Part shown: positions 1-64,000 of the stretch, one piece after another
How positions within the stretch are numbered: the first letter of the stretch is position 1
Layout of the letters: each line of letters opens with the position of its first letter
DNA from: a bacterium
GTDB lineage: Bacteria > SAR324 > XYD2-FULL-50-16
DNA: 64,000 nt
Assembly: GCA_018829445.1 (NCBI GenBank)
Contig: JAHJTV010000074.1
Span: forward strand, 1-64,000
Direction of reading: 5' to 3'
The notes under the pieces: generated by a model
The model's input: the letters and a program-made list of their open reading frames with translations, nothing else
The model's database searches: none
Told to the model about the DNA's origin: nothing
Position numbers and translations under genes: made by a program

Positions 1-16
1 CAATTTCCATTGATTC

Positions 17-85
17 GTAGGATGGGCTACTTGTTGCCCATGCTGAATAAACATATAAAGATGGGCAACAAGTAGCCCATCCTAC
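17..85. repeat. REP pair (inverted) at the 3' end of hsdR
   Basis: Two oppositely oriented copies of the window's REP sequence (GTAGGATGGGCTACTTGTTG...) lie 18 bases apart. Each copy is itself a partial palindrome (GATGGGC/GCCCATC around an 8-base loop). The hsdR stop codon (TAG on the minus strand) is formed by the outer GTAGGATGGG of the right-hand copy, so the element sits exactly at the end of the gene. Confidence 0.9.
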
Positions 86-3000
86 AAAATCTCATTGTTT
101 CTGGCTTTGGCCAGGGCTGTTATTTCTGTTACCAGTTTCTCATAGTTCTTGATCAGCTCATCAATCCCGCTTAACAGGAGCAGATCCGATAGATCTCCTT
201 TCAGTGCGTCTACTTCGTGTCCGTTCTTCCAGAAGTTGATAATACCAATCCTGTCCTTAATGAGTGCATAAGCCTCTGTCACCATCTGTTTAATGGTTTC
301 CCTGGTCTCATTGGAAGTCTCTTCTTTTCCAAAAGCGATATTGATAATCAGCTCAAAAAACGGAGCCTCTTTCGGGTCAACTCCGTCCTCGGTTTCTTCC
401 CTTCCTGCCTTCACCTCCTCTCGCAGACCTTCCAACTCATTCTTTAGTTGATCCCAGTTGCTCTTGTGTTTCTGGATCAAGGCATCCAACTTCTCGCTTA
501 AAAATTGATAGAGTGCCGGATCTTTCTCCCAGTTCACCTTGCAGTGCTTACGAATGGCATGTTCCATTTCACTGGCTTTGGCCTTGGAGCTTTTATTCTT
601 ATCCAGTTCCTTGATAAAGGTATCCGACATCAACTCGACCGGTTGGATCTTGGGATTGATCCCCAGACTGATCAGGTGCTCATCGATCAGCTTTCGAACC
701 TTGGCTCCGGCTCCTGAGATATCAATAGAACCATCCTTGTAACGTTCCTTCACCCGGTTCAGAATATACCCAAAACGATACATAGGAATGCGATAAGGGT
801 TGGCTGCCTGGTTAGGAAGGATGATATCCATGCTCTGCATAAACTTCTTCAGATAGACCTCAAGATTGGCTCTCAGCTTGATATCTTTCATCAGGTCAAT
901 CATCCGTTCCAGAACATCGTATTCTTTGGCGACATCATCAATCTGCTGTTTGACGAAAGCTTCAATTTCATTAATCCCTTTATCCTTAAACAGTTGAAGT
1001 AATCGTTGGTATCGTTCCTCCAGAATCGGGATCTCGGTATTCAGATTCTTCAGTTGACTGAGGATGTCGTCCTGATCCTCTTCGGAGTAAATAGAAAGGG
1101 CAAACTTCAGGTGATTGGCCAGTCCAATATAATCAACAATAAATCCCCGGTTCTTTCCTTTATAAACCCGGTTTACCCTGGCAATGGTTTGTAACAGATT
1201 ATGCTCTTTGATCTTCTTATCAATATACATCACCTGTTCAATGGGAGCATCAAACCCGGTCAGCAGCATATCGCAGACAATCATAAAGGCTATTCCGGTT
1301 TCCGGTCGCTCATGGTCGAACTTCTTCTTGAAGTTATCAATGGCATTCATCTCTTTGGATCGTTTCCTGGCCTTAGTGACACGAGCGTCCTCATTGACAT
1401 TATCCGAGGAGAGCACCACGGCCGTTTTGATGAACTCCAATCGTTTGACCAGTTCCTCATCAAGTGGATCTTTCTGCTTTTCCAGTTCCAGGTTGGCAGC
1501 TATCGCTTTATCAATATAGGTCTGGTAGTGAATGGCTGCTATTTTTGAATTACAGACCACCTGTGCCTTGAAATCGTTGGGAAGGATATTCTCGATATAG
1601 TGTTTCACCAGATCATTGGCAATGGCTTCAATCCGTTTGGGTGCATCCAGAATATTTCCGGTACTGCCATACTTCTTTTTAATTTGCAGGATCTGTTCAT
1701 CGGTTAGATTGGCAAACAGGTCTTCAAACTTCTCTTCAAATTTCCCTTTTTCATTGATAGCAGTGTCAGCCGTTTTCCCCTCATAGAGAATTTGAATCGT
1801 GGCTCCATCATCCACGGCATCTTGCAACCTGTACTTGTCGATATAACCACCAAACCGTTCCCATGTCTTCTTTTTGTGATGGTCTGTAATCAGGGGAGTA
1901 CCCGTGAAGGCAATTCTACTGGCATTGGGAAAGGCTCCAAACAGGTTATCTCCCAGATCACTGGATTGGGTTCGGTGGGCTTCATCAATCAATACCAGAA
2001 TCTTCTCGGAGTTGTTCACCACACCAAATTCCTTCTTTTTGGCCAGTGGTTTCCCCTTGGAATTCTTGTATTCTCCCAGAACATCGGAGACATATTCCGG
2101 CAATAATTCATCGGCTTCCCGGAATTTATGGATCATCACCATATTAAGGTTGGAGGAATCAGTGATGAGATCTTTCTTGAGCTGATCCGAACTATCAATT
2201 GAATAAACTTTTTCTCCGGTTAACTGGGCTGTGTTTCCCAGTTGGTCTTCCAAGTCTACCCGGTCATTCACCATCAATACTTTAAAGTCTTTCAAATCCT
2301 CACATTGTCTGAGTTTACGAATCAAGAACACCATGGTTAAGGATTTTCCACTTCCTTGTGTATGCCAGATCACCCCGGAACGATCCATGGCAGTGCTGCC
2401 GATTCTCAGCCGGTCGATCATCTTCAATGTGGCTCGGTATTGCTGGTACCGACAGATGACTTTGATCTGACGATCCCCTGCATCCATGAACAAGACAAAA
2501 TTACGGATAATATCCAGAAAGGTATCTTTGGGAAGCATTCCCTGGATCAGGATCTCTTGGGATCGCTCAATTTCAAGAGGGGGAGTATAGGATTTGTATT
2601 TTTCAGGGAAAATTGTTTTCCAGTTGAAGTAATAGTCACTGGTTGAGGTGATACTACCAAACTTGGCATCATCCCCGATGGTGGCAATCATCAACTGATT
2701 GTAGTGAAATAGCCGTTCCTCACCCTCTTTCAAACCCGCTTCATGGGTGGCTTCCCGTTGATCGGTATATCGTCTGAGTTGGGCAATGGCCTCATAAATG
2801 GGATTGGAGGTGTAAGCATTTGCATCTTTACATTCAATCACCACCAGAGGCAATCCATTTACAAAGAGGACAATGTCAGGACGTATATGATCTTTGACTC
2901 CTCCGGGAGTATCAATACGAAATTGATTAATGGCATAGAAGCTGTTGTTCTCTGGAACCTCAAAATCGATCAGCTTAACCACAGGGTATTCTTCCCCCGT

Positions 3001-3324
3001 GATCTCATTAGAATCCACCTGGATCTTATAAAGGCAATCCAGCACATCTTTGTTGGCTTCCAGGAGACTCTTCCCTGCCTGATCTGTCAGCTCCTGGTAC
3101 AGTTCCTCCAATTGATGATCAGTCAGCCATTCTTTTCCATCCTCTGTGGTGTTGATGGATCGAACACTTTGTTTAAACTCGTCTTGTAGAACCACTTCCC
3201 GGAAATCCTCCCTCAGACTTTTGGATGGATCTTGAGGAATTCCCTCTCCCTGGTCAATAATCTTCCAACCAAGGGCTTCAAGCTGATCTAAAAATGGTTT
3301 CTCTACAAATGTGTATTCAGGCAT
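82..3324 (-). CDS. hsdR: Type I restriction enzyme R subunit (HsdR)
   Basis: Motor and nuclease subunit of a type I restriction-modification complex; it translocates and cuts DNA lacking the HsdM methyl mark. The 1080-aa protein has the N-terminal PD-(D/E)xK nuclease site (D150, then E164-C165-K166 in VVIECK). A superfamily 2 helicase follows: Walker A TQGSGKS near residue 325, DEAH near 446 (LIDEAHRT) and FTGTPL near 473. A helical C-terminal part would contact the methylase. Length is normal for HsdR. It is separated from hsdM/hsdS by rhuM, the RAYT gene and REP sequences, so it probably has its own promoter, near the palindrome at 3362-3380. The stop codon lies inside a REP element. The gene looks intact. 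Confidence 0.96.
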   Translation of the reverse strand: MPEYTFVEKPFLDQLEALGWKIIDQGEGIPQDPSKSLREDFREVVLQDEFKQSVRSINTTEDGKEWLTDHQLEELYQELTDQAGKSLLEANKDVLDCLYKIQVDSNEITGEEYPVVKLIDFEVPENNSFYAINQFRIDTPGGVKDHIRPDIVLFVNGLPLVVIECKDANAYTSNPIYEAIAQLRRYTDQREATHEAGLKEGEERLFHYNQLMIATIGDDAKFGSITSTSDYYFNWKTIFPEKYKSYTPPLEIERSQEILIQGMLPKDTFLDIIRNFVLFMDAGDRQIKVICRYQQYRATLKMIDRLRIGSTAMDRSGVIWHTQGSGKSLTMVFLIRKLRQCEDLKDFKVLMVNDRVDLEDQLGNTAQLTGEKVYSIDSSDQLKKDLITDSSNLNMVMIHKFREADELLPEYVSDVLGEYKNSKGKPLAKKKEFGVVNNSEKILVLIDEAHRTQSSDLGDNLFGAFPNASRIAFTGTPLITDHHKKKTWERFGGYIDKYRLQDAVDDGATIQILYEGKTADTAINEKGKFEEKFEDLFANLTDEQILQIKKKYGSTGNILDAPKRIEAIANDLVKHYIENILPNDFKAQVVCNSKIAAIHYQTYIDKAIAANLELEKQKDPLDEELVKRLEFIKTAVVLSSDNVNEDARVTKARKRSKEMNAIDNFKKKFDHERPETGIAFMIVCDMLLTGFDAPIEQVMYIDKKIKEHNLLQTIARVNRVYKGKNRGFIVDYIGLANHLKFALSIYSEEDQDDILSQLKNLNTEIPILEERYQRLLQLFKDKGINEIEAFVKQQIDDVAKEYDVLERMIDLMKDIKLRANLEVYLKKFMQSMDIILPNQAANPYRIPMYRFGYILNRVKERYKDGSIDISGAGAKVRKLIDEHLISLGINPKIQPVELMSDTFIKELDKNKSSKAKASEMEHAIRKHCKVNWEKDPALYQFLSEKLDALIQKHKSNWDQLKNELEGLREEVKAGREETEDGVDPKEAPFFELIINIAFGKEETSNETRETIKQMVTEAYALIKDRIGIINFWKNGHEVDALKGDLSDLLLLSGIDELIKNYEKLVTEITALAKARNNEIL

Positions 3325-3361
3325 CGTCTATTTATTTATCTACATGTTTCCTGTTTTATTT

Positions 3362-3380
3362 CGTCCACAACTTGTGGACG
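3362..3380. promoter_or_regulatory. Perfect 19-bp palindrome upstream of hsdR
   Basis: CGTCCACAACTTGTGGACG has two perfect 9-bp arms around one central base and ends 38 bases upstream of the hsdR start codon, just before a REP pair. It could be an operator for hsdR or part of the REP-associated sequence. No T-tract follows, so a terminator is less likely. Confidence 0.45.
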
Positions 3381-3384
3381 ACTT

Positions 3385-3456
3385 GTAGGATGGGCTACTT
3401 GTTGCCCATCGTTTAAATATTCCGTCAATTGATGGGCAACAAGTAGCCCATCCTAC
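3385..3456. repeat. REP pair between rhuM and hsdR
   Basis: Two inverted copies of the 26-base REP (3385-3410 forward, 3431-3456 reverse) are separated by a 20-base spacer, GTTTAAATATTCCGTCAATT. A nearly identical spacer (ATTTAAATATCCCGTCAATT) is found in the pair at 4538-4609, so the whole pair has been copied as one unit. Confidence 0.9.
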
Positions 3457-3491
3457 CCTTCTGCTCATCATTTTATTTTCATCTGCGTGGG

Positions 3492-4503
3492 TTATTTTAA
3501 TTGTTTGATCAATTTATCAAAATCGCTTTCAAAAAGACGATCCTGCACAATACGGTATTTTTCAAATTCACTCTCGGCATGAGCCTTGGCAATTTCTGCT
3601 GTTACTTTTCCGGCGTCTTGTAAAATCTCACGATCGGTGGCTTCGATAAACCGATTGAGCCGTGTTTCCCAATCCTGCATCGTCATCGGAATCTGCCGGC
3701 GCCATGTCTTCAGCAACGTCCAGATAGGCTGAAACCAGTCGCTGCAATTGCGCCATTTCGTTTTCAGTTAGATAGTTTTTGGCAACGATGACATCAAACT
3801 TCTGGATCTTTCCTTCCGGTGCGTCTTTCCAGGTGGTCAGACCCATTTGTTTTTTTTCAGCATCCGCACGATGATAGATCACTTCTGCTGCTGTTTGACC
3901 ATGAATCGCCCAGTACAGTTTATTCTGCACCGTTGCGAAAAAGCGTTTGGTGGCTTGAGCAGTGACGTCATAATCAATGGAAGTCGCATAGATGTCAGTT
4001 ATTTTCTGATAGAATTTGCGCTCGCTTAAACGAATTTCACGAATACGTTCCAGCTGCTCTTCAAAATATTTCTTAGTTAAGATGGAGCCACCGCTTTTTA
4101 TACGCTCATCATCCATCACGTATGCCTTGATGGTATACTCCTTGATGATGGTGGTCGCCCATTTGCGGAACTGCACAGCACGTTCCGAATTAACCTTGTA
4201 GCCAACAGCAATGATAGCGGAGAGATTGTAATGCTTTGTGTTGTAGTTTTTACCGTCCCTGGCAGTTATTCGAAAATTTCGAATAACTGAATCCTCCTGC
4301 AACTCGCTGTCGGCAAATACCTTTTTCAAATGATAGTTGATTGTATGGGTCTCCACATCATAAAGCTCCCCCATCATTTTCTGCGTGAGCCATATGTTTT
4401 CATCCGCATATACTGCCTCGACACCCCCCTCCCCGCTTGCAGCCACAAATGTCAAATATTCAGCCGCAGACGAGCGAATGATTTCATGCTTTTTCTTTTT
4501 CAT
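3492..4503 (-). pseudogene. RhuM-family protein, frameshifted
   Basis: The gene encodes a RhuM/virulence-RhuM family protein, common in type I RM and defence islands, of unsettled function. I start it at MKKKKHEII (ATG at 4503); the longer ORF-track start merely reads through a REP element. The first frame runs to about 3700, where the expected family sequence continues in another frame (RRQIPMTMQDW...ESDFDKLIKQLK, stop at 3492). The break follows AEDMA at ATGGCGCCGG and looks like a net two-base loss. The two frames together make about 335 aa, normal for the family. Either the gene is inactivated or there is a sequencing error; no long homopolymer is present at the break. Confidence 0.85.
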
Positions 4504-4537
4504 GGCTCTTCCAACTCTTGAAACGTTTTGTGGTTTT

Positions 4538-4609
4538 GTAGGATGGGCTACTTGTTGCCCATCATTTAAATATCCCGTCAATTGATGGGCAACAAGTAGC
4601 CCATCCTAC
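4538..4609. repeat. REP pair upstream of rhuM
   Basis: Inverted REP pair (4538-4563 forward, 4584-4609 reverse) directly ahead of the rhuM start codon, with almost the same 20-base spacer as the pair at 3385-3456. Confidence 0.9.
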
Positions 4610-4644
4610 CCATCTTTTGATTATTGTTAATCCATTTTTCCCCG

Positions 4645-4712
4645 CATGGGCAACAAGTAGCCCATCATTTAAATATCCCGTCAAATGATGGGCAACAAGT
4701 AGCCCATCCTAC
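4645..4712. repeat. Two same-direction REP copies, first one partial
   Basis: A REP lacking its outer GTAG (4645-4666) and a full one (4687-4712), both reverse, are separated by the same ATTTAAATATCCCGTCAA spacer seen in the neighbouring pairs. Bases 4706-4732 repeat the 3' end of the RAYT gene (CTACTCGATATGCATTTCTT), followed by a REP fragment near 4743-4753. Confidence 0.85.
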
Positions 4713-4786
4713 TCGATATGCATTTCTTTAATGGTATAAAAACGTTGCCCATCGTTTGTTTTTGTTAATCAATTATTTTATTTCCG

Positions 4787-4812
4787 CATGGGCAACAAGT
4801 AGCCCATCCTAC
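4787..4812 (-). repeat. REP copy overlapping the stop codon of the RAYT gene
   Basis: A reverse-oriented REP whose outer TAGGATGGGC provides the TAG stop codon of the RAYT gene (…GAG TAG GAT…). The RAYT and hsdR genes therefore end in the same way, inside a REP. Confidence 0.9.
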
Positions 4813-5333
4813 TCGATATGCATTTCTTTAATGTTTGAAGGTTCTGTGCTTCCCCAATCGCTTGAATACAATCCTTGTTGAACACATTTTTTGAATGAGG
4901 AGTATTCCCAGTCAATTGGATTGTTTACCAATCCGTGTTTGACAGGATTAAAGTGAATATAATCGTAATGTCTCTTTAAATCGTTGTCATCTTTGATTAA
5001 ATGCTCCCAATACCGTCGCTGCCAAATACCCTTTTCTCTTTTTTTGATTTTCGATTCGGATGATGGAAAGGCTTCCATATTTAAAGAAAAATGTTTTTTG
5101 ATCGCCAGCCATCTCGTTGAAAAGTCATAATCATCAGGTGGCAGTCTCCAGATTGTATGCAGATGATCAGGAAGAACCACAATCGCCTCAATAGAGAATG
5201 AATGGTTTTTCATCGCTCTCCGAAAAGCCTCTCTCAATATGTCGATGTTTTTAATTAAAAGAGGTCGTCGCTTTTCCGTCACCAAAGTAAAAAAATAGGT
5301 CCCACCAGACACATACAACCGACGATATTCCAT
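4809..5333 (-). CDS. REP-associated tyrosine transposase (RAYT, Y1_Tnp/IS200-like)
   Basis: The 174-aa protein belongs to the COG1943 HUH single-strand transposases domesticated to process REP sequences. The HUH pair is H57-L58-H59 in LPDHLHTIW, and the probable catalytic tyrosine is Y125 in YIHFNPVKHGLV, the family signature. The N-terminal MEYRRLYVSGGTYFFT is also typical. REP copies flank it on both sides (4787-4812 and 5349-5421), the arrangement known for RAYT/REP (REPtron) units, so it is the likely source of the REP family seen here. It probably acts on folded single-stranded REP hairpins. No terminal inverted repeats or second transposase gene are present, so it is not a standard IS. 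The gene looks intact. Confidence 0.93.
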   Translation of the reverse strand: MEYRRLYVSGGTYFFTLVTEKRRPLLIKNIDILREAFRRAMKNHSFSIEAIVVLPDHLHTIWRLPPDDYDFSTRWLAIKKHFSLNMEAFPSSESKIKKREKGIWQRRYWEHLIKDDNDLKRHYDYIHFNPVKHGLVNNPIDWEYSSFKKCVQQGLYSSDWGSTEPSNIKEMHIE

Positions 5334-5348
5334 TTCGTAGTCTTAATT

Positions 5349-5421
5349 GTAGGATGGGCTACTTGTTGCCCATCAAATAAAATGTATTAAAAAAAGATGG
5401 GCAACAAGTAGCCCATCCTAC
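5349..5421. repeat. REP pair upstream of the RAYT gene
   Basis: Inverted copies at 5349-5374 and 5396-5421 with a 21-base A-rich spacer, immediately upstream of the RAYT start. With 4787-4812 they bracket the transposase gene. Confidence 0.9.
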
Positions 5422-5451
5422 ATTTGTCCAGTCGTTATTGTTCATTAACCG

Positions 5452-6160
5452 CATGGGCAACGAAGTAGCCCATCCTGCACCCGAGACGAATATTTTTATG
5501 GAGAAGGGTCTTTGTTTGTGTTGATTCATGAAAACACCTCCTCTTCATGTTTATTGAGTTCCGCTTTGTCGTAGGATGGGCTACTGTGTTGCCCATCTTT
5601 TGTTTGTTCTTCATTATCCGCATGGGCAACGAAGTAGCCCATCCTACATCCGGGACGAATATTTTTATGGAGAAGGGTCTTTGTTTCTGTTGATTCATGA
5701 GACTACCTCCTCTTCAATTTCATCCACTTTTACTCGGACTTTTGCGGTGAGCAGCGTAGGATGGGCTACTGTGTTGCCCATCTTTTGTTTGTTCTTCATT
5801 ATCCGCATGGGCAACGAAGTAGCCCATCCTACATCCGGGACGAAGATTTTTATGGAGAATGGTCTTTGTTTCTGCTGGTTCATGAGACTACCTCCTCTTC
5901 GATTTCATCGATTTTTACTCGGACTTTTGCGGTGAGCAGCGTAGGATGGGCTACTGTGTTGCCCATCTTTTGTTTGTTCGTCATTAACCGCATGGGCAAC
6001 GAAGTAGCCCATCCTACATTTGTCCCGTCGTTGTTCTTCATTAACCGCATGGGCAACGAAGTAGCCCATCCTACATCCGGGACGAAGATTTTTATGGAGA
6101 AGGGTCTTTGTTTCTGTTGATTCATGAGGCCACCTCTTCTTCAATTTTATCGACTTTGAC
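5452..6160. repeat. Tandem array: hsdS 3'-tail copies fused to REP pairs
   Basis: Four copies of a unit start (CCGGGACGAA or CCGAGACGAA) at about 5481, 5650, 5835 and 6077, spaced 169, 185 and 242 bases. Read on the minus strand a unit contains the last codons of hsdS (encoding VRVKVDEIEEEVVS plus stop), about 50 bases of downstream flank and a REP pair of the variant type (CTACTGTGTT on one side, AACGAAGTAG on the other). The copy at 6077 joins the intact hsdS gene. The 5530-5570 tail copy is badly decayed. The 242-base interval has one extra REP. The short ORFs called here (GWATSLPMR, VAHPT) are translations of REPs, not genes. Confidence 0.88.
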
Positions 6161-7414
6161 TCGAACTTTTCCGGTTAGGAGGTCTTGCATTAAGCCTTTT
6201 TTTTTGAGTTCCAACTTACTTAAATATTCCATTTCACGAGTCATCTTTGACTCTACCTGATTAAGATTTTTAGCAATTGATTTTTGTTCCTTAATTTTTG
6301 GAAATTGAAATTCTATTTTGCGAAACACTGATTGCTTTATTCCCGTAACCGTCGACCCTGAAGATTTTTGTTCTAATCTTTTATATGATAATTTCCATTG
6401 AAGTAGCCAAAGTAAATAGTCGGATTCCAGTACTTCTGGATTGGGAACTAGGGTTAACAACCTTTGGGCCAAAGCTAGTTTGTAATTTGGAACTTTTGCA
6501 ACATTTCCTAAAGGTGCCTCGGTAGTAAAGAGAACACTTCCAACAGGAGGAATTCCACGTGTCATCCAAGCTTTATAATCCTTCTCAGCAATGAACTCTC
6601 TCGGTTCTTCATCAATAAACCCCATCCTCACGTTCTTTGCTGTGATAAGTGGAGTACCGGTTTCAGTTTTATTTGGTGTTTTACCTCGGTAATCAATTAT
6701 TTGTGAAAGATTGTTTTCAATTGCAGTCAATGTCCACTCCTTTGGAATCCAGCCCAGTTCTGATTCTTTGTAGAGGTGCGGGGCTTCTTCGTAGGTTGGA
6801 CGGAGTTTGCCGTTTTGATCGACACCTCGTGTGAAGAGGTCGTGCATCATTCCATGCTTGATGGACTGGTACTTGTCGATCAGGGTTTGGGTCTTCTCGA
6901 TGAGGTTGTCAACGGTGGTGAGGATTTTGGCTATTTTGCGTTGCTCTTTAACCGGAGGGATTTGAATGCTGATCGCTTTAAGGCTCTCTTGATTAATGTT
7001 TGTATTCGCACTTACTGTGCTCACTGCAATAGCTTTGGTTCTGAATTCAGATTGGTCAAAACAAAACTTTGCATAGCTAGGAATTATGGTTGTTGAATGC
7101 TGTCTGAATCGTATTATAAAGCCACTGTAAACGACATTTAGTAGATCAGATAATACAACACATGTTGTAGCAACTCCTGAGGGTTTGACTGATGATCTTA
7201 CGAAGAGCACATCTCCTTTAATCAGGTTATATCTGTTTATTTCCTGGCTGCTAACATTGACTAACCCTTTAGGATTTGTCTCGATCCAAGATTTGTCAAA
7301 GATATCTAGGAGATTAACAAAGGGGATTCCGAATCCAAAAGAATCTTTATCTTTATTTAAGCCGTTTGTAAAAAACCCGATCTCACCTAACTTCAAAGTT
7401 TTCCAATCACTCAT
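6122..7414 (-). CDS. hsdS: Type I restriction-modification specificity subunit (HsdS)
   Basis: The 430-aa DNA-recognition subunit directs HsdM and HsdR to a bipartite target. It shows the usual two target-recognition domains (about 1-170 and 210-375), each followed by a conserved helical spacer ([25 protein letters not shown] and [19 protein letters not shown]). The second domain opens with [12 protein letters not shown] choose the ATG at 7414 (MSDWKTLKL) rather than the track's 7438 because it overlaps the hsdM stop in ATGAGTGA, which suggests translational coupling. The C-terminus [14 protein letters not shown] has been copied into the tandem array downstream, with small changes (DEIEEEVVS). 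The gene is intact. Confidence 0.95.
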
Positions 7415-9974
7415 AACCCAACTCCACCAAGAACTCATTCAACTGCTCAGCTTCCTGATCCCGTTCTTTCAGGATCTCCTTCACCGTCACTGCATACTTG
7501 CTCCAAAGATTTTCCACTTTGGTTATCAGCTCCTGCCGGTATTGCCGGAGATATCCCTGGTATTCTGTTAGCAGCAGGGTTTTAAATCGCTCCAGGATCA
7601 ACACCCTGGCTTGATCTTCGGTGATTTTTTTCCGGGCTTCTTCCAGCAAAGCGTCCTTCTTCTTTTCAGCCTCCCGGATATTGGTTTTAAGGTTTTTGAG
7701 TTCGGACTCCAGGCTGGTATGGGTTTCCAGTCTGGTATCAATGCCATCAACTTTTTCATCAATCTCATTAATCTGTGAGGTCAGTTCCTTTTCTTTGTTC
7801 TGCATCGCTGTTATGTCTACATCAGATCCCTGGATTGCTTGTAGTCGTTTGATGTCTTGCTTAACAGCCTTCAGTTCCCTACTTAGGATCTTCTTCTCCC
7901 CATTCCGAGCTTTCTTATCCTCTTTCAAAGATTTGACGACTGCTTTAGGTAATACCCCGGAATCATCATCAGATGTCTCCTCTGGTTCTCCGGATTCCTC
8001 GTCTTCATCAACATCAGCAGCACTAAAGATCCCTTCCAATTCAAGAATACGGGTTTTATCCTGCTCCAGTTTCTCCAGGACTTCCGGGAACTGGGATTGC
8101 AGGATCTCAGCTTCAGGAATCAGCTCAGCTCCCCAACCACTGGCAGCCACCGATTTCAGATCACTGGCAATGACATTCATGTAACTGGCAAAGGCTCCCC
8201 GGACTTTATGGATGTCCAGCATGTTATAGGGTAGCAGGGTATCCACCACACTGTTCAGAAATTGCCGTCTTAAAGCGAAAACATTCTGAGTTTCCGGCAG
8301 ACTTACCAGATGCTTGACATTGTTTTCAAACCAGCTCATCAAAGCCGTGTCATATTGCGTGTGCTTATTCATCACGGCCTGGTGGGTTTCAATCAGGGGT
8401 TTGATATCTTCCTTTTGGGAGACGGTACCATTGAACGCATTGGTTTCAGCATCCCGGTCTTTAAAGAGCTGTTCTTTCAGTCCCTGGTAGTTGTCAAAAT
8501 AGGGTTGCAGGGGACGTATCTCAGCAATGGGAATGCCTCCATTTAAGTGGGCTTTGACATTATGAGGTTCCGGAGGGGGTGAATTATCCACATATCGTCT
8601 GATATTGAGGTTGTAATCCTCCTCTTTTAACTCGGAAAAGGTCACATTCCGGGAGTACTTATCCACATCGATCTTCTTTCGGTAAACATAGCTGATCTTT
8701 TCGATATCCTCCGGTCGAAGTTGGTTCTGGTTCTTCCCTTCCTTGTATTCTCGGTCGGCATTGATAAAGAGGACACTGTTACGATTCCCGGCATTTTTTT
8801 TATTGATCACCAGTACACAAGCAGGAATACCGGTACCATAAAACAATCCTGCTGGTAGCCCGATCACAGCATCCAGAATTCCTGACTCGATGAATTTCCG
8901 ACGGGCTGCTTTTTCCTCTCCACCCCGAAACAGAACACCATGGGGCATGACGACAGCCATCTTTCCATCGGCTTTAAGGACGGATATCATGTGTTGGACA
9001 AACATCAGATCAGCCTTCTTTCCCGATTCCGGCATAAAGGTGTGAAACCGGGTTTCAAAGGTCATTTCCTTCTTGGAGTAATTCTGGGAAAACGGAGGAT
9101 TGGCGATCACCCGGTCAAATCGTTTCAGCTCCCCATTGCCTTCTACATGAAGAGGGGTTTTGATGGTATCTCCCTGCCGGATATCAGCCGAGTTAATCCC
9201 ATGCAAAATCATGTTCATTTTACAGATCGACCAGGTTCCCCCGTTATCTTCCTGTCCCGATAGATTCAGGTTACGGGCATTACCACCGGTTTCCGTAACA
9301 TATTGTCTGGACTGAATCAGCATACCCCCGGAACCCACCGTGGGATCGTAGATTTCCATCCCTTCTTCCGGTTCAATCAATTGCACCAGAGTTCGAACAA
9401 CCTCTGAGGGCGTGTAGAATTCCCCACCTTTCTTACCGGCAGAATCGGCAAAGAATTTGATTAGATATTCATAAGCTGCTCCCAGCAGATCCGGGAATTC
9501 GAAGTCCTCATTCTTTAAGGGAATCTGCTCAAAGTGCTGGATAAACTCGGTCAGAGTACTATCGGCCATGGTGTTCTTACCCACCTTCCTGTTGAAGTTG
9601 ATGGTCTTCAGCACATCTTCCAGGGTGTTGGGATTGGCATCTTCAATGGCTCCCAGAGCTTTATTCAACCCGGTACCCACGTTTGATTTGAGATGCTGAA
9701 GCTTATTCCACCGGGCTTCTTCCGGTACAAAGAAGGAAAATTTCTGTGGATTACTGAGCTGCTTATCGATCAGTTCCGATGGCATCCCTTTCTTCTCCAG
9801 CTCCCTCCTAAGTTGCCTGCTGTCTTCCTCAAACTGATCACTCATCCGTTTTAGAAACAGCATACCGAAGATGTATTCTTTGTATTCCGAGGCATCCATT
9901 TTACCACGGAGAATATCACAAGCTTTCAGGAGTAATGACTCCAGTTTGGATAACGTCAGTCTTTGTGATTTCAT
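7407..9974 (-). CDS. hsdM: Type I DNA N6-adenine methyltransferase (HsdM), long form
   Basis: Methylation subunit of the type I system. The HsdM_N helical domain comes first, then an N6 adenine methylase with the SAM-binding motif DPTVGSGGM near residue 210 and the catalytic NPPF near 290. The 855 aa far exceed the usual 500-550: from about 500 onward there is an added, highly charged, largely coiled-coil region, ending [12 protein letters not shown] start at ATG 9974 (MKSQRLTLS) because the track's TTG at 9986 lies within the Shine-Dalgarno GAGGAAAG. The stop overlaps hsdS by 8 bases. The long C-terminal form exists in some type I systems, but its role is not clear to me. Confidence 0.95.
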
Positions 9975-10067
9975 CACTTTCCTCAATTGTTACGATTAGT
10001 GCTAATATTTCGATGGAATTGGTTCAATGTTCATCCTGGAAAAACCTTTTTGCTTCCAACATGAGTG

Positions 10068-10831
10068 TTATTTATATTCCATATCTTCAATTGTAATAAT
10101 CAGTGGTACATGGTCACTATGTTTAAGCCAAGGATCTATATCTAATACTTCAATCTTAGAATCCTTTATGAGCTTCTTAGATCCAAAAAAGTAGTCAATG
10201 TGATAGCATTTTCCGGGTTCCTATACATATAAAGTGTTTTACGAGTCTCCGATCCTTGAGCTTCATTATAATAGTGATGGTACAAGCTATAGATATTCAT
10301 CTCTTCAAGCTCAGCTACTACATCACTATGGTTCCACCATCGATCTGTTTCATCCCAGAAAACGTTGCTATTGAGGTCTCCACAAAGAATCGTGTCATTT
10401 CCTGATAAATCCGGTTTATGGATTTGAAGGTACTTCCACAATTGCCCGATATATCCAAAGTTCGGTGAATTGTTTCTTTTTGTCCAAATACCCAACAGTG
10501 TATATCGATTGTCAATCTTACACGGTAAAAAGGTTTCAAGATCACTCGTTTTCCATGTTACTGGCATACCATTTCTACCAAAATTAGAGAGTTTAAATTC
10601 TCCATTAAGGGATAATGCCTGGAGGGAGTGACCATTTCGAACAAATATCCCAATCCCTTTATTTTTGCTTTGACCTGTCCAGAGATAATCTCCAGCCCAT
10701 TTTTGGTATTCCTTGGTTGATTGAGCAGGGTTCTCACACTCCTGGATAACATGAACATCTGCTTCAAAATCTTCAAGGTATTGTGTCTTTTTTCTTAAAG
10801 CTCCGTTACAGTTCCATGAGATTATTTTCAT
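10068..10831 (-). pseudogene. Endonuclease/exonuclease/phosphatase (EEP) family protein, frameshifted near the 3' end
   Basis: The N-terminus MKIISWNCNG, the VIQECE metal-ligand motif and LCGDLNSN (near residue 155) identify an EEP-fold phosphodiesterase related to exonuclease III and DNase I. The ORF-track version stops at 10166, but the last essential block is present in another frame: CYHIDYFFGS, then WLKHSDHVPL with the catalytic SDH, ending at 10068. A single missing base near 10205 (AACCCGG) accounts for this. Reconstituted length is about 253 aa. It lies 47 bases after zorD and 93 before hsdM, in the same direction, so it may be an accessory nuclease of either system. As written, the product lacks its catalytic histidine. 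A sequencing error is possible. Confidence 0.82.
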
Positions 10832-10878
10832 TTTTATAAAAGTTTTTAATCGCTAATCATCATTGTGCTAATCTTGCT

Positions 10879-13800
10879 TTAGTCATTTCTTGATTTCTGC
10901 CGAACATCGCTCCTTGTGACTGTGATTTCATTTAACAGGCTAGAAAGTTCGATTCTGCCAATCAGCCTAACATTATTAGTGGATGCTTGCATTTTTGCAG
11001 CATCAGAGAAATATCCATTTGTGATCACTATCAGATCATCGAATTCTGATTGATATTGCTGTTCATAAGTTTTTTGAGCACCAACAATTTCCTGCACTGA
11101 GGTATTTCCAACCAATCCCTTTGCTCCCAAAGTCTTCTTTTTACATTGTATTAGAGCGTTTGGTTGCCCTGATTTTCCAATAGCTACACAATCTGCTCCA
11201 AAATCGTTTGTTGGCGTCATAGAAGTGATGTAATTCATTTTATCAAATAATGCTCCGGTGAATACTTCAAATTCAAGAGGTTCAATTAGGTCTACTTCAT
11301 CAATAGATAGTCCTGGATTGCCTAAATTTAACTCTTCAGATAGTTCTTCCTCAGATATTCGGCTTGCTCGGCTCGCATAGAGATAGTCTTTGAGCAAGTC
11401 CTGTTTTCTTCGAATCATGTCATCTAATTTTTGATCAACAGTGAAAAGCAAGCTAGATTCATCTGTAGCAGCAATCAAGTTGTGCACAAATACCGGTTTG
11501 TACTGACCGATGCGATAAACACGATCTGTTGCTTGATTTTCAACAGCAGGGTTAAATCCTCTTAAATAATGAATAACATGATTCGCTTTCACTAAATTCA
11601 ACCCAAAACCAGCACATTGAGGAGAAAGGATCAATACATCAAAGCCCGGTGAGTTCTCCCCATCAGGACGAAAAGCACTGGTATATTTTTTTCTTAGTCC
11701 TGTCGGAGTATCACCATTTATAATATTCACCTTAATTTTGAATTTGCTTTCAATAGCTTCACTAAGTTTCATTTGGACAGCTTTTCTATTAGCGAATATA
11801 AGAGCTTTTTCATTGTTCTGCTTTACGTTGGATAATATTTCAAGAGTTTTAGTTAGTTTGGGTGATACATAGTCAGTTGGAAAGAAAACTCCAAAATCTC
11901 CATTAAGTAATTCCGGGTTTGTTAGGGAAAGAGTAATAATCTGGAAGAAGTGTAAAAAATTGCTGATTGTATTATCAATTTTATATGCCTGAATAACCTT
12001 TTCGCTTAACTGGATTTGTTTCTCATCGATCATACATAAATGCGACTCGATGTTTTTTTCTTTCAGTTCACTACTCAAATAATCATTTTTTAGCCGTCTT
12101 AGCACTAATGGAGATAGCTTTTCCCGAAGTTCATCTATGTTTTTTTCAAACTCATCATCTGAAATACTTTTATCTCCATACTTTTTATTGAACTGCTTTA
12201 AAGGCAAGAGGTAGCCAGGGTTGGAGTAATCCAATATAGCCCAAAGTTCGGAAATTGAGTTTTCTATTGGAGTTGCAGTAGAAGCAATCTTAAATTGACC
12301 TTGCATTGCAAGCACAGCTTGAGATCTTGCACTTGCGGGGTTTTTAATAAACTGGACTTCGTCGCATACAATCATTTTAAATTTGATTTTCCCAACGATG
12401 TCCTGAATCTTCAATAGTGTATGGTAGGATACAATAATAATGTCGTTCTCTATAAGGCTTTCAATCTGACTTTCAGAGATATTGTCCGTTATTTCCTTAC
12501 AGGTGATAGAAGGAATGAATTTCTTTAATTCTTTTGACCATTCATCTTTTAATATTGGGGGTAGAACCAAAAGACTAGTCTTTAATTGATTTTGTTGCTT
12601 TAGAAGTGATAGCAAAGCACATATCTGAATAGTCTTGCCCATGCCCATATCATCGGCTAAAAGACACCCAGAATATTCAGCATTCCTTACCCAGTTCAAC
12701 CAACCATATCCGTATTCCTGGAACTCCTTTAGTGTGAATTCATCTGAGAAAGTAGAAGGAAGGTTAATTTGGAATTGACCAGGAGGAGCAATTGTTTCGC
12801 CTGTCCCTTCAGAATATGTAATATCGTCAACATTAGATTTTGTGATAAGACCAATTCTATCATTTGATTTTGCTTTCTTGATGATCTTATCAACAGCCTC
12901 TTCGAGTTCAGGAGTAATGATTATTTCCTGTTCTTCGAACAAGATCGTGTTATTGTCTTGGCTTTTTGATTCTTCAATTAACTCTTTTATTTTCTGTGCA
13001 TTTTCACTGTTTATCTCAATGGGGATCGGAGACGGGGTATCGGTTTCCTCATCGGTTTCAGGAGTCAGGGGCAAAATCTCTAAATTTATCCATTCTGTTC
13101 CATCCTCATCTTTAAATACACTAACTTTTGGGGCATACAAGATTCCTAGTCCAACAACCCTCTCACCGTAATCATCTAGATTGAACCCCTTTAAATATTC
13201 TTTAGGATCATCCAATAACAATTTCTTCTCATTTCTACTAAAATGAGATTTCTTCCGAAATGAATCCAGTGCTGCTTTAGACTCTTCATTTAGTACGTAT
13301 CTCCTTCTTTCGGTACCAGTACCTTTGGAGTATAGAATCTCCTGGAAATCAGGAGAGGAACGTACTAAATCCTCAAACTCTTCGTTGTTTCCTGATTCCA
13401 AATCAAATCCCAGGTCGATTCCTCCGTCTTCAGTCGGAGTGAACCGTGGACGAATAGATGAAATATCTTCAATTTCCTCCTTTAATAATCGTCCTCCTAC
13501 AATTTTAATTTTACCCAAGGATGTGAGTCTTTTAAGCTTTGCTCCTATACGAAAGTTGTCTTCCTGTTCATTCACCTCTTGTAGCCTGTGCTCATCAATC
13601 AAATGACAAGCTTGACATTGAACACGGCTAAGAAGATATGACTGACCATCAATTGTAACAACTGGCTCAGTTATCAGTACTTTTTGCTGGTCATCCTTTG
13701 TTTGATATTGATGAATAATGTCGAAGTTTTTGCTTCTAAATGAATGCTTTGATTCTAACTCAACGATTCCAGTTCCAATTTTGGGTATCTCCAAAAAATT

Positions 13801-14064
13801 GACTAGTTTTGGAGATAATAGATTGGACTGTTCAATGTCCTCAATTGATGTGCTTTCAGCTTCGATGGAATCATAGATCATCTCTACTGGAATACTTATT
13901 CCAGTGTCCGTTCTCTTTACTGCTCCGGTGTCGATTAATGATAGAATCTCATATTTGATCCCAGGATTGTTGTTCCAATATGAATGATCAAAGTTATCCA
14001 CTAACTTGTCATTCTCATAGAAACTGACCGATAAGGTTCTAAAATCAAAATTTTTAAGAATCAT
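10879..14064 (-). CDS. zorD: Zorya type I protein ZorD (SNF2 helicase with Mrr-like nuclease)
   Basis: The effector of Zorya, a proton-motor-driven anti-phage system; ZorD is the DNA helicase/nuclease that attacks invading DNA. The 1061-aa protein has a poorly conserved N-terminal half, then a Swi2/Snf2 ATPase: LADDMGMGKT near residue 470, a DEVQ Walker B near 567, STATPIENS near 595 and motif VI DRVYRIGQ near 850. The C-terminal domain (about 940-1045) is Mrr-like PD-(D/E)xK with DFGADCVA...LIQCKKK and VQEIVGAQK. The start ATG overlaps the zorC stop in ATGA. Helicase and nuclease motifs look complete. Order and neighbours make the assignment firm. Confidence 0.93.
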   Translation of the reverse strand: MILKNFDFRTLSVSFYENDKLVDNFDHSYWNNNPGIKYEILSLIDTGAVKRTDTGISIPVEMIYDSIEAESTSIEDIEQSNLLSPKLVNFLEIPKIGTGIVELESKHSFRSKNFDIIHQYQTKDDQQKVLITEPVVTIDGQSYLLSRVQCQACHLIDEHRLQEVNEQEDNFRIGAKLKRLTSLGKIKIVGGRLLKEEIEDISSIRPRFTPTEDGGIDLGFDLESGNNEEFEDLVRSSPDFQEILYSKGTGTERRRYVLNEESKAALDSFRKKSHFSRNEKKLLLDDPKEYLKGFNLDDYGERVVGLGILYAPKVSVFKDEDGTEWINLEILPLTPETDEETDTPSPIPIEINSENAQKIKELIEESKSQDNNTILFEEQEIIITPELEEAVDKIIKKAKSNDRIGLITKSNVDDITYSEGTGETIAPPGQFQINLPSTFSDEFTLKEFQEYGYGWLNWVRNAEYSGCLLADDMGMGKTIQICALLSLLKQQNQLKTSLLVLPPILKDEWSKELKKFIPSITCKEITDNISESQIESLIENDIIIVSYHTLLKIQDIVGKIKFKMIVCDEVQFIKNPASARSQAVLAMQGQFKIASTATPIENSISELWAILDYSNPGYLLPLKQFNKKYGDKSISDDEFEKNIDELREKLSPLVLRRLKNDYLSSELKEKNIESHLCMIDEKQIQLSEKVIQAYKIDNTISNFLHFFQIITLSLTNPELLNGDFGVFFPTDYVSPKLTKTLEILSNVKQNNEKALIFANRKAVQMKLSEAIESKFKIKVNIINGDTPTGLRKKYTSAFRPDGENSPGFDVLILSPQCAGFGLNLVKANHVIHYLRGFNPAVENQATDRVYRIGQYKPVFVHNLIAATDESSLLFTVDQKLDDMIRRKQDLLKDYLYASRASRISEEELSEELNLGNPGLSIDEVDLIEPLEFEVFTGALFDKMNYITSMTPTNDFGADCVAIGKSGQPNALIQCKKKTLGAKGLVGNTSVQEIVGAQKTYEQQYQSEFDDLIVITNGYFSDAAKMQASTNNVRLIGRIELSSLLNEITVTRSDVRQKSRND

Positions 14065-15245
14065 TTTTGTCTGATCGCTAAGTTAATAAGCCTGTTCGCA
14101 CGTTCTAGCCATACATTTCCTTGATGTGGTATCCATCCTTCTCCATTTTCGGTTCCGACTCCTGCATTTACTACCATATTTCTAAATTTTAATTCATTGT
14201 CGAGATTTCGAACTCTACTCGGTATTTTAACTGACCCTTTCTTATACACGTATATCGCACCAATCTTTCTAAACTCAACGAATTCAAAGCCTCCGATCTC
14301 AATACAAAAAGCCTCTACACTTCCCCGAACCTTAATTTCTTTGATATTATCGATAACTTTGAGATATCGCTTCCAGAATTTAACTCGTTCATTATTTCTG
14401 TCTTCCAGGAAAAAGGCTTCAATAGTAGCCCCCAATGCCCACTCTTTATATGCAGTCTTAGCTTCATCATTCAGCCTTAGCCATTTTGGGCTATTGGGTG
14501 GTTGGAGTTTCCTTTTCGCAAGCTCAAATAAAGGATGATCCTCATCTTGATCGATTTTTAATGCCTTTGCCTCATTGCAATATAAAGGTAAGGCATGATT
14601 CCAAATTGACGTATGAATACTCTGCCACTGGTCATTATTTAATAGTGCAATAATTGCCTCAATTGAAATCTTTTCAAGATAATTAGATAAGATCTCGTTA
14701 TTCTCACAAATAGCTTTGATAACATCTTCACGTAGTTGTCTGACGTTAGTTATTCCGAGAGCCTTGGGAATATCAGTTAACAGAATACTATTTTGTAGTA
14801 TCCAAATGACCATATTTTTTAAGATATTTCCCTGGAAAAACATTGATCGGTTTTTTGACCAGATTTCCCAGCCTTCAATGTTAAGCACTTCCTTGTGAAT
14901 GTTGTCGTATAGATAATTACATGCCTTTTCTTCTTTATAATTATCAAAATAAAAGTCGAGTATATTCTTTGTGATATCAACAGAAGGTCTAAAATTAAGG
15001 CAATCAAAGAGTGTATCCGATAATTCTAATTGTTTAATTTTAGCAATGTATCTTGAAAGTAACTCAAGATCAGAAATACTAGGAATGTCTTCTTCTAATT
15101 GTGATATTTGATATGATTTTAATTTTTCCAAGACACGCTCAAGATCTAGTCTTACTGGTTCACCACTTTGAATCCCTATTCTTTTTTCAAGTTCTTTAAC
15201 TAAAGATTTTAACCTCACCGGTGTAAAATCAATTGTAATGCTCAT
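14061..15245 (-). CDS. zorC: Zorya type I protein ZorC
   Basis: ZorC is the DNA-binding partner, found only in type I Zorya, that works with ZorD below the ZorAB motor. This protein is mostly helical and ends with an EH-signature-like segment (GFEFVEFRKIGAIYVYKKG, then WIPHQGNVWLERA). The track start at 15254 is a TTG; the in-frame ATG at 15245 (MSITIDFTP) is preceded by AAGGGA and is my choice, giving 394 aa, somewhat shorter than the E. coli homologue as I remember it. Four-base overlap with zorD and tight spacing to zorB imply one mRNA. The identity rests on position as much as on sequence. Confidence 0.85.
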   Translation of the reverse strand: MSITIDFTPVRLKSLVKELEKRIGIQSGEPVRLDLERVLEKLKSYQISQLEEDIPSISDLELLSRYIAKIKQLELSDTLFDCLNFRPSVDITKNILDFYFDNYKEEKACNYLYDNIHKEVLNIEGWEIWSKNRSMFFQGNILKNMVIWILQNSILLTDIPKALGITNVRQLREDVIKAICENNEILSNYLEKISIEAIIALLNNDQWQSIHTSIWNHALPLYCNEAKALKIDQDEDHPLFELAKRKLQPPNSPKWLRLNDEAKTAYKEWALGATIEAFFLEDRNNERVKFWKRYLKVIDNIKEIKVRGSVEAFCIEIGGFEFVEFRKIGAIYVYKKGSVKIPSRVRNLDNELKFRNMVVNAGVGTENGEGWIPHQGNVWLERANRLINLAIRQK

Positions 15246-15258
15246 GACCTTCAATCCC

Positions 15259-15939
15259 TTATTGTTTAGTTAAATTTTGCATCATTTTCTCATACTTTAA
15301 TGTGAATCGAACCAGTACCCTTCTGTCTTTAACTCTGTCTGGATTATATTTACCACTTTCATTTTTTTGAGTGTATCTTGCATCGGCAAAGCTTCTTCCC
15401 AGTGTCACAAGATGAGTCTTTAGTTTCTCATAATAATGAGGATTATTATCAATCATATAATGCCCAACAGAAAAAGCCCGCTTTTCACTTAAATCCAAGT
15501 CTTTCAAATACTGCTTTGGCTTATCAATTTCTAATGAAGCGTGCCCCTCGATCAGGATTCGTTCCAGCATTCCTTTTGTTATTGAATCATCAAATAAGAC
15601 TTCCAGATAAACTGGTATTACTTCGGTCAAAATAGATTTTGCCCTTTTTTTGAGTACAGCACTTTCTTGATCAAACCAAGCGACATCCTTCATCTGAGAA
15701 AACGTTATGTCTCCATTTTGTTCAACAGTGACAGACATAATGTTTTTTTCTTTGAATTTCTTCCGTAAAGCTTCAGCAATTTTGACACGTAACTCAACAT
15801 TTTCATTAATATCCTGTAACTTTTGTTTATATTGGAGATTTGAGATAACAATAATGGCGAGTAATACAAATAATAAACCTGCCATTAAGTCACTATAAGA
15901 TATCCAAAAGTTTGTTGTATGTTGTTTCTTTACTGCCAT
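15259..15939 (-). CDS. zorB: Zorya protein ZorB (MotB/OmpA-like stator)
   Basis: The 226-aa inner-membrane protein anchors to peptidoglycan and forms the proton-conducting motor with ZorA. A single N-terminal transmembrane helix (about 13-34, ISYSDLMAGLLFVLLAIIVIS) carries the conserved proton-binding aspartate D17, as in MotB. A linker helix and a C-terminal OmpA domain follow (ILIEGHAS, LSEKRAFSV, VKDRRVLVRF). Length matches ZorB. It sits 17 bases after zorA. Confidence 0.93.
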   Translation of the reverse strand: MAVKKQHTTNFWISYSDLMAGLLFVLLAIIVISNLQYKQKLQDINENVELRVKIAEALRKKFKEKNIMSVTVEQNGDITFSQMKDVAWFDQESAVLKKRAKSILTEVIPVYLEVLFDDSITKGMLERILIEGHASLEIDKPKQYLKDLDLSEKRAFSVGHYMIDNNPHYYEKLKTHLVTLGRSFADARYTQKNESGKYNPDRVKDRRVLVRFTLKYEKMMQNLTKQ

Positions 15940-15956
15940 TTGAGATCTCTTATTTG

Positions 15957-17609
15957 TTAATTTCTTGTGAACACTCTTTTGAACAATCCCTTCTTGGTTG
16001 TTTTTTCGATCTCTTCAGCAATTTTAAATATGTGTTCAGAAAATAGTTTTGATAGCTCTTCCGTATTATTTAAATGGATGTTTTCTATTCCTTGAACCGT
16101 ATTCTTAATTTCAACGGGCAACTTGTTTAATTCTGACTCAATTTCTTTATGACTATTAGTAAATCTGGTTAATACATTTGATAATTCTGATTGAAAACCT
16201 GCAAAGTGATTCGTAAAAACATTAGAAAAATCATTTAATACAACTTGAGTATTACTGGCTCCATCTTGCAAAAGGGTGTTGAAGTTTCCGATTTGATTTG
16301 TAAATTTGCCAACATCATCATTTAGCCTGTCCAACCAAGTGGCAACATAGGTACCAGCTCTTGATAACTCGTCATCAAATTTTGACATCGTTATTTGTAG
16401 TCCATTGACGATGCCATTTTCAAATGATGTATATTGCTCCCTTAGCTCCTCAATCAGATTTGTAAGACGCTCTTTCTCTTCAATCCAGCTATTACTCATC
16501 AAATTTATGCTGTCTTTTACAACACTTGTAAATTCTTCCTGCAATTCGACAATACTCAATAAGGCATCAGGCAGCTTTTCCAGCCTCTGAGAGGAAAGTT
16601 CGAAGTCTTCAGCAGCCTTTGTCATGGCTGGTAAGATTTTTTCGAGTCTTGTCATTAACTCAGTTGTATTATTTACACTTTTATCAAACCTCTCCAGGAT
16701 GTCGGTTTGAATTGTTGAACTCTTTTCCATTTTCTCTAGATTTTCAGAGAATTTATTCAAAGTCCCATCAATACTACTCATAACTTGCTCTACAATAGTA
16801 TAACTTGAGCTACCAGCTTTATCGATAGATGACTCCAAAACCTTCGAAACTGATTCAAGTGTCTGGGATATTGAACTAGACACAGCAGTTCCAATATCAT
16901 CAGCCATTGTCTCAAGTGCATCTTTGACTTCTTGCAGCTCACCTTTAATATCAATCAACACTGACTCAGATGTAACCCTATCCAATCGGTTGTTGATGGC
17001 CATCTGAAAATCAAATAATTGCTTTCTAAACTTGCCAAGAGTTCGTCTTTCGTTGTAAAGGAAAGCGATACTCATCCCGATACCAAGGATAGATGTAAGA
17101 AAAGCTGTTCCTGCGCCTTGTAATAGTCTATCTATTGATAATTTATGAACAGATTCTTCTACTTGGCCGGACAATGGGACTAAAACGAACAGTATACCAA
17201 TAAAAGTCCCTGAAATTCCAAGAGCTGAGAAAATTCCAGGATAGTGTTCAAGAAATGCTTCATCCACATCAAGAGCTTTGCACACAGACTCGTCGGATAT
17301 AATCACTTCACAGTTTTGAGTATTATTTTGCTTGTTTTTCTGATCGTTGTTCACCAGTTCTCTAAACTCAACCAACAGAGGTTCTATTTCCGGGAGCGAT
17401 TTCCCCAATTCCTCAAGATCAAGTTTTTCTGAACTTCTGATTTGTTTCGTTTCAGCTTCCAGCCTTCGTCCAAATGCTTTTAATCTCCTTAATTGAGGCA
17501 GTCCTTTGATAAAGAATATGTATAGGATAATGCCAGCAATAATGAGCAAAACAATGTCTGGAGGAATTTTAGCAACTAATTGTGCTAATGTTTCAGTTAT
17601 AAAATTCAT
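15957..17609 (-). CDS. zorA: Zorya protein ZorA (MotA/ExbB-like motor with long tail)
   Basis: Membrane motor subunit: ZorA forms a pentamer around two ZorB chains and carries a long cytoplasmic tail thought to transmit the infection signal to ZorC and ZorD. Transmembrane segments are at about 18-37, 125-150 (HYPGIFSALGISGTFIGILF) and 165-190 (LLQGAGTAFLTSILGIGMS), with the MotA/ExbB-type conserved glycines. Residues 230-540 are almost continuous heptad-like helix, the tail. At 550 aa it is shorter than the studied E. coli ZorA (about 700 aa from memory), which suggests a shorter tail. SD AGGA sits ahead of the ATG. First structural gene after the WYL regulator. Confidence 0.94.
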   Translation of the reverse strand: MNFITETLAQLVAKIPPDIVLLIIAGIILYIFFIKGLPQLRRLKAFGRRLEAETKQIRSSEKLDLEELGKSLPEIEPLLVEFRELVNNDQKNKQNNTQNCEVIISDESVCKALDVDEAFLEHYPGIFSALGISGTFIGILFVLVPLSGQVEESVHKLSIDRLLQGAGTAFLTSILGIGMSIAFLYNERRTLGKFRKQLFDFQMAINNRLDRVTSESVLIDIKGELQEVKDALETMADDIGTAVSSSISQTLESVSKVLESSIDKAGSSSYTIVEQVMSSIDGTLNKFSENLEKMEKSSTIQTDILERFDKSVNNTTELMTRLEKILPAMTKAAEDFELSSQRLEKLPDALLSIVELQEEFTSVVKDSINLMSNSWIEEKERLTNLIEELREQYTSFENGIVNGLQITMSKFDDELSRAGTYVATWLDRLNDDVGKFTNQIGNFNTLLQDGASNTQVVLNDFSNVFTNHFAGFQSELSNVLTRFTNSHKEIESELNKLPVEIKNTVQGIENIHLNNTEELSKLFSEHIFKIAEEIEKTTKKGLFKRVFTRN

Positions 17610-17657
17610 TCTATTATCCTTTAGGTCTAAAAAAAGATCCGTTTGGTATTTATTTGA

Positions 17658-18548
17658 TTATTTTGTGGAATAGTTATCGATCCCTGGTGCAAGTATTATT
17701 TCATCAATACCATCAATTTTATTTCTATTTTCCAACCAAAGTTGAAAATGTTTTCCATCTAGCCGGTGATCCTCGGTACAATCGACATTCCAATGCCTAA
17801 GTACATACCCTGCAATAGCTTTTCTTACTTTAATTTTTTTTGTACCATCAATCATCCTGTAATCGAGTTCTATCGCTTTTTTCTCTTCAATATTGGAAGG
17901 GTGTGGGGCTAACTCCAGAGTGATCTCCTGATTCCATTTATCATCGTTTATGGATGAGTGTTCCTGTATAACGTCTTCCGGTAACACTTTTGCTGACAAT
18001 ACTCTTGTGAATACAAAGTCCCGGAACTCTTCGGATTTTTGATCAAAAGCTCTGACATGCCATCGTAAGCCACTATTGATGATTGCAAATGGAGCAATTA
18101 TTCTTTCTGTTTCACCACTTGATAAGGAATGATACGTGATAGCACAGTATTTTTTCAGGTAAACTGCTCTTGATATCTGACTTAATATCTCACTCTCAGG
18201 ATGATTCAATTCAATTGCTGTCGCCGATGGAATAATTGGAGTAGGTATTTGTTCCAATGTATCACCAAACCCGGTTGAAAGTGCTTTTAAGACCTGAGTG
18301 ACGGTGAAATCAAATAAAGGTTTAAATTTCTGTGTCATCCGATGAGTTCTTGTCTTGAAATCATATTTCAGATTGTTTGGTGCAATATCAATGTAAGCAG
18401 CCAGATCTTTCGATGCAGCAGCATCACTGATTCTAAACCTATTAACAATATCAATACGACCAATTGTCCCCAGATAGTTTGCACAAAAATCTATGAAGGA
18501 TAGTCGTTCACTTTGCTTTTGGCTTTTATCTTTCAACTTTTTTTTCAT
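17658..18548 (-). CDS. WYL-domain transcriptional regulator (CapW/BrxR-like)
   Basis: The 296-aa protein has a winged-helix N-terminus (about 15-80, with the HTH RFRISDAAASKDLAAYI), a WYL domain (about 125-200, ITYHSLSSGETERIIAPF and the CapW-type RWHVRAFDQ) and a WCX-like C-terminal domain. CapW/BrxR proteins are homodimeric repressors at the head of CBASS, BREX and other defence operons that release transcription on infection. The position 48 bases ahead of zorA fits that role. I prefer the ATG at 18548 (MKKKLKDK), preceded by GGAG at good spacing, over the track start at 18563. It probably represses its own operon from sites in the 18.59-18.66 kb region. Confidence 0.92.
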   Translation of the reverse strand: MKKKLKDKSQKQSERLSFIDFCANYLGTIGRIDIVNRFRISDAAASKDLAAYIDIAPNNLKYDFKTRTHRMTQKFKPLFDFTVTQVLKALSTGFGDTLEQIPTPIIPSATAIELNHPESEILSQISRAVYLKKYCAITYHSLSSGETERIIAPFAIINSGLRWHVRAFDQKSEEFRDFVFTRVLSAKVLPEDVIQEHSSINDDKWNQEITLELAPHPSNIEEKKAIELDYRMIDGTKKIKVRKAIAGYVLRHWNVDCTEDHRLDGKHFQLWLENRNKIDGIDEIILAPGIDNYSTK

Positions 18549-18595
18549 AATTACTCCATGCATTGTTACTTCTGGTTATACTCTTTCGGGCTAAG

Positions 18596-18654
18596 ATGCA
18601 ATATATTTTGTACATGCAATAACAAAAAACACGTGTCTAATAAGTAGATGCAAT
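18596..18654. promoter_or_regulatory. Three ATGCAAT direct repeats upstream of the WYL regulator
   Basis: ATGCAAT occurs at 18596-18602, 18614-18620 and 18648-18654 (as ATTGCAT on the transcribed strand), 48-106 bases ahead of the regulator's start codon, in AT-rich sequence suited to a promoter. The repeats are candidate autoregulator binding sites; this is inferred from position only. Confidence 0.4.
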
Positions 18655-19109
18655 TGTCAGATCTCCATCGTAATCAACATTTAAGAAGTTTTTTGGATTT
18701 CCGATGGCAGAGTAGATTTTTGATATCTGGATTTATTGATCAGTGAAAACAAGTGAAAATATTCAGTTCGATTTTCTTAAGATCGCTTATGGAAAAAATG
18801 ATTGGAATTAATCAAGGGATTACTTCGTAAAGGGGGCACTAAATTGGCTTTAGAGAATTTTCCACCTGAAGGGGACGTAAACTCATTCAAAAAATTTGTA
18901 ATCCTGATTCAATTATTGCCTTAGAGATTGATTAATACTGGGGTTATAAGAATTCCCTATTACAATGGAATTGGTTTAACGTCCAAATGCATTCTTGTAA
19001 GTAATTTTTGCTTGTATGAGTTTAATAGCTGAGGCAGATTTTAGAAAAAATGTAGGGGAGTGCAAAAAAAACAAAGAAAAATCATCGGTGACCCCCTGTA
19101 ATAATAAGA
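18655..19109. other. Gene-free stretch between defence island and sugar cassette
   Basis: No ORF with coding character is visible on either strand. The sequence is AT-rich and without clear inverted repeats; it separates the WYL promoter from the 3' end of the nucleotidyltransferase gene. It may hold worn gene remnants, but I recognise none. Confidence 0.5.
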
Positions 19110-19811
19110 TTAGGTAATCATGATCTCATCAAAAAATGAAAAATCTTTAGATAATGAGGCTTTTGATTGCCTAACTCTTGTTATAGCTGCCTTTAAAGTA
19201 AATTGGTTCCAACCAGGAACATTCTTGTATCTTTTTATCATCCGAATTTTCTCCTCAAGATTCTGCGTATCAAATAAATCCCAAAGATAGTCAACCTCGG
19301 CTTTCACAATTTCAAAGTTCAATTCTCTGTGGTACCGATTTAACCGATCCAGTGTAACAAGAGCGTATTTCCAGTTGTTGAACGGATGAATCAAGTAAAG
19401 TTTCTTTTCTTTGAAGGATTTTGCAGCAGAAGGGTGAATAAATGATTTCCATCGACCACAATTATATTCAACACCAATAGCTGAAAGCGCAATATCAAAA
19501 CGAGACAAGCAGGATTCCATAGGCAAGCCATCATAATTGTATGGAAACTCCAAAATATTACGTTCAAATCTCAATGCTATGAAAAATGGAGGTTTGTCAT
19601 CAATAATAACGGCTCCTCTATCAAGCAGACTTTGAATTAATAGGTGTTTCGTCTTTTTATCTGGAACCCATAAATCAAGGTCTTTTACTGGAAGTCCAGA
19701 TAACAAAGTCTTAAAATAACCACCTGCCAAGTATATTTGGATGTGAATGAGGTTACCAATTATCTCAGTTAAAACTGGATTTGCAGCTTCCAATATTCTT
19801 TCATGATTCAT
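19110..19811 (-). CDS. Nucleotidyltransferase-superfamily protein
   Basis: The 233-aa protein has the Pol-beta-type nucleotidyltransferase core near its N-terminus: a GG motif (LAGGYFKTLL, about residue 30) followed by a metal-binding D-x-D pair (VKDLDLWVP). The rest is helical. Such proteins transfer a nucleoside monophosphate onto a small molecule, RNA or protein; the substrate here is unknown. It is the last gene of the seven-gene operon, 31 bases after the kinase gene, suggesting a role in activating or tagging the product. Confidence 0.72.
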   Translation of the reverse strand: MNHERILEAANPVLTEIIGNLIHIQIYLAGGYFKTLLSGLPVKDLDLWVPDKKTKHLLIQSLLDRGAVIIDDKPPFFIALRFERNILEFPYNYDGLPMESCLSRFDIALSAIGVEYNCGRWKSFIHPSAAKSFKEKKLYLIHPFNNWKYALVTLDRLNRYHRELNFEIVKAEVDYLWDLFDTQNLEEKIRMIKRYKNVPGWNQFTLKAAITRVRQSKASLSKDFSFFDEIMIT

Positions 19812-19842
19812 TGTTTAATACCGACTTAATGTGTTCGACTGT

Positions 19843-20307
19843 TTATTGAGCCTTTCCTCTCCCATCAAGAATGAAGGCTTCTTCAATATTTCCATATGTT
19901 TCTATCAAATCAGTTTCAACATTGCTGAGAACCTGCTCCATTGGAACTCCAAAATCTGGATAAGGAATATTCCAGATGCGAGTTTTGATTCGATTCCAGC
20001 ACTCCTTCTGAGGCAACTGAACTATATAGGTGATTATCCTCAATTTAGACTGCCTAAGGGCAAGGTTAACGTAGTGTCTAAATGGCCCCACACCTGTATA
20101 CTCTATAATTAGAGGTTCTTCTGCTTGGCAATGCAATAGGAATTTTTCCCATGCTGACATCTCACCTGAAGGACTTCCATCACTACGATCGAGTCGAGAT
20201 TGATCAATTGAATAATAAGGAAGATCTAAGGTTAGTTTTAGTTCTTCTGCAATTGTGGTCTTTCCGGCTCCAATGTTTCCAACCAGAAGAATTTTTGAAT
20301 GTGTCAT
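19843..20307 (-). CDS. P-loop small-molecule/nucleotide kinase-like protein
   Basis: A 154-aa AAA/adenylate-kinase-type P-loop protein with Walker A GNIGAGKTT at residues 10-18 and a LIIEYTGVG strand in the Walker B region. Small single-domain kinases of this shape phosphorylate nucleosides, sugars or similar metabolites; the substrate cannot be read from the sequence. It lies 12 bases after the histidine phosphatase gene and 31 before the nucleotidyltransferase gene, in the same operon. Confidence 0.75.
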   Translation of the reverse strand: MTHSKILLVGNIGAGKTTIAEELKLTLDLPYYSIDQSRLDRSDGSPSGEMSAWEKFLLHCQAEEPLIIEYTGVGPFRHYVNLALRQSKLRIITYIVQLPQKECWNRIKTRIWNIPYPDFGVPMEQVLSNVETDLIETYGNIEEAFILDGRGKAQ

Positions 20308-20319
20308 AATTGGTTTGAG

Positions 20320-20994
20320 TTAATTATTGACTGCTTTCATATCCAGTGCATTCAGTAAAAACGATTTTTCTCTCCAAGCGAGGTAATGGCTATTCTCAGT
20401 TTCCCAAAAAACAACTGACTCCAGAGTTTTTGGCCAGAAGTCGAGGTTCATGTCTGTTTGGCTAAAAATCCATGCTAAAAGAAATCCAATAATAGAATCA
20501 TGTGAAACAAGGATCTTGACCTCTGGAGCTTTTGGTATAGGGAATACACTGCTGAACAATCTATTCACACCTTCTTCAATAGGGAACATTCCATTCACGG
20601 GTCTTCTGGCAATGTAGTTGTTATTCAGTTTTCGATGTCCCATTTCCAAATAAGTAGATCCAGCAAATTTGGAATCAGAAATGAACGCTCCGGGATTACC
20701 CAAGCGAGTATCATACCGCAACTCAATCGTTGAATTGGCTTGCCCTTCCAGTAGACACTGGGAGGTTTGCACACATCTGGATACTGGACTTGTTAGAACC
20801 GATGAAATAGGTAGTAAAATATTTCGCCCCAATTCCATAGCCGATTTTTTACCTTCTGGAGTCAATAAAATCTCATTGCCAAATTCCCCTTTAGGAATCT
20901 CAAATCGATGTGAGTGTCGAAGCAGAATCGTCATCCCTACTGATGGGGGAACAAGAGACATATTTGACAGATTCCTTCTTATGATTTCTTCCAT
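20320..20994 (-). CDS. Histidine phosphatase (phosphoglycerate-mutase-like) family protein
   Basis: The 224-aa protein has the family's catalytic RH motif as ILLRHSHR near residue 25 (RHS in place of the usual RHG), LTSPVSRCVQT near 75 and the second catalytic histidine in VSHDSIIGFLL near 175. It probably removes a phosphate from a cassette intermediate. Four bases separate it from the upstream methyltransferase gene. It could also have mutase activity, but phosphatase is more usual for divergent members in biosynthetic clusters. Confidence 0.82.
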   Translation of the reverse strand: MEEIIRRNLSNMSLVPPSVGMTILLRHSHRFEIPKGEFGNEILLTPEGKKSAMELGRNILLPISSVLTSPVSRCVQTSQCLLEGQANSTIELRYDTRLGNPGAFISDSKFAGSTYLEMGHRKLNNNYIARRPVNGMFPIEEGVNRLFSSVFPIPKAPEVKILVSHDSIIGFLLAWIFSQTDMNLDFWPKTLESVVFWETENSHYLAWREKSFLLNALDMKAVNN

Positions 20995-20998
20995 TCAT

Positions 20999-22642
20999 TT
21001 AATCCTTCTCTGCGATGATAATCTGTGAAATAGACTCCATCGGTATTGTTTTTTGATAGGTAAAGCCGGATTTCTTCAACAATCTTTGGTACTCACCAAG
21101 ATTTCTTTCTGTACCTTGGGTTGTTAAAAACATGTGAAGATTTAACAACCCTCCATAAGGTTTATCGAGGTCTTTCAACATTTCGACAATGTAGAGTGAG
21201 CCTCCAGCTTCCAATGCGTCATAAGCATTTTTCAAAATGATAAGGGAATTTTCATCATCCCAATCATGAAGCACTCTTGCTAACACGATAGCATCTCCCT
21301 GCTCTGGCCATGGCTTGAGAAGATTAAAACTTTGTGCCTCCAAATCACAAACCAATGATTTTATCACCTGTTCTGATTCCAACAGAATACACTTCAAGTG
21401 GGGAAAAGCTTTAAGAACTTGCATTAATAGAAATCCCTGTCCACCACCAGCATCAAGCACTTTTGAGTGGTTATTTCCAGGGAAGTACTCTGAGAAAGCT
21501 TTATAATCTTTAGTTGCATAGGCATTCATGGCCTTCTGATAGGTGTTCAACTTTTCAGGATTCTGCTTTAGTATCGAGAACCAATCAGATTTGTTCTCTT
21601 GAAGAAACTTTGACGACCCATCTCTTAACGATTCAGTAATTTTCATCCAAGGTGAGAGGTGAATCGAATCTGTGAAAGTTAGTGTCGCATTACATAGATT
21701 AGGGGATGTCTTCAATGAAAGAATTTGACTCTTTGGAGTCAATCTGTATTGGTTATCTGATTTTAAAAGATATCCCATGTCCCATAATGCTCTGAGAAGA
21801 ACAGGAGGATATTGATTCTCTGATATTTTCTCTCCATTGAATACTCCAAATTCAACGGCTGCTTTTAGGGTAAAACTCTTCCAATAGCCAACCAAATCGG
21901 CTGAAACACTTGAGAAATGATCCTTCGCTTTTTTCGAAACACATTGAGTATTACCCGATTCGTTAATCACAAGTATTTCCCCTTCATATGTTTCCACTCT
22001 GGATTGCCCATTATAAAAAGGCTCAGCTTTTGCGAACCTTTCGGAATAGATTTCTTCTCCCTTTTTATTAATATGAAACCATCCTTTGGAATCCTGAGCC
22101 AAGGCATATCCCTTATGGTATACTCCTAAATCCTTAAACCAGATATCATGCAGCATCTCACCTGTGTCTTTAATATGGGAATGTAGACCTGTTTTATTTT
22201 GAACAACAGCACATTGATCTCTAAAATCACCTGCATATCCCCAAGTTTCTTTCGTAAGAGGTTTCCCATCAACCCTAATATGAACATAGTCCCCAGTGCT
22301 CAATCGAACCGGTGCATAACCGAATTGAAAGTTACCACACCATGAGTGGTTCTCTGAATATGGCCTTGAACCATCGAGTTTAATGTGAAATGCGTTTCCG
22401 ATTTTGTCTTCTACAGTGGCCAGTCCTTCATAAAATCCAAAAGTTCTTGAATATCGCTCCGAATACAATTCCTTTCCTTCCAAGTCGATATGAAAAGCTC
22501 CAGAAGAACCTTCAACAGGAGCCACTCCCGGATCATGGTACTTTAGTACATGGATAAATCGGTTTTGATATAGTGGTTGGCTGTTATGAAGATGATGTGA
22601 CTCGTCTTCTGACACTTTGGTCTCTTTCCAATCTATTTTCAT
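20999..22642 (-). CDS. WG-repeat protein fused to a SAM-dependent O-methyltransferase
   Basis: The 547-aa fusion starts with about five WG/KWG-type beta repeats (about 35-235; recurring FHI..G, YSERY, G.A.V), usually a binding or scaffold module. A winged-helix dimerisation part follows (about 250-330), then a class I methyltransferase of the hydroxyindole/caffeate O-methyltransferase type (LDAGGGQGFLL near 395, ARVLHDWDDE near 455). Family members methylate hydroxyls on small molecules; here the repeats may hold a carrier or glycan. The ATG overlaps the radical SAM stop in ATGA. I know of no named homologue with this architecture and function. Confidence 0.82.
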   Translation of the reverse strand: MKIDWKETKVSEDESHHLHNSQPLYQNRFIHVLKYHDPGVAPVEGSSGAFHIDLEGKELYSERYSRTFGFYEGLATVEDKIGNAFHIKLDGSRPYSENHSWCGNFQFGYAPVRLSTGDYVHIRVDGKPLTKETWGYAGDFRDQCAVVQNKTGLHSHIKDTGEMLHDIWFKDLGVYHKGYALAQDSKGWFHINKKGEEIYSERFAKAEPFYNGQSRVETYEGEILVINESGNTQCVSKKAKDHFSSVSADLVGYWKSFTLKAAVEFGVFNGEKISENQYPPVLLRALWDMGYLLKSDNQYRLTPKSQILSLKTSPNLCNATLTFTDSIHLSPWMKITESLRDGSSKFLQENKSDWFSILKQNPEKLNTYQKAMNAYATKDYKAFSEYFPGNNHSKVLDAGGGQGFLLMQVLKAFPHLKCILLESEQVIKSLVCDLEAQSFNLLKPWPEQGDAIVLARVLHDWDDENSLIILKNAYDALEAGGSLYIVEMLKDLDKPYGGLLNLHMFLTTQGTERNLGEYQRLLKKSGFTYQKTIPMESISQIIIAEKD

Positions 22643-23640
22643 TTAGGTACCTTCATATTGCAGGTTTGACATAACTTCTGTTTTTGATAGTCAGAGACTA
22701 ATGTCCGGTATTGTTTGGACTCCCACATGTTTTGAATGCTTTTCTGCTGAAGGTTTCCAAAATCTCCGAGTTGTCTTCTCAAATTGTCAGGAGCACAACA
22801 AGGGCTATATTTTCCTTCATGATTGATCCATAATTCTTTCCCCAAAAATGGGCATCTGCTATTCTCCAACAACTCTTCAGGGTGATCAGGGTTTAGATAA
22901 TGGAAGTTGGTAAGCGTAATTCTTGAACCATTTTTTAATCTTTTCTGTTCAGCTATTCGATTCATTTGACCAACAACTTCGTTCCATTGTCTTATGGATT
23001 CACTTGAACGACGCATTGAAAGTGTTTTTATTTCCTCGAAATGAGTCCAAAGGTGATGCCCCTTTATTCGATTAATCCCTAATTCAATCGCTTTTTTTAA
23101 TACAGGAACAAGCTCTTCCATATTCATCTGCAAGAAAGTCAATTGTAAGGTAATAGTACATCGAGTCTGATCTTCTGATGCCGAACAATTTCTTGCACTA
23201 ACGAATTGAGTAATGTTTGACCAAGTTTTCTCAGCCTTTGATCCTTGCATGATGGCTTCTTGAATTTGTGTGGATATCCCATTAACAGAAATCTTGATAT
23301 CACTACATACTGGAAGTAATTTCTCAGCCCAAAGGACGGGGCCATGTTTTGGAAATGTCCCATTCGTAGTTAAGTTAAGACGGAAATCCGACTTTTTGCA
23401 GCTTTCAAGTAAAAACTCAAAATGTTTGAAAAGTAGCGGTTCTCCCATGGTTGAAGGAATGATCTCTTTAACTCCAAGTACTTTTGCTTGTTCAAGAATC
23501 GTTTGGAGCATCTCTAGTGACATTCGTCTGGGTTTCCCTTGGTATTTTAGGGCATATTTTGAATGCTGCTCGCACATCAGGCAATGTAGATTACAATCAT
23601 CTGGATTGGTATCCAGAGTAATTCTCCAAGGAAATTCCAT
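22639..23640 (-). CDS. Radical SAM/SPASM enzyme
   Basis: A 333-aa radical SAM protein with CNLHCLMC (C16, C20, C23) binding the [4Fe-4S] cluster, a TMGEPLLF segment in the SAM-binding region, and a C-terminal SPASM-like block with several cysteines (SRCPFLGKELW, SPCCAPD, LCQTCNM). SPASM proteins include peptide-modifying maturases and sugar dehydrogenases or epimerases such as BtrN. No precursor peptide gene is evident nearby, so a sugar or other small-molecule substrate is more likely. It lies one base after the glycosyltransferase stop and overlaps the methyltransferase start. Confidence 0.9.
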   Translation of the reverse strand: MEFPWRITLDTNPDDCNLHCLMCEQHSKYALKYQGKPRRMSLEMLQTILEQAKVLGVKEIIPSTMGEPLLFKHFEFLLESCKKSDFRLNLTTNGTFPKHGPVLWAEKLLPVCSDIKISVNGISTQIQEAIMQGSKAEKTWSNITQFVSARNCSASEDQTRCTITLQLTFLQMNMEELVPVLKKAIELGINRIKGHHLWTHFEEIKTLSMRRSSESIRQWNEVVGQMNRIAEQKRLKNGSRITLTNFHYLNPDHPEELLENSRCPFLGKELWINHEGKYSPCCAPDNLRRQLGDFGNLQQKSIQNMWESKQYRTLVSDYQKQKLCQTCNMKVPK

Positions 23641-23641
23641 G

Positions 23642-24949
23642 TTAATTCTCCAAACTCGGATTAAGCTTTATCATTTCAAAAATCAAGTTTGATACATGCT
23701 TTCGAACATCTGGGATTTGCCCATCTTCACTGAAAAGATATCCTTGTCTGCCCAGTTTATCTGCCAGTTTCCTATTCCCGGACAAGTAACTCATTTGTAT
23801 GGATAGATCCTCACAATCTCTGTGTCGGAATAATAATCCATTTTTCATATGATGGACATACTCTCCCATTCCTCCTGCATTTGATGTAATCACTGGTTTT
23901 CGTGCTGCTTGTGCTTCATGAATTACCAGAGGGGAATTCTCCACCCAAATTGATGGAACAACGATAGCATCAATATGTTTAAATACTTCGTCTTGGATTT
24001 GGGAGTTGTCGTATTCCTGCCTGAACTCAATTTTTTCCTGTCTTTCGTCTGGCAGTGCTAGTACTAATTCTTTAAGAAACGGAGTGACATCTCCTTGAGT
24101 TCTACCCCAGATGATTAGTCGCTCTTCATCTTTTAGCTTTCCGAATGCCTCTATCAATAAATGAATACCTTTAGCTGGAACATGCCTACCAATGTAACCG
24201 AAGGTGAAGGGTCGATCTTTTAATGTGTTTTCTTCACTCCCAAAGCGAGAGAGTTCAAATCCATAATCCAAATACCTGATTTTTTCATTTGGAATGTGTG
24301 CTGCTCTGATAAATCGATCTCTAAGATAATTTGCGGGTGCTACAAACAGATCAACCGCATCCATTACTTCCTGTACGTGCTGCATTCTTTGATTAATCCA
24401 AGATGACCAGTAGTTTTTGTCCACATCAACGGATTCAAGTCCAGAAAAGTATCTATTATAACATTTCATTGTACATTTCATATCTTCTTGGCCATCGCAA
24501 TCTTGCCAGCTTTCCAATTCACCGATATTGAATTGCATGAATTGACCTCTGGGGCAAATCAGCCAGTAATCATGCAATGTAAACAATACAGGAACATTCT
24601 TTTTTTTTGCTTCAAATACAAGTGATGTTGATAAATGGTTTAAATGTCCTATGTGAACAACATGTGGCTTATATTTATCTAAAATGTTACCAAATGCGAT
24701 ATCCACCTCTCTATGACTGTACCTGTCTTTAGATCTGGTAATATTGATAAGATTAAGTTTTATTTTTGGTTCTTTGGAATCAACTTCTTCCCGTTGGGAA
24801 AATTCAGGCTCAAAGGGGTTCTCATACCTTGAAAAAACCTGTACTTCATGCCCTTGTCTGACATATTCATGACAAATGGTTTGGCTATATACTTCAGAAC
24901 CAGCATTATAACGCATTGGATAACCATGAATGACTTTTAAGATTCTCAT
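23642..24949 (-). CDS. Glycosyltransferase family 4 protein
   Basis: A 435-aa GT-B glycosyltransferase of the GT4 group. The N-terminal acceptor domain opens MRILKVIHGYPMRYNAGSE; the C-terminal nucleotide-sugar domain has FTFGYIGRHVPAKG near 250 and the donor-binding EX7E region (ENSPLVIHEAQAARKPVI) near 345. It probably transfers a sugar made or modified by its operon partners. The start overlaps the epimerase stop by four bases. A cysteine-rich stretch about 145-165 (CDGQEDMKCTMKC) is common in one GT4 subgroup. Confidence 0.92.
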   Translation of the reverse strand: MRILKVIHGYPMRYNAGSEVYSQTICHEYVRQGHEVQVFSRYENPFEPEFSQREEVDSKEPKIKLNLINITRSKDRYSHREVDIAFGNILDKYKPHVVHIGHLNHLSTSLVFEAKKKNVPVLFTLHDYWLICPRGQFMQFNIGELESWQDCDGQEDMKCTMKCYNRYFSGLESVDVDKNYWSSWINQRMQHVQEVMDAVDLFVAPANYLRDRFIRAAHIPNEKIRYLDYGFELSRFGSEENTLKDRPFTFGYIGRHVPAKGIHLLIEAFGKLKDEERLIIWGRTQGDVTPFLKELVLALPDERQEKIEFRQEYDNSQIQDEVFKHIDAIVVPSIWVENSPLVIHEAQAARKPVITSNAGGMGEYVHHMKNGLLFRHRDCEDLSIQMSYLSGNRKLADKLGRQGYLFSEDGQIPDVRKHVSNLIFEMIKLNPSLEN

Positions 24950-25833
24950 AAAACTCCTTGTTTACATTGTTCTATGTAATTGTTTAACCCTGTTGCAAAT
25001 GGGATTTTCGCTTCCCAGTTAAGTACTTGCTTTGCTTGTCTGGGATCTCCTATGAAATTATCAACTTCATAATTTTTATGTAATCCGTAGTGGATTGGGA
25101 TATCCGATTTAGATAACTTTCTGCATTGATCGGCTACTTCCGAGAGTCTCACTCCCTCACCTGAAGTAAGATTCAATATTTGATTCGTAATCTTGGATGA
25201 TTTTGCCATTTTGTCGATAACCCCAATAAAACCGTTACAAATGTCATGAATATGTACAAAATCAAAACACCTCTCTGGCCCAAAAACAGTTATCGGTTTG
25301 TTCTCAAGTGCACACCTGACCAAAGAAGGAATTAATCGTTCAGAACGATCTGTGAGAGATCCATATACATTTGTAAGACGTAATATGGTATAACTGCCTT
25401 TACAGTGATTTCGGATGGTTTCCTCAGCCATTGATTTTGACAAGCCATAGAGATTTTGAGGATTTGATGGAGAATGCTCACCCAATTTAATAACCGAGCT
25501 TTTGCCATACACCTCTCTGCTACTCGTGAAGATCAACCATTGGTTTTTATTCAGGCTGTCAATAATGTTTTGAGTTCCTTGAACGTTTACTTCAATCGTT
25601 TTTTCCGAATCATTTTGAGCATCTAAGACTCTACTAATTGCAGCCAGATGAATGACACCATCACATTTGAACATAGCTTTTTTGAGTCTCTCTTGATCTC
25701 TAATATCCCCGAAGAATGGGTGGTCATATGGATATCGGTTATCAAATCCTTGAAAAAGAATACCATTGCTTTCTAGATTTTTTGAAAGGGAACTCCCAAT
25801 AGCCCCAAGGTTACCTGTTATAAGTACTTTCAT
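24946..25833 (-). CDS. NAD-dependent epimerase/dehydratase (extended SDR)
   Basis: The 295-aa extended short-chain dehydrogenase, GalE/RmlB-like, acts on nucleotide sugars. It has a Rossmann GNLGAIGSS at residues 7-15, FTSSREVYG near 105 and the catalytic YGLSK (YxxxK) near 130. It is the first gene of the seven-gene operon and starts 13 bases after the small toxin-like ORF, which runs in the same direction. It probably makes or interconverts the sugar donor used by the glycosyltransferase. Confidence 0.9.
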   Translation of the reverse strand: MKVLITGNLGAIGSSLSKNLESNGILFQGFDNRYPYDHPFFGDIRDQERLKKAMFKCDGVIHLAAISRVLDAQNDSEKTIEVNVQGTQNIIDSLNKNQWLIFTSSREVYGKSSVIKLGEHSPSNPQNLYGLSKSMAEETIRNHCKGSYTILRLTNVYGSLTDRSERLIPSLVRCALENKPITVFGPERCFDFVHIHDICNGFIGVIDKMAKSSKITNQILNLTSGEGVRLSEVADQCRKLSKSDIPIHYGLHKNYEVDNFIGDPRQAKQVLNWEAKIPFATGLNNYIEQCKQGVL

Positions 25834-25845
25834 TTGACTCCTGAG

Positions 25846-26103
25846 TTAGGTCAATTTACATTTCGTATAAAAGAGATTGTATTTTTCGTGGGTTAACAAG
25901 TAAGCTTTTTGAACAATCTTTTTGTGCCAGTGACACACAAGCCTGTATTGTTGGCCAACAGGAATTGATAGAATTCGGGGATTCTTCTTGAGTCGTTTGC
26001 CATTTTGTTTGCAATAATCACCATCAATTGACAGTTCTTTCAAAATCCGAACTGATTTATCAACGATGTAGCTTGGCAAACCTTTCTTGTCGTTGAGGAA
26101 CAT
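25846..26103 (-). CDS. RelE/ParE-superfamily toxin-like small protein
   Basis: An 85-aa basic protein with the compact alpha-beta layout of RelE/ParE/HigB toxins (KILKELSIDGDYCKQNGKRL, then IPVGQQYRLVCHWH, then AYLLTHEKYN). No antitoxin gene is visible upstream or downstream, so if it is a toxin it is solitary or worn. It precedes the epimerase by 13 bases and might simply be co-transcribed. A plasmid-type ParE is the alternative reading. Family match is moderate. Confidence 0.55.
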   Translation of the reverse strand: MFLNDKKGLPSYIVDKSVRILKELSIDGDYCKQNGKRLKKNPRILSIPVGQQYRLVCHWHKKIVQKAYLLTHEKYNLFYTKCKLT

Positions 26104-26134
26104 TTTATTTCTCGTATTGGAGACAAGCCGATTC

Positions 26135-26196
26135 CATTCACGACACCTTAACTTGGGGAGTGGCCTGTCGGTTTATTTAAAAACCTGTCGTGAATG
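26135..26196. repeat. 11-bp inverted repeat upstream of the toxin-like gene
   Basis: CATTCACGACA at 26135-26145 and its exact reverse complement TGTCGTGAATG at 26186-26196 flank 40 bases that include a further CCTGTCG. It lies between the divergent toxin-like gene and the 422-aa gene, so it may be a shared operator or the scar of a small element. Confidence 0.5.
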
Positions 26197-26363
26197 AATA
26201 CTACAATATATAAATTTCCGAACTTGAACAGAGTCCAAGATTTGTCCTGTTCTTAATGGGAAATCGCTATGCCGGTGACTCTAGCACGTAATTTAATGAA
26301 TTAAAAGCCCAATAGATGCGGTAAAAACAAAGGACAATATTTGTCCCTCCTTGGAGTAGAAGA

Positions 26364-27632
26364 ATGGAAAGAGCCTCAATTGATGCCTACTATTTTAAGT
26401 ATTTTGATAAAGATTTGGAATCAAAATTCAAAAAACTGATGTATGGAGGAGAAAAAGGAAAAGGTGTAATAGCGATTGAAAAAGATGGCACTAGAAAGTG
26501 GTTTGAAAGAAAGTCTTTTCCAGTTGAATATAGAACTCATGTAGCTGTATGGATGCTCATGTCCGAATTTTATCAAGATTTCTTCGATCTTGCTCTTACA
26601 AATCGGGAACATCTGTTTAACAGCCAACGGTTATCTCTACAAAAACATCTACTAATGAAGCTGTCCTTATGGCCGGAAGATCACTTTTGGATTAGCTTTC
26701 TGGATTTACATGAGATCAAGAAACTGTCCGATAAACCTGTATCTGAGGAAAAGCTAGCTGAGCATAAAGCAGACTTGTATTTAAGGTTTAACATTCAGTT
26801 TAATGGCATGGACGGTTTGTTGAGTGAACAGCTATCAGCTTGGGAAGATTTTCAGTTAATCCTAAATAATCGCTTTAAGGATTTCACCGACAGTCATTCT
26901 AAATTGCTCAAGATAGCACTTGAATTGAAAATGGATGATGTAGCAGATCTCTTGGACAAACGTTGGAAAATGATATCTGGAATATATTTGATCATTCTAA
27001 TGCTTTCTAGAGTGAGTATAGAACGAAAATTTGGTGAAGTAATTGGATCAACACACCAATGTCTGCTTAAAAATGCCATTACTCTTGTTGAGCTGCTCCA
27101 CAATATAGAACATGAGAGCTTTCATCCATTTAAGAAAGATCTAAGAATGTTGTATTTACAGACTCATGGTGATCGGTATTTGTATGAACAGGGTGGATTT
27201 AAAGTCTTAAATGAGGAATCTAGGAAACAGATTTTGATTTCTGGCAGGGAATTCCTTGAGAATACAAAACCGGGTATTACTGATAGTATGCAATACTCAT
27301 TTTGGTACCGTTACTACTCTTACCTTCATCATCAACGAGAAATGCAACATGACATGATCAATCGCCATTATATTTCAACCAAGAATGGATTGATAGATTT
27401 AATGGATGAGTTGAATGAGTTGGAAAATGCGACAAAAGGAGGTCACCTAACTTTGTATCTGAAGATCAAGTATCATCAAAGAAGCGTAAGCTTCCTGTTA
27501 CACTCTCTAGAAGCAAGTCTTATCAGTCAGGAAATCGGACAGTTGAATGAAGCAAATGTTATGAATAAAGACAGCACCTTCGAGAACGATTGGATATGGT
27601 GGAAAGAAGTCAGACCGAACAATAACTTCTGA
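26364..27632 (+). CDS. Unknown 422-aa protein
   Basis: I do not recognise a family. The protein is soluble, mostly helical and rich in Trp, His and Tyr, with no signal peptide, no clear transmembrane segment and no nucleotide-binding motif. Histidines cluster in the C-terminal third (SYLHHQREMQHDMINRHY), which could be metal ligands. A TGGAG ribosome site precedes the ATG. It is the only plus-strand gene in this island section and faces the serine recombinase gene. A role in defence or as passenger cargo is possible from position only. Confidence 0.75.
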   Translation: MERASIDAYYFKYFDKDLESKFKKLMYGGEKGKGVIAIEKDGTRKWFERKSFPVEYRTHVAVWMLMSEFYQDFFDLALTNREHLFNSQRLSLQKHLLMKLSLWPEDHFWISFLDLHEIKKLSDKPVSEEKLAEHKADLYLRFNIQFNGMDGLLSEQLSAWEDFQLILNNRFKDFTDSHSKLLKIALELKMDDVADLLDKRWKMISGIYLIILMLSRVSIERKFGEVIGSTHQCLLKNAITLVELLHNIEHESFHPFKKDLRMLYLQTHGDRYLYEQGGFKVLNEESRKQILISGREFLENTKPGITDSMQYSFWYRYYSYLHHQREMQHDMINRHYISTKNGLIDLMDELNELENATKGGHLTLYLKIKYHQRSVSFLLHSLEASLISQEIGQLNEANVMNKDSTFENDWIWWKEVRPNNNF

Positions 27633-27682
27633 TCAGACAACCCAACTCAAAATACTTTCAACGGCACCGGTAGACTATCCGT

Positions 27683-28288
27683 CTATCTTTGGCTTTTGAG
27701 TCTCTTTACCTCAATAAACCGGATTAATGTTCCTCTGCTACAATTGAGCTTCCGGGTAATAGCAGATACAGCAACACCATAGTCCAACTCAGTCAGAATG
27801 AAATCCTCTTTACCGTCCAAAATCGACCCTCCTTTAGGTCGACCAAGGATCTTCCCTTTGGATCTAGCTGCTTTTAGTCCCTCCTTTGTTCTTTCACTGA
27901 TCAAGTCCCGTTCAATTTCACCGTAAAGTGAAAACATTGTTGTGATGGTTTTGGTTTGGATGTTCATCTGTCCATTGATATTGATGTCCTCCTTGATAGT
28001 GGTGAGAAAAACGTTTTTCTCAATCAATTGATCCACGATAATGGCAATTTGACCAACACTCCGGGCAAGACGAGATAACTCGGATACAATTAATACATCA
28101 TTAGGCTTCAATAAATCCAGTAACTCATCAATCCGTCTCCTCTTGGTTGATTTCCGGCTGCTGACTTTTATTTCCTGCCACTTATCAACAGCCAACTTGT
28201 TCTTTTGGCAATAATCCAGAATTGCCAGTTTCTGAGTATCATAATCTTGTTTCTCCGTGCTTACTCGAATATATCCAATCACAGCCAT
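27683..28288 (-). CDS. Serine recombinase (resolvase/invertase family)
   Basis: A 201-aa small serine recombinase: the catalytic serine lies in IGYIRVSTEKQDYD (about residue 10) and arginines in SELSRLARS (about 72). The long E helix (GEIERDLISERTKEGLKAARSKGKILGRPKGG) leads to a C-terminal HTH (VSAITRKLNCSRGTLIRFI). Such enzymes resolve cointegrates or invert DNA segments. No transposase is adjacent. It is probably a remnant of a mobile element in the island. The gene looks intact. Confidence 0.93.
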   Translation of the reverse strand: MAVIGYIRVSTEKQDYDTQKLAILDYCQKNKLAVDKWQEIKVSSRKSTKRRRIDELLDLLKPNDVLIVSELSRLARSVGQIAIIVDQLIEKNVFLTTIKEDININGQMNIQTKTITTMFSLYGEIERDLISERTKEGLKAARSKGKILGRPKGGSILDGKEDFILTELDYGVAVSAITRKLNCSRGTLIRFIEVKRLKSQR

Positions 28289-28540
28289 TCAGATCTACAA
28301 TTTTGGGCAATTGTTCCATTAAAGGTACATAGCATTCTTTTTTGTACAATAATTCATCACAATAATCTGCCCTTTCATGTTGCAACTGACACACAAGAAA
28401 ACGGTCGTTAAATGATCAAATGTTCCAGGAAAAACTGGGAAGAAAATTGGTGTACAAAAAATCAGCTCGCAAAGCTTGTTTAATGTGAAAGATATGGAAT
28501 AAGCCACATCTGGATCATTAACCATGAACAAGGAAATACC

Positions 28541-28831
28541 ATGGAAAGCAACAATTACGTGGATAGATCGTTGTGAAATGATCTGAAGAAACTGCTGAGT
28601 GAGGTTGTAGCTGATATTAACACCGCACCGAAAGTCTACAAAATATCTGAAGTTTCTGAGCTGCTAAAATGTAATGAACGAGCAGTAAAGCACCATCTGT
28701 ATGAGGCTTGTGACCTCAGATACTTCAAAATAGGAAGGGAAGTCCGAATTAGGGAAGAAGACTTGCAAGAGCTTATTCGCAACAAAACGGCATTCTGCAA
28801 AACTATCTATGAGCAGGAGGTGTTGCCATGA
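28541..28831 (+). pseudogene. Excisionase-like HTH gene with an in-frame stop
   Basis: An open frame missed by the ORF track: ATG at 28541 (MESNNYVDRSL), then a TGA at codon 12 (28574-28576), then a continuous frame to the stop at 28829. The post-stop part contains a MerR/excisionase-type helix-turn-helix (VYKISEVSELLKCNERAVKH, then YFKIGREVRIREEDLQELI). It overlaps the next ORF in ATGA, and the tyrosine integrase follows, the usual xis-int layout. No good alternative start is visible after the TGA, so I treat it as inactivated. Confidence 0.7.
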
Positions 28832-29079
28832 TCAAAATAGAAAATATTGGACTGTATGATCCAACGTGCAAACTGTACCCAAAGGAGCAACGGGGTAAGG
28901 TGAAATACTATGTCACGTATTACCTTCCAAATGGTAAACGTATGCAAAGGCCAGTTCATTCGGATTATGCTAAGGCAGAGAAAATGGTCAATGAAAAGAA
29001 AATCCAATTGATCCAAGGATATTTCGACGTCAAAGACCAAAAAAAAGCTCGTTGGTTTTTATTCAAATATGCAGAATAA
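28828..29079 (+). CDS. Small protein, possibly a separated integrase arm-binding domain
   Basis: The 83-aa ORF shows the three-stranded beta plus helix pattern of integrase N-terminal (arm-type) DNA-binding domains (KYYVTYYLPNGKRMQRPVHSDYAKAEKM). It overlaps the excisionase-like gene by 4 bases and the integrase by 11. Either it is the N-terminal piece of a split integrase or a small DNA-binding protein of the element. Confidence 0.55.
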   Translation: MIKIENIGLYDPTCKLYPKEQRGKVKYYVTYYLPNGKRMQRPVHSDYAKAEKMVNEKKIQLIQGYFDVKDQKKARWFLFKYAE

Positions 29080-30206
29080 GGACAAGTTATCAATTGATGA
29101 TGGATTGCACGTGTATTTCGAAAACACTAAATCCAGAAAAACAGCCAACACGTACTATAGTGACTTAAGTATAATTAATCAAAGCTTTGAATTTTTCAAG
29201 GATCGAGGCTATGAGTGCTTTGAGGAAATAAAACCCTTGGATATATTAAATTTAATTAGTCAATTGGATGAAGCAGGCAAAGCTGAACCCACCATCAAAA
29301 ATGCTGTAACAGCCGTCAGGAAAGTCTATAATTTCCTAATTGATGAAGCTGATCTACTGTCAGGAATGAATCCGGTTCCGAGGAAGGTAAAATTGCCGAA
29401 GAAAAATGGTTTAGTCAGAGATAGACTAGCCTCTGATGAAGAAATCAATAAATTGTTGAAAGCAATTCAAAAGGATGAATTGTCAAAGCGTCAAAGTAAT
29501 CTTCCAACTTCATCAATCTCGCCTTTAGGAAATATATTACAATTCCTGATTTTCACAGGAGCGAGACGTTCGGAGGTTCTTCATGCTGAGTGGTCTGATT
29601 TCGATTTGATTGAAGGTATTTGGAAAATCAGAATCAAACCAACTGAGTGGTCTGATTTCGATTTGATTGAAGGTATTTGGAAAATCAGAATCAAACCAAA
29701 ATGCCCAACGATAAATGGACTTGGTTGGTATCCAAAATGGAAAAAGCCCAGAGATGTGATCCTCTTTCCTGAAGCACTTAACCTACTCCGATCAATTGAA
29801 AAAGTAGAAACAATCGGAAAGGTAGGTATCAGGGATCAGAATCACAAAATAGTAGGTCACAAAATTTATCCAGCACAGTTTGTCTTCCCAAAGAAAGAGT
29901 TTCTAACACAGGATGATGGAAAAGTGTTAACTCGATATTCAAGAGTGGATTCGATTGAGACTGGTTGGAGAAGCCTACTAAAACGTGCTGGAGTTGAAGA
30001 TCTTCAAATCAAAGATCTCAGGACATAAGTTAAGATCGTTCTATGGTTTTAGCCCAAAAGAAGCAGGGGCGTACATCGGTAATAGTGATGTAATTAATGA
30101 TCTTCATTACAACCCGATTTCATTTGATATGATGAAGCAGAAGATGAAGAAATTTTCACTAAATAAATTGATTGGAATTGGGGAGGAAGTCGGAGGTCAA
30201 GAGTAA
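29069..30206 (+). pseudogene. Tyrosine recombinase (phage/island integrase), frameshifted
   Basis: SAM-like core-binding domain (about 10-100) and catalytic domain of a tyrosine integrase. Arg I is in FTGARRSEVLHAEW. The first frame ends DLRT-stop at 30028, but shifting one base after DLR restores the expected H (DLRHKLRSFYGF), then IGNSDVINDLHYNP with the probable tyrosine, to 30206. A single extra A at 30023 therefore separates the catalytic HxxR region from its tail. An in-frame perfect 57-bp tandem duplication (EWSDFDLIEGIWKIRIKP twice) also disturbs the fold just after Arg I. The enzyme is very probably dead, fixing the island in place. Confidence 0.88.
29586..29699 (+). repeat. Perfect 57-bp tandem duplication inside the integrase gene
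   Basis: 29586-29642 and 29643-29699 are identical (CTGAGTGGTCTGATTTCGAT...). The duplication is in frame, adding 19 codons directly after the first catalytic arginine region. Perfect identity implies a recent event. Confidence 0.95.
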
Positions 30207-30250
30207 AACTGTTACCCATATGTTACTCAGGGAGTAAAATTACCCTCTAA

Positions 30251-30315
30251 AAACAAAAAAGCCGACATTTAGCAAGGTTCAGAATTCTCTGAAACCCTTT
30301 TAAATACCGGCTTTT
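30251..30315 (-). terminator. Rho-independent terminator of the tRNA operon
   Basis: On the minus strand AAAAGCCGGTATTT (30315-30302) pairs with AAATGTCGGCTTTT (30270-30257, two mismatches), with an inner pairing around GGGTTTCAGAGAATTC, and is followed by TTTTTTGTTTTT. It lies 15 bases beyond the tRNA-Gly 3' end and between the tRNAs and the integrase. Confidence 0.8.
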
Positions 30316-30330
30316 AGCTTACGCTTAGAA

Positions 30331-30408
<78 letters not shown>

Positions 30409-30430
30409 TCTCTAATAATAACTTGATCGG

Positions 30431-30504
30431 TGGCTGGGCCACCAGGATTCGAACCTGGGATCACGGGATCAAAACCCGATGCCTTACCGCTTGGCCATGG
30501 CCCA
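30431..30504 (-). tRNA. tRNA-Gln (anticodon TTG)
   Basis: The minus strand starts TGGGCCATGGCCAAGCGG, has the anticodon loop TTTTGAT (TTG), T arm GGTTCGAATCC and an encoded terminal CCA. It lies 22 bases upstream of tRNA-Gly and shares its terminator. Confidence 0.96.
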
Positions 30505-30609
30505 ATCAGCGAATCAAGTACCCAATTTAAAAAATATTTGGTGGTTAGTCAATAGATTTTTAATAGAAATAGTCATTGTCACAATCTACATCAAAGATTC
30601 TACAAAGAG

Positions 30610-31926
30610 TTAGTTTTTTTTATCAGAATTTTTCACCACAAGCCCCATGTTTTTAATCTCGGGTCGAAAGGTAACAATCATGTTTATGATGGTTAGGATG
30701 ATCCCGGCTCCGATAAACAATCCCGGAATGCTCAGTTTAATCAAAGCTCCGCAGAGTGCCTGTGAAATGGGCACCAGGCCGACCGATGCGAACATCATCA
30801 TACTCAACACCCTGCCAAGTAAATGTTGTGGTGTTCTGATCTGCATCCAGGTGGAGAACTGAACAATGACATATCCCTGGGCTATACCCATCAGCATAAC
30901 CACAAATGCTGTCATATAGGTGTTTGACATGAAACCGACAGTCATTAACCCGAATCCCGAAAGACTTAACAGTATCATCAACGTCTGTCCCATTCTTTCA
31001 GGTTTCAACTTTGGTAAGGTGCCTGCACCGATAATACCGATCAGCATTCCTGCGCCTAATCCGGACATGATAATACCAAAAGCAGCTGCTCCCTCCGTGA
31101 ACTTGGTATGGGCTAAAACCGGGATTCCTATGAACAAGGGGCCTTCCACCAGGAAGTGACTGACTGCAGCAACTAATAGCAGATAAACCAATGTCTTATC
31201 CGAAATCACGTATGCCATTCCTTCTTTCAATAAACTCGTAACGCTGGCGGTGGGTTCGTCTTTTTTGTCAACTTTGTCAGTTTTATAACGAATAAAAGCA
31301 AATGCTAGAATTGAGAGGAAAAAAGATAAGGCATTTACAGAAAATGCAATACTGATCCCGAATAGATCCATAGCTTCTTTGGTATCAACCCCAGATGCGG
31401 GGGATGATGAGAAGATAGCAATGATGGTTCCAGCCAATGCAGGGCCCGCAGCGATACTGAGTTGCGCTGTTCCCTGTACTATTGAGTTTCCTGCCAGAAG
31501 ATGCTCCGACTCCACGATCCTGGGTAAAATGGCGGATTGAGCAGGATATAGAAAAGCATCCGCCAGACCAAAGGTTAGAGACAGCAAGTACAAAAATATA
31601 ATACTGACCCAACCATTTAAGACTAAAACCGTTAGACAGATACCGACAGACATCCGCACCAGGTTGGAGCAGATCATAAGGGTTTTGGGAGAAAAACGGT
31701 CGGTTAGAGCCCCACCAATAAGCATAAACAGGGCTCGTGGAATACCAGCCAGTGCAAGTACCGATCCCATCTGAAACGGATCACCTGTCAGCTGCAAAAC
31801 CAGCCAGGGCAAGGCTATCATATAGAATTGGGAGCCAAGGACGGAAAACCCCTCTCCAATCCACAACAATCTAAGGTTTGGGTTTTTCAGTACCACCTTC
31901 ATGGGATGTTGTTGCATTGATGACAT
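30610..31926 (-). CDS. MFS transporter, EntS/MFS_3-like
   Basis: A 438-aa inner-membrane protein with about 12 hydrophobic helices. The N-terminus (NPNLRLLWIGEGFSVLGSQFYMIALPWLVLQLTGDPFQMG) and GGALTDRFSPKTLM loop are typical of the MFS_3/EntS-type exporters. It probably exports a small molecule; the substrate is unknown. It stands alone between the tRNA pair and batD. Confidence 0.9.
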   Translation of the reverse strand: MSSMQQHPMKVVLKNPNLRLLWIGEGFSVLGSQFYMIALPWLVLQLTGDPFQMGSVLALAGIPRALFMLIGGALTDRFSPKTLMICSNLVRMSVGICLTVLVLNGWVSIIFLYLLSLTFGLADAFLYPAQSAILPRIVESEHLLAGNSIVQGTAQLSIAAGPALAGTIIAIFSSSPASGVDTKEAMDLFGISIAFSVNALSFFLSILAFAFIRYKTDKVDKKDEPTASVTSLLKEGMAYVISDKTLVYLLLVAAVSHFLVEGPLFIGIPVLAHTKFTEGAAAFGIIMSGLGAGMLIGIIGAGTLPKLKPERMGQTLMILLSLSGFGLMTVGFMSNTYMTAFVVMLMGIAQGYVIVQFSTWMQIRTPQHLLGRVLSMMMFASVGLVPISQALCGALIKLSIPGLFIGAGIILTIINMIVTFRPEIKNMGLVVKNSDKKN

Positions 31927-32048
31927 ATTATATTCTTATTCCATTTGAATGTTTAACTGGCTTGAATCCAATACAAGAATCTGACTCGTTGGTCAAAAAA
32001 ATAACATTTTGGATTCAAGTTGACCAGCTAAATCCTTTGAGCTTTTAA

Positions 32049-32072
32049 GCAAGAGGCTTAAAGCCCTCTTGC
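32049..32072. other. Short hairpin in the MFS-batD intergenic region
   Basis: GCAAGAGG and CCTCTTGC form a perfect 8-bp stem with an 8-base loop between the divergent MFS and batD genes. No T-tract follows, so it is a structured leader or operator rather than a clear terminator. The rest of 31927-32209 shows nothing else. Confidence 0.4.
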
Positions 32073-32209
32073 CAGACTTGGCCAATTGTATCAAATTACA
32101 CTTTATAAAGATTACATCCATTGTTTATAAATGAGGATTACAGATATCTCTGAATTTTTCTATCAAACGATCTAATCAGTAAAAAGCAAGCCTACATTTA
32201 CTATTTGCC

Positions 32210-34024
32210 ATGAAGTTTAAAAATTTTGTGTTAAAGGGGATTTTATTTTTTAGTTTTTTACTGTATTCACCAACACTGCTGTGGGCAAACGTTGAGGTGG
32301 AGGTGCAACTATCTGATACAACGTTGTTTCTGGGGGATGAAATAACAGCTCAGTTAAAGGTAGATGGAACACAAGAGAATGTGGAACTCTCTTTACCACA
32401 AATTGACGGGTTGATGTTTCGTCAGCTTGGTCGTCCCAGTGCATCTTCACAGACAGTTATTATTAACGGCAAAAAAAGTAGTTTTAGTGGATTGATTTAT
32501 TCTATCGGAATCAGCGCAACAATAAAGGGAAGGTATAATATCCCGGGAATTGAAGTGATCCATGATGGACAGCGCTATCAATCGCAAGGTTTTGAGATAA
32601 ACGTTAAAGAAGCCGGTAATCAAGTCAGGATGAAGCTTATTCTGGCAAGTTCGAAAAGCCGGATTTATGTAAATGAACCGGTAAAAATAACGCTGAAATG
32701 GTATGTTCAGGACGATATTGAAGATTACAATTTTCGTTTTCCACTCCTGGCAGACAAAGACAAGCTAAAACTGGAACTGTCAGATTCGGGTAAAAGTAAT
32801 GAAGTGACCGATCTATCTGTTGATGGGTTCAAGGTTCCCTTTTTTAAAAAAACGGAAACCCTGGAAGGTGAGGTTTTTGGCGTCTATCAGGTAGAATTTT
32901 TAATTTTTCCAGCAGATCCGGGAGTGCTTAATATATCGCCTGCAAGTGTTACAGTTATGGTCAGGGCTGGAACGGAGCTTAAAAAAGATTTTGTCGGAAG
33001 AGTTGTTAGAACCCCAAAGTTAACACGAGCCTTTTCTGCATCGACACCATTGAAACTGCAGGTTTTACCGATTCCTGTAGAGAATCGTCCCAGCACTTAT
33101 TCGGGTGGAGTTGGCGAATTTGGAATGAGTATCACTGCTGATAATACCCTTGTTAAGGTAGGAGATCCCATTGAGTTGACTATCAGGATTACCGGTGAAG
33201 GAAGATATGAAACCATAGAACCGCCTCTTCTTTCTGAGATACAAGAATTCAAAGACAATTTTGTTGTGGTCGACAGTTTACAGCCTGGAGATATTAAAGA
33301 CAATTCCATCGAGTTTAAGCAGACCATTCGACCCAGACATGACGACGTCACACGGATACCTCCGGTGGAGTTTTCATTTTTTAACCCCGTAACAGAGCGA
33401 TTTCGTACCGTTAAAAGTAACTCAATTCCTTTGAAAGTTCTAACTGCAGGGAGATTAAAAAAAGATGAAATCGTGTCATACACTGATAAGCCAAAAACAG
33501 AAGTTGAAAGCTTTACCAGGCAGAAAACGGGTCTTTACTCAAATTACTTGTTTGAAGATGCCTTAACATCAGAGAAACAAGAGATGTATTGGGTTTTATT
33601 GCTGTTTTTCCCGCCAGCTGTGTACTTGGTTGTTCTTATCATGACAAATCGATACAGACGGTTAAAGAGAGACGTTTCTCTGGTTAGAGCGAAGTCAGCA
33701 AAATCAAAAAGCAATAAAAGACTAAAGATAGCCCGAAAGTTGATTGGGGATCAGGGAAACGAGTTTTATCTGGAGTTATCAAATACCTTGAGAGGATACG
33801 TCGGAGATAAGTTAAATCTCGGAGCCGGTCAGTTTACCCCGGTGGACATCAACACCTTGGTTGCTGAAAAAAAACTATCCGAAAACTGCGGAGCCAGTCT
33901 GAATTCAATTCTGGAAGAGATTGACAGGTATCGATTCATGCAACAACAACATGGGAAGGCGGATAGGCAGGGTTTGTTTGAGCGGGTATCGGTGTTGATG
34001 AAAAAGTTGGAAAAGGAAATCTAG
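32210..34024 (+). CDS. batD: BatD-family protein (oxygen tolerance, aerotolerance)
   Basis: A 604-aa exported, membrane-anchored protein: signal peptide at residues 1-26 (ending LLWANVEV), several Ig-like beta domains, a transmembrane helix near 465-485 (YWVLLLFFPPAVYLVVLIM) and a cytoplasmic helical tail. BatD is usually encoded with BatA, BatB and MoxR; none of these is beside it here. It may scaffold a periplasmic VWA complex encoded elsewhere. Confidence 0.86.
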   Translation: MKFKNFVLKGILFFSFLLYSPTLLWANVEVEVQLSDTTLFLGDEITAQLKVDGTQENVELSLPQIDGLMFRQLGRPSASSQTVIINGKKSSFSGLIYSIGISATIKGRYNIPGIEVIHDGQRYQSQGFEINVKEAGNQVRMKLILASSKSRIYVNEPVKITLKWYVQDDIEDYNFRFPLLADKDKLKLELSDSGKSNEVTDLSVDGFKVPFFKKTETLEGEVFGVYQVEFLIFPADPGVLNISPASVTVMVRAGTELKKDFVGRVVRTPKLTRAFSASTPLKLQVLPIPVENRPSTYSGGVGEFGMSITADNTLVKVGDPIELTIRITGEGRYETIEPPLLSEIQEFKDNFVVVDSLQPGDIKDNSIEFKQTIRPRHDDVTRIPPVEFSFFNPVTERFRTVKSNSIPLKVLTAGRLKKDEIVSYTDKPKTEVESFTRQKTGLYSNYLFEDALTSEKQEMYWVLLLFFPPAVYLVVLIMTNRYRRLKRDVSLVRAKSAKSKSNKRLKIARKLIGDQGNEFYLELSNTLRGYVGDKLNLGAGQFTPVDINTLVAEKKLSENCGASLNSILEEIDRYRFMQQQHGKADRQGLFERVSVLMKKLEKEI

Positions 34025-34049
34025 CGGATCAGCGGACAGAATAAAGGAC

Positions 34050-34940
34050 CTATCCCGGTAAAAGTGCAGCTCCAAATATGCCGCTGGAGTCTCCTAGACT
34101 GTTTTTAACAATAGGGGTAAAACACTCATCGCTGAAAGTTTGTTTCCTAATCTGATCGGCTCCCCGGGTATAAAGCAGTGGAATATTTGAAACCCCTCCG
34201 CCGATTACGATAATATCGGGGTCAAAGGCAGTATTGATGTTGGCAATTCCGCGGCTGAAGTGGTTTAACAGATCATCTATGACAAGTCTGGCTGTTTCAT
34301 CATTTCCTGCTTCATATTGCCGATAAATCGCGTCCAGTTTCAAACGCTTTCCGCTACTGATTTCATATTGTTGCTCAACAGCTGTTCCGGAGATATAGCG
34401 TTCCAAGCAGCCTTTTTCTCCACACCAGCAATCTCTCCCATTGTAGTCTATGGATGTATGACCAAATTCGCCGGCAATTCCATGGAGTCCATTCCAGATT
34501 TTGCCGTTTCTAACAATCCCGCCGCCCATGCCTGTTCCCATGATCAGGCCTATCACTGTCTCCTTGCCTTTTCCTGCACCAAGCAGAGCTTCACTTAAGG
34601 CAAAACAGTTTGCATCATTCTCAACCGATATTGAAAAATTCAACCGTGATTCCAGGTCGGATTTCAGGGGCTTCCCATTTAAACAGATTGTATTGGAATT
34701 CCTTACCAGACCTGTTTTTTGATTGATTGACCCGGGAATACCGATACCGATTAACGGACACTGATGGCAGTACTGAAGGTAGTCATTTATTAATTCAAAT
34801 AACTGGTTAATGATGAACTCGTACCCCCTCTCCTGTTGAGTGGCAATCCGTTTGCGCTTTAAAACATTTTGAGGGTCCTCTTCTGTCAGCATGATCTCGG
34901 TTTTTGTGCCGCCAAGGTCAATACCTATACGATTGATCAT
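34050..34940 (-). CDS. ROK-family sugar kinase
   Basis: A 296-aa cytosolic ASKHA kinase of the ROK family: phosphate-binding IGIDLGGTKTEIML at the N-terminus, GTGMGGGIV near 130 and the zinc-binding CWCGEKGCLERYISG near 170, with HTSID and GGVSN typical of glucokinase or fructokinase members. I moved the start to ATG 34940 (MINRIGID), preceded by AAGGAG at good spacing, dropping 34 residues from the track call. It converges with batD, 25 bases apart. Confidence 0.92.
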   Translation of the reverse strand: MINRIGIDLGGTKTEIMLTEEDPQNVLKRKRIATQQERGYEFIINQLFELINDYLQYCHQCPLIGIGIPGSINQKTGLVRNSNTICLNGKPLKSDLESRLNFSISVENDANCFALSEALLGAGKGKETVIGLIMGTGMGGGIVRNGKIWNGLHGIAGEFGHTSIDYNGRDCWCGEKGCLERYISGTAVEQQYEISSGKRLKLDAIYRQYEAGNDETARLVIDDLLNHFSRGIANINTAFDPDIIVIGGGVSNIPLLYTRGADQIRKQTFSDECFTPIVKNSLGDSSGIFGAALLPG

Positions 34941-35140
34941 ATAATCAAGGCTCCTTAATTCAAAGGCTATTAGAAAACGATGATTGATAACACTATAACT
35001 TTCAGAGGATAAAACTTCAATGGTAAAAACGGGATGATGCAATAGTCTATTGATACGCTATTGCCGCAATAATGGGCACTGGGGAGAACCAGAAAGAGGT
35101 AGCAAAAAAATATAAGGTGGAATAAACGGTTTGAATGGAT

Positions 35141-35419
35141 TTATTCCTGATGATGAGGATTTCTGATCTTGATCTTTTCTGCCATGCCGCGACCAATGGC
35201 AAAACGTGCATCGCCGACCTTAACCATCAAAGGACCTTTGTGCTGCTTATGCAGAAGTTTAATGGTTGTCCCTACCCTTATTCCCAGGTCGGAAAATCTG
35301 CCATGCTCCCCGCAATGGTTTCTGTGTTTATGGCCACCACCGCAGCCACATGAAGGAGACTTGGAGATCTCTATAATCTCGCCGGCTTCACCCTCTTCTA
35401 AATCAAATAATGGTACCAT
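35141..35419 (-). CDS. feoA: FeoA-family protein with Cys/His-rich insertion
   Basis: The 92-aa SH3-like FeoA domain (LFDLEEGEAGEIIEI, FSDLGIRVGTTIKLL, FAIGRGMAEKIKI) is the small cytosolic partner of the FeoB ferrous iron permease. An insertion at about 23-39 (CGCGGGHKHRNHCGEHG) has three cysteines and four histidines, which could bind a metal. No feoB is adjacent, so this may be a stand-alone regulator or metal sensor. Confidence 0.85.
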   Translation of the reverse strand: MVPLFDLEEGEAGEIIEISKSPSCGCGGGHKHRNHCGEHGRFSDLGIRVGTTIKLLHKQHKGPLMVKVGDARFAIGRGMAEKIKIRNPHHQE

Positions 35420-35547
35420 TACAATTACTATAAGAAATTTCGGTTTGAGACATTGATAAGTTTGCCCTGTGTATATATAAATTTAGTGTATACGAAACAC
35501 TTGTATCGTCAAGTCGAATATAGAATTAGTTTGAGATAAAACAGTAT

Positions 35548-35648
35548 TGTCACAATTGTCAAAAATAGACTGAAAATACCAGAATATTCAAGTGAATAAA
35601 GAGGATCCGGTTTTTAAGTGATTTATGTAAAAATTGTCAAAAATGTCA
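35548..35648. promoter_or_regulatory. Two TGTCA-N4-TGTCA repeats upstream of glnN
   Basis: TGTCACAATTGTCA at 35548-35561 and TGTCAAAAATGTCA at 35635-35648 each carry two TGTCA half-sites with a nine-base period. The second 14-mer recurs exactly upstream of the second amt gene. They lie 56-156 bases ahead of the sigma-54 promoter, where an enhancer-binding activator would sit. The half-site resembles a Pho box, but that has an eleven-base period. Confidence 0.6.
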
Positions 35649-35703
35649 GCTGAAGCAATAAACAGAAAATCGTAAATCATTGTAATAATGGTAAAAGCTA
35701 TAT

Positions 35704-35719
35704 TGGCACCATGGTTGCA
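35704..35719 (+). promoter_or_regulatory. Sigma-54 promoter of glnN
   Basis: TGGCACCATGGTTGCA matches the -24/-12 consensus (TGGCAC-N5-TTGCA) exactly, 60 bases upstream of the glnN start. It implies RpoN transcription with an activator such as NtrC, in keeping with nitrogen control. Confidence 0.88.
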
Positions 35720-35778
35720 GATAAGAAAAAATCATAAACAAACGTATGGATAATTAACTGTAAGAGTAAGGAACTATC

Positions 35779-37962
35779 ATGTCAGTATCAAGACAGAAAG
35801 CGACCAGTGGCATTAATGAACGTGCTGCAAATGCTAAAAATGAACCAGGGTTTACAGAAAAAATTACAGATATCTTTGGGGAGCAGGTTTTTAATGATAG
35901 TGTTATGAAAGAAAGGCTCCCGGAAGAGGTCTATAAAAAACTAAAGAAAACCATGATTGAAAGAGAGCCTTTGGATCCAACTGTTGCGGAGGTTGTTGCC
36001 AGCACCATGAAAAACTGGGCTTTGGATCATGGGGCCACTCATTTTACCCATTGGTTTCACCCTTTAACCGGCAGCACTGCTGAAAAACATGATGCGTTTA
36101 TTGTCCCAAAAGCGAATGGACAGGTTATCTTTCAGTTTTCCGGAAAGGAGCTTTCACAGGGTGAACCCGATGCGTCTTCATTTCCTTCCGGTGGATTACG
36201 GCAGACTTTTGAAGCCAGGGGATATACAGCTTGGGACCCAACTTCACCAGCATTCATCAGAAAAACAAAACTGGGAGCGGTTCTTTGTATTCCGACCGCT
36301 TTCTGTTCGTACACTGGTGAAGCACTTGATAAAAAGACACCTTTGCTAAGATCCTCTGAAGCGCTTTCGAACAGTGCGACCAATATGTTAAAGCTACTTG
36401 GAGTAAAGGACGTTTCTTATGTAGATACCGCTGTGGGATTGGAACAGGAATATTTTTTAATTGACCAGGGATACTACAATCAGAGACCGGATCTGGTGGC
36501 GACTGGAAGAACTCTGTTCGGCGCAGAATCTTACAAAGGACAATCCCTGGATGATCACTATTTTGGAGCGATTCGGGAAAGAGTGCAGAACTTTATGCAT
36601 GATTCGGAACAAAAGCTATATCGACTTGGAATTCCGGTAAAAACGAGGCATAACGAGGTTGCGCCCGGCCAGTATGAGATAGCCCCTGTTTTTGAAACGG
36701 CTAATCTGGCAATAGATCACAATATGTTGATCATGGAAGTTATGAATGATATGGCAACCAAATGTGGTTTAAAGTTTCTGACTCATGAGAAGCCATTTGC
36801 AGGTATCAACGGAAGTGGAAAACACTGCAACTGGTCTATGATGGATTCAAACGGCAATAATCTGTTAAAACCTGGAGATACACCATCTGAAAATGTACAG
36901 TTTATTGTATTCCTGGCAGCCATTGTGAGAGCAGTTGACAAATACGCTTCTTTGTTGAGGCTATCTGTTGCACTGCCAAGCAACGACCACCGATTAGGAG
37001 CAAATGAAGCACCACCGGCGATTATATCTATCTTCCTGGGTGAGGCTTTGAATGCGATTGTTGAGGCACTGATAGCAGGAGAGAAACCCGGGGCAACCAA
37101 AAACGGTACGATCAAACTGGGGGCAGAAACCCTGCCTGAAATCCCGAAGGATAATACGGATCGCAATAGGACCTCTCCATTCGCTTTTACCGGAAACCGT
37201 TTTGAATTCAGGGCTCTCGGCTCTTCACAGCATGCTGCCAGTCCGGTAATGGTTTTAAATACGATTACTGCAGATTCTTTGGATTTTATTGCTGAAAATA
37301 TTAAAGCGAAGCTCGATTCGGGTACCGATTTTGATTCAGCTGTCAGTCAAGTTCTTAAAGACGTTTTTTCGGATCATCAGAGAATAATCTTTAACGGTGA
37401 TAACTACACGGAAGAATGGGAAAAAGAGGCTGCAAAAAGAGGATTGCTGAATCTGAAATCAACGCCTGAAGCCACAACCGCTTTGAAAGCAGAGTCCACT
37501 TACGCACTTTACGCAAAATATAATGTTTTGAGTAAAAACGAAGTGGATGCACGTTACAATATCAAACTGGAAAAGTATGTTTTAAAGCTTGATGTAGAAT
37601 TCAAGGCCAGTCTGGACATGGCCTGTACAATGATTCTACCTGCCGCATTAAAGCATCAGAAGAATCTGGCTGATTCATTGGACTCAGTCAAAAGTGTCCT
37701 TGGATCTGTTCCTGCAGAGCAGAAAAAGGTATTGGAAGACTTGAGCTCTAACATCAACTCAATGATGAAGGCCGTTAATGATCTGAAATTGTTGCTAACA
37801 GAAGCACCAACAGATGATCATATGGAACATGCAATTTTCTATAAAGATAAAGCCATACCGGCAATGAATAAAATAAGAAAATACGCTGATGAACTGGAAT
37901 TATCAGTAGAGGATGAGCTTTGGCCATTGCCAAAGTATCGCGAAATGTTGCTGTTGCTATAA
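35779..37962 (+). CDS. glnN: Glutamine synthetase type III
   Basis: A 727-aa GSIII enzyme, making glutamine from glutamate, ammonia and ATP. It has the type III N-terminal extension (about 1-170), then the catalytic domain with EQEYFLID (near 222), HNEVAPGQYEIAP (near 293), NGSGKHCNWSM (near 345) and NRTSPFAFTGNRFEFRA (near 463), and a helical C-terminal domain. Length is normal for the family. It follows a sigma-54 promoter and SD AAGGA. It heads a nitrogen cluster with P-II and Amt genes. Confidence 0.97.
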   Translation: MSVSRQKATSGINERAANAKNEPGFTEKITDIFGEQVFNDSVMKERLPEEVYKKLKKTMIEREPLDPTVAEVVASTMKNWALDHGATHFTHWFHPLTGSTAEKHDAFIVPKANGQVIFQFSGKELSQGEPDASSFPSGGLRQTFEARGYTAWDPTSPAFIRKTKLGAVLCIPTAFCSYTGEALDKKTPLLRSSEALSNSATNMLKLLGVKDVSYVDTAVGLEQEYFLIDQGYYNQRPDLVATGRTLFGAESYKGQSLDDHYFGAIRERVQNFMHDSEQKLYRLGIPVKTRHNEVAPGQYEIAPVFETANLAIDHNMLIMEVMNDMATKCGLKFLTHEKPFAGINGSGKHCNWSMMDSNGNNLLKPGDTPSENVQFIVFLAAIVRAVDKYASLLRLSVALPSNDHRLGANEAPPAIISIFLGEALNAIVEALIAGEKPGATKNGTIKLGAETLPEIPKDNTDRNRTSPFAFTGNRFEFRALGSSQHAASPVMVLNTITADSLDFIAENIKAKLDSGTDFDSAVSQVLKDVFSDHQRIIFNGDNYTEEWEKEAAKRGLLNLKSTPEATTALKAESTYALYAKYNVLSKNEVDARYNIKLEKYVLKLDVEFKASLDMACTMILPAALKHQKNLADSLDSVKSVLGSVPAEQKKVLEDLSSNINSMMKAVNDLKLLLTEAPTDDHMEHAIFYKDKAIPAMNKIRKYADELELSVEDELWPLPKYREMLLLL

Positions 37963-37985
37963 AGAAAATTATGGGGTTCTTGTAG

Positions 37986-38444
<459 letters not shown>

Positions 38445-38717
38445 TCTTTATCCATTTTGGTTTACAGAGCCAGTAAACCCTTTCAAATCTCTGCGGAAGA
38501 TATCTTACCTACCTAATACTTTCGGGTTTTAACCCGATGCTAAAAAGCTTGGTGCAAATCTAAAGACAGTTTTTTATGTTGTTGGGAATTGGTTCGGGAT
38601 TGATGTTTGTTAAATGTCATTATGGTTATCTATCTAGAATAAAAGAGATTACACAGACTATTCAAGAGCAGTCATCATATTTTTTATGCTGAAAAAATAA
38701 GATCAAAGGAGCGTAAA
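38445..38717. other. Intergenic region ahead of the first amt gene
   Basis: There is a short hairpin CGGGTTTTAACCCG at about 38523-38536, and one isolated TGTCA near 38613. No sigma-54 consensus is visible. Nothing else is recognised apart from the ribosome site AAAGGAG just before the amt start. Confidence 0.5.
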
Positions 38718-40022
38718 ATGACTAGGTTATTACGGATGAAGCTGATTTTTTATTTGGCGATTTTTTTTTCAGCCCCTACTCTGTTGTTTGCAGAGGGTAC
38801 CGTTAACACGGCAGATACAGCGTGGATGATGATGGCAACCGGATTAGTAATGCTGATGATCCCTGGTTTAGCGCTGTTTTACGGGGGAATGGTGCGATCT
38901 AATAACGTACTTAGTGCAGTCATGCATTCCTTGTTTGCCATGGGAGTCATGAGTATTCAATGGTATGTTATTGGTTATTCATTGTCCTGGGGAAGTGATA
39001 CTGGATTTGGTCTTGTTGGTGGTTTTGAATACATGTTTCTCAACGGGGTTGGACTGGAAGCCAAAGGTAGTATTCCCCATGTCCTGTTTATGATGTTTCA
39101 AGGGATGTTTGCCATAATAACTCCTGCTTTGATTGCAGGAGCTGTTGTAGAGCGAATTAAGTTTTCTTCTTGGGTTATCTTCATGGTGTTATGGGGCACT
39201 TTTGTATACGACCCGTTGTGTCACATGGTCTGGCATACTGATGGGTTTTTGCTGAAAAGAGGAGGACTGGATTTCGCCGGAGGTTTGGTGGTTCACATCA
39301 GTTCCGGTGTATCTGCGCTGGTTCTTGCTATTATCATTGGGAAACGGATTTCATATGGTAAAATGCCCATGCCTCCGCATAATCTTGTCATAACGGTTAT
39401 TGGAGCTGCATTGCTCTGGTTTGGTTGGTTCGGGTTCAATGCCGGTTCGGCGCTTGCTTCCAATGAGTTGTCTGCAAATGCACTGGTAGTGACACACTTG
39501 TCCGCTGCTTCAGGCTTATTCGCATGGGTTATAGCAGAATGGATTTATATTAAAACACCTTCAATATTAGGAGCAGCATCGGGGCTGGTGGCGGGGCTAG
39601 TAGCTATTACACCCGGTTCCGGTTTCGTGACTCCCACGTCGGCCGTTATTATTGGACTGACAGGTGGTTTTATCTGTTTTTTAGGAGTTCGAATCAAGAG
39701 CCGGTTTGGGTTTGATGACTCTCTGGATGCTTTCGGAGTGCATGGTATTGGAGGGATTGTGGGAGCTCTATTAACCGGGATTTTTGCAACAAAACTGATT
39801 AACCCGGATGGTGCTAACGGGATTTTTTATGTCTTTTTAGAAGGGTCTGAACTGCTTTTTGAACAGGCGATTAGCATAGCGTTTACGATCATATATGCAA
39901 CCATACTCACTGTGATTATTGCAAAACTAATCGACAAAACGATGGGACTCCGTGTTTCATCAGACATTGAAATTCAAGGTTTGGATGGGACTCTCCACGG
40001 TGAACAGGCCTATCATAATTAA
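38718..40022 (+). CDS. amtB: Ammonium transporter (Amt family, AmtB-like)
   Basis: A 434-aa ammonium channel with a signal-type N-terminus and about 11 transmembrane helices. It has the Amt motif region LDFAGGLVVHISSG (conserved Asp and first pore histidine) near 195 and the second pore histidine in FGVHGIGG near 345. P-II-type regulators dock on the cytoplasmic face of such channels, and three P-II genes surround it. SD AAAGGAG. Confidence 0.96.
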   Translation: MTRLLRMKLIFYLAIFFSAPTLLFAEGTVNTADTAWMMMATGLVMLMIPGLALFYGGMVRSNNVLSAVMHSLFAMGVMSIQWYVIGYSLSWGSDTGFGLVGGFEYMFLNGVGLEAKGSIPHVLFMMFQGMFAIITPALIAGAVVERIKFSSWVIFMVLWGTFVYDPLCHMVWHTDGFLLKRGGLDFAGGLVVHISSGVSALVLAIIIGKRISYGKMPMPPHNLVITVIGAALLWFGWFGFNAGSALASNELSANALVVTHLSAASGLFAWVIAEWIYIKTPSILGAASGLVAGLVAITPGSGFVTPTSAVIIGLTGGFICFLGVRIKSRFGFDDSLDAFGVHGIGGIVGALLTGIFATKLINPDGANGIFYVFLEGSELLFEQAISIAFTIIYATILTVIIAKLIDKTMGLRVSSDIEIQGLDGTLHGEQAYHN

Positions 40023-40096
40023 ATATTCCCTAATTCAGATTTAGCTGGATAAGTACCTTGAAAGCATTTTTTTTAAATAAACGCAAAAAAAACTTA

Positions 40097-40324
40097 TAAG
40101 GTACTTCAGCATTGTCCGGTTAGAAATTTGCATCTGCTCGTAGGTTGGGCTACTCGTTGCCCAACATTGCTTTCTATTGATGGGCAACGAGTAGCCCATC
40201 CTACTTTTTTCTAATCAAATAATAGCTAAAGTTAAAGTAATGGCGTCTTTGTACATTCCATTATTTTGAAAGCCGTCTCTCGTTATTGTTGCAATAACCT
40301 AACCGGACATTGCTGAAGGTACTT
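40097..40324. mobile_element. MITE-like element with terminal inverted repeats, carrying a REP pair
   Basis: The ends TAAGGTACTTCAGCATTGTC at the left and its near-exact complement at the right form inverted repeats of about 27 bases; the core TTCAGCAnTGTCCGGTTAG differs at one position. The 228-bp element has no coding capacity. Its interior holds an inverted REP pair (40140-40165, 40179-40204) of the same family as in the defence island. A target-site duplication is not certain. A parent transposase is not in the window. Confidence 0.75.
40140..40204. repeat. REP pair inside the MITE-like element
   Basis: GTAGGTTGGGCTACTCGTTG... and its inverted partner GATGGGCAACGAGTAGCCCA... are separated by 13 bases. 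They match the REP copies at 1-6.1 kb with a few substitutions. Confidence 0.9.
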
Positions 40325-40530
40325 ACTATTTATTAACGAATTCAGCCCCCACAGGCTGAATCATAAAACTAAACAGCACTCGCATAACCTCTGTTTTTCC
40401 CCTTTATCACCCAGTATTTGATCCCATCAATGTTGTATCAACAAAAAATCAAAAAATCGTCGGCTTTACCCACGGCAGCCAGCATATTTCGTACAAAATT
40501 TGTAATTGCCCCCTGCTTGGTTGACATTCA

Positions 40531-40572
40531 TGTCTTTTTTGTCAATGAGTGTAAATAATGTCAAAAATGTCA
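40531..40572. promoter_or_regulatory. TGTCA direct repeats upstream of the second amt gene
   Basis: TGTCTTTTTTGTCA (40531-40544, one mismatch in the first half-site) and TGTCAAAAATGTCA (40559-40572) both have the nine-base period of the sites ahead of glnN; the second is an exact 14-base match. They lie 257-298 bases before the amt start, so a regulatory link is inferred. The remaining sequence to 40828 shows no clear promoter. Confidence 0.55.
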
Positions 40573-40828
40573 ATAAAGAAATTATCTAACCTATTGTATT
40601 ATTAGATAAATACGGATGGTATGGTTATTGGAATAGTTTTCTCCAACAATGAACAAAATCTGGTGGAGAGTTCAAATCGGATTGCTGAATCTGGTACGAG
40701 GCAGCAGTGACATTGTTATCCGATAGGCAGTAGTTATTAAATTATTGCAGTCAACGTCGGTTGTAGATTTTAAGTTTTAGATAAAACAGCGATTTAATAT
40801 AATTAACCTTAAGCAATAGGATTAGGTT

Positions 40829-42184
40829 ATGAAAAACGTTTTGGTGTTTTTTTCTGTATTGTTATTGGGATTCAGTCTGCCTGTCTTGGGTTTGGAAGGA
40901 AAAGTGGACGGTAAAGAGATACCGGCGATTAATTATGCACTGGATACAGTTTGGGTGATTCTTGCTGCAGTTTTAGTTTTTTTCATGCAGGCGGGATTTG
41001 CAATGGTGGAATCCGGATTTACGAGATCCAAGAATGCCGTCAACATCATGATGAAAAACATGATGGATCTGTCCATCGGCACTATAAGCTTCTGGGCTAT
41101 CGGATTTGCTATCATGTTTGGTAATGGTTCAGGGCTGTTCGGATTTTCAGGTTTTTTTGTTGATGCGTCCAAGGTTGATTCATACGCGTCACTGGGATGG
41201 AGTTCTGTTCCGGTTATGGCGGCTTTTATTTTTCAGGCAGTGTTTGCAGCAACAGCCGCTACCATTGTATCGGGAGCAGTGGCTGAAAGGATAAAATTCA
41301 GTAGTTATATGATGATATCGGCTTTAATAACTATTATTGTCTATCCGGTTTCAGGCCATTGGGGTTGGGGAGGAGGTTGGTTGTCAGAGTTGGGTTTCAC
41401 GGATTTCGCAGGTTCTACTATTGTTCATGCAGTCGGTGGGTTTGCATCTTTGGCAGCTGTGATTGTCTTGGGAGCCAGAACGGGGAAATTCAGCAGAGAC
41501 GGAAAAAGCAGACCGATTCCAGGACACAATATTCCTTTGGCTACTCTGGGCGTTTTTATTCTCTGGATGGGGTGGTACGGATTTAATCCCGGGTCTACCA
41601 TGGGAGCAGATGCGGGGGCTATCGGACATATTGCTGTTACAACCACCCTATCTGCGGCATCGGCATCACTGGCAGCCTTTTTTATAACCTATTTGCTTTA
41701 TAAGAGAGCTGATGTTGGGATGACTCTTAATGGAGCCTTAGCAGGTTTAGTAGGGATTACGGCAGGGTGCGCAGATACGACACCCGCTGGAGCCTTAATA
41801 ATCGGAATTATCTGTGGGTTGGTTGTTGTTTTCTCTGTTATCTTTTTTGACAGAATAAAAATAGATGATCCTGTGGGGGCGATTTCAGTTCACGGTGTTT
41901 GTGGCGTTGTTGGTACAATATTATTGGGATTTTTTCATTCAAGCAACGGAGTATTTTATGCTGAGGGCAATGCGGGTTGGTCATTTCTTTTAGTACAGAT
42001 AATTGGTGTTGCAGCGGTTGTTTTTTGGGCTTTTTGTAGTACTTTCATTCTGATCAAACTAATTAATTCAATTATGGGAGTAAGGGTTAGTGAAGAGGAT
42101 GAGCTCAATGGATTGGACTATTCAGAACATGGAGCCTCTGCATATCCGGATTTCAGCAAGAGTTCATTTGGCTCAACTTTTTAA
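40829..42184 (+). CDS. amt: Ammonium transporter (Amt family, second paralogue)
   Basis: A 451-aa Amt channel with signal-type N-terminus and 11 transmembrane helices. MQAGFAMVESGFTRSKNAVN is the cyanobacterial/Amt1-type opening; FTDFAGSTIVHAVGG holds the conserved Asp and first pore His, and ISVHGVCGVVG the second. It differs clearly from the 38718 gene, so this is not a recent duplication. A P-II gene follows after 69 bases. Confidence 0.96.
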   Translation: MKNVLVFFSVLLLGFSLPVLGLEGKVDGKEIPAINYALDTVWVILAAVLVFFMQAGFAMVESGFTRSKNAVNIMMKNMMDLSIGTISFWAIGFAIMFGNGSGLFGFSGFFVDASKVDSYASLGWSSVPVMAAFIFQAVFAATAATIVSGAVAERIKFSSYMMISALITIIVYPVSGHWGWGGGWLSELGFTDFAGSTIVHAVGGFASLAAVIVLGARTGKFSRDGKSRPIPGHNIPLATLGVFILWMGWYGFNPGSTMGADAGAIGHIAVTTTLSAASASLAAFFITYLLYKRADVGMTLNGALAGLVGITAGCADTTPAGALIIGIICGLVVVFSVIFFDRIKIDDPVGAISVHGVCGVVGTILLGFFHSSNGVFYAEGNAGWSFLLVQIIGVAAVVFWAFCSTFILIKLINSIMGVRVSEEDELNGLDYSEHGASAYPDFSKSSFGSTF

Positions 42185-42250
42185 AAACTTCCTAAGCAGC
42201 TTTAGATAAAGCAGCCAGGACTACCGTTCAATTTCGATTATAGGCAATAA

Positions 42251-42592
<342 letters not shown>

Positions 42593-42866
42593 ACCTTGTA
42601 TTTTTGGTATTACCTATTCAAAGCGATCACACCCACTGTCAATCGCGATTTGATCTTACCATTTTCAAATAGCGTCCTCTGGCCAGACTCCGAATGGTGT
42701 TTGGCCATAAAACATACCCGCTTCAATGCCCCCTTTTTCTGTTTTAGGCAAAAAATCGCCGATTACGTATGAATCATTGATCACAAATCTTGCAGGAATA
42801 GGTTAATCCTTGGATAATTGCGTAATACTGTATATGTGAATCAGTCTGTCTGAGATTAAACACTAG

Positions 42867-43227
<361 letters not shown>

Positions 43228-43229
<2 letters not shown>

Positions 43230-43260
43230 CAGTCGTACAGATTACCGTCCGACTGTTTTA
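43228..43260 (+). terminator. Terminator after the third P-II gene
   Basis: AACAGTCG and CGACTGTT form an 8-bp stem followed by TTTA and an A-rich run. It overlaps the P-II stop codon, between two convergent genes, and may serve both directions. Confidence 0.65.
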
Positions 43261-43287
43261 AAAACGAATTCACCTTGAGGCGACGGC

Positions 43288-44112
43288 TTAGTTTTCTATG
43301 CTTTTACGATACTGGGCCAAGATTGTTTTATATTCGATCCCAAAATGCTTTAGAGCTCTCCTTAATTCCGTCAATTCTACGCTCGCACCTGAAGACTCAG
43401 GTTCTTTGCTTTTGCTCTTAAACTGATTAATCATGGTTTTAAGAACGTCAATCTCAACCGTATCCAGGTTTTCTGCTATGATTTCTGGTTTTACCTTATT
43501 GTCGACGGGTTTGCTCTCTCCTTCTTTTTCAAGAGTACTAATAATAGCGTTTTCGAAGAGCTCCTGATCATCAATGGGGGCGTCATCTTCCTCCTCACTT
43601 CCTCCTTCTTCGCTCAGTTCTTCTTCAATTTCCTCTTCAACATGCCCTTCAATTAAAAGGGAGTTTGCTTCAACGGCTTTTTCGTCGTATTGTATTTTTA
43701 AATATTTTTTCTTAAAAGCACTGATTCCGCTACTCAGTGTCGTTTTGCCAATCCCTTCCAATTCAGCGTTGCCGAACAGGTCGTAAACCGTAAGATTCAT
43801 CAAATCATCAACAGAGAAATCATCTGTTTTCATCAGATTTGCTAAATATCTTTCTACTCTTTCCTTTTTTGTATTCTTGTGCATAATTATGCCACCTTTA
43901 CCAGCTTTTTTAAGACCGTGTTTCTTTTTGAAAGAGTTTAGAGCACCGCTTAGCGTCGTCTTCCCAATTCCTTTCAGTTCAGTATTGCCGAATAGATCAT
44001 AGACAGTCATATTCATCAGTTTTTCGACTGTATATCCTTCAGCTTTCATTAAAGATTCTATGTAGTTTTCAACCCTATCCTTTTTTGTCATTTTTTTCAT
44101 CGTGGATCCCAT
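43288..44112 (-). CDS. Unknown protein with two tandem TVYDLFGN/GIGKTTLS repeats
   Basis: A 274-aa cytosolic protein. Two copies of a roughly 58-residue domain (about 8-66 and 80-138) share VE.Y...LM, LMN(M/L)TVYDLFGN, EL.GIGKTTLS and FKKK. The predicted short helices ending in a basic helix suggest a DNA-binding fold rather than a P-loop, despite the GKTT. A strongly acidic linker (about 155-190) and a C-terminal helical part follow. I do not recognise the family. An internal ATG at 44100 (MKKMTKKD) is an alternative start. Confidence 0.7.
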   Translation of the reverse strand: MGSTMKKMTKKDRVENYIESLMKAEGYTVEKLMNMTVYDLFGNTELKGIGKTTLSGALNSFKKKHGLKKAGKGGIIMHKNTKKERVERYLANLMKTDDFSVDDLMNLTVYDLFGNAELEGIGKTTLSSGISAFKKKYLKIQYDEKAVEANSLLIEGHVEEEIEEELSEEGGSEEEDDAPIDDQELFENAIISTLEKEGESKPVDNKVKPEIIAENLDTVEIDVLKTMINQFKSKSKEPESSGASVELTELRRALKHFGIEYKTILAQYRKSIEN

Positions 44113-44430
44113 GACCCTGTTGGGCTGTAACCGGTTCGTGAAAAATGACTAACTTTTTCATGAATTGGACTTATCGTTAAATAGTACCAATTATTCCAAA
44201 ATAAAATCAGGAACTTGATTGTTATATGTAACGTCTCAACCAGGCGGTGATTTTCCTCTAAATAGAGAACAATATTACATTTATAATATTACCTTGTAAA
44301 TCCATAAAATACAGGTAATTTGAGATTGATAAAAAAAATAGTCTTTAAAAATTAGATGTTTGATTATCGTGATGCGGAACAATCCATTTTTAATAGAAAG
44401 AATAAGGACCAAAGGGGCTTGGAGATCCTG

Positions 44431-44676
44431 TCAGTCTACTATCTCTTCAAATTGCTTCGCATAAAATGTGAGTTGAGCCTTGATTTGCTGTTCGGAAAAA
44501 TTTTCAAAAAAATATTTAAAGTGATTATATTTTTTTAAGTTTTTTACAGGGTAGTCAACAGATGTTACATCTATTCCCTGTTGCTGCAATTTATCCAACA
44601 GTTTTTCAAATTTAAGGAAATTAAAATACGGGGTACTTCTTTTTTTAACTTTTCCTCTTTGACTTCCTTTTAGCAT
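44431..44676 (-). CDS. Small hypothetical protein (81 aa)
   Basis: A lysine- and aromatic-rich small protein (MLKGSQRGKVKKRS, then FEKLLDKLQQQGI, then a phenylalanine-rich helix). No known domain; the basic N-terminus suggests nucleic-acid or protein contact. A GAAGG-like site precedes the ATG. It could be a chance ORF, but composition favours coding. Confidence 0.5.
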   Translation of the reverse strand: MLKGSQRGKVKKRSTPYFNFLKFEKLLDKLQQQGIDVTSVDYPVKNLKKYNHFKYFFENFSEQQIKAQLTFYAKQFEEIVD

Positions 44677-45362
44677 CCTTTTCTCACCTTCATTAACATC
44701 TAATTATGGTTACTTTGCGGATAAACAAAATGGTACTATCTGAAGTCGTTTTTATACAACAAAACTAAATGCAGGTTTGAAGCATAATTTCATCTTTCAC
44801 AAGAGACATCGAATAAATCAATCAGCTTAATATTGTGTATTACTTGGCGTGATAATCGTTACTTGTTATCTTTAGAAAATCTTCTTCTAACAAGAATTTT
44901 TCCAGATTCTATTTTTTTTAGGTTCTCAAATCTGGAAAACCTTACTATCGTAATAGTATGACGATCTAGTGCTTATTAGGTTGTTTAGTATGAGCAATTA
45001 GCTACTTTTTATGAGGATTTCTTATTAAGTTTCCTTAGATAGTGCTTTGAAGTATTCTTTAATTTAACCATTTGTGTAGTGTAGTCTTTTTGGGGTTCTC
45101 TAACAGGATTCTTTGAAACAACCTGCCTGCCCAAATTGTGTTATATGAATATTAAAAAATCAAGTACTTATTTACAAGGTAAATTTTTTTACCATATACC
45201 ATCAAGCTAATTGTGAAGGTTCATACAATTGAGGAGTATGAACCTAACATAATAATCAATTTGATAGAATAAACCAGCAATTGTAATAGAAGAGTAACGC
45301 TCGCAGTTATTTTGGGTTCAAAAAAATCTTCAGATCTTCCTGAACCCAATACACGACTATTT
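44677..45362. other. AT-rich stretch without recognised genes
   Basis: No ORF above about 50 codons has coding character on either strand. Several TTTTT and AAAAA runs are present but no clear hairpin terminator. It separates two minus-strand unknown genes. Confidence 0.5.
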
Positions 45363-46019
45363 CTATCGATCCGCCCTGGTATCGATTCCCAGTACAAAAA
45401 CCCTATCTATCAACTTTTTTAATAACGCCTCTTGAATCATATGATAGAGAGGCTGAATTATGGGGTTTGTACCTTTTATGTGATATCCTGCTCCTGAATT
45501 ATTTTCCAGAATCTCTTTTTGAAAATCATCATACTCATTCATAAAAATAAAAATTGGTTTAATCGTCAAACTCTGCAAAAAATTCAATAAAAGGGTTTTT
45601 GGCTTGTTACTTGGATCTGATGAGACACTTGGCATGTCGGATGGATTTCCATATTGGAAGTAGAATTTTTTAATTGAGGCGGTTATGGACGTTCTGTATT
45701 GATCTTCTGTTGAAGAGGGAGTTGAAGTTTCGATTAAGCTGAAATCTAAAAAGAGGGTATAGAACTTACTGGCCAAGGGTGTAGTTCTTTTTCCAATGTA
45801 TAATTTCCGAAAAAGCTTCTCTGATTTTGCAGCTGCCGAAATATCATAATAGGTTTGCAGCATGGACAAAAAGAGTTCTTTGTCAAATCCCGAAGGTCTA
45901 AGGCAGATGAGAAAAGGTTCGCTGGATTTTTCGTATTTTTCTATATATGGTGATCGATCAATAAGGTAGCGGCCTTTCAGAATTGCAGATTCAAATTGGT
46001 TGGAGACTAATGATGTCAT
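45363..46019 (-). CDS. Degenerate, short AAA-ATPase-like protein (DUF1703-type N-terminus)
   Basis: The 218-aa protein resembles the first half of AAA-ATPase-like/DUF1703 proteins: YLIDRSPYIEKY, then FLICLRPSGFDKELFLSML where the family has RPRRFGKS, then FYTLFLDFSLIE, then KPIFIFMNEYDDFQ where the family has a DEYD Walker B. Both nucleotide-binding motifs are changed (GKS to DKE, D to N), and the protein stops before the C-terminal nuclease-like domain. It is therefore truncated or repurposed, and probably does not hydrolyse ATP. Confidence 0.65.
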   Translation of the reverse strand: MTSLVSNQFESAILKGRYLIDRSPYIEKYEKSSEPFLICLRPSGFDKELFLSMLQTYYDISAAAKSEKLFRKLYIGKRTTPLASKFYTLFLDFSLIETSTPSSTEDQYRTSITASIKKFYFQYGNPSDMPSVSSDPSNKPKTLLLNFLQSLTIKPIFIFMNEYDDFQKEILENNSGAGYHIKGTNPIIQPLYHMIQEALLKKLIDRVFVLGIDTRADR

Positions 46020-46046
46020 TAGTACACCTGGTTTTCATTTTTGGAG

Positions 46047-46856
46047 CTAGATCTTTCTTCTAAAAACAACAGCACTGGTATAACGCAAATCTATAAATCT
46101 GATATTTCTGTTTTCAGCGATTAAGGAAGGGAGGGCATATTTCAGATTTTGCAGTTTCTGTCGGAAATTCGAAGAACCCATTTTTATCGGTATGGCGTAT
46201 GGAACAGTTATCAGAACAATATTCAGAGGATCGGTAATATCAATCTCTGAAACAGTACTAACGGGCAGAATTTTACTGGTTTTAAGTAAATCCATCAACG
46301 CATTTACTTTTTTTAATTGGTCGCTGGGTAAAAATTCTCCGGGATTAATGGATTTCATACCATTGTCAACTATGATGGGAAGATTCCATTTTTCCCTTGA
46401 TTTTACCTTAGATAACACCCTGTTATTCTTTCCAATTAAAAAAAGATCATTAACGGTTTTTAGATAAGCTATTGGCTCCTGCTCCTTTACGATGATACTT
46501 AACCCAAGGTTAATTTTTCTGTGCACCAAAGCCTCATTAATCCATGGATGTTCAATCAATTTAAGGCTTAACTCATATGGATCAATATCTATCCATGGTG
46601 TTAGTGTTTTTAGATCCATCTGTTTTAGAAGCATATCAGGAGTTAAAATCTTATTTCCTGAAGTGGAGATTTTTGTCGGGTCGATGGGCCGAGAGAAATA
46701 AGGGGGTATTTTAACCAGACAGTAACAGGTAATTGACAGGGTGGACAAAGTTATTATTCCTTTTACTAGTGCCTTAACGCTAAAAAAGGGTCTTGTTTTT
46801 TCCACATTTGGGGTTGATTGTGCCTGGCCTAGTTTGTTAATGTTTAAATCTTTCAT
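46047..46856 (-). CDS. ftsQ: FtsQ-like cell division protein
   Basis: A bitopic inner-membrane protein: cytoplasmic basic N-terminus, one transmembrane helix at about 30-50 (ALVKGIITLSTLSITCYCLV), a POTRA domain (KISTSGNKILTPDMLLKQMD...HPWINEALVHRKINLGLSIIVKEQEPIAYL) and the FtsQ beta domain. I prefer ATG 46856 (MKDLNINKL), giving 269 aa. FtsQ bridges divisome components FtsB/FtsL and FtsA/FtsN. Neither ftsA, ftsZ nor mur genes are adjacent, so it is away from the usual dcw cluster. Confidence 0.82.
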   Translation of the reverse strand: MKDLNINKLGQAQSTPNVEKTRPFFSVKALVKGIITLSTLSITCYCLVKIPPYFSRPIDPTKISTSGNKILTPDMLLKQMDLKTLTPWIDIDPYELSLKLIEHPWINEALVHRKINLGLSIIVKEQEPIAYLKTVNDLFLIGKNNRVLSKVKSREKWNLPIIVDNGMKSINPGEFLPSDQLKKVNALMDLLKTSKILPVSTVSEIDITDPLNIVLITVPYAIPIKMGSSNFRQKLQNLKYALPSLIAENRNIRFIDLRYTSAVVFRRKI

Positions 46857-47073
46857 GAATGTGATCACAGCACGTTGTGTTGAGGGCTATTTAAGGATTG
46901 CCATTCTTTTAACTTTTATCCGTGGCACTGATATTCTGTCAATTGATTAGTTTTCAATATGGTTTCCATAAGAACCTGTGTTACAATGTTTTTAATTCTT
47001 CCAGTCGGTAAATAGGATTGAATAGTGCTTCCGTTTTTCTCTTTTAACCTGAAATACTTATATAATTAAAAAT

Positions 47074-47526
47074 ATGTCCGGAAATTTTATCAGTCATCTG
47101 CCAAATGCGGCTCAATATTGGTCAGCCAAAGCAATTGCCGGGATCATTGTTGCAGATGGGGTTGTAACCAATGCTGAATTATCAATATTGCGTGAATCTA
47201 TCAGCTTTCTTGAAGATGTTGAAAGTATCAATGAGATTGTTTCTATGGTGAAAGATCGTGAGAAACCAAAGCTTGAGGTTCTCAAAACCGATCGGGGGAT
47301 TGCAACAAAAATTTTGATGTCTTTGGCTTTGGTAGCATTAACTGATGAAAAAATCACAAATGCAGAAACTGAATATTTTAATTATATTGCAGGTAAACTG
47401 GGCTTTGAGCATGGAATTGCCAAAGCTACCATGAATTGGGGAAGAGAGTTCATCGCATTAAATAAGAAGAAATTGTCAATTATGAAACAAGCGGAAGAAT
47501 CAACCCCGGTCTATATTAACTATTAG
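47074..47526 (+). CDS. TerB/DjlA-like helical protein
   Basis: A 150-aa all-helical protein with two repeats of the TerB/DjlA-N pattern: VADGVVTNAELSILRESISFL near residue 28 and LTDEKITNAETEYFNYIAGKL near 90, each with the acidic metal-binding-like D-G/E-x-T-x-x-E. Often linked to stress or envelope functions; no partners are adjacent. Function unknown. Confidence 0.7.
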   Translation: MSGNFISHLPNAAQYWSAKAIAGIIVADGVVTNAELSILRESISFLEDVESINEIVSMVKDREKPKLEVLKTDRGIATKILMSLALVALTDEKITNAETEYFNYIAGKLGFEHGIAKATMNWGREFIALNKKKLSIMKQAEESTPVYINY

Positions 47527-47752
47527 TGTTATCAAGGGAACCTGAAACCTCCGAAAGTCGGGGGGGGGGAATTGAACCGCAGGTCAGCATTTGCAATGCA
47601 TCCCTTTTAATAAAAAACATTTTCACCTAACACGCTTTGATTATACCCTCCTTCAGAAATAGCGAATAATCCACTATTACGCCTTTAAACTGACTGAGCC
47701 GTTAATCGCCCAACCAATAATAATCTTCATCCACAGAATACCAAAGAATCTC

Positions 47753-48991
47753 ATGGAAGAATTCTCATTACTGATAAAACCCGTTTCTGCTGATTGCAAC
47801 CTGAAGTGCGACTATTGTTTTTACCTGGAAAAATCATCACTTTACCCCGGGGAAAAAAAGCACAGGATGTCTGAGAAGGTGCTGGAGCAATTGGTAAAAA
47901 GTTATTTGGGTACAGAACAATCGATCTATTCATTTGGTTGGCAGGGAGGAGAACCAACCTTGATGGGGGTTGATTTTTATAAAAAAGTTGTTGGTTTGCA
48001 ACAGAAATATGGTCGTACTGGTGCACTAATAGGAAATGGGTTTCAGACCAATACAACACTGGTTAATACCGACTTTGCAAAACTGTTTTCCGAGTATAAA
48101 TTTTTGCTTGGATGTAGTCTTGACGGTCCTGAACACGTAAACAACAAATATAGGCGGTTTTCGGACGGAAGGGGATCTCATCATCAGGTAATGGAAGGAA
48201 TAAAGATCCTCGATGAATATCGTGTGGAGTACAATATCCTGACGTTAGTCAGTCAGGCAAATGTTGGACATGCAAAGGAGGTGTATCGTTATTTGTGTGA
48301 TAGTGGATTCAGGCATCATCAGTATATTCCATGTGTCGAATTCGATGAAAACGGCTCACCTGCGCCTTATTCAATCTCGGCTGAGGAATGGGGGGATTTT
48401 TTGTGTGAACTATATGATCTCTGGTATCCGAGAGATATCCATACAATCTCCATCAGACATTTTGATTCAATTCTTACAAAGCAAGTAGAAGGAATCGCCA
48501 ACGTTTGTACCATGGGCGATTCCTGTTCAAAGTATTTTGTTGTTGAATATAATGGTGATGTTTATCCATGCGACTTTTTTGTCGCCCCTGAGATGAAGCT
48601 TGGCAATATCCTTGTGGATGATTGGAAAACGCTTCAGAATTCAAACCTATACCGGACGTTTTCAGAAAAGAAAATCGAGTGGAACAGCCAGTGCAACACT
48701 TGTGATTATCTGTTTTTATGTAGAGGTGATTGTTTGAAACACAGGATGTATGCCGGAAATATACCCCAAAATCTTAGCTATTTGTGTGGGGGCTGGAAGA
48801 AGTTTTTAAGACATTCCGAAAGTGGTTTTCAGATACTCAAAGAGAAAATTCAAACAGAACGCTTGCATCAACCGCCGGATAATCATATGCCAAAACCGAA
48901 TTATGGACAGGATAAGAAAATTGGGCGAAATGACTTGTGTTTTTGTGGAAGTGGAAAGAAATATAAAAAATGTTGCGGCTTTAAATACTAG
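47753..48991 (+). CDS. Anaerobic sulfatase-maturase-like radical SAM/SPASM protein with SEC-C tail
   Basis: The 412-aa protein matches anSME enzymes, which convert a sulfatase Cys or Ser to formylglycine. It has CNLKCDYCFYLEKSSLYPG (CX3CX2C, residues about 16-23), FGWQGGEPTLMG near 60, LLGCSLDGP near 118, then SPASM cysteines (CTMGDSCSKYF, YPCDFFV, CNTCDYLFLCRGDCLKHR). The C-terminus adds a zinc-binding SEC-C motif, GRNDLCFCGSGKKYKKCCG. No sulfatase is nearby, so the substrate is unlinked; another peptide-modifying role is possible. Confidence 0.9.
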   Translation: MEEFSLLIKPVSADCNLKCDYCFYLEKSSLYPGEKKHRMSEKVLEQLVKSYLGTEQSIYSFGWQGGEPTLMGVDFYKKVVGLQQKYGRTGALIGNGFQTNTTLVNTDFAKLFSEYKFLLGCSLDGPEHVNNKYRRFSDGRGSHHQVMEGIKILDEYRVEYNILTLVSQANVGHAKEVYRYLCDSGFRHHQYIPCVEFDENGSPAPYSISAEEWGDFLCELYDLWYPRDIHTISIRHFDSILTKQVEGIANVCTMGDSCSKYFVVEYNGDVYPCDFFVAPEMKLGNILVDDWKTLQNSNLYRTFSEKKIEWNSQCNTCDYLFLCRGDCLKHRMYAGNIPQNLSYLCGGWKKFLRHSESGFQILKEKIQTERLHQPPDNHMPKPNYGQDKKIGRNDLCFCGSGKKYKKCCGFKY

Positions 48992-49015
48992 AAAAAATGC
49001 AAATCTGTCTCTTTA

Positions 49016-49249
49016 TTAGACCAGCATGATGCAGATAGAGGGGTATTCAGGAATAAACTCACAATCCTGCATCTCCTCCTCAGTATAAAAGCTATAAGGA
49101 GTGATAACACCCTTATACTGGATTTTAAATTGATTATGGGCAACGACCTGCCGTTGAAAACTTGATTCTTGAACTACAGAAAATCCTGAAGCAGCCAAGA
49201 TAAAGAGTAAACAGACAATAGCTTTGGTTATTCTATTTTTCATATTCAC
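49016..49249 (-). CDS. Small exported hypothetical protein (77 aa)
   Basis: N-terminal signal peptide (KNRITKAIVCLLFILAASGFS) and a short mature part with two cysteines (QDCEFIPEYPSICIML). No known family. It converges with the anSME-like gene, 24 bases apart. Confidence 0.55.
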   Translation of the reverse strand: MNMKNRITKAIVCLLFILAASGFSVVQESSFQRQVVAHNQFKIQYKGVITPYSFYTEEEMQDCEFIPEYPSICIMLV

Positions 49250-49709
49250 AGTTATTTACTAAAGCCAGGTTATCAGGGTTAAGTATTACATTCTAGAAGA
49301 CAATTCATTGATTGCATTTAATTTGCCATAATGGGGTATGTCAAAAATTACAAAAAGTTAAGGACATTTATCAACCGGGAAACCGAATTTTTATTGCAGA
49401 TTTTCTCGAAAATGGTTGAAATATCTGGATATTGATTTTGGATTGAACGAATTTGGCCGATTTTCAGAAAAAATGATTTAGCCATGGATGGGTTTATCGG
49501 GATCGGTATTCTGATTTTTACACGGTTGGGACCGATGGACTAAGGCGGGTAAAAGTGGGATGGGGGCTCTTTTTTACTTGAGGTTGTACTCTTCCTCTTA
49601 AAAGAAGGTATGCTCGGTTTGGATTTCCGGAGGGTGTGCGTTTGAAAATGGAAAGGTTAACGAAAGAGAATTAATGTCTCAGGCAGTAAGGATAATAAAA
49701 GGGCTTTGT
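49250..49709. other. Gene-free region upstream of the small exported gene and downstream of the TPR gene
   Basis: No convincing ORF, tRNA or strong hairpin is visible in these 460 bases. Confidence 0.5.
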
Positions 49710-51485
49710 CTACTCCTGTACTTGTTTGCGCTCCTCTTGCTTTTGAAACAACTTCATTTTGTCGTCATGTTCCACCATTTTATTCCATCGTTCCAAGAGA
49801 TGCTGCATCTCTTCATTTCTCTTTAAGGCTTTATAAATGGTTGCCAGATAAACGAAGACATCTTTATCAAGCTTCATGCGGAAAGCCAGTTCAAAAAACT
49901 CGATTGCCTGCTTATAGTCTTTTCTTTTCAGGGAAATTTTGCCGTTTTTAATGTAGTCCAGTCTTCTCTTTTCGTTTTCTCTCTCTTGTTTCTTTTTTTG
50001 GATCTCCTCCAATTCTGCGTTTAATGCTTCAACTTTCTTCGGATTTTTCAGGAGTTTATAAACAGTGATGGTCTCTTTAATGGTTTCTGCGTCTCTTTGG
50101 ACTCTCAAGGCTTTTTCATAAAAGGTTGCTGCCGCCTTGAATTTGGAATCCCTATAGAAAGCTTCTCCTTTAATCCGATAAATATCATGGATCTCTCTGA
50201 TCTGAAGTTTAGCGTGGCTGGATTTAGGATCCTGACGTAAGATCTCTCGGTAGGCAGCCAAAGCTTCACTGTATTTTTCGTAAGTCATGTAGATTTCGCC
50301 AATACTGGACCAGATATTGGGATCATCGTTTTCTTCAACAACAATTTTGTAAAGCTTAAGGGCCTTTTTTAAATTTCCGTTTTCCAGATTTTCGTCTGCT
50401 ATTCTAATAAGATCGGATAAATGGTAGAGCCCATCTGATTTTTCCAAAAGAGTCGCACTGACAGCCAGATATTTTGTCGACAATAAACGATTACCGGCTT
50501 TGCGATACATCAGTCCAAGGTTAACGTTGAAAAATCGGTTGTTTTGCTCTGTGCCCAGATTCTCAACAAATATCTCGATCGCGGCTTTGATATCACCCAA
50601 ATAGGCTTTGCCAATGGCGATGAACATATTCAGGTATTTGTATTTAGCCTTAAAAGCCTTGAGGTTTTCAAAACATTCAAGTGCCGTATCTGCGTCTTTG
50701 GCTTTTAAAGCATAAATACCAAAGTTATAAATGGTGTCATAATACTCCTCTTTTGATTCCTCAGAGTCGTCCTTTTCCAGCCCTTTTATTATAGTGTCAA
50801 AATATTTTGATATCTGTTGGTGGGTGGGATCATCCTTTTTCTGGCTTAACTGCTTAAATTGATGTTTAAGTTTGTCAGCCTCATGGATTTCACCTTTTGC
50901 TTGTTTCTCTTCAATCTCCTGCTCCATCTTGGCCATTAGATCTGCCCGTTCCTGCTTGTTGACCTTGGCTACTTCCTCCCTTATTTCCTCAACAATATTT
51001 GAATTACCAACGTAATCAGGATAAATATAATCAGAAATCTTATCAAAAGTTTTCAATGATTCTTTGACATCTTCGTCGTACTTATCCACCTTACCCATAC
51101 TGGCAGCAAGATTGTAGAATGCGGTCAGATAATCCTTTTTAATCTTTAAAGCGTGTCGATAGAGATTATTGGCTTGTTTATAGTTCTGCTGTTTTCGGGC
51201 ACAATTGCCAAGTTTATTAGCCAGTTCATGATCGGTCTTCTGGATTTTTATTAAAATCAAGCCAATGGATAGAGCTGACTCATAATCAGATACACTGAAT
51301 GCTTCGTTGAATTCTTTTTGTAGCCTTTCTGAAGCATAGTTGGGTGACAGTTCGAATGCATTTTGGAATTCAATCATTGCTTGTTTATATAGTTTGCCAT
51401 CCAGCAATGTTATTCCCTTATGAATCAACTCATCAGATTTCTGATGTGCTTTTTGAATTCGGCTTTTTTTTAAGCTCTTAAGCAT
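49710..51485 (-). CDS. Tetratricopeptide-repeat protein
   Basis: A 591-aa cytosolic protein built of TPR units across most of its length (for example ALKIKKDYLTAFYNLAASMGK near 110, EIYMTYEKYSEALAAYREIL near 390 and GKISLKRKDYKQAIEFFELAF near 525). A lysine/glutamate-rich coiled coil around 165-215 interrupts them. No enzymatic domain or signal peptide. TPR proteins act as assembly platforms; the partner here is unknown. Confidence 0.85.
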   Translation of the reverse strand: MLKSLKKSRIQKAHQKSDELIHKGITLLDGKLYKQAMIEFQNAFELSPNYASERLQKEFNEAFSVSDYESALSIGLILIKIQKTDHELANKLGNCARKQQNYKQANNLYRHALKIKKDYLTAFYNLAASMGKVDKYDEDVKESLKTFDKISDYIYPDYVGNSNIVEEIREEVAKVNKQERADLMAKMEQEIEEKQAKGEIHEADKLKHQFKQLSQKKDDPTHQQISKYFDTIIKGLEKDDSEESKEEYYDTIYNFGIYALKAKDADTALECFENLKAFKAKYKYLNMFIAIGKAYLGDIKAAIEIFVENLGTEQNNRFFNVNLGLMYRKAGNRLLSTKYLAVSATLLEKSDGLYHLSDLIRIADENLENGNLKKALKLYKIVVEENDDPNIWSSIGEIYMTYEKYSEALAAYREILRQDPKSSHAKLQIREIHDIYRIKGEAFYRDSKFKAAATFYEKALRVQRDAETIKETITVYKLLKNPKKVEALNAELEEIQKKKQERENEKRRLDYIKNGKISLKRKDYKQAIEFFELAFRMKLDKDVFVYLATIYKALKRNEEMQHLLERWNKMVEHDDKMKLFQKQEERKQVQE

Positions 51486-51822
51486 CTATCGCACTCTTAT
51501 TATTTTCCTGAAGATTATTTGGAATAGCAGTTGTTAAGTTTCGGTCGGATTTCTTAAACGCTTCTTGGGATTGCAAAAATCGTGCTGTATATCGAAATTT
51601 TTAAGTGAAAAAAAATAGACAATTCAAAAAGTAAGTAAACGTAAATAAAACAATATGTTGAAACAACGACAAGCGAATAAAAGCAGATTGAAGAATTAAC
51701 AGTAACCATTATATAAAAGAAATCATGCTTAAAAAAAATTCAAAAGTGTAATTTCTTTCCCAATTTTTGCCCTATTACCCTTATTGAGCATACTGCAGAA
51801 ACCGAGTTGGAATCAAAGATGG

Positions 51823-51919
51823 GCAATGTTTAGGGTGTCTCTGCCAAAACAATACTGGTAACATTGGCTGATCAATCTTGACATGGGGCGGTCTTAACAC
51901 GTAAAGTTTGAAACATTGC
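51823..51919 (+). promoter_or_regulatory. Leader of metK with competing complementary segments
   Basis: GCAATGTTT at 51823-51831 can pair with AAACATTGC at 51911-51919 (9 bp) or, exclusively, with AACATTG at 51860-51866 (7 bp). This switch-like layout begins about 190 bases upstream of the metK start. It matches no SAM riboswitch class that I can recognise, and no T-tract is seen near the alternative stem. The rest of 51486-52014 shows no gene. Confidence 0.35.
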
Positions 51920-52014
51920 ACAGAAGTTCTCTTTTAGGGTATAGACAAAAACACAACTTTCCTACAGGAAAAATCATTAATTATCGATAGGTTAAAGAAT
52001 ATTTAGGAGAAAAG

Positions 52015-53181
52015 ATGACTAAAGAATTTATATTTACTTCAGAATCCGTCACAGAAGGGCATCCAGATAAAATGGCGGATCAGATTTCAGATGCCATTTT
52101 GGATGCAATGATCAAGGATGATCCTGATAGTAGAGTTGCCTGTGAAACACTGATAACAACAGGAATGGTGGTTTTGGCCGGAGAGATAACTTCAAAATCG
52201 ATTGTAGATTTTCAGGATACGGTCCGTAATACAATCAAAGAGATTGGATATGATGATTCCAGAAAAGGGTATGATTATAAAACCTGCTCCGTGTTGGTTG
52301 CCCTGGACAAACAATCTCCTGATATAGCACAGGGAGTTAATGAAGGTGAAGGCTTATATGGAGAACAGGGTGCTGGTGACCAGGGATTAATGTTTGGGTA
52401 TGCCACCAATGAAACACCTGAATTAATGCCGGCTCCAATTTCACTGGCTCACAGGTTGAGTATGGCAATGGCTGAAAAACGAAAGAGTGGGGAGTTGGAC
52501 TATCTTCGTCCTGATGGAAAAAGTCAGGTGTCTATTCTTTACGCAAATGGAATGCCCAAAAAGGTAACAACTGTTGTACTTAGCTGTCAACATGATGAAG
52601 ACATCACCCATGAGCAGATTCAGCGTGATCTGATAGAGAAGGTTGGAAAACAGATTATTCCTGAAAATCTCATAGATAATGATACCAGATGGCTGATCAA
52701 TCCGACCGGAAGATTTGTAATCGGGGGACCTATGGGAGATTGCGGGTTAACCGGCCGTAAAATCATTGTGGATACTTATGGTGGAATGGGGCGTCACGGT
52801 GGTGGGGCTTTTTCAGGTAAAGACCCTTCAAAAGTGGATCGATCCGCAGCCTATGCTGCCAGGTATGTTGCAAAGAATTTAGTGGCTGCAGGAGCTGCTG
52901 ATGAATGTGAAGTACAAATAGCTTATGCCATTGGGTATTCACAACCTGTTTCTATCAATGTTAATACCTTTGGAACGGCCAAAACCGACGAGTCAAAAAT
53001 CGAGGCTGCAGTTAGAGAGCTGTTTAAGCTTACGCCTTCCTGGATTATCAAGACTCTGGATCTAAAACGTCCAATTTACAAAAAAACAGCCGCTTATGGT
53101 CATTTTGGCAGGGAGCTTCCCGAGTTCACCTGGGAAAAAACAGATCGGATTGCAGATATAAAAACTGCACTTAAACTGTAA
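52015..53181 (+). CDS. metK: S-adenosylmethionine synthetase
   Basis: The 388-aa enzyme makes SAM from methionine and ATP. Signature motifs: [24 protein letters not shown] at the N-terminus, [12 protein letters not shown] near 122 and [19 protein letters not shown] near 262. Normal length. SD TAGGAGA. It starts a plus-strand run with an HPr-like gene and aroE. Later genes (RACo-like, homocysteine methyltransferase) also concern the methionine cycle. Confidence 0.98.
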
Positions 53182-53200
53182 TTGGTTGCATTGAAAGTTA

Positions 53201-53479
53201 ATGCTTGAGAAAGACGTAATAATAATCAATAAGCTGGGGTTGCATCTAAGGGCTGCAACCAAGCTTGTTCAATTGGCTTCGGACTTTGAAGCCGATATCA
53301 CAATATCATGTAACGAGCAAGATGCCGACGCCAAGTCGATTATGGACGTATTGATGTTGGCTGCCATTGTCGGTACTGAAGTCAATATAAAAGTCTCAGG
53401 TGATAATCAGGAACAGGAATTGGAAATCATGGATCAGGTTGTCAGTCTGATTCAGGACCGATTTGGCGAAGATGAATAG
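53201..53479 (+). CDS. ptsH: HPr-family phosphocarrier protein
   Basis: The 92-aa HPr fold has the phospho-accepting histidine in KLGLHLRAATKLVQ (about residue 14) and the regulatory serine in DAKSIMDVLMLAA. No EI or EII gene is adjacent, so it may serve a regulatory phosphotransfer chain rather than sugar import. It lies 19 bases after metK. Confidence 0.92.
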   Translation: MLEKDVIIINKLGLHLRAATKLVQLASDFEADITISCNEQDADAKSIMDVLMLAAIVGTEVNIKVSGDNQEQELEIMDQVVSLIQDRFGEDE

Positions 53480-53521
53480 TCGATTTCAGGTGGATTCCAG
53501 TTAAACAAGAATGTAAGGATT

Positions 53522-54370
53522 ATGGTGACCCAGATTTTGATTGATGGTAAAACCAATGTTTATGGTATTATTGGAAATCCGGTTAGCCACTCCTTTTCCC
53601 CAAATATGCATTCAAACGCCTTCAGACATGTTGGCATCAACTCCGTATACCTACCTTTTCCCATTGAGCAGTCGGACTTACCACAGGTGTTAGAATCATT
53701 TCGAGTATTGGGAATACAAGGATTTAACGTAACAATTCCTTACAAAGAAGCGATTGTGCCCTTTTTACCTGAAATAGATCCGGCAGCAAAGATTTTAAGA
53801 TCGGTTAATACGGTAAAAAGAACCAAAAACGGCTGGAAAGGATACAGTACGGACGGCAGTGGTTTTTTGAGGGCTCTTCAAGAAAAAGGAGTGAATCCGG
53901 TTTCACAAAGTGTGCTGTTAATTGGTGCTGGTGGCGCTGCCAGGGCGATTGCTCTTGCTATGGTTGATGCGGGAATCAAAGAGCTTCATATCCAGAATCG
54001 TACAAAAAGCAGAGCACAAGAGCTAGCTGATTTGATCCTGAAAAGAAACCGGAAGATCGTTCTCAAGATCAATCCGAAAGATATTAAATGCTATGATATA
54101 TTGATCAACTGCACTTCCATTGGTATGGATGGAATCAGTTGCCCGGTATCTGACAATTTAATTGCAGCCAGTAAACAGGTGATAGATATCATCTATAATC
54201 CTTCTCTAACCCCCCTGCTGAAAAAAGCACGGTCAAGGGGTATTGACTGTGATAATGGTATTGGTATGCTTCTGTACCAGGGGATTGAGGCATTTGAAAT
54301 CTGGACAGGGGAAAAAGCCCCGATTGAAGTAATGGAAAAAAGTTTAAAGAAATCATTAGAATTCCAATGA
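53522..54370 (+). CDS. aroE: Shikimate dehydrogenase
   Basis: The 282-aa NADP enzyme reduces 3-dehydroshikimate in aromatic amino-acid synthesis. Substrate domain VYGIIGNPVSHSFSPNMHSNAF, GFNVTIPYKEAIVPF with the catalytic lysine near residue 71, then the Rossmann LIGAGGAARAIALAM near 138 and the INCTSIGMDG and GIGMLLYQG segments. It follows HPr by 42 bases. Length and motifs are standard. Confidence 0.97.
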   Translation: MVTQILIDGKTNVYGIIGNPVSHSFSPNMHSNAFRHVGINSVYLPFPIEQSDLPQVLESFRVLGIQGFNVTIPYKEAIVPFLPEIDPAAKILRSVNTVKRTKNGWKGYSTDGSGFLRALQEKGVNPVSQSVLLIGAGGAARAIALAMVDAGIKELHIQNRTKSRAQELADLILKRNRKIVLKINPKDIKCYDILINCTSIGMDGISCPVSDNLIAASKQVIDIIYNPSLTPLLKKARSRGIDCDNGIGMLLYQGIEAFEIWTGEKAPIEVMEKSLKKSLEFQ

Positions 54371-54438
54371 GATGTGTACTATAATCGCCGCTAAACAATA
54401 TCAAAGAGATGCCATTAACATAAAACCATAAGGTTCGA

Positions 54439-56730
54439 ATGCTGAAAAAGGTATTTTCCATATCCGGATTCAAGATATCACTGCTCATAACGTCACTGGT
54501 TTTTGGGTTATTTATTTGGAATTATTTGAATATGGGAACCAATAGTTTCCTTGAGTTAATCGATAAAAAAATAGTTGATTTTATCCAATTATCGAAAGGT
54601 AAAACGCTTGATACTGATCACATCGCCATTGTTGCCATTGATACCAAAGCTGTTGATCACTATGGTCGCTGGCCTTGGGGAAGGGACATCATGGCAAAAC
54701 TGCTCCATGAACTGGAATCTTATTACCAGGTCAAGGTCATGGGATATGATGTGTTGTTTTCCGAACCTGATTCAAATGATATTACCGCTCTGAAGGTTAT
54801 CAATCGTTTTCATTCACTTGTTGAAGCCGAGAATCCCAATTCCAAATATTTTGTCAATCAGCTTCAAAAAATTCGTTCGGATGTAATTACTGAAGTTAAT
54901 AATGATGCCAAGTTCGGAGCCGAACTCAGCAAATGGAACAACATTGTACTGGGATACTTCTTTTTCCTGAGTGCAAATATGGTACAAACTGAACACCTGA
55001 CAGAAGAACAATTAGCACAATTTGCCAAGCGTATTAAGGATTCTGAGATTACGGTTATCCAGGGAGCGGAATATCTGGACTATATTCCGTTATATGAGGG
55101 ATTTGCCGTTGAGGCCAATATTCCCATGTTGATATCAAGAAAAAACATGAGCGGCTTTTTTAATGTCGTTCCCGATTTGGAAGATGGGACTATTCGTCGC
55201 GTACCGCTAGTCATCAAGTACAAGGATACTTTTTACCCCTCTTTAGATCTGCAGATTTTGAGACGGTATTACAATGATCAACCCATCAGAATGGTTGTAA
55301 ACCAGGGAGGTATTGAGGCTTTTTATATTGGAAAGAACCGAATTAATACCGCTAGTGATGGGACGGTAATGATCAATTTCAAGGGTCCGGAGTTCACTTT
55401 TCCCAACTATTCAGTCTATGATGTCATTAACCATACTATTCCCAAGGAGTCTTTAAAAGACCGGATCGTTTTATTAGGAGCAACTGAAGTTGGTGTCTAT
55501 GATTTGCGGACTACACCTGTCAGCACCGCATTCCCGGGAGTGGAAGTGCATGCCAATCTTCTGGAAAATATGATTAGCGGGAGTTATTACTATCGGTCCG
55601 ATTTTGTATATTTATTGTCTGCATTGTCGATAATAATCTTTGGTATGATCGTCGGCATCATTCTGCCAAGGTTGAGTGCACTACAAGGGTTGTTCTTTTC
55701 CATTGCACTATTAGGGGGCTATATTGGCACCAATTTATGGTTTTTATTCACGGAAAAAACCTGGACCAGTTTTATATATATTATTGGTGTTATTTTGCTG
55801 AACTGGTTTTTCATCATTCTGTATAAGTTTTTCGGAGAGGAGAAGGATAAAAGATTTATTAAAGGAGCCTTTCAACAGTATCTTTCCCCCAAGGTTATTG
55901 ATCAGTTAGTTAATGATCCCAGCATGTTGACACTTGGTGGGGAAAGAAAAGAGATTACTGCTTTTTTCTCTGATGTCCAGGGGTTCTCAACCATTTCCGA
56001 ATCGTTAACCCCGGAAGAGTTGGTTGTGCTATTGAACGAATATTTAACGGCAATGACAGATATCATCATGAAGTATGATGGAACTGTAGATAAGTTTGAA
56101 GGAGATGCCGTGATTGCCTTTTTCGGAGCTCCAATATCCTATGCGGATCACGCGAAACGGGCCTGCCTGGCTTCAATAGAAATGCAGGAAAAACTGATTG
56201 AGATGAGAAACAGCTGGCGAGAGCAGGGGAAACACGAATTATACGTCAGAATTGGACTCAGCACCGGAGATTGTGTGGTTGGAAATATGGGTTCTGCCTA
56301 TCGTATGGACTACACGATGATGGGAGACACGGTCAATCTGGCTGCCCGTTTGGAAGGTGTTAATAAGCAATATAAGACTTTTTGCATGATTAGCGAATAT
56401 GTATATGAAGAAGTAAAGGATGAGATCGAAACTCGGGAATTGGATTTGATCAGGGTAGTTGGAAAAAATGAACCGGTGCGCATTTTTGAAGTGTTAGGCA
56501 GGAAAGGAGAAGTGGAACCTACCAAGGTTAAGGCTTATAAGTATTTTTCAAAGGGGTTATTGCTTTATCGCGGTCAGAAATGGGACGAGGCAAAGAAGTA
56601 TTTTTCCCATGCCAATAAACTTTTAGTAAGGGATGGGGCGTCACAGGTATTCATTGACAGATGTGATGAATTTAAAAAGAATTCTCCCGGGAAGAAATGG
56701 GATGGAGTTTATCAAATGATGTCAAAATAA
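54439..56730 (+). CDS. Adenylate cyclase with CHASE2 sensor
   Basis: The 763-aa membrane protein has an N-terminal helix (about 10-28), an extracytoplasmic CHASE2 domain (about 50-370), three transmembrane helices (about 385-460) and a class III cyclase domain (about 505-690). Metal-binding aspartates are in AFFSDVQGFS and KFEGDAVIAFFGAP. The adenine-specifying Lys (VDKFEGD) and Asp (MDYTMMGDTVN) favour cAMP over cGMP. The stop overlaps the next start in TAATG, so both may be co-expressed. Confidence 0.95.
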   Translation: MLKKVFSISGFKISLLITSLVFGLFIWNYLNMGTNSFLELIDKKIVDFIQLSKGKTLDTDHIAIVAIDTKAVDHYGRWPWGRDIMAKLLHELESYYQVKVMGYDVLFSEPDSNDITALKVINRFHSLVEAENPNSKYFVNQLQKIRSDVITEVNNDAKFGAELSKWNNIVLGYFFFLSANMVQTEHLTEEQLAQFAKRIKDSEITVIQGAEYLDYIPLYEGFAVEANIPMLISRKNMSGFFNVVPDLEDGTIRRVPLVIKYKDTFYPSLDLQILRRYYNDQPIRMVVNQGGIEAFYIGKNRINTASDGTVMINFKGPEFTFPNYSVYDVINHTIPKESLKDRIVLLGATEVGVYDLRTTPVSTAFPGVEVHANLLENMISGSYYYRSDFVYLLSALSIIIFGMIVGIILPRLSALQGLFFSIALLGGYIGTNLWFLFTEKTWTSFIYIIGVILLNWFFIILYKFFGEEKDKRFIKGAFQQYLSPKVIDQLVNDPSMLTLGGERKEITAFFSDVQGFSTISESLTPEELVVLLNEYLTAMTDIIMKYDGTVDKFEGDAVIAFFGAPISYADHAKRACLASIEMQEKLIEMRNSWREQGKHELYVRIGLSTGDCVVGNMGSAYRMDYTMMGDTVNLAARLEGVNKQYKTFCMISEYVYEEVKDEIETRELDLIRVVGKNEPVRIFEVLGRKGEVEPTKVKAYKYFSKGLLLYRGQKWDEAKKYFSHANKLLVRDGASQVFIDRCDEFKKNSPGKKWDGVYQMMSK

Positions 56731-58595
56731 TGTCTTGTCCCTCAGAAAAAGAAATTGCAGTTGTTGACTTCCAGCCTGTTGGAAGGAAAATAACCATTCC
56801 AACCGGAACTACCATTTTAAAGGCGGCCCAGAACGCCGGTATCGGGATTTCTGCGATTTGCGGTGGAGAATCTTCCTGTGGTTCATGCCGCGTTATCCTC
56901 TCAGAAAAAGCATCAGTTTCCCCCCTGACCTCACTTGAGATTGAAAAAATTAAAATGGATGATCGCAATAGCGGCATTCGTTTGGCGTGCCAGACAAAAA
57001 TTCTGGATGATATCAAAGTTGTTATCCCTCCTAACTCCCTTACAACCGATCAACGGATGCAGTTTGAGGGGGATGAGGCCTCCTTTGCGATTAATCCGAC
57101 CATCAAAACTCACACTGTACAACTGGAATCAGCCACCTCTTTTGATCAAGGCTCCGATTGGTTACGACTGAGCTCATATTTTAAGCAAAAAGGAATAATA
57201 CTGAGGAATCCTACGAATCTGGCCATTATACGTAGACTCTCACCGTTGCTAAGAGAAAACAGTTGGAAGATTAGTGTTGTCATTAAAGAAGACCGTTTTA
57301 TTCATATCAGTAACCCACAACTTTTTCCCCTGGGACTGGCTGTTGATATTGGGACAACTAAGATAGCAGCTTATCTGGTTGATTTAAATACGGGGAAAAT
57401 ACTTGCCAGGAATGGGATTATGAATCCTCAAATTGCCTTTGGGGAAGATATCATGGCAAGGATCTCATATGCAATGAAGGATGATCAGGGTGCTGAACAA
57501 CTACAGACTTGCCTCATCAACTCTCTTAATGTCCTTGTTAAAGACTTGATCAACGATGCAAATGGGAATCAAAAAAACCTTTGCAGAGAAGAAATCTGTT
57601 CTCAAGATCAAATTGTTGAAGCAGTCATTGTCGGGAACACTGCAATTCATCATTTTTTTCTAGGGTTACCTGTAAGTCAGCTTGGTGTTGCTCCTTATGT
57701 CCCATCAGTATCAAGTTCTCTGGATTTTGAGGCCAAGGAGGTGAATCTTGAATTAGCCATTGGGGCCGAGATTCACCTGCTTCCAAATATCGCCGGATTC
57801 ATTGGCGCTGATCATGTTGCCATGCTGTTGGCTTCCATCCAGGAGAAACATGATAAAGCCCTCTATATAGATATAGGTACGAATACCGAAATTACTCTCC
57901 TGGTAAATGGCAGAATGATTGCCTGTTCAACCGCCTCCGGGCCGGCTTTTGAAGGTGCTCACATATCTAACGGTATGAGGGCGATTGAAGGCGCCATTGA
58001 GAAAGTAAAATTGATTACCGAAAACCGATTTGAGATCTTGACCATAAAACAGGCTAAACCGATCGGGATCTGCGGATCCGGTGTATTGGATATCATAGCC
58101 GAACTGTTAAAAGCGGGTATACTGGATAGTCGCGGTGCCTTGGATCGAAATAGTCCGTTGGTCAGGCAGAATGATAAAGGTCTTGAAGTTCTTATCGTTC
58201 CGGATGAAAAGACCGGGCATGGTGCTGATATTGTGCTGACTCGAAAAGATATCAGCGAAATACAACTTGCCAAGGGGGCTATAAGAGCAGGAATAGAATT
58301 ACTATTAGCTGAGAACCACCTGAAATCTGATGACGTAAATCACGTCGTTATTGCAGGAGCTTTTGGTACCTATCTGGATGTTGCCAATGCCATAACAATT
58401 GGTATGCTACCTGACCTTTCTCTTGATAAGTTTTCACAAGTCGGCAATGCAGCAGGTGTTGGTGCAAAAATGGCGTTATTATCCCAAAATAAAAGAGAAT
58501 TATCCAAGAAAATAGCGGGTGACATACAGTATCTTGAATTAGCCAATCACAGGGATTTTACCTTGTTTTTTACAAAGGCGATAATGTTTCAATAG
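56730..58595 (+). CDS. RACo-like corrinoid-activating protein (2Fe-2S plus ASKHA)
   Basis: The protein of about 621 aa has an N-terminal [2Fe-2S] ferredoxin domain (ICGGESSCGSCRV with a fourth cysteine in RLACQTK), a linker, and a C-terminal ASKHA ATPase domain (LAVDIGTTKIAAYLVD near 210, YIDIGTNTEITL near 377, GICGSGVLDIIAEL near 450). This is the layout of RACo/RamA proteins, which reductively reactivate Co(II) corrinoid methyltransferases using ATP. I start it at ATG 56730, overlapping the cyclase stop. The next gene is a homocysteine methyltransferase, a plausible client pathway. Confidence 0.9.
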   Translation: MSCPSEKEIAVVDFQPVGRKITIPTGTTILKAAQNAGIGISAICGGESSCGSCRVILSEKASVSPLTSLEIEKIKMDDRNSGIRLACQTKILDDIKVVIPPNSLTTDQRMQFEGDEASFAINPTIKTHTVQLESATSFDQGSDWLRLSSYFKQKGIILRNPTNLAIIRRLSPLLRENSWKISVVIKEDRFIHISNPQLFPLGLAVDIGTTKIAAYLVDLNTGKILARNGIMNPQIAFGEDIMARISYAMKDDQGAEQLQTCLINSLNVLVKDLINDANGNQKNLCREEICSQDQIVEAVIVGNTAIHHFFLGLPVSQLGVAPYVPSVSSSLDFEAKEVNLELAIGAEIHLLPNIAGFIGADHVAMLLASIQEKHDKALYIDIGTNTEITLLVNGRMIACSTASGPAFEGAHISNGMRAIEGAIEKVKLITENRFEILTIKQAKPIGICGSGVLDIIAELLKAGILDSRGALDRNSPLVRQNDKGLEVLIVPDEKTGHGADIVLTRKDISEIQLAKGAIRAGIELLLAENHLKSDDVNHVVIAGAFGTYLDVANAITIGMLPDLSLDKFSQVGNAAGVGAKMALLSQNKRELSKKIAGDIQYLELANHRDFTLFFTKAIMFQ

Positions 58596-58623
58596 TTTTT
58601 TATCACAAATAGGGGTTTGTCCA

Positions 58624-59514
58624 ATGGGTAGAGAAAAAATCAGTCAAACTGCAAGAAATGGTAAAGTTCTCGTATCAGACGGTGCCTGGGGAACATTTCT
58701 TTATAAAAAGGGTCTTAAAACAGGAGAATGTCCTGAAAACTGGAATATAACCAACCCCGATGCAATATTTGAGATTGCAGATAGTTATATCAAAGCAGGA
58801 TCAAACATGATCCAGACTAATAGTTTTGGAGGCTCTAGATACAAACTTGCACATTATGGATTGAAGGATAAGGTCGCAGAAATCAATGAAGCGGCAGCTC
58901 GAATTTCCCGTAAAGCTGCTGGGGAAAATCACTGGGTGATCGCATCAATTGGACCAACCGGTAAAATGTTAATCATGAACGAAGTTTCTAAAGAAGATCT
59001 TTATGAAGTTTTTAAGGAACAAGCCGTTGCCTTGGAAAAGGGAGGAGCCGATGCCATCTGTATTGAAACCATGTTCGACCTGGAGGAAGCATCTCAAGCC
59101 ATCAGGGCAGTCAAAGAAAACACCTCTTGTGAAGTGATCTCCACTTTTACATTCGAATTAACAAAAAAGGGAGAGTTTCGCACCATGATGGGAGTGACTC
59201 CGGAACAGTATGCGGAGAGAGTTCTCAATGAAGGCGCAGATATCATAGGGACCAATTGCGGGAACGGTATGGAAAGAATGGTTCCGATTGTCAAAGCGAT
59301 CAGGATGGTAAGTTCAGATACACCCATATTGGTTCATGCAAATGCTGGATTGCCTGTAAATGTCGATGGCAAGGATGTGTATCCGGAAACACCAAGTGAA
59401 ATGTCCGGATTTGTGAAAAAACTAATCGATGCGGGAGTCAATATAATTGGCGGGTGCTGCGGCACAACCCCGGCTCACATAACCGCCATCAAAAATGCAA
59501 TAGAAACGGCATAG
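58624..59514 (+). CDS. Homocysteine S-methyltransferase-type protein (MetH N-terminal domain-like)
   Basis: The 296-aa TIM-barrel protein has the zinc/homocysteine cysteines of the family: GTNCGNGMERM near 208 and GGCCGTTPAHI near 277, with VSDGAWGTFLYKKGL and IQTNSFGGSRYKL. It resembles the first module of MetH; cobalamin-binding and folate modules are absent, so a separate corrinoid protein must supply the methyl group. It follows the RACo-like gene, suggesting a split methionine synthase or methyl-transfer module. S-methylmethionine-type MmuM is an alternative. Confidence 0.9.
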   Translation: MGREKISQTARNGKVLVSDGAWGTFLYKKGLKTGECPENWNITNPDAIFEIADSYIKAGSNMIQTNSFGGSRYKLAHYGLKDKVAEINEAAARISRKAAGENHWVIASIGPTGKMLIMNEVSKEDLYEVFKEQAVALEKGGADAICIETMFDLEEASQAIRAVKENTSCEVISTFTFELTKKGEFRTMMGVTPEQYAERVLNEGADIIGTNCGNGMERMVPIVKAIRMVSSDTPILVHANAGLPVNVDGKDVYPETPSEMSGFVKKLIDAGVNIIGGCCGTTPAHITAIKNAIETA

Positions 59515-59706
59515 TGTTTTAATTGTATGCATCATAATAAAAGGTAAACACGATTCAGTTTTTACCTTCCCTCCCAAGTTACCCTTTAACTACTCTGAAT
59601 TTTCCATAGGTTTTTTCTGACCTTATAGTTTAATTTGTAACTGTCTGAAGTATAAGTTCTAATAAGTATTCAATTTAAAAATAAAAGGAAGCCGGGATAA
59701 TATTTG

Positions 59707-59753
59707 TTGACAGATTTAGTCAGATGACTAATTATTAGTCATCTGACTAAATC
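59707..59753 (+). promoter_or_regulatory. TetR-gene promoter with a 41-bp perfect palindrome
   Basis: The -35 box TTGACA (59707-59712) is followed by a perfect palindrome at 59713-59753 with 20-bp arms and one central T. Each half is itself palindromic (TTAGTCAGATGACTAA and TTAGTCATCTGACTAA), giving two adjacent dimer sites. It covers the region between -35 and a TAATTA-like -10, the expected place for an autorepressor, 18 bases ahead of the TetR start. Confidence 0.9.
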
Positions 59754-59771
59754 ACAAAATGAAGGAAAACA

Positions 59772-60287
59772 ATGAAAACCAAAGAAAAAATTCTTATTGC
59801 AGCCAAGAACTATCTCTTAAAAAACGGTCAAGCCGGATTTACCGTCAGATCAATTGCTGCCGAGGCAGAGGTCAACCAGGGACTAATCCATCATTACTTT
59901 GGATCCAAGGAAAATCTGATTCTGGAATTGATTCATTATGTTGCCACAGCTCCTTTTGAAGAGGCAAAACGCCAAGTCGTCAAGATGCCGAAGAAGGAGG
60001 TAAAGGATGTTCTTCTCAAAATTTTCATACAAAACAGTGAATTGGTAAAATTAATAATGGAGTTCGTCAACTTGGCCCGTCATTCCGAACAGATCAGAAA
60101 AAAGATGCAAAACATCATGATGGAAAGAAGGGAATTTATGACAAATATTCTTGGAATCGAGGATAACGATGAAAAGGTTTTATTTATTGCCGGTATTTTC
60201 GGGATTATTTTTGTGAGCCAAATTGATGATTCCGTGAATGTCGAAGGCGCTGTTAAAAAGTTGTTTTCTAAGTTTGGGATAATATAA
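59772..60287 (+). CDS. TetR-family repressor
   Basis: A 171-aa regulator with the TetR N-terminal HTH (GQAGFTVRSIAAEAEVNQGLIHHYFGSKENLILELIHY). The C-terminal ligand domain is short. I use ATG 59772 (MKTKEKILIAAK), preceded by GAAGGA. It probably binds the palindrome at 59713 and controls the exporter operon that begins 29 bases downstream. Its ligand is likely a hydrophobic compound handled by the RND permease. Confidence 0.93.
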   Translation: MKTKEKILIAAKNYLLKNGQAGFTVRSIAAEAEVNQGLIHHYFGSKENLILELIHYVATAPFEEAKRQVVKMPKKEVKDVLLKIFIQNSELVKLIMEFVNLARHSEQIRKKMQNIMMERREFMTNILGIEDNDEKVLFIAGIFGIIFVSQIDDSVNVEGAVKKLFSKFGII

Positions 60288-60316
60288 TACTCAACTGTCC
60301 TATTCAGGAGATGTAA

Positions 60317-62815
60317 ATGAGCAGAATCAGAGCGAATATTGAGAGATATTTTGGAAAATTAGGTAAACAGGTAGTCAGATTTCGATGGTTCATCCTGATT
60401 TTAACTTTGGGTTTGACCGGTTTTATGATGTCACGTCTTCCTCTTTTAACTTTTGATATGTCAACCGAGGCTTTCCTTCATGAAAAAGATCCTTCCATCA
60501 TTCGCTATAACAGCTTTAGAGAGCAATATGGCAGGGATGAAATGATTGTTCTGATGATTAAACCGAAGAATGTTTTTGATCTGGATTTTCTAAAAAAGCT
60601 GCAACGGTTTCATTCAGAATTGGAGGATAAGGTACCCTATCTGGATGATATTACAAGTTTGATTAACGCCAGGGTTACCAAAGGAACTCAAGATGAGTTG
60701 ATTGTTGAAGATCTTTTGGAAAATTTCCCTGAGACAGAGTCCGATCTTGAACGAATAAAGAGCATCGTTACTCAAAATCCGCTTTATCAAAACCTTTTGA
60801 TATCAGAAGATGGAACCCTGACGACAATCATTTTAAAATCGGACGCATATTCTATTGACGAATCAGCAGGCGATTTATCAGGGTTTAATGGAGAAAGCGA
60901 TTTTTCAGATGGAGCTGTTGATTCAGGAAAAGATCTTCCATCCAAACCGGCAAAAGTGCTTTCAAACGAGGAAAATTCAGAAATGGTACGGGTAGTGCGT
61001 GAGATCATGTCTCGTTATAACAGTGAAGATTTTCCGATTTACCTGAGCGGATCTCCAGTGGTCACAGATTATTTAAAATCGACCATGCAAAAGGATATGA
61101 AAAAGTTTACTCTTTTGGCTTTATTAACCATTTCAGTTTTCCTTTTCATTCTTTTTCGACGGGCGACAGGGGTTATTCTCCCGCTTATCACGGTAATTCT
61201 AAGCGTTATTTTTACATTTGCTTTGATGCAATTGACTGATACTCCGATAAAACTACCCTTGGTAATACTCCCATCATTTTTGCTGGCTATAGGTGTGGGC
61301 GCTTCAGTTCACCTGATGACCATTTTTTTTAAATATCTGGACAGTCATGACAAATCAGATGCTATTGCAAAAGCATTAAGTCATTCAGGCTTACCTATTG
61401 TAATGACAAGTATTACGACTGCTGCCGGATTAGCATCATTTAGCCAGGCTCAAATTGCACCCGTTGCCGATTTGGGTGTATTTGCTTCGTTTGGTGTGTT
61501 CATTTCACTCTGCTTCACCCTGTTACTGCTACCCGCCTTGATTAGTCTTATTCCTGTTAAACTTAAACAGGATTCTGAAGAACAGAAAAAAAGCAATTTG
61601 ATGGATAGATGCCTTGTTTTTATCGGGGATTTTTCTGTGGATAACCGTTGGAAAGTCACAGTGATTTCCCTGGTCATAATATGTTTCGGAGTGGCAGGAA
61701 TATTCAAATTAAATATAACTCATCATGTTCTTCACTGGTTTCCGGTTGGAACTGAAATCAGAGACAATACGGAATTGATAGACAATAAAATGAAAGGAAC
61801 TCTTGCAATTGAAGTTGTCTTCGACACTAATCAGGAGAATGGGCTTTACGAGCCGGATGTTCTGAACAAAATAGAGCAGTTGGGAGAACGATTGGTTCTC
61901 TATCAATCGACTGCTAAGGGCATTTCTGTTAGTAAAACCATCTCACTGGTGGACATCATTAAAGAGATCAACAAGGCAATGCATGAAGATGACCCGGAGG
62001 AATACAAAATTCCGCAAGACAGACGACTGATCGCGCAGGAATTTTTTCTGTTTCAAAACAGCGGAACCGATGATCTCGAGGATATGGTCGATAGCCAGTT
62101 TTCTAAAACTCATATGACAGTCAAAGTGCCTTGGGCCGATTCAGTAACCTATTTGGGATTCTTTAATTACCTGCACACTAATATTGAAAAGATCTTTGAC
62201 GACACTGTATCCATTTCAGTGACTGGAATAGCTGAAATGTTAATGAGTACCGTAATAGCAATGATGAATAGCACGATTATCAGCTATGCGATAGCTATAG
62301 TGATTATTACCCTCCTTATGATTGTATTGATTGGAAGATTCAGAATCGGATTGTTAAGTATGATCCCTAATCTAACTCCTATTATTCTTACATTGGGTAT
62401 TATGGGATGGACAGGAATAAACCTGGATATGTTTTCAATGCTGATTGGTAGTATTGCCATCGGTTTGGCTGTTGATGATACTATCCATTTTTTCCATAAT
62501 TTTAGAAAGTATTTTGAAAAAAGTGGAAATGTTAAACAGGCAGTAAGGGAAACATTGACAACAGCAGGACGAGCCATGCTGGTGACTTCTCTGGTTCTGG
62601 CAACCGGATTCTGGCTGTTTATGTTTGCTACCATGCAAAACCTTTTCTATTTCGGATTATTAACAGGTATAACTCTAATTTTTGCCTTTCTGGCAGATAT
62701 TATCCTTGCTCCCGCTCTGTTAGCGATTGTTACCAAGTCAACAGATAGCAATCCTGTATCACAGTTCACCAATCCCATTGAGGAAAAAACATTAAAATCC
62801 AATTTGACAAAGTAA
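60317..62815 (+). CDS. RND/MMPL-superfamily transporter permease
   Basis: The 832-aa inner-membrane protein has two repeated halves, each with a transmembrane helix, a large periplasmic domain and a five-helix block. SSD/MMPL motifs include AIGVGASVHLMTIFFKYL (near 345) and AIGLAVDDTIHFFHNFRKYF (near 722), with charged residues in TM4/TM10-like positions for proton coupling. This single-subunit type moves hydrophobic lipids or hopanoids between membranes. SD CAGGAG. It sits between a TetR gene and a LolA-like gene, an arrangement typical of such exporters. Confidence 0.93.
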   Translation: MSRIRANIERYFGKLGKQVVRFRWFILILTLGLTGFMMSRLPLLTFDMSTEAFLHEKDPSIIRYNSFREQYGRDEMIVLMIKPKNVFDLDFLKKLQRFHSELEDKVPYLDDITSLINARVTKGTQDELIVEDLLENFPETESDLERIKSIVTQNPLYQNLLISEDGTLTTIILKSDAYSIDESAGDLSGFNGESDFSDGAVDSGKDLPSKPAKVLSNEENSEMVRVVREIMSRYNSEDFPIYLSGSPVVTDYLKSTMQKDMKKFTLLALLTISVFLFILFRRATGVILPLITVILSVIFTFALMQLTDTPIKLPLVILPSFLLAIGVGASVHLMTIFFKYLDSHDKSDAIAKALSHSGLPIVMTSITTAAGLASFSQAQIAPVADLGVFASFGVFISLCFTLLLLPALISLIPVKLKQDSEEQKKSNLMDRCLVFIGDFSVDNRWKVTVISLVIICFGVAGIFKLNITHHVLHWFPVGTEIRDNTELIDNKMKGTLAIEVVFDTNQENGLYEPDVLNKIEQLGERLVLYQSTAKGISVSKTISLVDIIKEINKAMHEDDPEEYKIPQDRRLIAQEFFLFQNSGTDDLEDMVDSQFSKTHMTVKVPWADSVTYLGFFNYLHTNIEKIFDDTVSISVTGIAEMLMSTVIAMMNSTIISYAIAIVIITLLMIVLIGRFRIGLLSMIPNLTPIILTLGIMGWTGINLDMFSMLIGSIAIGLAVDDTIHFFHNFRKYFEKSGNVKQAVRETLTTAGRAMLVTSLVLATGFWLFMFATMQNLFYFGLLTGITLIFAFLADIILAPALLAIVTKSTDSNPVSQFTNPIEEKTLKSNLTK

Positions 62816-62824
62816 AAGAAAACA

Positions 62825-62844
62825 AACTAACTAATTAGTTAGTT
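62825..62844. promoter_or_regulatory. Perfect 20-bp palindrome after the RND gene
   Basis: AACTAACTAATTAGTTAGTT is a perfect palindrome beginning 10 bases after the RND stop codon. Its ACTAATTAGT centre resembles the ACTAATTATTAGT centre of the TetR operator, so it may be a second site for the same repressor upstream of the LolA-like gene. Confidence 0.5.
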
Positions 62845-62975
62845 AAAGGTTGTTAAATATTCACCCAATTACTGCCCTTTCAGATTTAACAAATGGAGCA
62901 GTAAGGTTACCAGCTTTCAGTGATAAGAATGTTACAGAGAGTATTGACAGAATGAGGTTATAGCAATAAATTATT

Positions 62976-62999
62976 ATTGTACTATACAAATAGTACAAT
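62976..62999. promoter_or_regulatory. Inverted repeat just upstream of the LolA-like gene
   Basis: ATTGTACTA and TAGTACAAT form 9-bp perfect arms around TACAAA, 26 bases before the start codon. It may act as an operator or leader hairpin for the LolA-like gene and the following open frame. Confidence 0.5.
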
Positions 63000-63025
63000 A
63001 GATGTAAATCAATTTAGGAGGCAAA

Positions 63026-63862
63026 ATGAAAAGATTAAACGGAATATTGGGGGGTGTCGGGTTATTTATTGCGGCGATTTCTTTAGCTGTTTTTATGCCG
63101 TCCATGGCTGTTTCAGAAGGTCTCACGGCTTTTGAGATTATGAAAAAAGTAGATAAAAGGGATGACGGAGAGACATCAATCTCTGAAATGACAATGATAT
63201 TGATTGATCGGAAGGGAAACCAAAGGATTAAGATTATGAAGGGCTTTCGAAAAGATTTTGGAGAAGACACAAAAACCATCAGCTTCTTTTTAAGTCCGGA
63301 GGATGAACGGAATGTATCATTTTTATCTTATGAATGGGAGGATGAAAGTAAGGAGGATGATAATTGGCTATATCTGCCAGCTTTAGGTAGACCCAAAAGA
63401 ATTAGTGGTTCAGGGAAAAAAGGTTCATTTATGGGGAGTGACTTCAGTTATGCCGATATGAACGGATTGGAGCTCGGTGACTGGGATTTTAAGATTGTAC
63501 AAGAATCTGCCATGGTTAAGGATCAGGATTGCTGGATAATTGAAGCTGTTCCAAAAGCGTCCAAAAGGGAGAAAGTCAGCGATGAGACAGGTTATAAAAA
63601 AACGATCTCCTGGGTAAGAAAAGATATCTTCATGACAATTCAAAGCAGATTATATCTTGAAAAAGGAGGAAAATATAAAAATTTCATCGCATCTGATATA
63701 GAAAAAATTCAAGGCATCTGGACTGCAAAAAAACTCAGCATGATTCAATTAAAGGGCAAGACAGTTGAACATTCAACAGTCCTGCAATTCGACAGTTTGG
63801 AATACAATAAAGGGGTTGAAGACAACATGTTTACCGTTCAACGCATGGTAAGAGGATTGTAA
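63026..63862 (+). CDS. Outer-membrane lipoprotein-sorting (LolA-like) protein
   Basis: The 278-aa exported protein starts with a long hydrophobic signal or anchor (about 9-32, ending AVSEGLTAF) and continues as a LolA/LolB-like half-barrel fold found beside MMPL/RND permeases (FEIMKKVDKRDDGETSISEMTM, DNWLYLPALGRPKRISGSGKKGSFMGSDFSYADM). It may be a periplasmic carrier for the permease's substrate. SD TAGGAGG. The stop overlaps the next ATG in TAATG. Confidence 0.9.
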   Translation: MKRLNGILGGVGLFIAAISLAVFMPSMAVSEGLTAFEIMKKVDKRDDGETSISEMTMILIDRKGNQRIKIMKGFRKDFGEDTKTISFFLSPEDERNVSFLSYEWEDESKEDDNWLYLPALGRPKRISGSGKKGSFMGSDFSYADMNGLELGDWDFKIVQESAMVKDQDCWIIEAVPKASKREKVSDETGYKKTISWVRKDIFMTIQSRLYLEKGGKYKNFIASDIEKIQGIWTAKKLSMIQLKGKTVEHSTVLQFDSLEYNKGVEDNMFTVQRMVRGL

Positions 63863-64000
63863 TGAACAGAAAGATATGGATAATAGGTATCGTTTGTTTG
63901 GGTCTGTCACTTTGTGGTTTTTATAAATCCGATGCTGTTTATGCCGACGATTCCAACGAAGCCACCAAGATTACTGAAGAAGCAGAAGATACCGTCGAAG
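63862..64000 (+). CDS. Start of an exported protein (cut off by the window)
   Basis: The ATG overlaps the LolA-like stop codon (TAATG). The 46 visible residues begin with a signal peptide (KIWIIGIVCLGLSLCGFYKSDAVYADD) and an acidic stretch. In similar operons the third gene encodes an outer-membrane beta-barrel protein, but nothing here yet shows that. The gene runs past base 64000. Confidence 0.75.
   Translation, partial: MNRKIWIIGIVCLGLSLCGFYKSDAVYADDSNEATKITEEAEDTVE

Follow-up and report, generated by a model that had tools for sequence, protein, structure and literature searches.

A seven-gene glycosyltransferase, radical SAM and beta-propeller cassette related to the Undecim Cluster of phage WO, and a proposal for its product

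A compact operon in a bacterium of the SAR324 lineage raises the question of what its combination of enzymes makes. The window analyzed here is a stretch of 64,000 nucleotides (contig JAHJTV010000074.1 of assembly GCA_018829445.1, positions 1 to 64,000). A first-pass annotation had described a seven-gene cassette at 19110-25833 with four junctions that overlap or lie within five bases, and had placed it between a defence island and a dead integrase. All of this was borne out: the seven ORFs are intact and tightly packed on the minus strand from 25833 to 19110, with junction spacings, from epimerase to nucleotidyltransferase, of -4, +1, -4, +4, +12, and +31 bases. One flank is a Zorya I and type I restriction-modification (RM) island that also holds a WYL gene, and the other is a tyrosine integrase, frameshifted and internally duplicated, that adjoins a tRNA-Gly; no att site in the form of a duplicate of the tRNA-Gly 3' end was found within the window. 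Along the cassette the genes are as follows (UC numbers are those of the Undecim Cluster of phage WO, described below).

24946-25833, minus strand: NAD-dependent sugar-nucleotide epimerase/dehydratase-type SDR, UC2 homologue (295 aa; Pfam Epimerase, 2.7e-40)
23642-24949, minus strand: GT4-family glycosyltransferase, matching the N-terminal half of UC3 (435 aa; Glycos_transf_1, 1e-25)
22639-23640, minus strand: radical SAM/SPASM-type enzyme, matching the C-terminal half of UC3 (333 aa; Radical_SAM, 2.6e-14; SPASM, 2e-11)
20999-22642, minus strand: fusion of a WG beta-propeller and an O-methyltransferase, UC4 homologue (547 aa; Methyltransf_2, 4e-25)
20320-20994, minus strand: histidine phosphatase, branch 1 (224 aa; His_Phos_1, 8.8e-6)
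19843-20307, minus strand: small P-loop kinase, AAA_18/AAA_33 type (154 aa; AAA_18, 1.8e-8)
19110-19811, minus strand: Pol-beta-type nucleotidyltransferase resembling the head and neck of CCA-adding enzymes (233 aa; D44/D46/D106 and structure model)

The SDR carries an invariant SSREVYG-type motif (Tyr129/Lys133, alignment of 22 members) and in PDB profile searches matches UDP-glucose epimerases and UDP-glucuronate decarboxylase, and the GT4 retains its EX7E motif (E337/E345). In the radical SAM enzyme the CX3CX2C motif is intact at C16/C20/C23 and further cysteines lie at C263, C281/C282, C324, and C327; these cysteines are invariant among 30 sequences, and the C-terminal spacing suggests a single auxiliary Fe-S cluster in a BtrN-like twitch, as in BtrN and other twitch/SPASM enzymes. 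Similarity to BtrN is low, however, with a profile match in the C-terminal part only (E = 8e-4), and the PDB profile search returned no close solved relative of the family. Unlike BtrN and the other twitch/SPASM enzymes, this family is often fused to a GT4, and because of that fusion in relatives the enzyme probably acts on a sugar.

Of the three downstream enzymes, the phosphatase keeps its catalytic residues (RHxxR and H-D) and the kinase its Walker A motif (GNIGAGKT). The nucleotidyltransferase, which has no Pfam or NCBIfam match, is identified by its conserved D44/D46/D106 and a confident structure model (pLDDT 89.7) that matches CCA/A-adding enzymes (4wby, E = 1.6e-9). It has the catalytic head fold and three aspartates in common with tRNA CCA/A-adding enzymes, LnuA, and ANT(2''), but at 233 aa it is too short for the full body and tail of a CCA enzyme and, unlike any of these, its type is linked or fused to a phosphatase. 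Neither a search of phages with the window protein nor a search of viral contigs with the alignment found a relative of it. Single-protein PDB sequence searches gave nothing useful for the nucleotidyltransferase, phosphatase, or radical SAM enzyme; profiles performed better.

A scan of the genome collection yielded 168 relatives of the radical SAM enzyme, and the neighbourhoods of 80 of these loci, picked by the radical SAM gene alone, were compared; with two Arsenophonus plasmids they form a set of 82. A WG domain was present in 80 of 80, usually in the next gene, across ten bacterial phyla and Heimdallarchaeota (Asgard), about a dozen phyla in all, and in 78 of 82 loci it begins no more than about 60 bases from the radical SAM stop codon. 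Co-occurrence of the radical SAM and WG-methyltransferase families, a check suggested at the outset, was thus complete for the propeller and partial for the methyltransferase (62 of 82). A GT4 accompanies 81 of the 82, a histidine phosphatase 48 (within 8 kb of the radical SAM gene), and an SDR 40. Fusions are frequent: GT4 and radical SAM form one ORF in 47 loci, SDR, GT4, and radical SAM a triple in 3, WG and methyltransferase a single protein in 59, and phosphatase and nucleotidyltransferase in 8. Pairwise distances are correlated between GT4 and radical SAM (0.85), WG and radical SAM (0.79), methyltransferase and WG (0.91), and phosphatase and methyltransferase (0.88), whereas those of the SDR track the core only loosely (r = 0.42-0.52).

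The grouping of these genes is more than chance: dozens of unrelated genomes carry the core in the same order, and purifying selection acts on it in seven relative pairs (dN/dS 0.04-0.31 for core genes; the window copy, with no close relative, lies outside those pairs). The earlier reading of a single operon dedicated to one product was in our judgment right, as was its view that the enzyme mix is unusual and that a modified sugar is the likely chemistry.

The first-pass label for the fourth gene, a WG-repeat methyltransferase, was correct as to both domains, but the propeller is no mere appendage. Residues 1 to about 240 form the WG part and about 245-547 the O-methyltransferase. Although the Pfam WG_beta_rep match is weak (5e-4, under the gathering cut-off), the fold model is confident (AF2 pLDDT 95.9), and its Foldseek matches are propellers. 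Within its roughly 230 residues lie six repeats with one histidine each (17/51/86/121/156/190), and these six positions are 99-100% identical among 82 sequences, while the other conserved residues vary from repeat to repeat (GFY, CGNFQ, GDF, LDxxHK, EPFYN). The methyltransferase has an intact SAM motif (DAGGGQG) in the window copy and resembles the natural-product enzymes MmcR, CalO6, and DnrK. The propeller rather than methylation is the constant part, and the methyltransferase the dispensable one.

In a search of 383 related genomes, the WG domain was matched over its full length in the window's own genome only, the others being partial matches to generic WG proteins, and the cassette was absent from the other searched genomes of its class. 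Carriers elsewhere include named isolates (Azospira oryzae, Ramlibacter, Myxococcus, and Sorangium), and one relative sits inside a prophage of the Bacteroidota type, flanked by endolysin and integrase. A histidine-phosphatase match in Acinetobacter was rejected as a relative; its surrounding ORFs include no other cassette gene.

The accessory genes vary. Kinase homologues occur in loci L031, L036, L074, and L088, the window kinase is 39% identical to the Heimdallarchaeota copy, and in L031 the WG domain is itself fused to a kinase. Nucleotidyltransferase relatives number 12 among the 82 loci, and in 8 loci other than the window's the enzyme is fused to the histidine phosphatase. The earlier suggestion that the product is finally tagged with a nucleotide is not borne out: this CCA-enzyme-like gene is an accessory one. 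A tyrosine-phosphatase fold stands in place of the histidine phosphatase in L031, L036, L074, and the prophage locus L103; since these folds are unrelated, dephosphorylation itself seems to be conserved. Many operons consist of the GT4-radical SAM, WG-methyltransferase, and phosphatase genes alone, so these steps look sufficient, and the loose correlation of the SDR and the sporadic kinase and nucleotidyltransferase suggest that these three may serve other steps. Tailoring genes typical of specialised metabolism (PhyH, GntG-type aldolases, SHMT-like, carbamoyltransferase, class II aldolase, ABC exporter) are found at other loci, and a UDP-glucose dehydrogenase gene is close to the cassette at six loci and is also present in the WO cluster. 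In the window, no exporter, regulator, or gene specific to a product goes with the cassette.

The only described relative that we found for the family is the Undecim Cluster, and in the literature searched no paper was found joining WG repeat, radical SAM, and glycosyltransferase. Gillespie 2012 (pREIS2) is reportedly cited for the same genes. The Undecim link surfaced through the phage collection only. In this phage WO cluster (UC1-UC11, WD0611-WD0621; PMC9203015), the UC2-UC4 homologues are colinear with the first four window genes, at identities of 37% (UC2, SDR), 47% (UC3, GT4; over 425 aa, E = 7e-141), 48% (UC3, radical SAM), and 31% (UC4, WG/methyltransferase); UC3 is a fused GT4-radical SAM protein, whereas the window has two separate genes. 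Both are single copy, mobile, and island- or phage-borne. Wolbachia expresses the Undecim Cluster at a high level (PMC9203015), and one obligate strain carries it in duplicate (PMC12801941). UC1, UC5 PhyH, the UC6 ABC transporter, the UC7/UC8 aldolases, and UC9-UC11 have no counterpart among the window ORFs beside the cassette, where no WO genes, WO module, or WO-like island were seen either; in place of the Undecim-specific set (PhyH, ABC exporter, two aldolases, transporters, and UDP-glucose dehydrogenase) the window has the phosphatase, kinase, and nucleotidyltransferase. The statement that no described pathway matches must accordingly be qualified, as a described relative exists, but that relative is uncharacterised, and no homologous cluster was found in a characterised polysaccharide or antibiotic pathway.

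Louse-fly Arsenophonus plasmids (CP132902, CP132904, and CP132908; PMC10654098) carry the epimerase-GT4-radical SAM-WG series in the same order (36/51/50/36% identity; 50-52% for the radical SAM across copies), with core genes under purifying selection. They belong with the Undecim Cluster in having PhyH, SHMT-like, and aldolase genes and a degenerate methyltransferase motif, and they adjoin panBCE. Their GT4 and radical SAM are absent from the PLSDB gene tables, and a search of PMC10654098 by terms did not surface the cassette. The family is defined here by a GT4, a radical SAM enzyme with one predicted auxiliary cluster, and a six-repeat WG propeller, all of which the window cassette carries, and it has two arms. 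The Undecim arm, in symbionts and alphaproteobacteria, has PhyH, aldolases, and an exporter in addition, and the SAM motif is lost from its methyltransferase domain; the window-type arm keeps that motif and usually has a histidine phosphatase, to which the window adds the kinase and the CCA-enzyme-like nucleotidyltransferase.

The reading we prefer, with confidence evenly balanced, is a biosynthetic cassette that was acquired horizontally and makes a small metabolite of the glycoside type. We infer all substrates, the order in which the reactions run, what the propeller does, and the small-molecule nature of the product. The SDR would turn a nucleotide sugar, perhaps derived from UDP-glucuronate, into a donor, which the GT4 would couple to a small acceptor, probably a phosphorylated one, as in known pairs of GT4 and phosphatase. 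The radical SAM enzyme could then oxidise or rearrange the glycoside, and the WG propeller may bind or act on the intermediate, its near-invariant histidines lining one site. Methylation of a hydroxyl by the O-methyltransferase and release of the product by the histidine phosphatase would follow, while the kinase and nucleotidyltransferase may form an accessory phosphoryl- and nucleotidyl-transfer module for activation or self-protection. The product would most likely be a dephosphorylated, O-methylated glycoside modified by radical chemistry.

The best-surviving alternative, though an unlikely one, is that the cassette places a modified, methylated sugar on a cell-surface polysaccharide or LPS. 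SDR, GT4, and UDP-glucose dehydrogenase genes are common in polysaccharide loci, and WD0611-WD0613 and WD0620 have been put in exopolysaccharide/LPS biosynthesis by annotation (PMC9203015). However, no flippase, polymerase, ligase, or polysaccharide cluster is among the top families listed for the 80 neighbourhoods, nor did we find a flippase, polymerase, ligase, or several glycosyltransferases among the window ORFs. Operons usually have one glycosyltransferase, minimal operons stand alone, and a small-molecule-type O-methyltransferase, phosphatase, and kinase/nucleotidyltransferase module would be unneeded for glycan assembly. Wolbachia and Rickettsia, moreover, are both carriers despite having very different envelope glycans.

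A shade less probable is a nucleoside- or nucleotide-type antibiotic, made by polyoxin/tunicamycin logic, in which a nucleotide serves as the acceptor, the radical SAM enzyme forms a C-C bond or ring on it, and the phosphatase frees the nucleoside. PhyH dioxygenases and SHMT-like or GntG-type PLP aldolases, both found in the Undecim arm, are the enzyme types behind glycyl-nucleosides; the kinase and nucleotidyltransferase handle nucleotides, and in L075 the phosphatase is fused to an adenosine-deaminase domain. The polyoxin pair PolH and PolJ (PMC5365060) is a published precedent for a radical SAM step (PolH) followed by dephosphorylation (PolJ) of a phosphorylated sugar intermediate, a likeness by description that speaks for this reading and for the preferred one alike. 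The window cassette, however, encodes nothing specific to nucleobases or nucleosides, the phosphorylated acceptors of GT4 enzymes include ones that are not nucleotides, and we know of no GT4 or WG propeller alongside PolH and PolJ.

A defensive compound, directed against phages or used in inter-bacterial conflict, seems less likely again. It would suit the adjoining Zorya I, WYL, and type I RM genes, the relatives in phage WO and a Bacteroidota-type prophage, and the sporadic, horizontally mobile distribution. Yet the cassette has no effector or sensor, and among the matches listed for 50 carrier genomes no type I RM specificity gene is close to it; the defence setting, offered earlier as a clue to function, appears to be a property of the window's island rather than of the cassette. 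PADLOC gave strong matches for 97 flanking genes, but in well-known control genomes the DpdF model matched 10 of 14 and the viperin model 4 of 14, so that neither is specific; the controls covered these two models, and the BrxA, PsyrT, and PDC matches lie outside them. A defence-island role is therefore not favoured. It is highly improbable that the propeller is itself the substrate of the GT4 and radical SAM enzyme, with the other enzymes acting on the modified protein: it is obligatory, adjoins the radical SAM gene, and repeats conserved H, Y, and W sites, and many SPASM enzymes target peptides or proteins, but most loci join it to an intact methyltransferase in one protein, L031 joins it to a kinase, its conserved residues differ between repeats as in an asymmetric active site, and neither a secretion signal nor a gene for processing was noticed.

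Returning to the glycoside pathway, we tentatively suggest, as a real possibility rather than the probable outcome, that it represents a new class of specialised metabolite, built by the GT4-radical SAM pair and a new beta-propeller enzyme with six conserved histidines, spread over about a dozen phyla, Asgard archaea among them, with one arm captured by phage WO and symbiont elements that dropped methylation and added oxidation and aldol chemistry. Two readings are corrected in any case: the propeller rather than methylation is the constant element, and the methyltransferase domain of the Undecim arm lacks a SAM-binding motif. Wolbachia is hard to manipulate. The Undecim core belongs to a widespread, self-contained pathway carried by named isolates, which opens its function to experiment, and if the proposed metabolite class is real, the Undecim product would be a chemical cousin of a compound from free-living, culturable bacteria.

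The cassette, at 25833-19110 on the minus strand, comprises seven head-to-tail ORFs whose successive junctions measure -4, +1, -4, +4, +12 and +31 bases. Pfam called an SDR, a GT4 glycosyltransferase, a radical SAM/SPASM protein, a methyltransferase with weak WG repeats (WG-MT), a histidine phosphatase and a P-loop kinase; the Pfam search gave no family match for the last gene, and no NCBIfam model reached its cut-off for any of the seven. In the last gene, a nucleotidyltransferase (NTase), D44, D46 and D106 are kept across 12 aligned sequences, and its predicted model (pLDDT 89.7) matches CCA/A-adding nucleotidyltransferases in structure. Immediately upstream of the operon lies a ParE-like toxin-domain gene (25846-26103) for which no antitoxin partner was identified. 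The surroundings include:

10879-17609 and 17658-18563, Zorya type I system (ZorA, ZorB, weak ZorC match, ZorD) and WYL-domain regulator, immediately downstream of the cassette
27683-28288, resolvase, near the broken integrase
28828-30028, tyrosine integrase, broken (frameshift, exact 57-bp tandem duplication at 29586-29699, early stop), adjoining tRNA-Gly and tRNA-Gln

Third-position GC in the seven genes (0.31-0.36) is similar to that of the adjoining Zorya genes (0.30-0.32). Among other genes sampled, it is higher (0.39-0.53) in the type I RM methyltransferase, in MFS and glutamine synthetase and in amt, whereas metK has 0.35. Because the cassette was found neither in two congeners nor in any other searched genome of the same class, it probably belongs to an island gained by horizontal transfer and anchored close to tRNA-Gly (30331), with the broken integrase. 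Elsewhere in the window, a type I RM locus contains, besides a RhuM-family gene (3628-4581), a Y1/RAYT-type transposase (4809-5333) surrounded by REP-like repeats (core ATGGGCAACAAGTAGCCCATCCTAC; 61-106, 3383-3477, 4536-4833 and 5347-6181), and another radical SAM/SPASM protein, which carries a SEC-C motif at its C-terminus, is encoded apart from the cassette (47753-48991).

Scanning a genome collection with two peptide patterns from a radical SAM alignment yielded 168 relatives, and the best 80 loci were fetched. These 80 came from Pseudomonadota, Chloroflexota, Myxococcota, Planctomycetota, Cyanobacteriota, Thermodesulfobacteriota, Chlamydiota, Nitrospinota, Verrucomicrobiota, Electryoneota and Heimdallarchaeota. 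The first-pass annotation had called for a neighbourhood search for co-occurring radical SAM and WG-MT families, and the association held: in loci selected by the radical SAM gene alone, the WG domain was present in 80 of 80 and GT4 in nearly all. GT4-radical SAM formed a single ORF in 47 loci, SDR-GT4-radical SAM a triple fusion in 3, WG-MT a single ORF in 59 and phosphatase-NTase in 8, although, as ORFs in the relatives were called mechanically, GC-rich genomes may contain some overextended starts and "fusions". E-values obtained in searches restricted to the loci apply only locally. Distances among the GT4, radical SAM, WG and methyltransferase domains correlate (0.79-0.91), exactly one such WG domain occurs per genome in 50/50 carriers, and dN/dS was 0.04-0.31 for core genes in seven pairs of relatives and 0.13-0.67 for the phosphatase where computable. 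A third arm (L052, L029, L038, L051, L054) combines a fused or triple-fusion core with a class II aldolase, a carbamoyltransferase and two extra radical SAM genes, and downstream of the core in locus L075 a histidine phosphatase and an adenosine-deaminase domain share one ORF (12684-14468).

A defence role was hinted at by the adjoining Zorya/RM genes and by strong PADLOC matches among genes flanking the relatives. However, in a control by position and control genomes covering two models, used without thresholds, the DpdF model (PDLC02861) also matched 10 of 14 well-known genomes and the viperin model (PDLC02903, pVip) 4 of 14. Among the S-gene matches of type I RM listed for 50 genomes, a list that stops short of the weakest, none lay near a cassette. 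We thus retain defence as an alternative without favoring it, and matches to these models without thresholds should not by themselves be used to call defence genes.

A search of annotated phages with the window radical SAM protein led to Wolbachia phage WO, where the matched region encodes, in order, a GlmU-like protein, an epimerase, a GT4/radical SAM fusion, a "hypothetical" that is the WG-MT protein, one further hypothetical matching PhyH genes and another matching ABC exporters, two L-allo-threonine aldolases, a transporter, a UDP-glucose dehydrogenase and a permease. This region is the Undecim Cluster, eleven genes whose functions are only predicted (PMC9203015), later reported as duplicated in an obligate strain (PMC12801941). 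Its identity to the window is 37% for the SDR, 47% for GT4, 48% for radical SAM and 31% for WG-MT. Five to eight of its genes recur in L082, L084, L091, L080, L059, L067 and the Arsenophonus louse-fly plasmids L009 and L011, which carry epimerase-GT4-radical SAM-WG in the window's order; the GT4 and radical SAM genes of these plasmids (L009 8387-10730; L011 7828-10196), though large and intact, are absent from the PLSDB gene table. The plasmid cassette adjoins panBCE.

The WG domain, modeled as nearly all beta (pLDDT 95.9), has propellers (BamB, designed propellers) as its top Foldseek matches (TM 0.5-0.56); its profile matched no PDB sequence, and ordinary WG-repeat proteins of other genomes match it only partially. 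Six repeat histidines (17, 51, 86, 121, 156, 190) and H176, K177, G103, N104, Q106, Y136, G138, D139, E207, F209, Y210 and N211 are 99-100% identical across 82 sequences, a pattern that, judged from the alignment, would resemble a binding or active site.

The SDR may make a sugar donor from a nucleotide sugar, perhaps UDP-glucuronate-derived, because a UDP-glucose dehydrogenase lies close by in six loci and in the WO cluster, and because the window SDR carries SSREVYG, which is closer to decarboxylase/dehydratase motifs than to that of GalE. The phosphatase would dephosphorylate a pathway intermediate to release the product, since it is conserved, is in places replaced by a different fold, and has a precedent in PolH/PolJ (PMC5365060). 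One replacement is in L103, a Bacteroidota-type prophage (8731-13348; GT4-radical SAM-tyrosine phosphatase-MT-WG, flanked by endolysin and integrase). Outside the Undecim arm the histidine phosphatase is usually present; kinase carriers (the window, L031, L036, L074, L088) have a Pol-beta-type NTase nearby, of at least two different types (that of L088 recognized by eye from GSx10DxD), and a tyrosine-phosphatase-fold enzyme accompanies kinase and NTase in three of these four relatives.

In a quick tree of GT4, radical SAM and WG, with support from SH-aLRT only, sequences whose methyltransferase motif is degenerate (WO, Arsenophonus, Rickettsiales and relatives) fall on one side of a supported branch, as a single change; the window groups with Desulfobacterales outside them. 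All other compared methyltransferases, the window's included, retain a recognizable glycine-rich motif and nearly always HDW, whereas in the Undecim arm DxGGG and RVLHDW are replaced by forms such as GxGRSAK and HYW/HYF. Because the glycine-rich SAM motif is lost in UC4 and its arm (L108 13077-14669; L009, L011, L037, L059, L067, L080, L082, L084, L090 and L091), the published "methylation" label for UC4 is doubtful; with both motifs degenerate, this domain has probably ceased to methylate in the Undecim arm, which retains the propeller.
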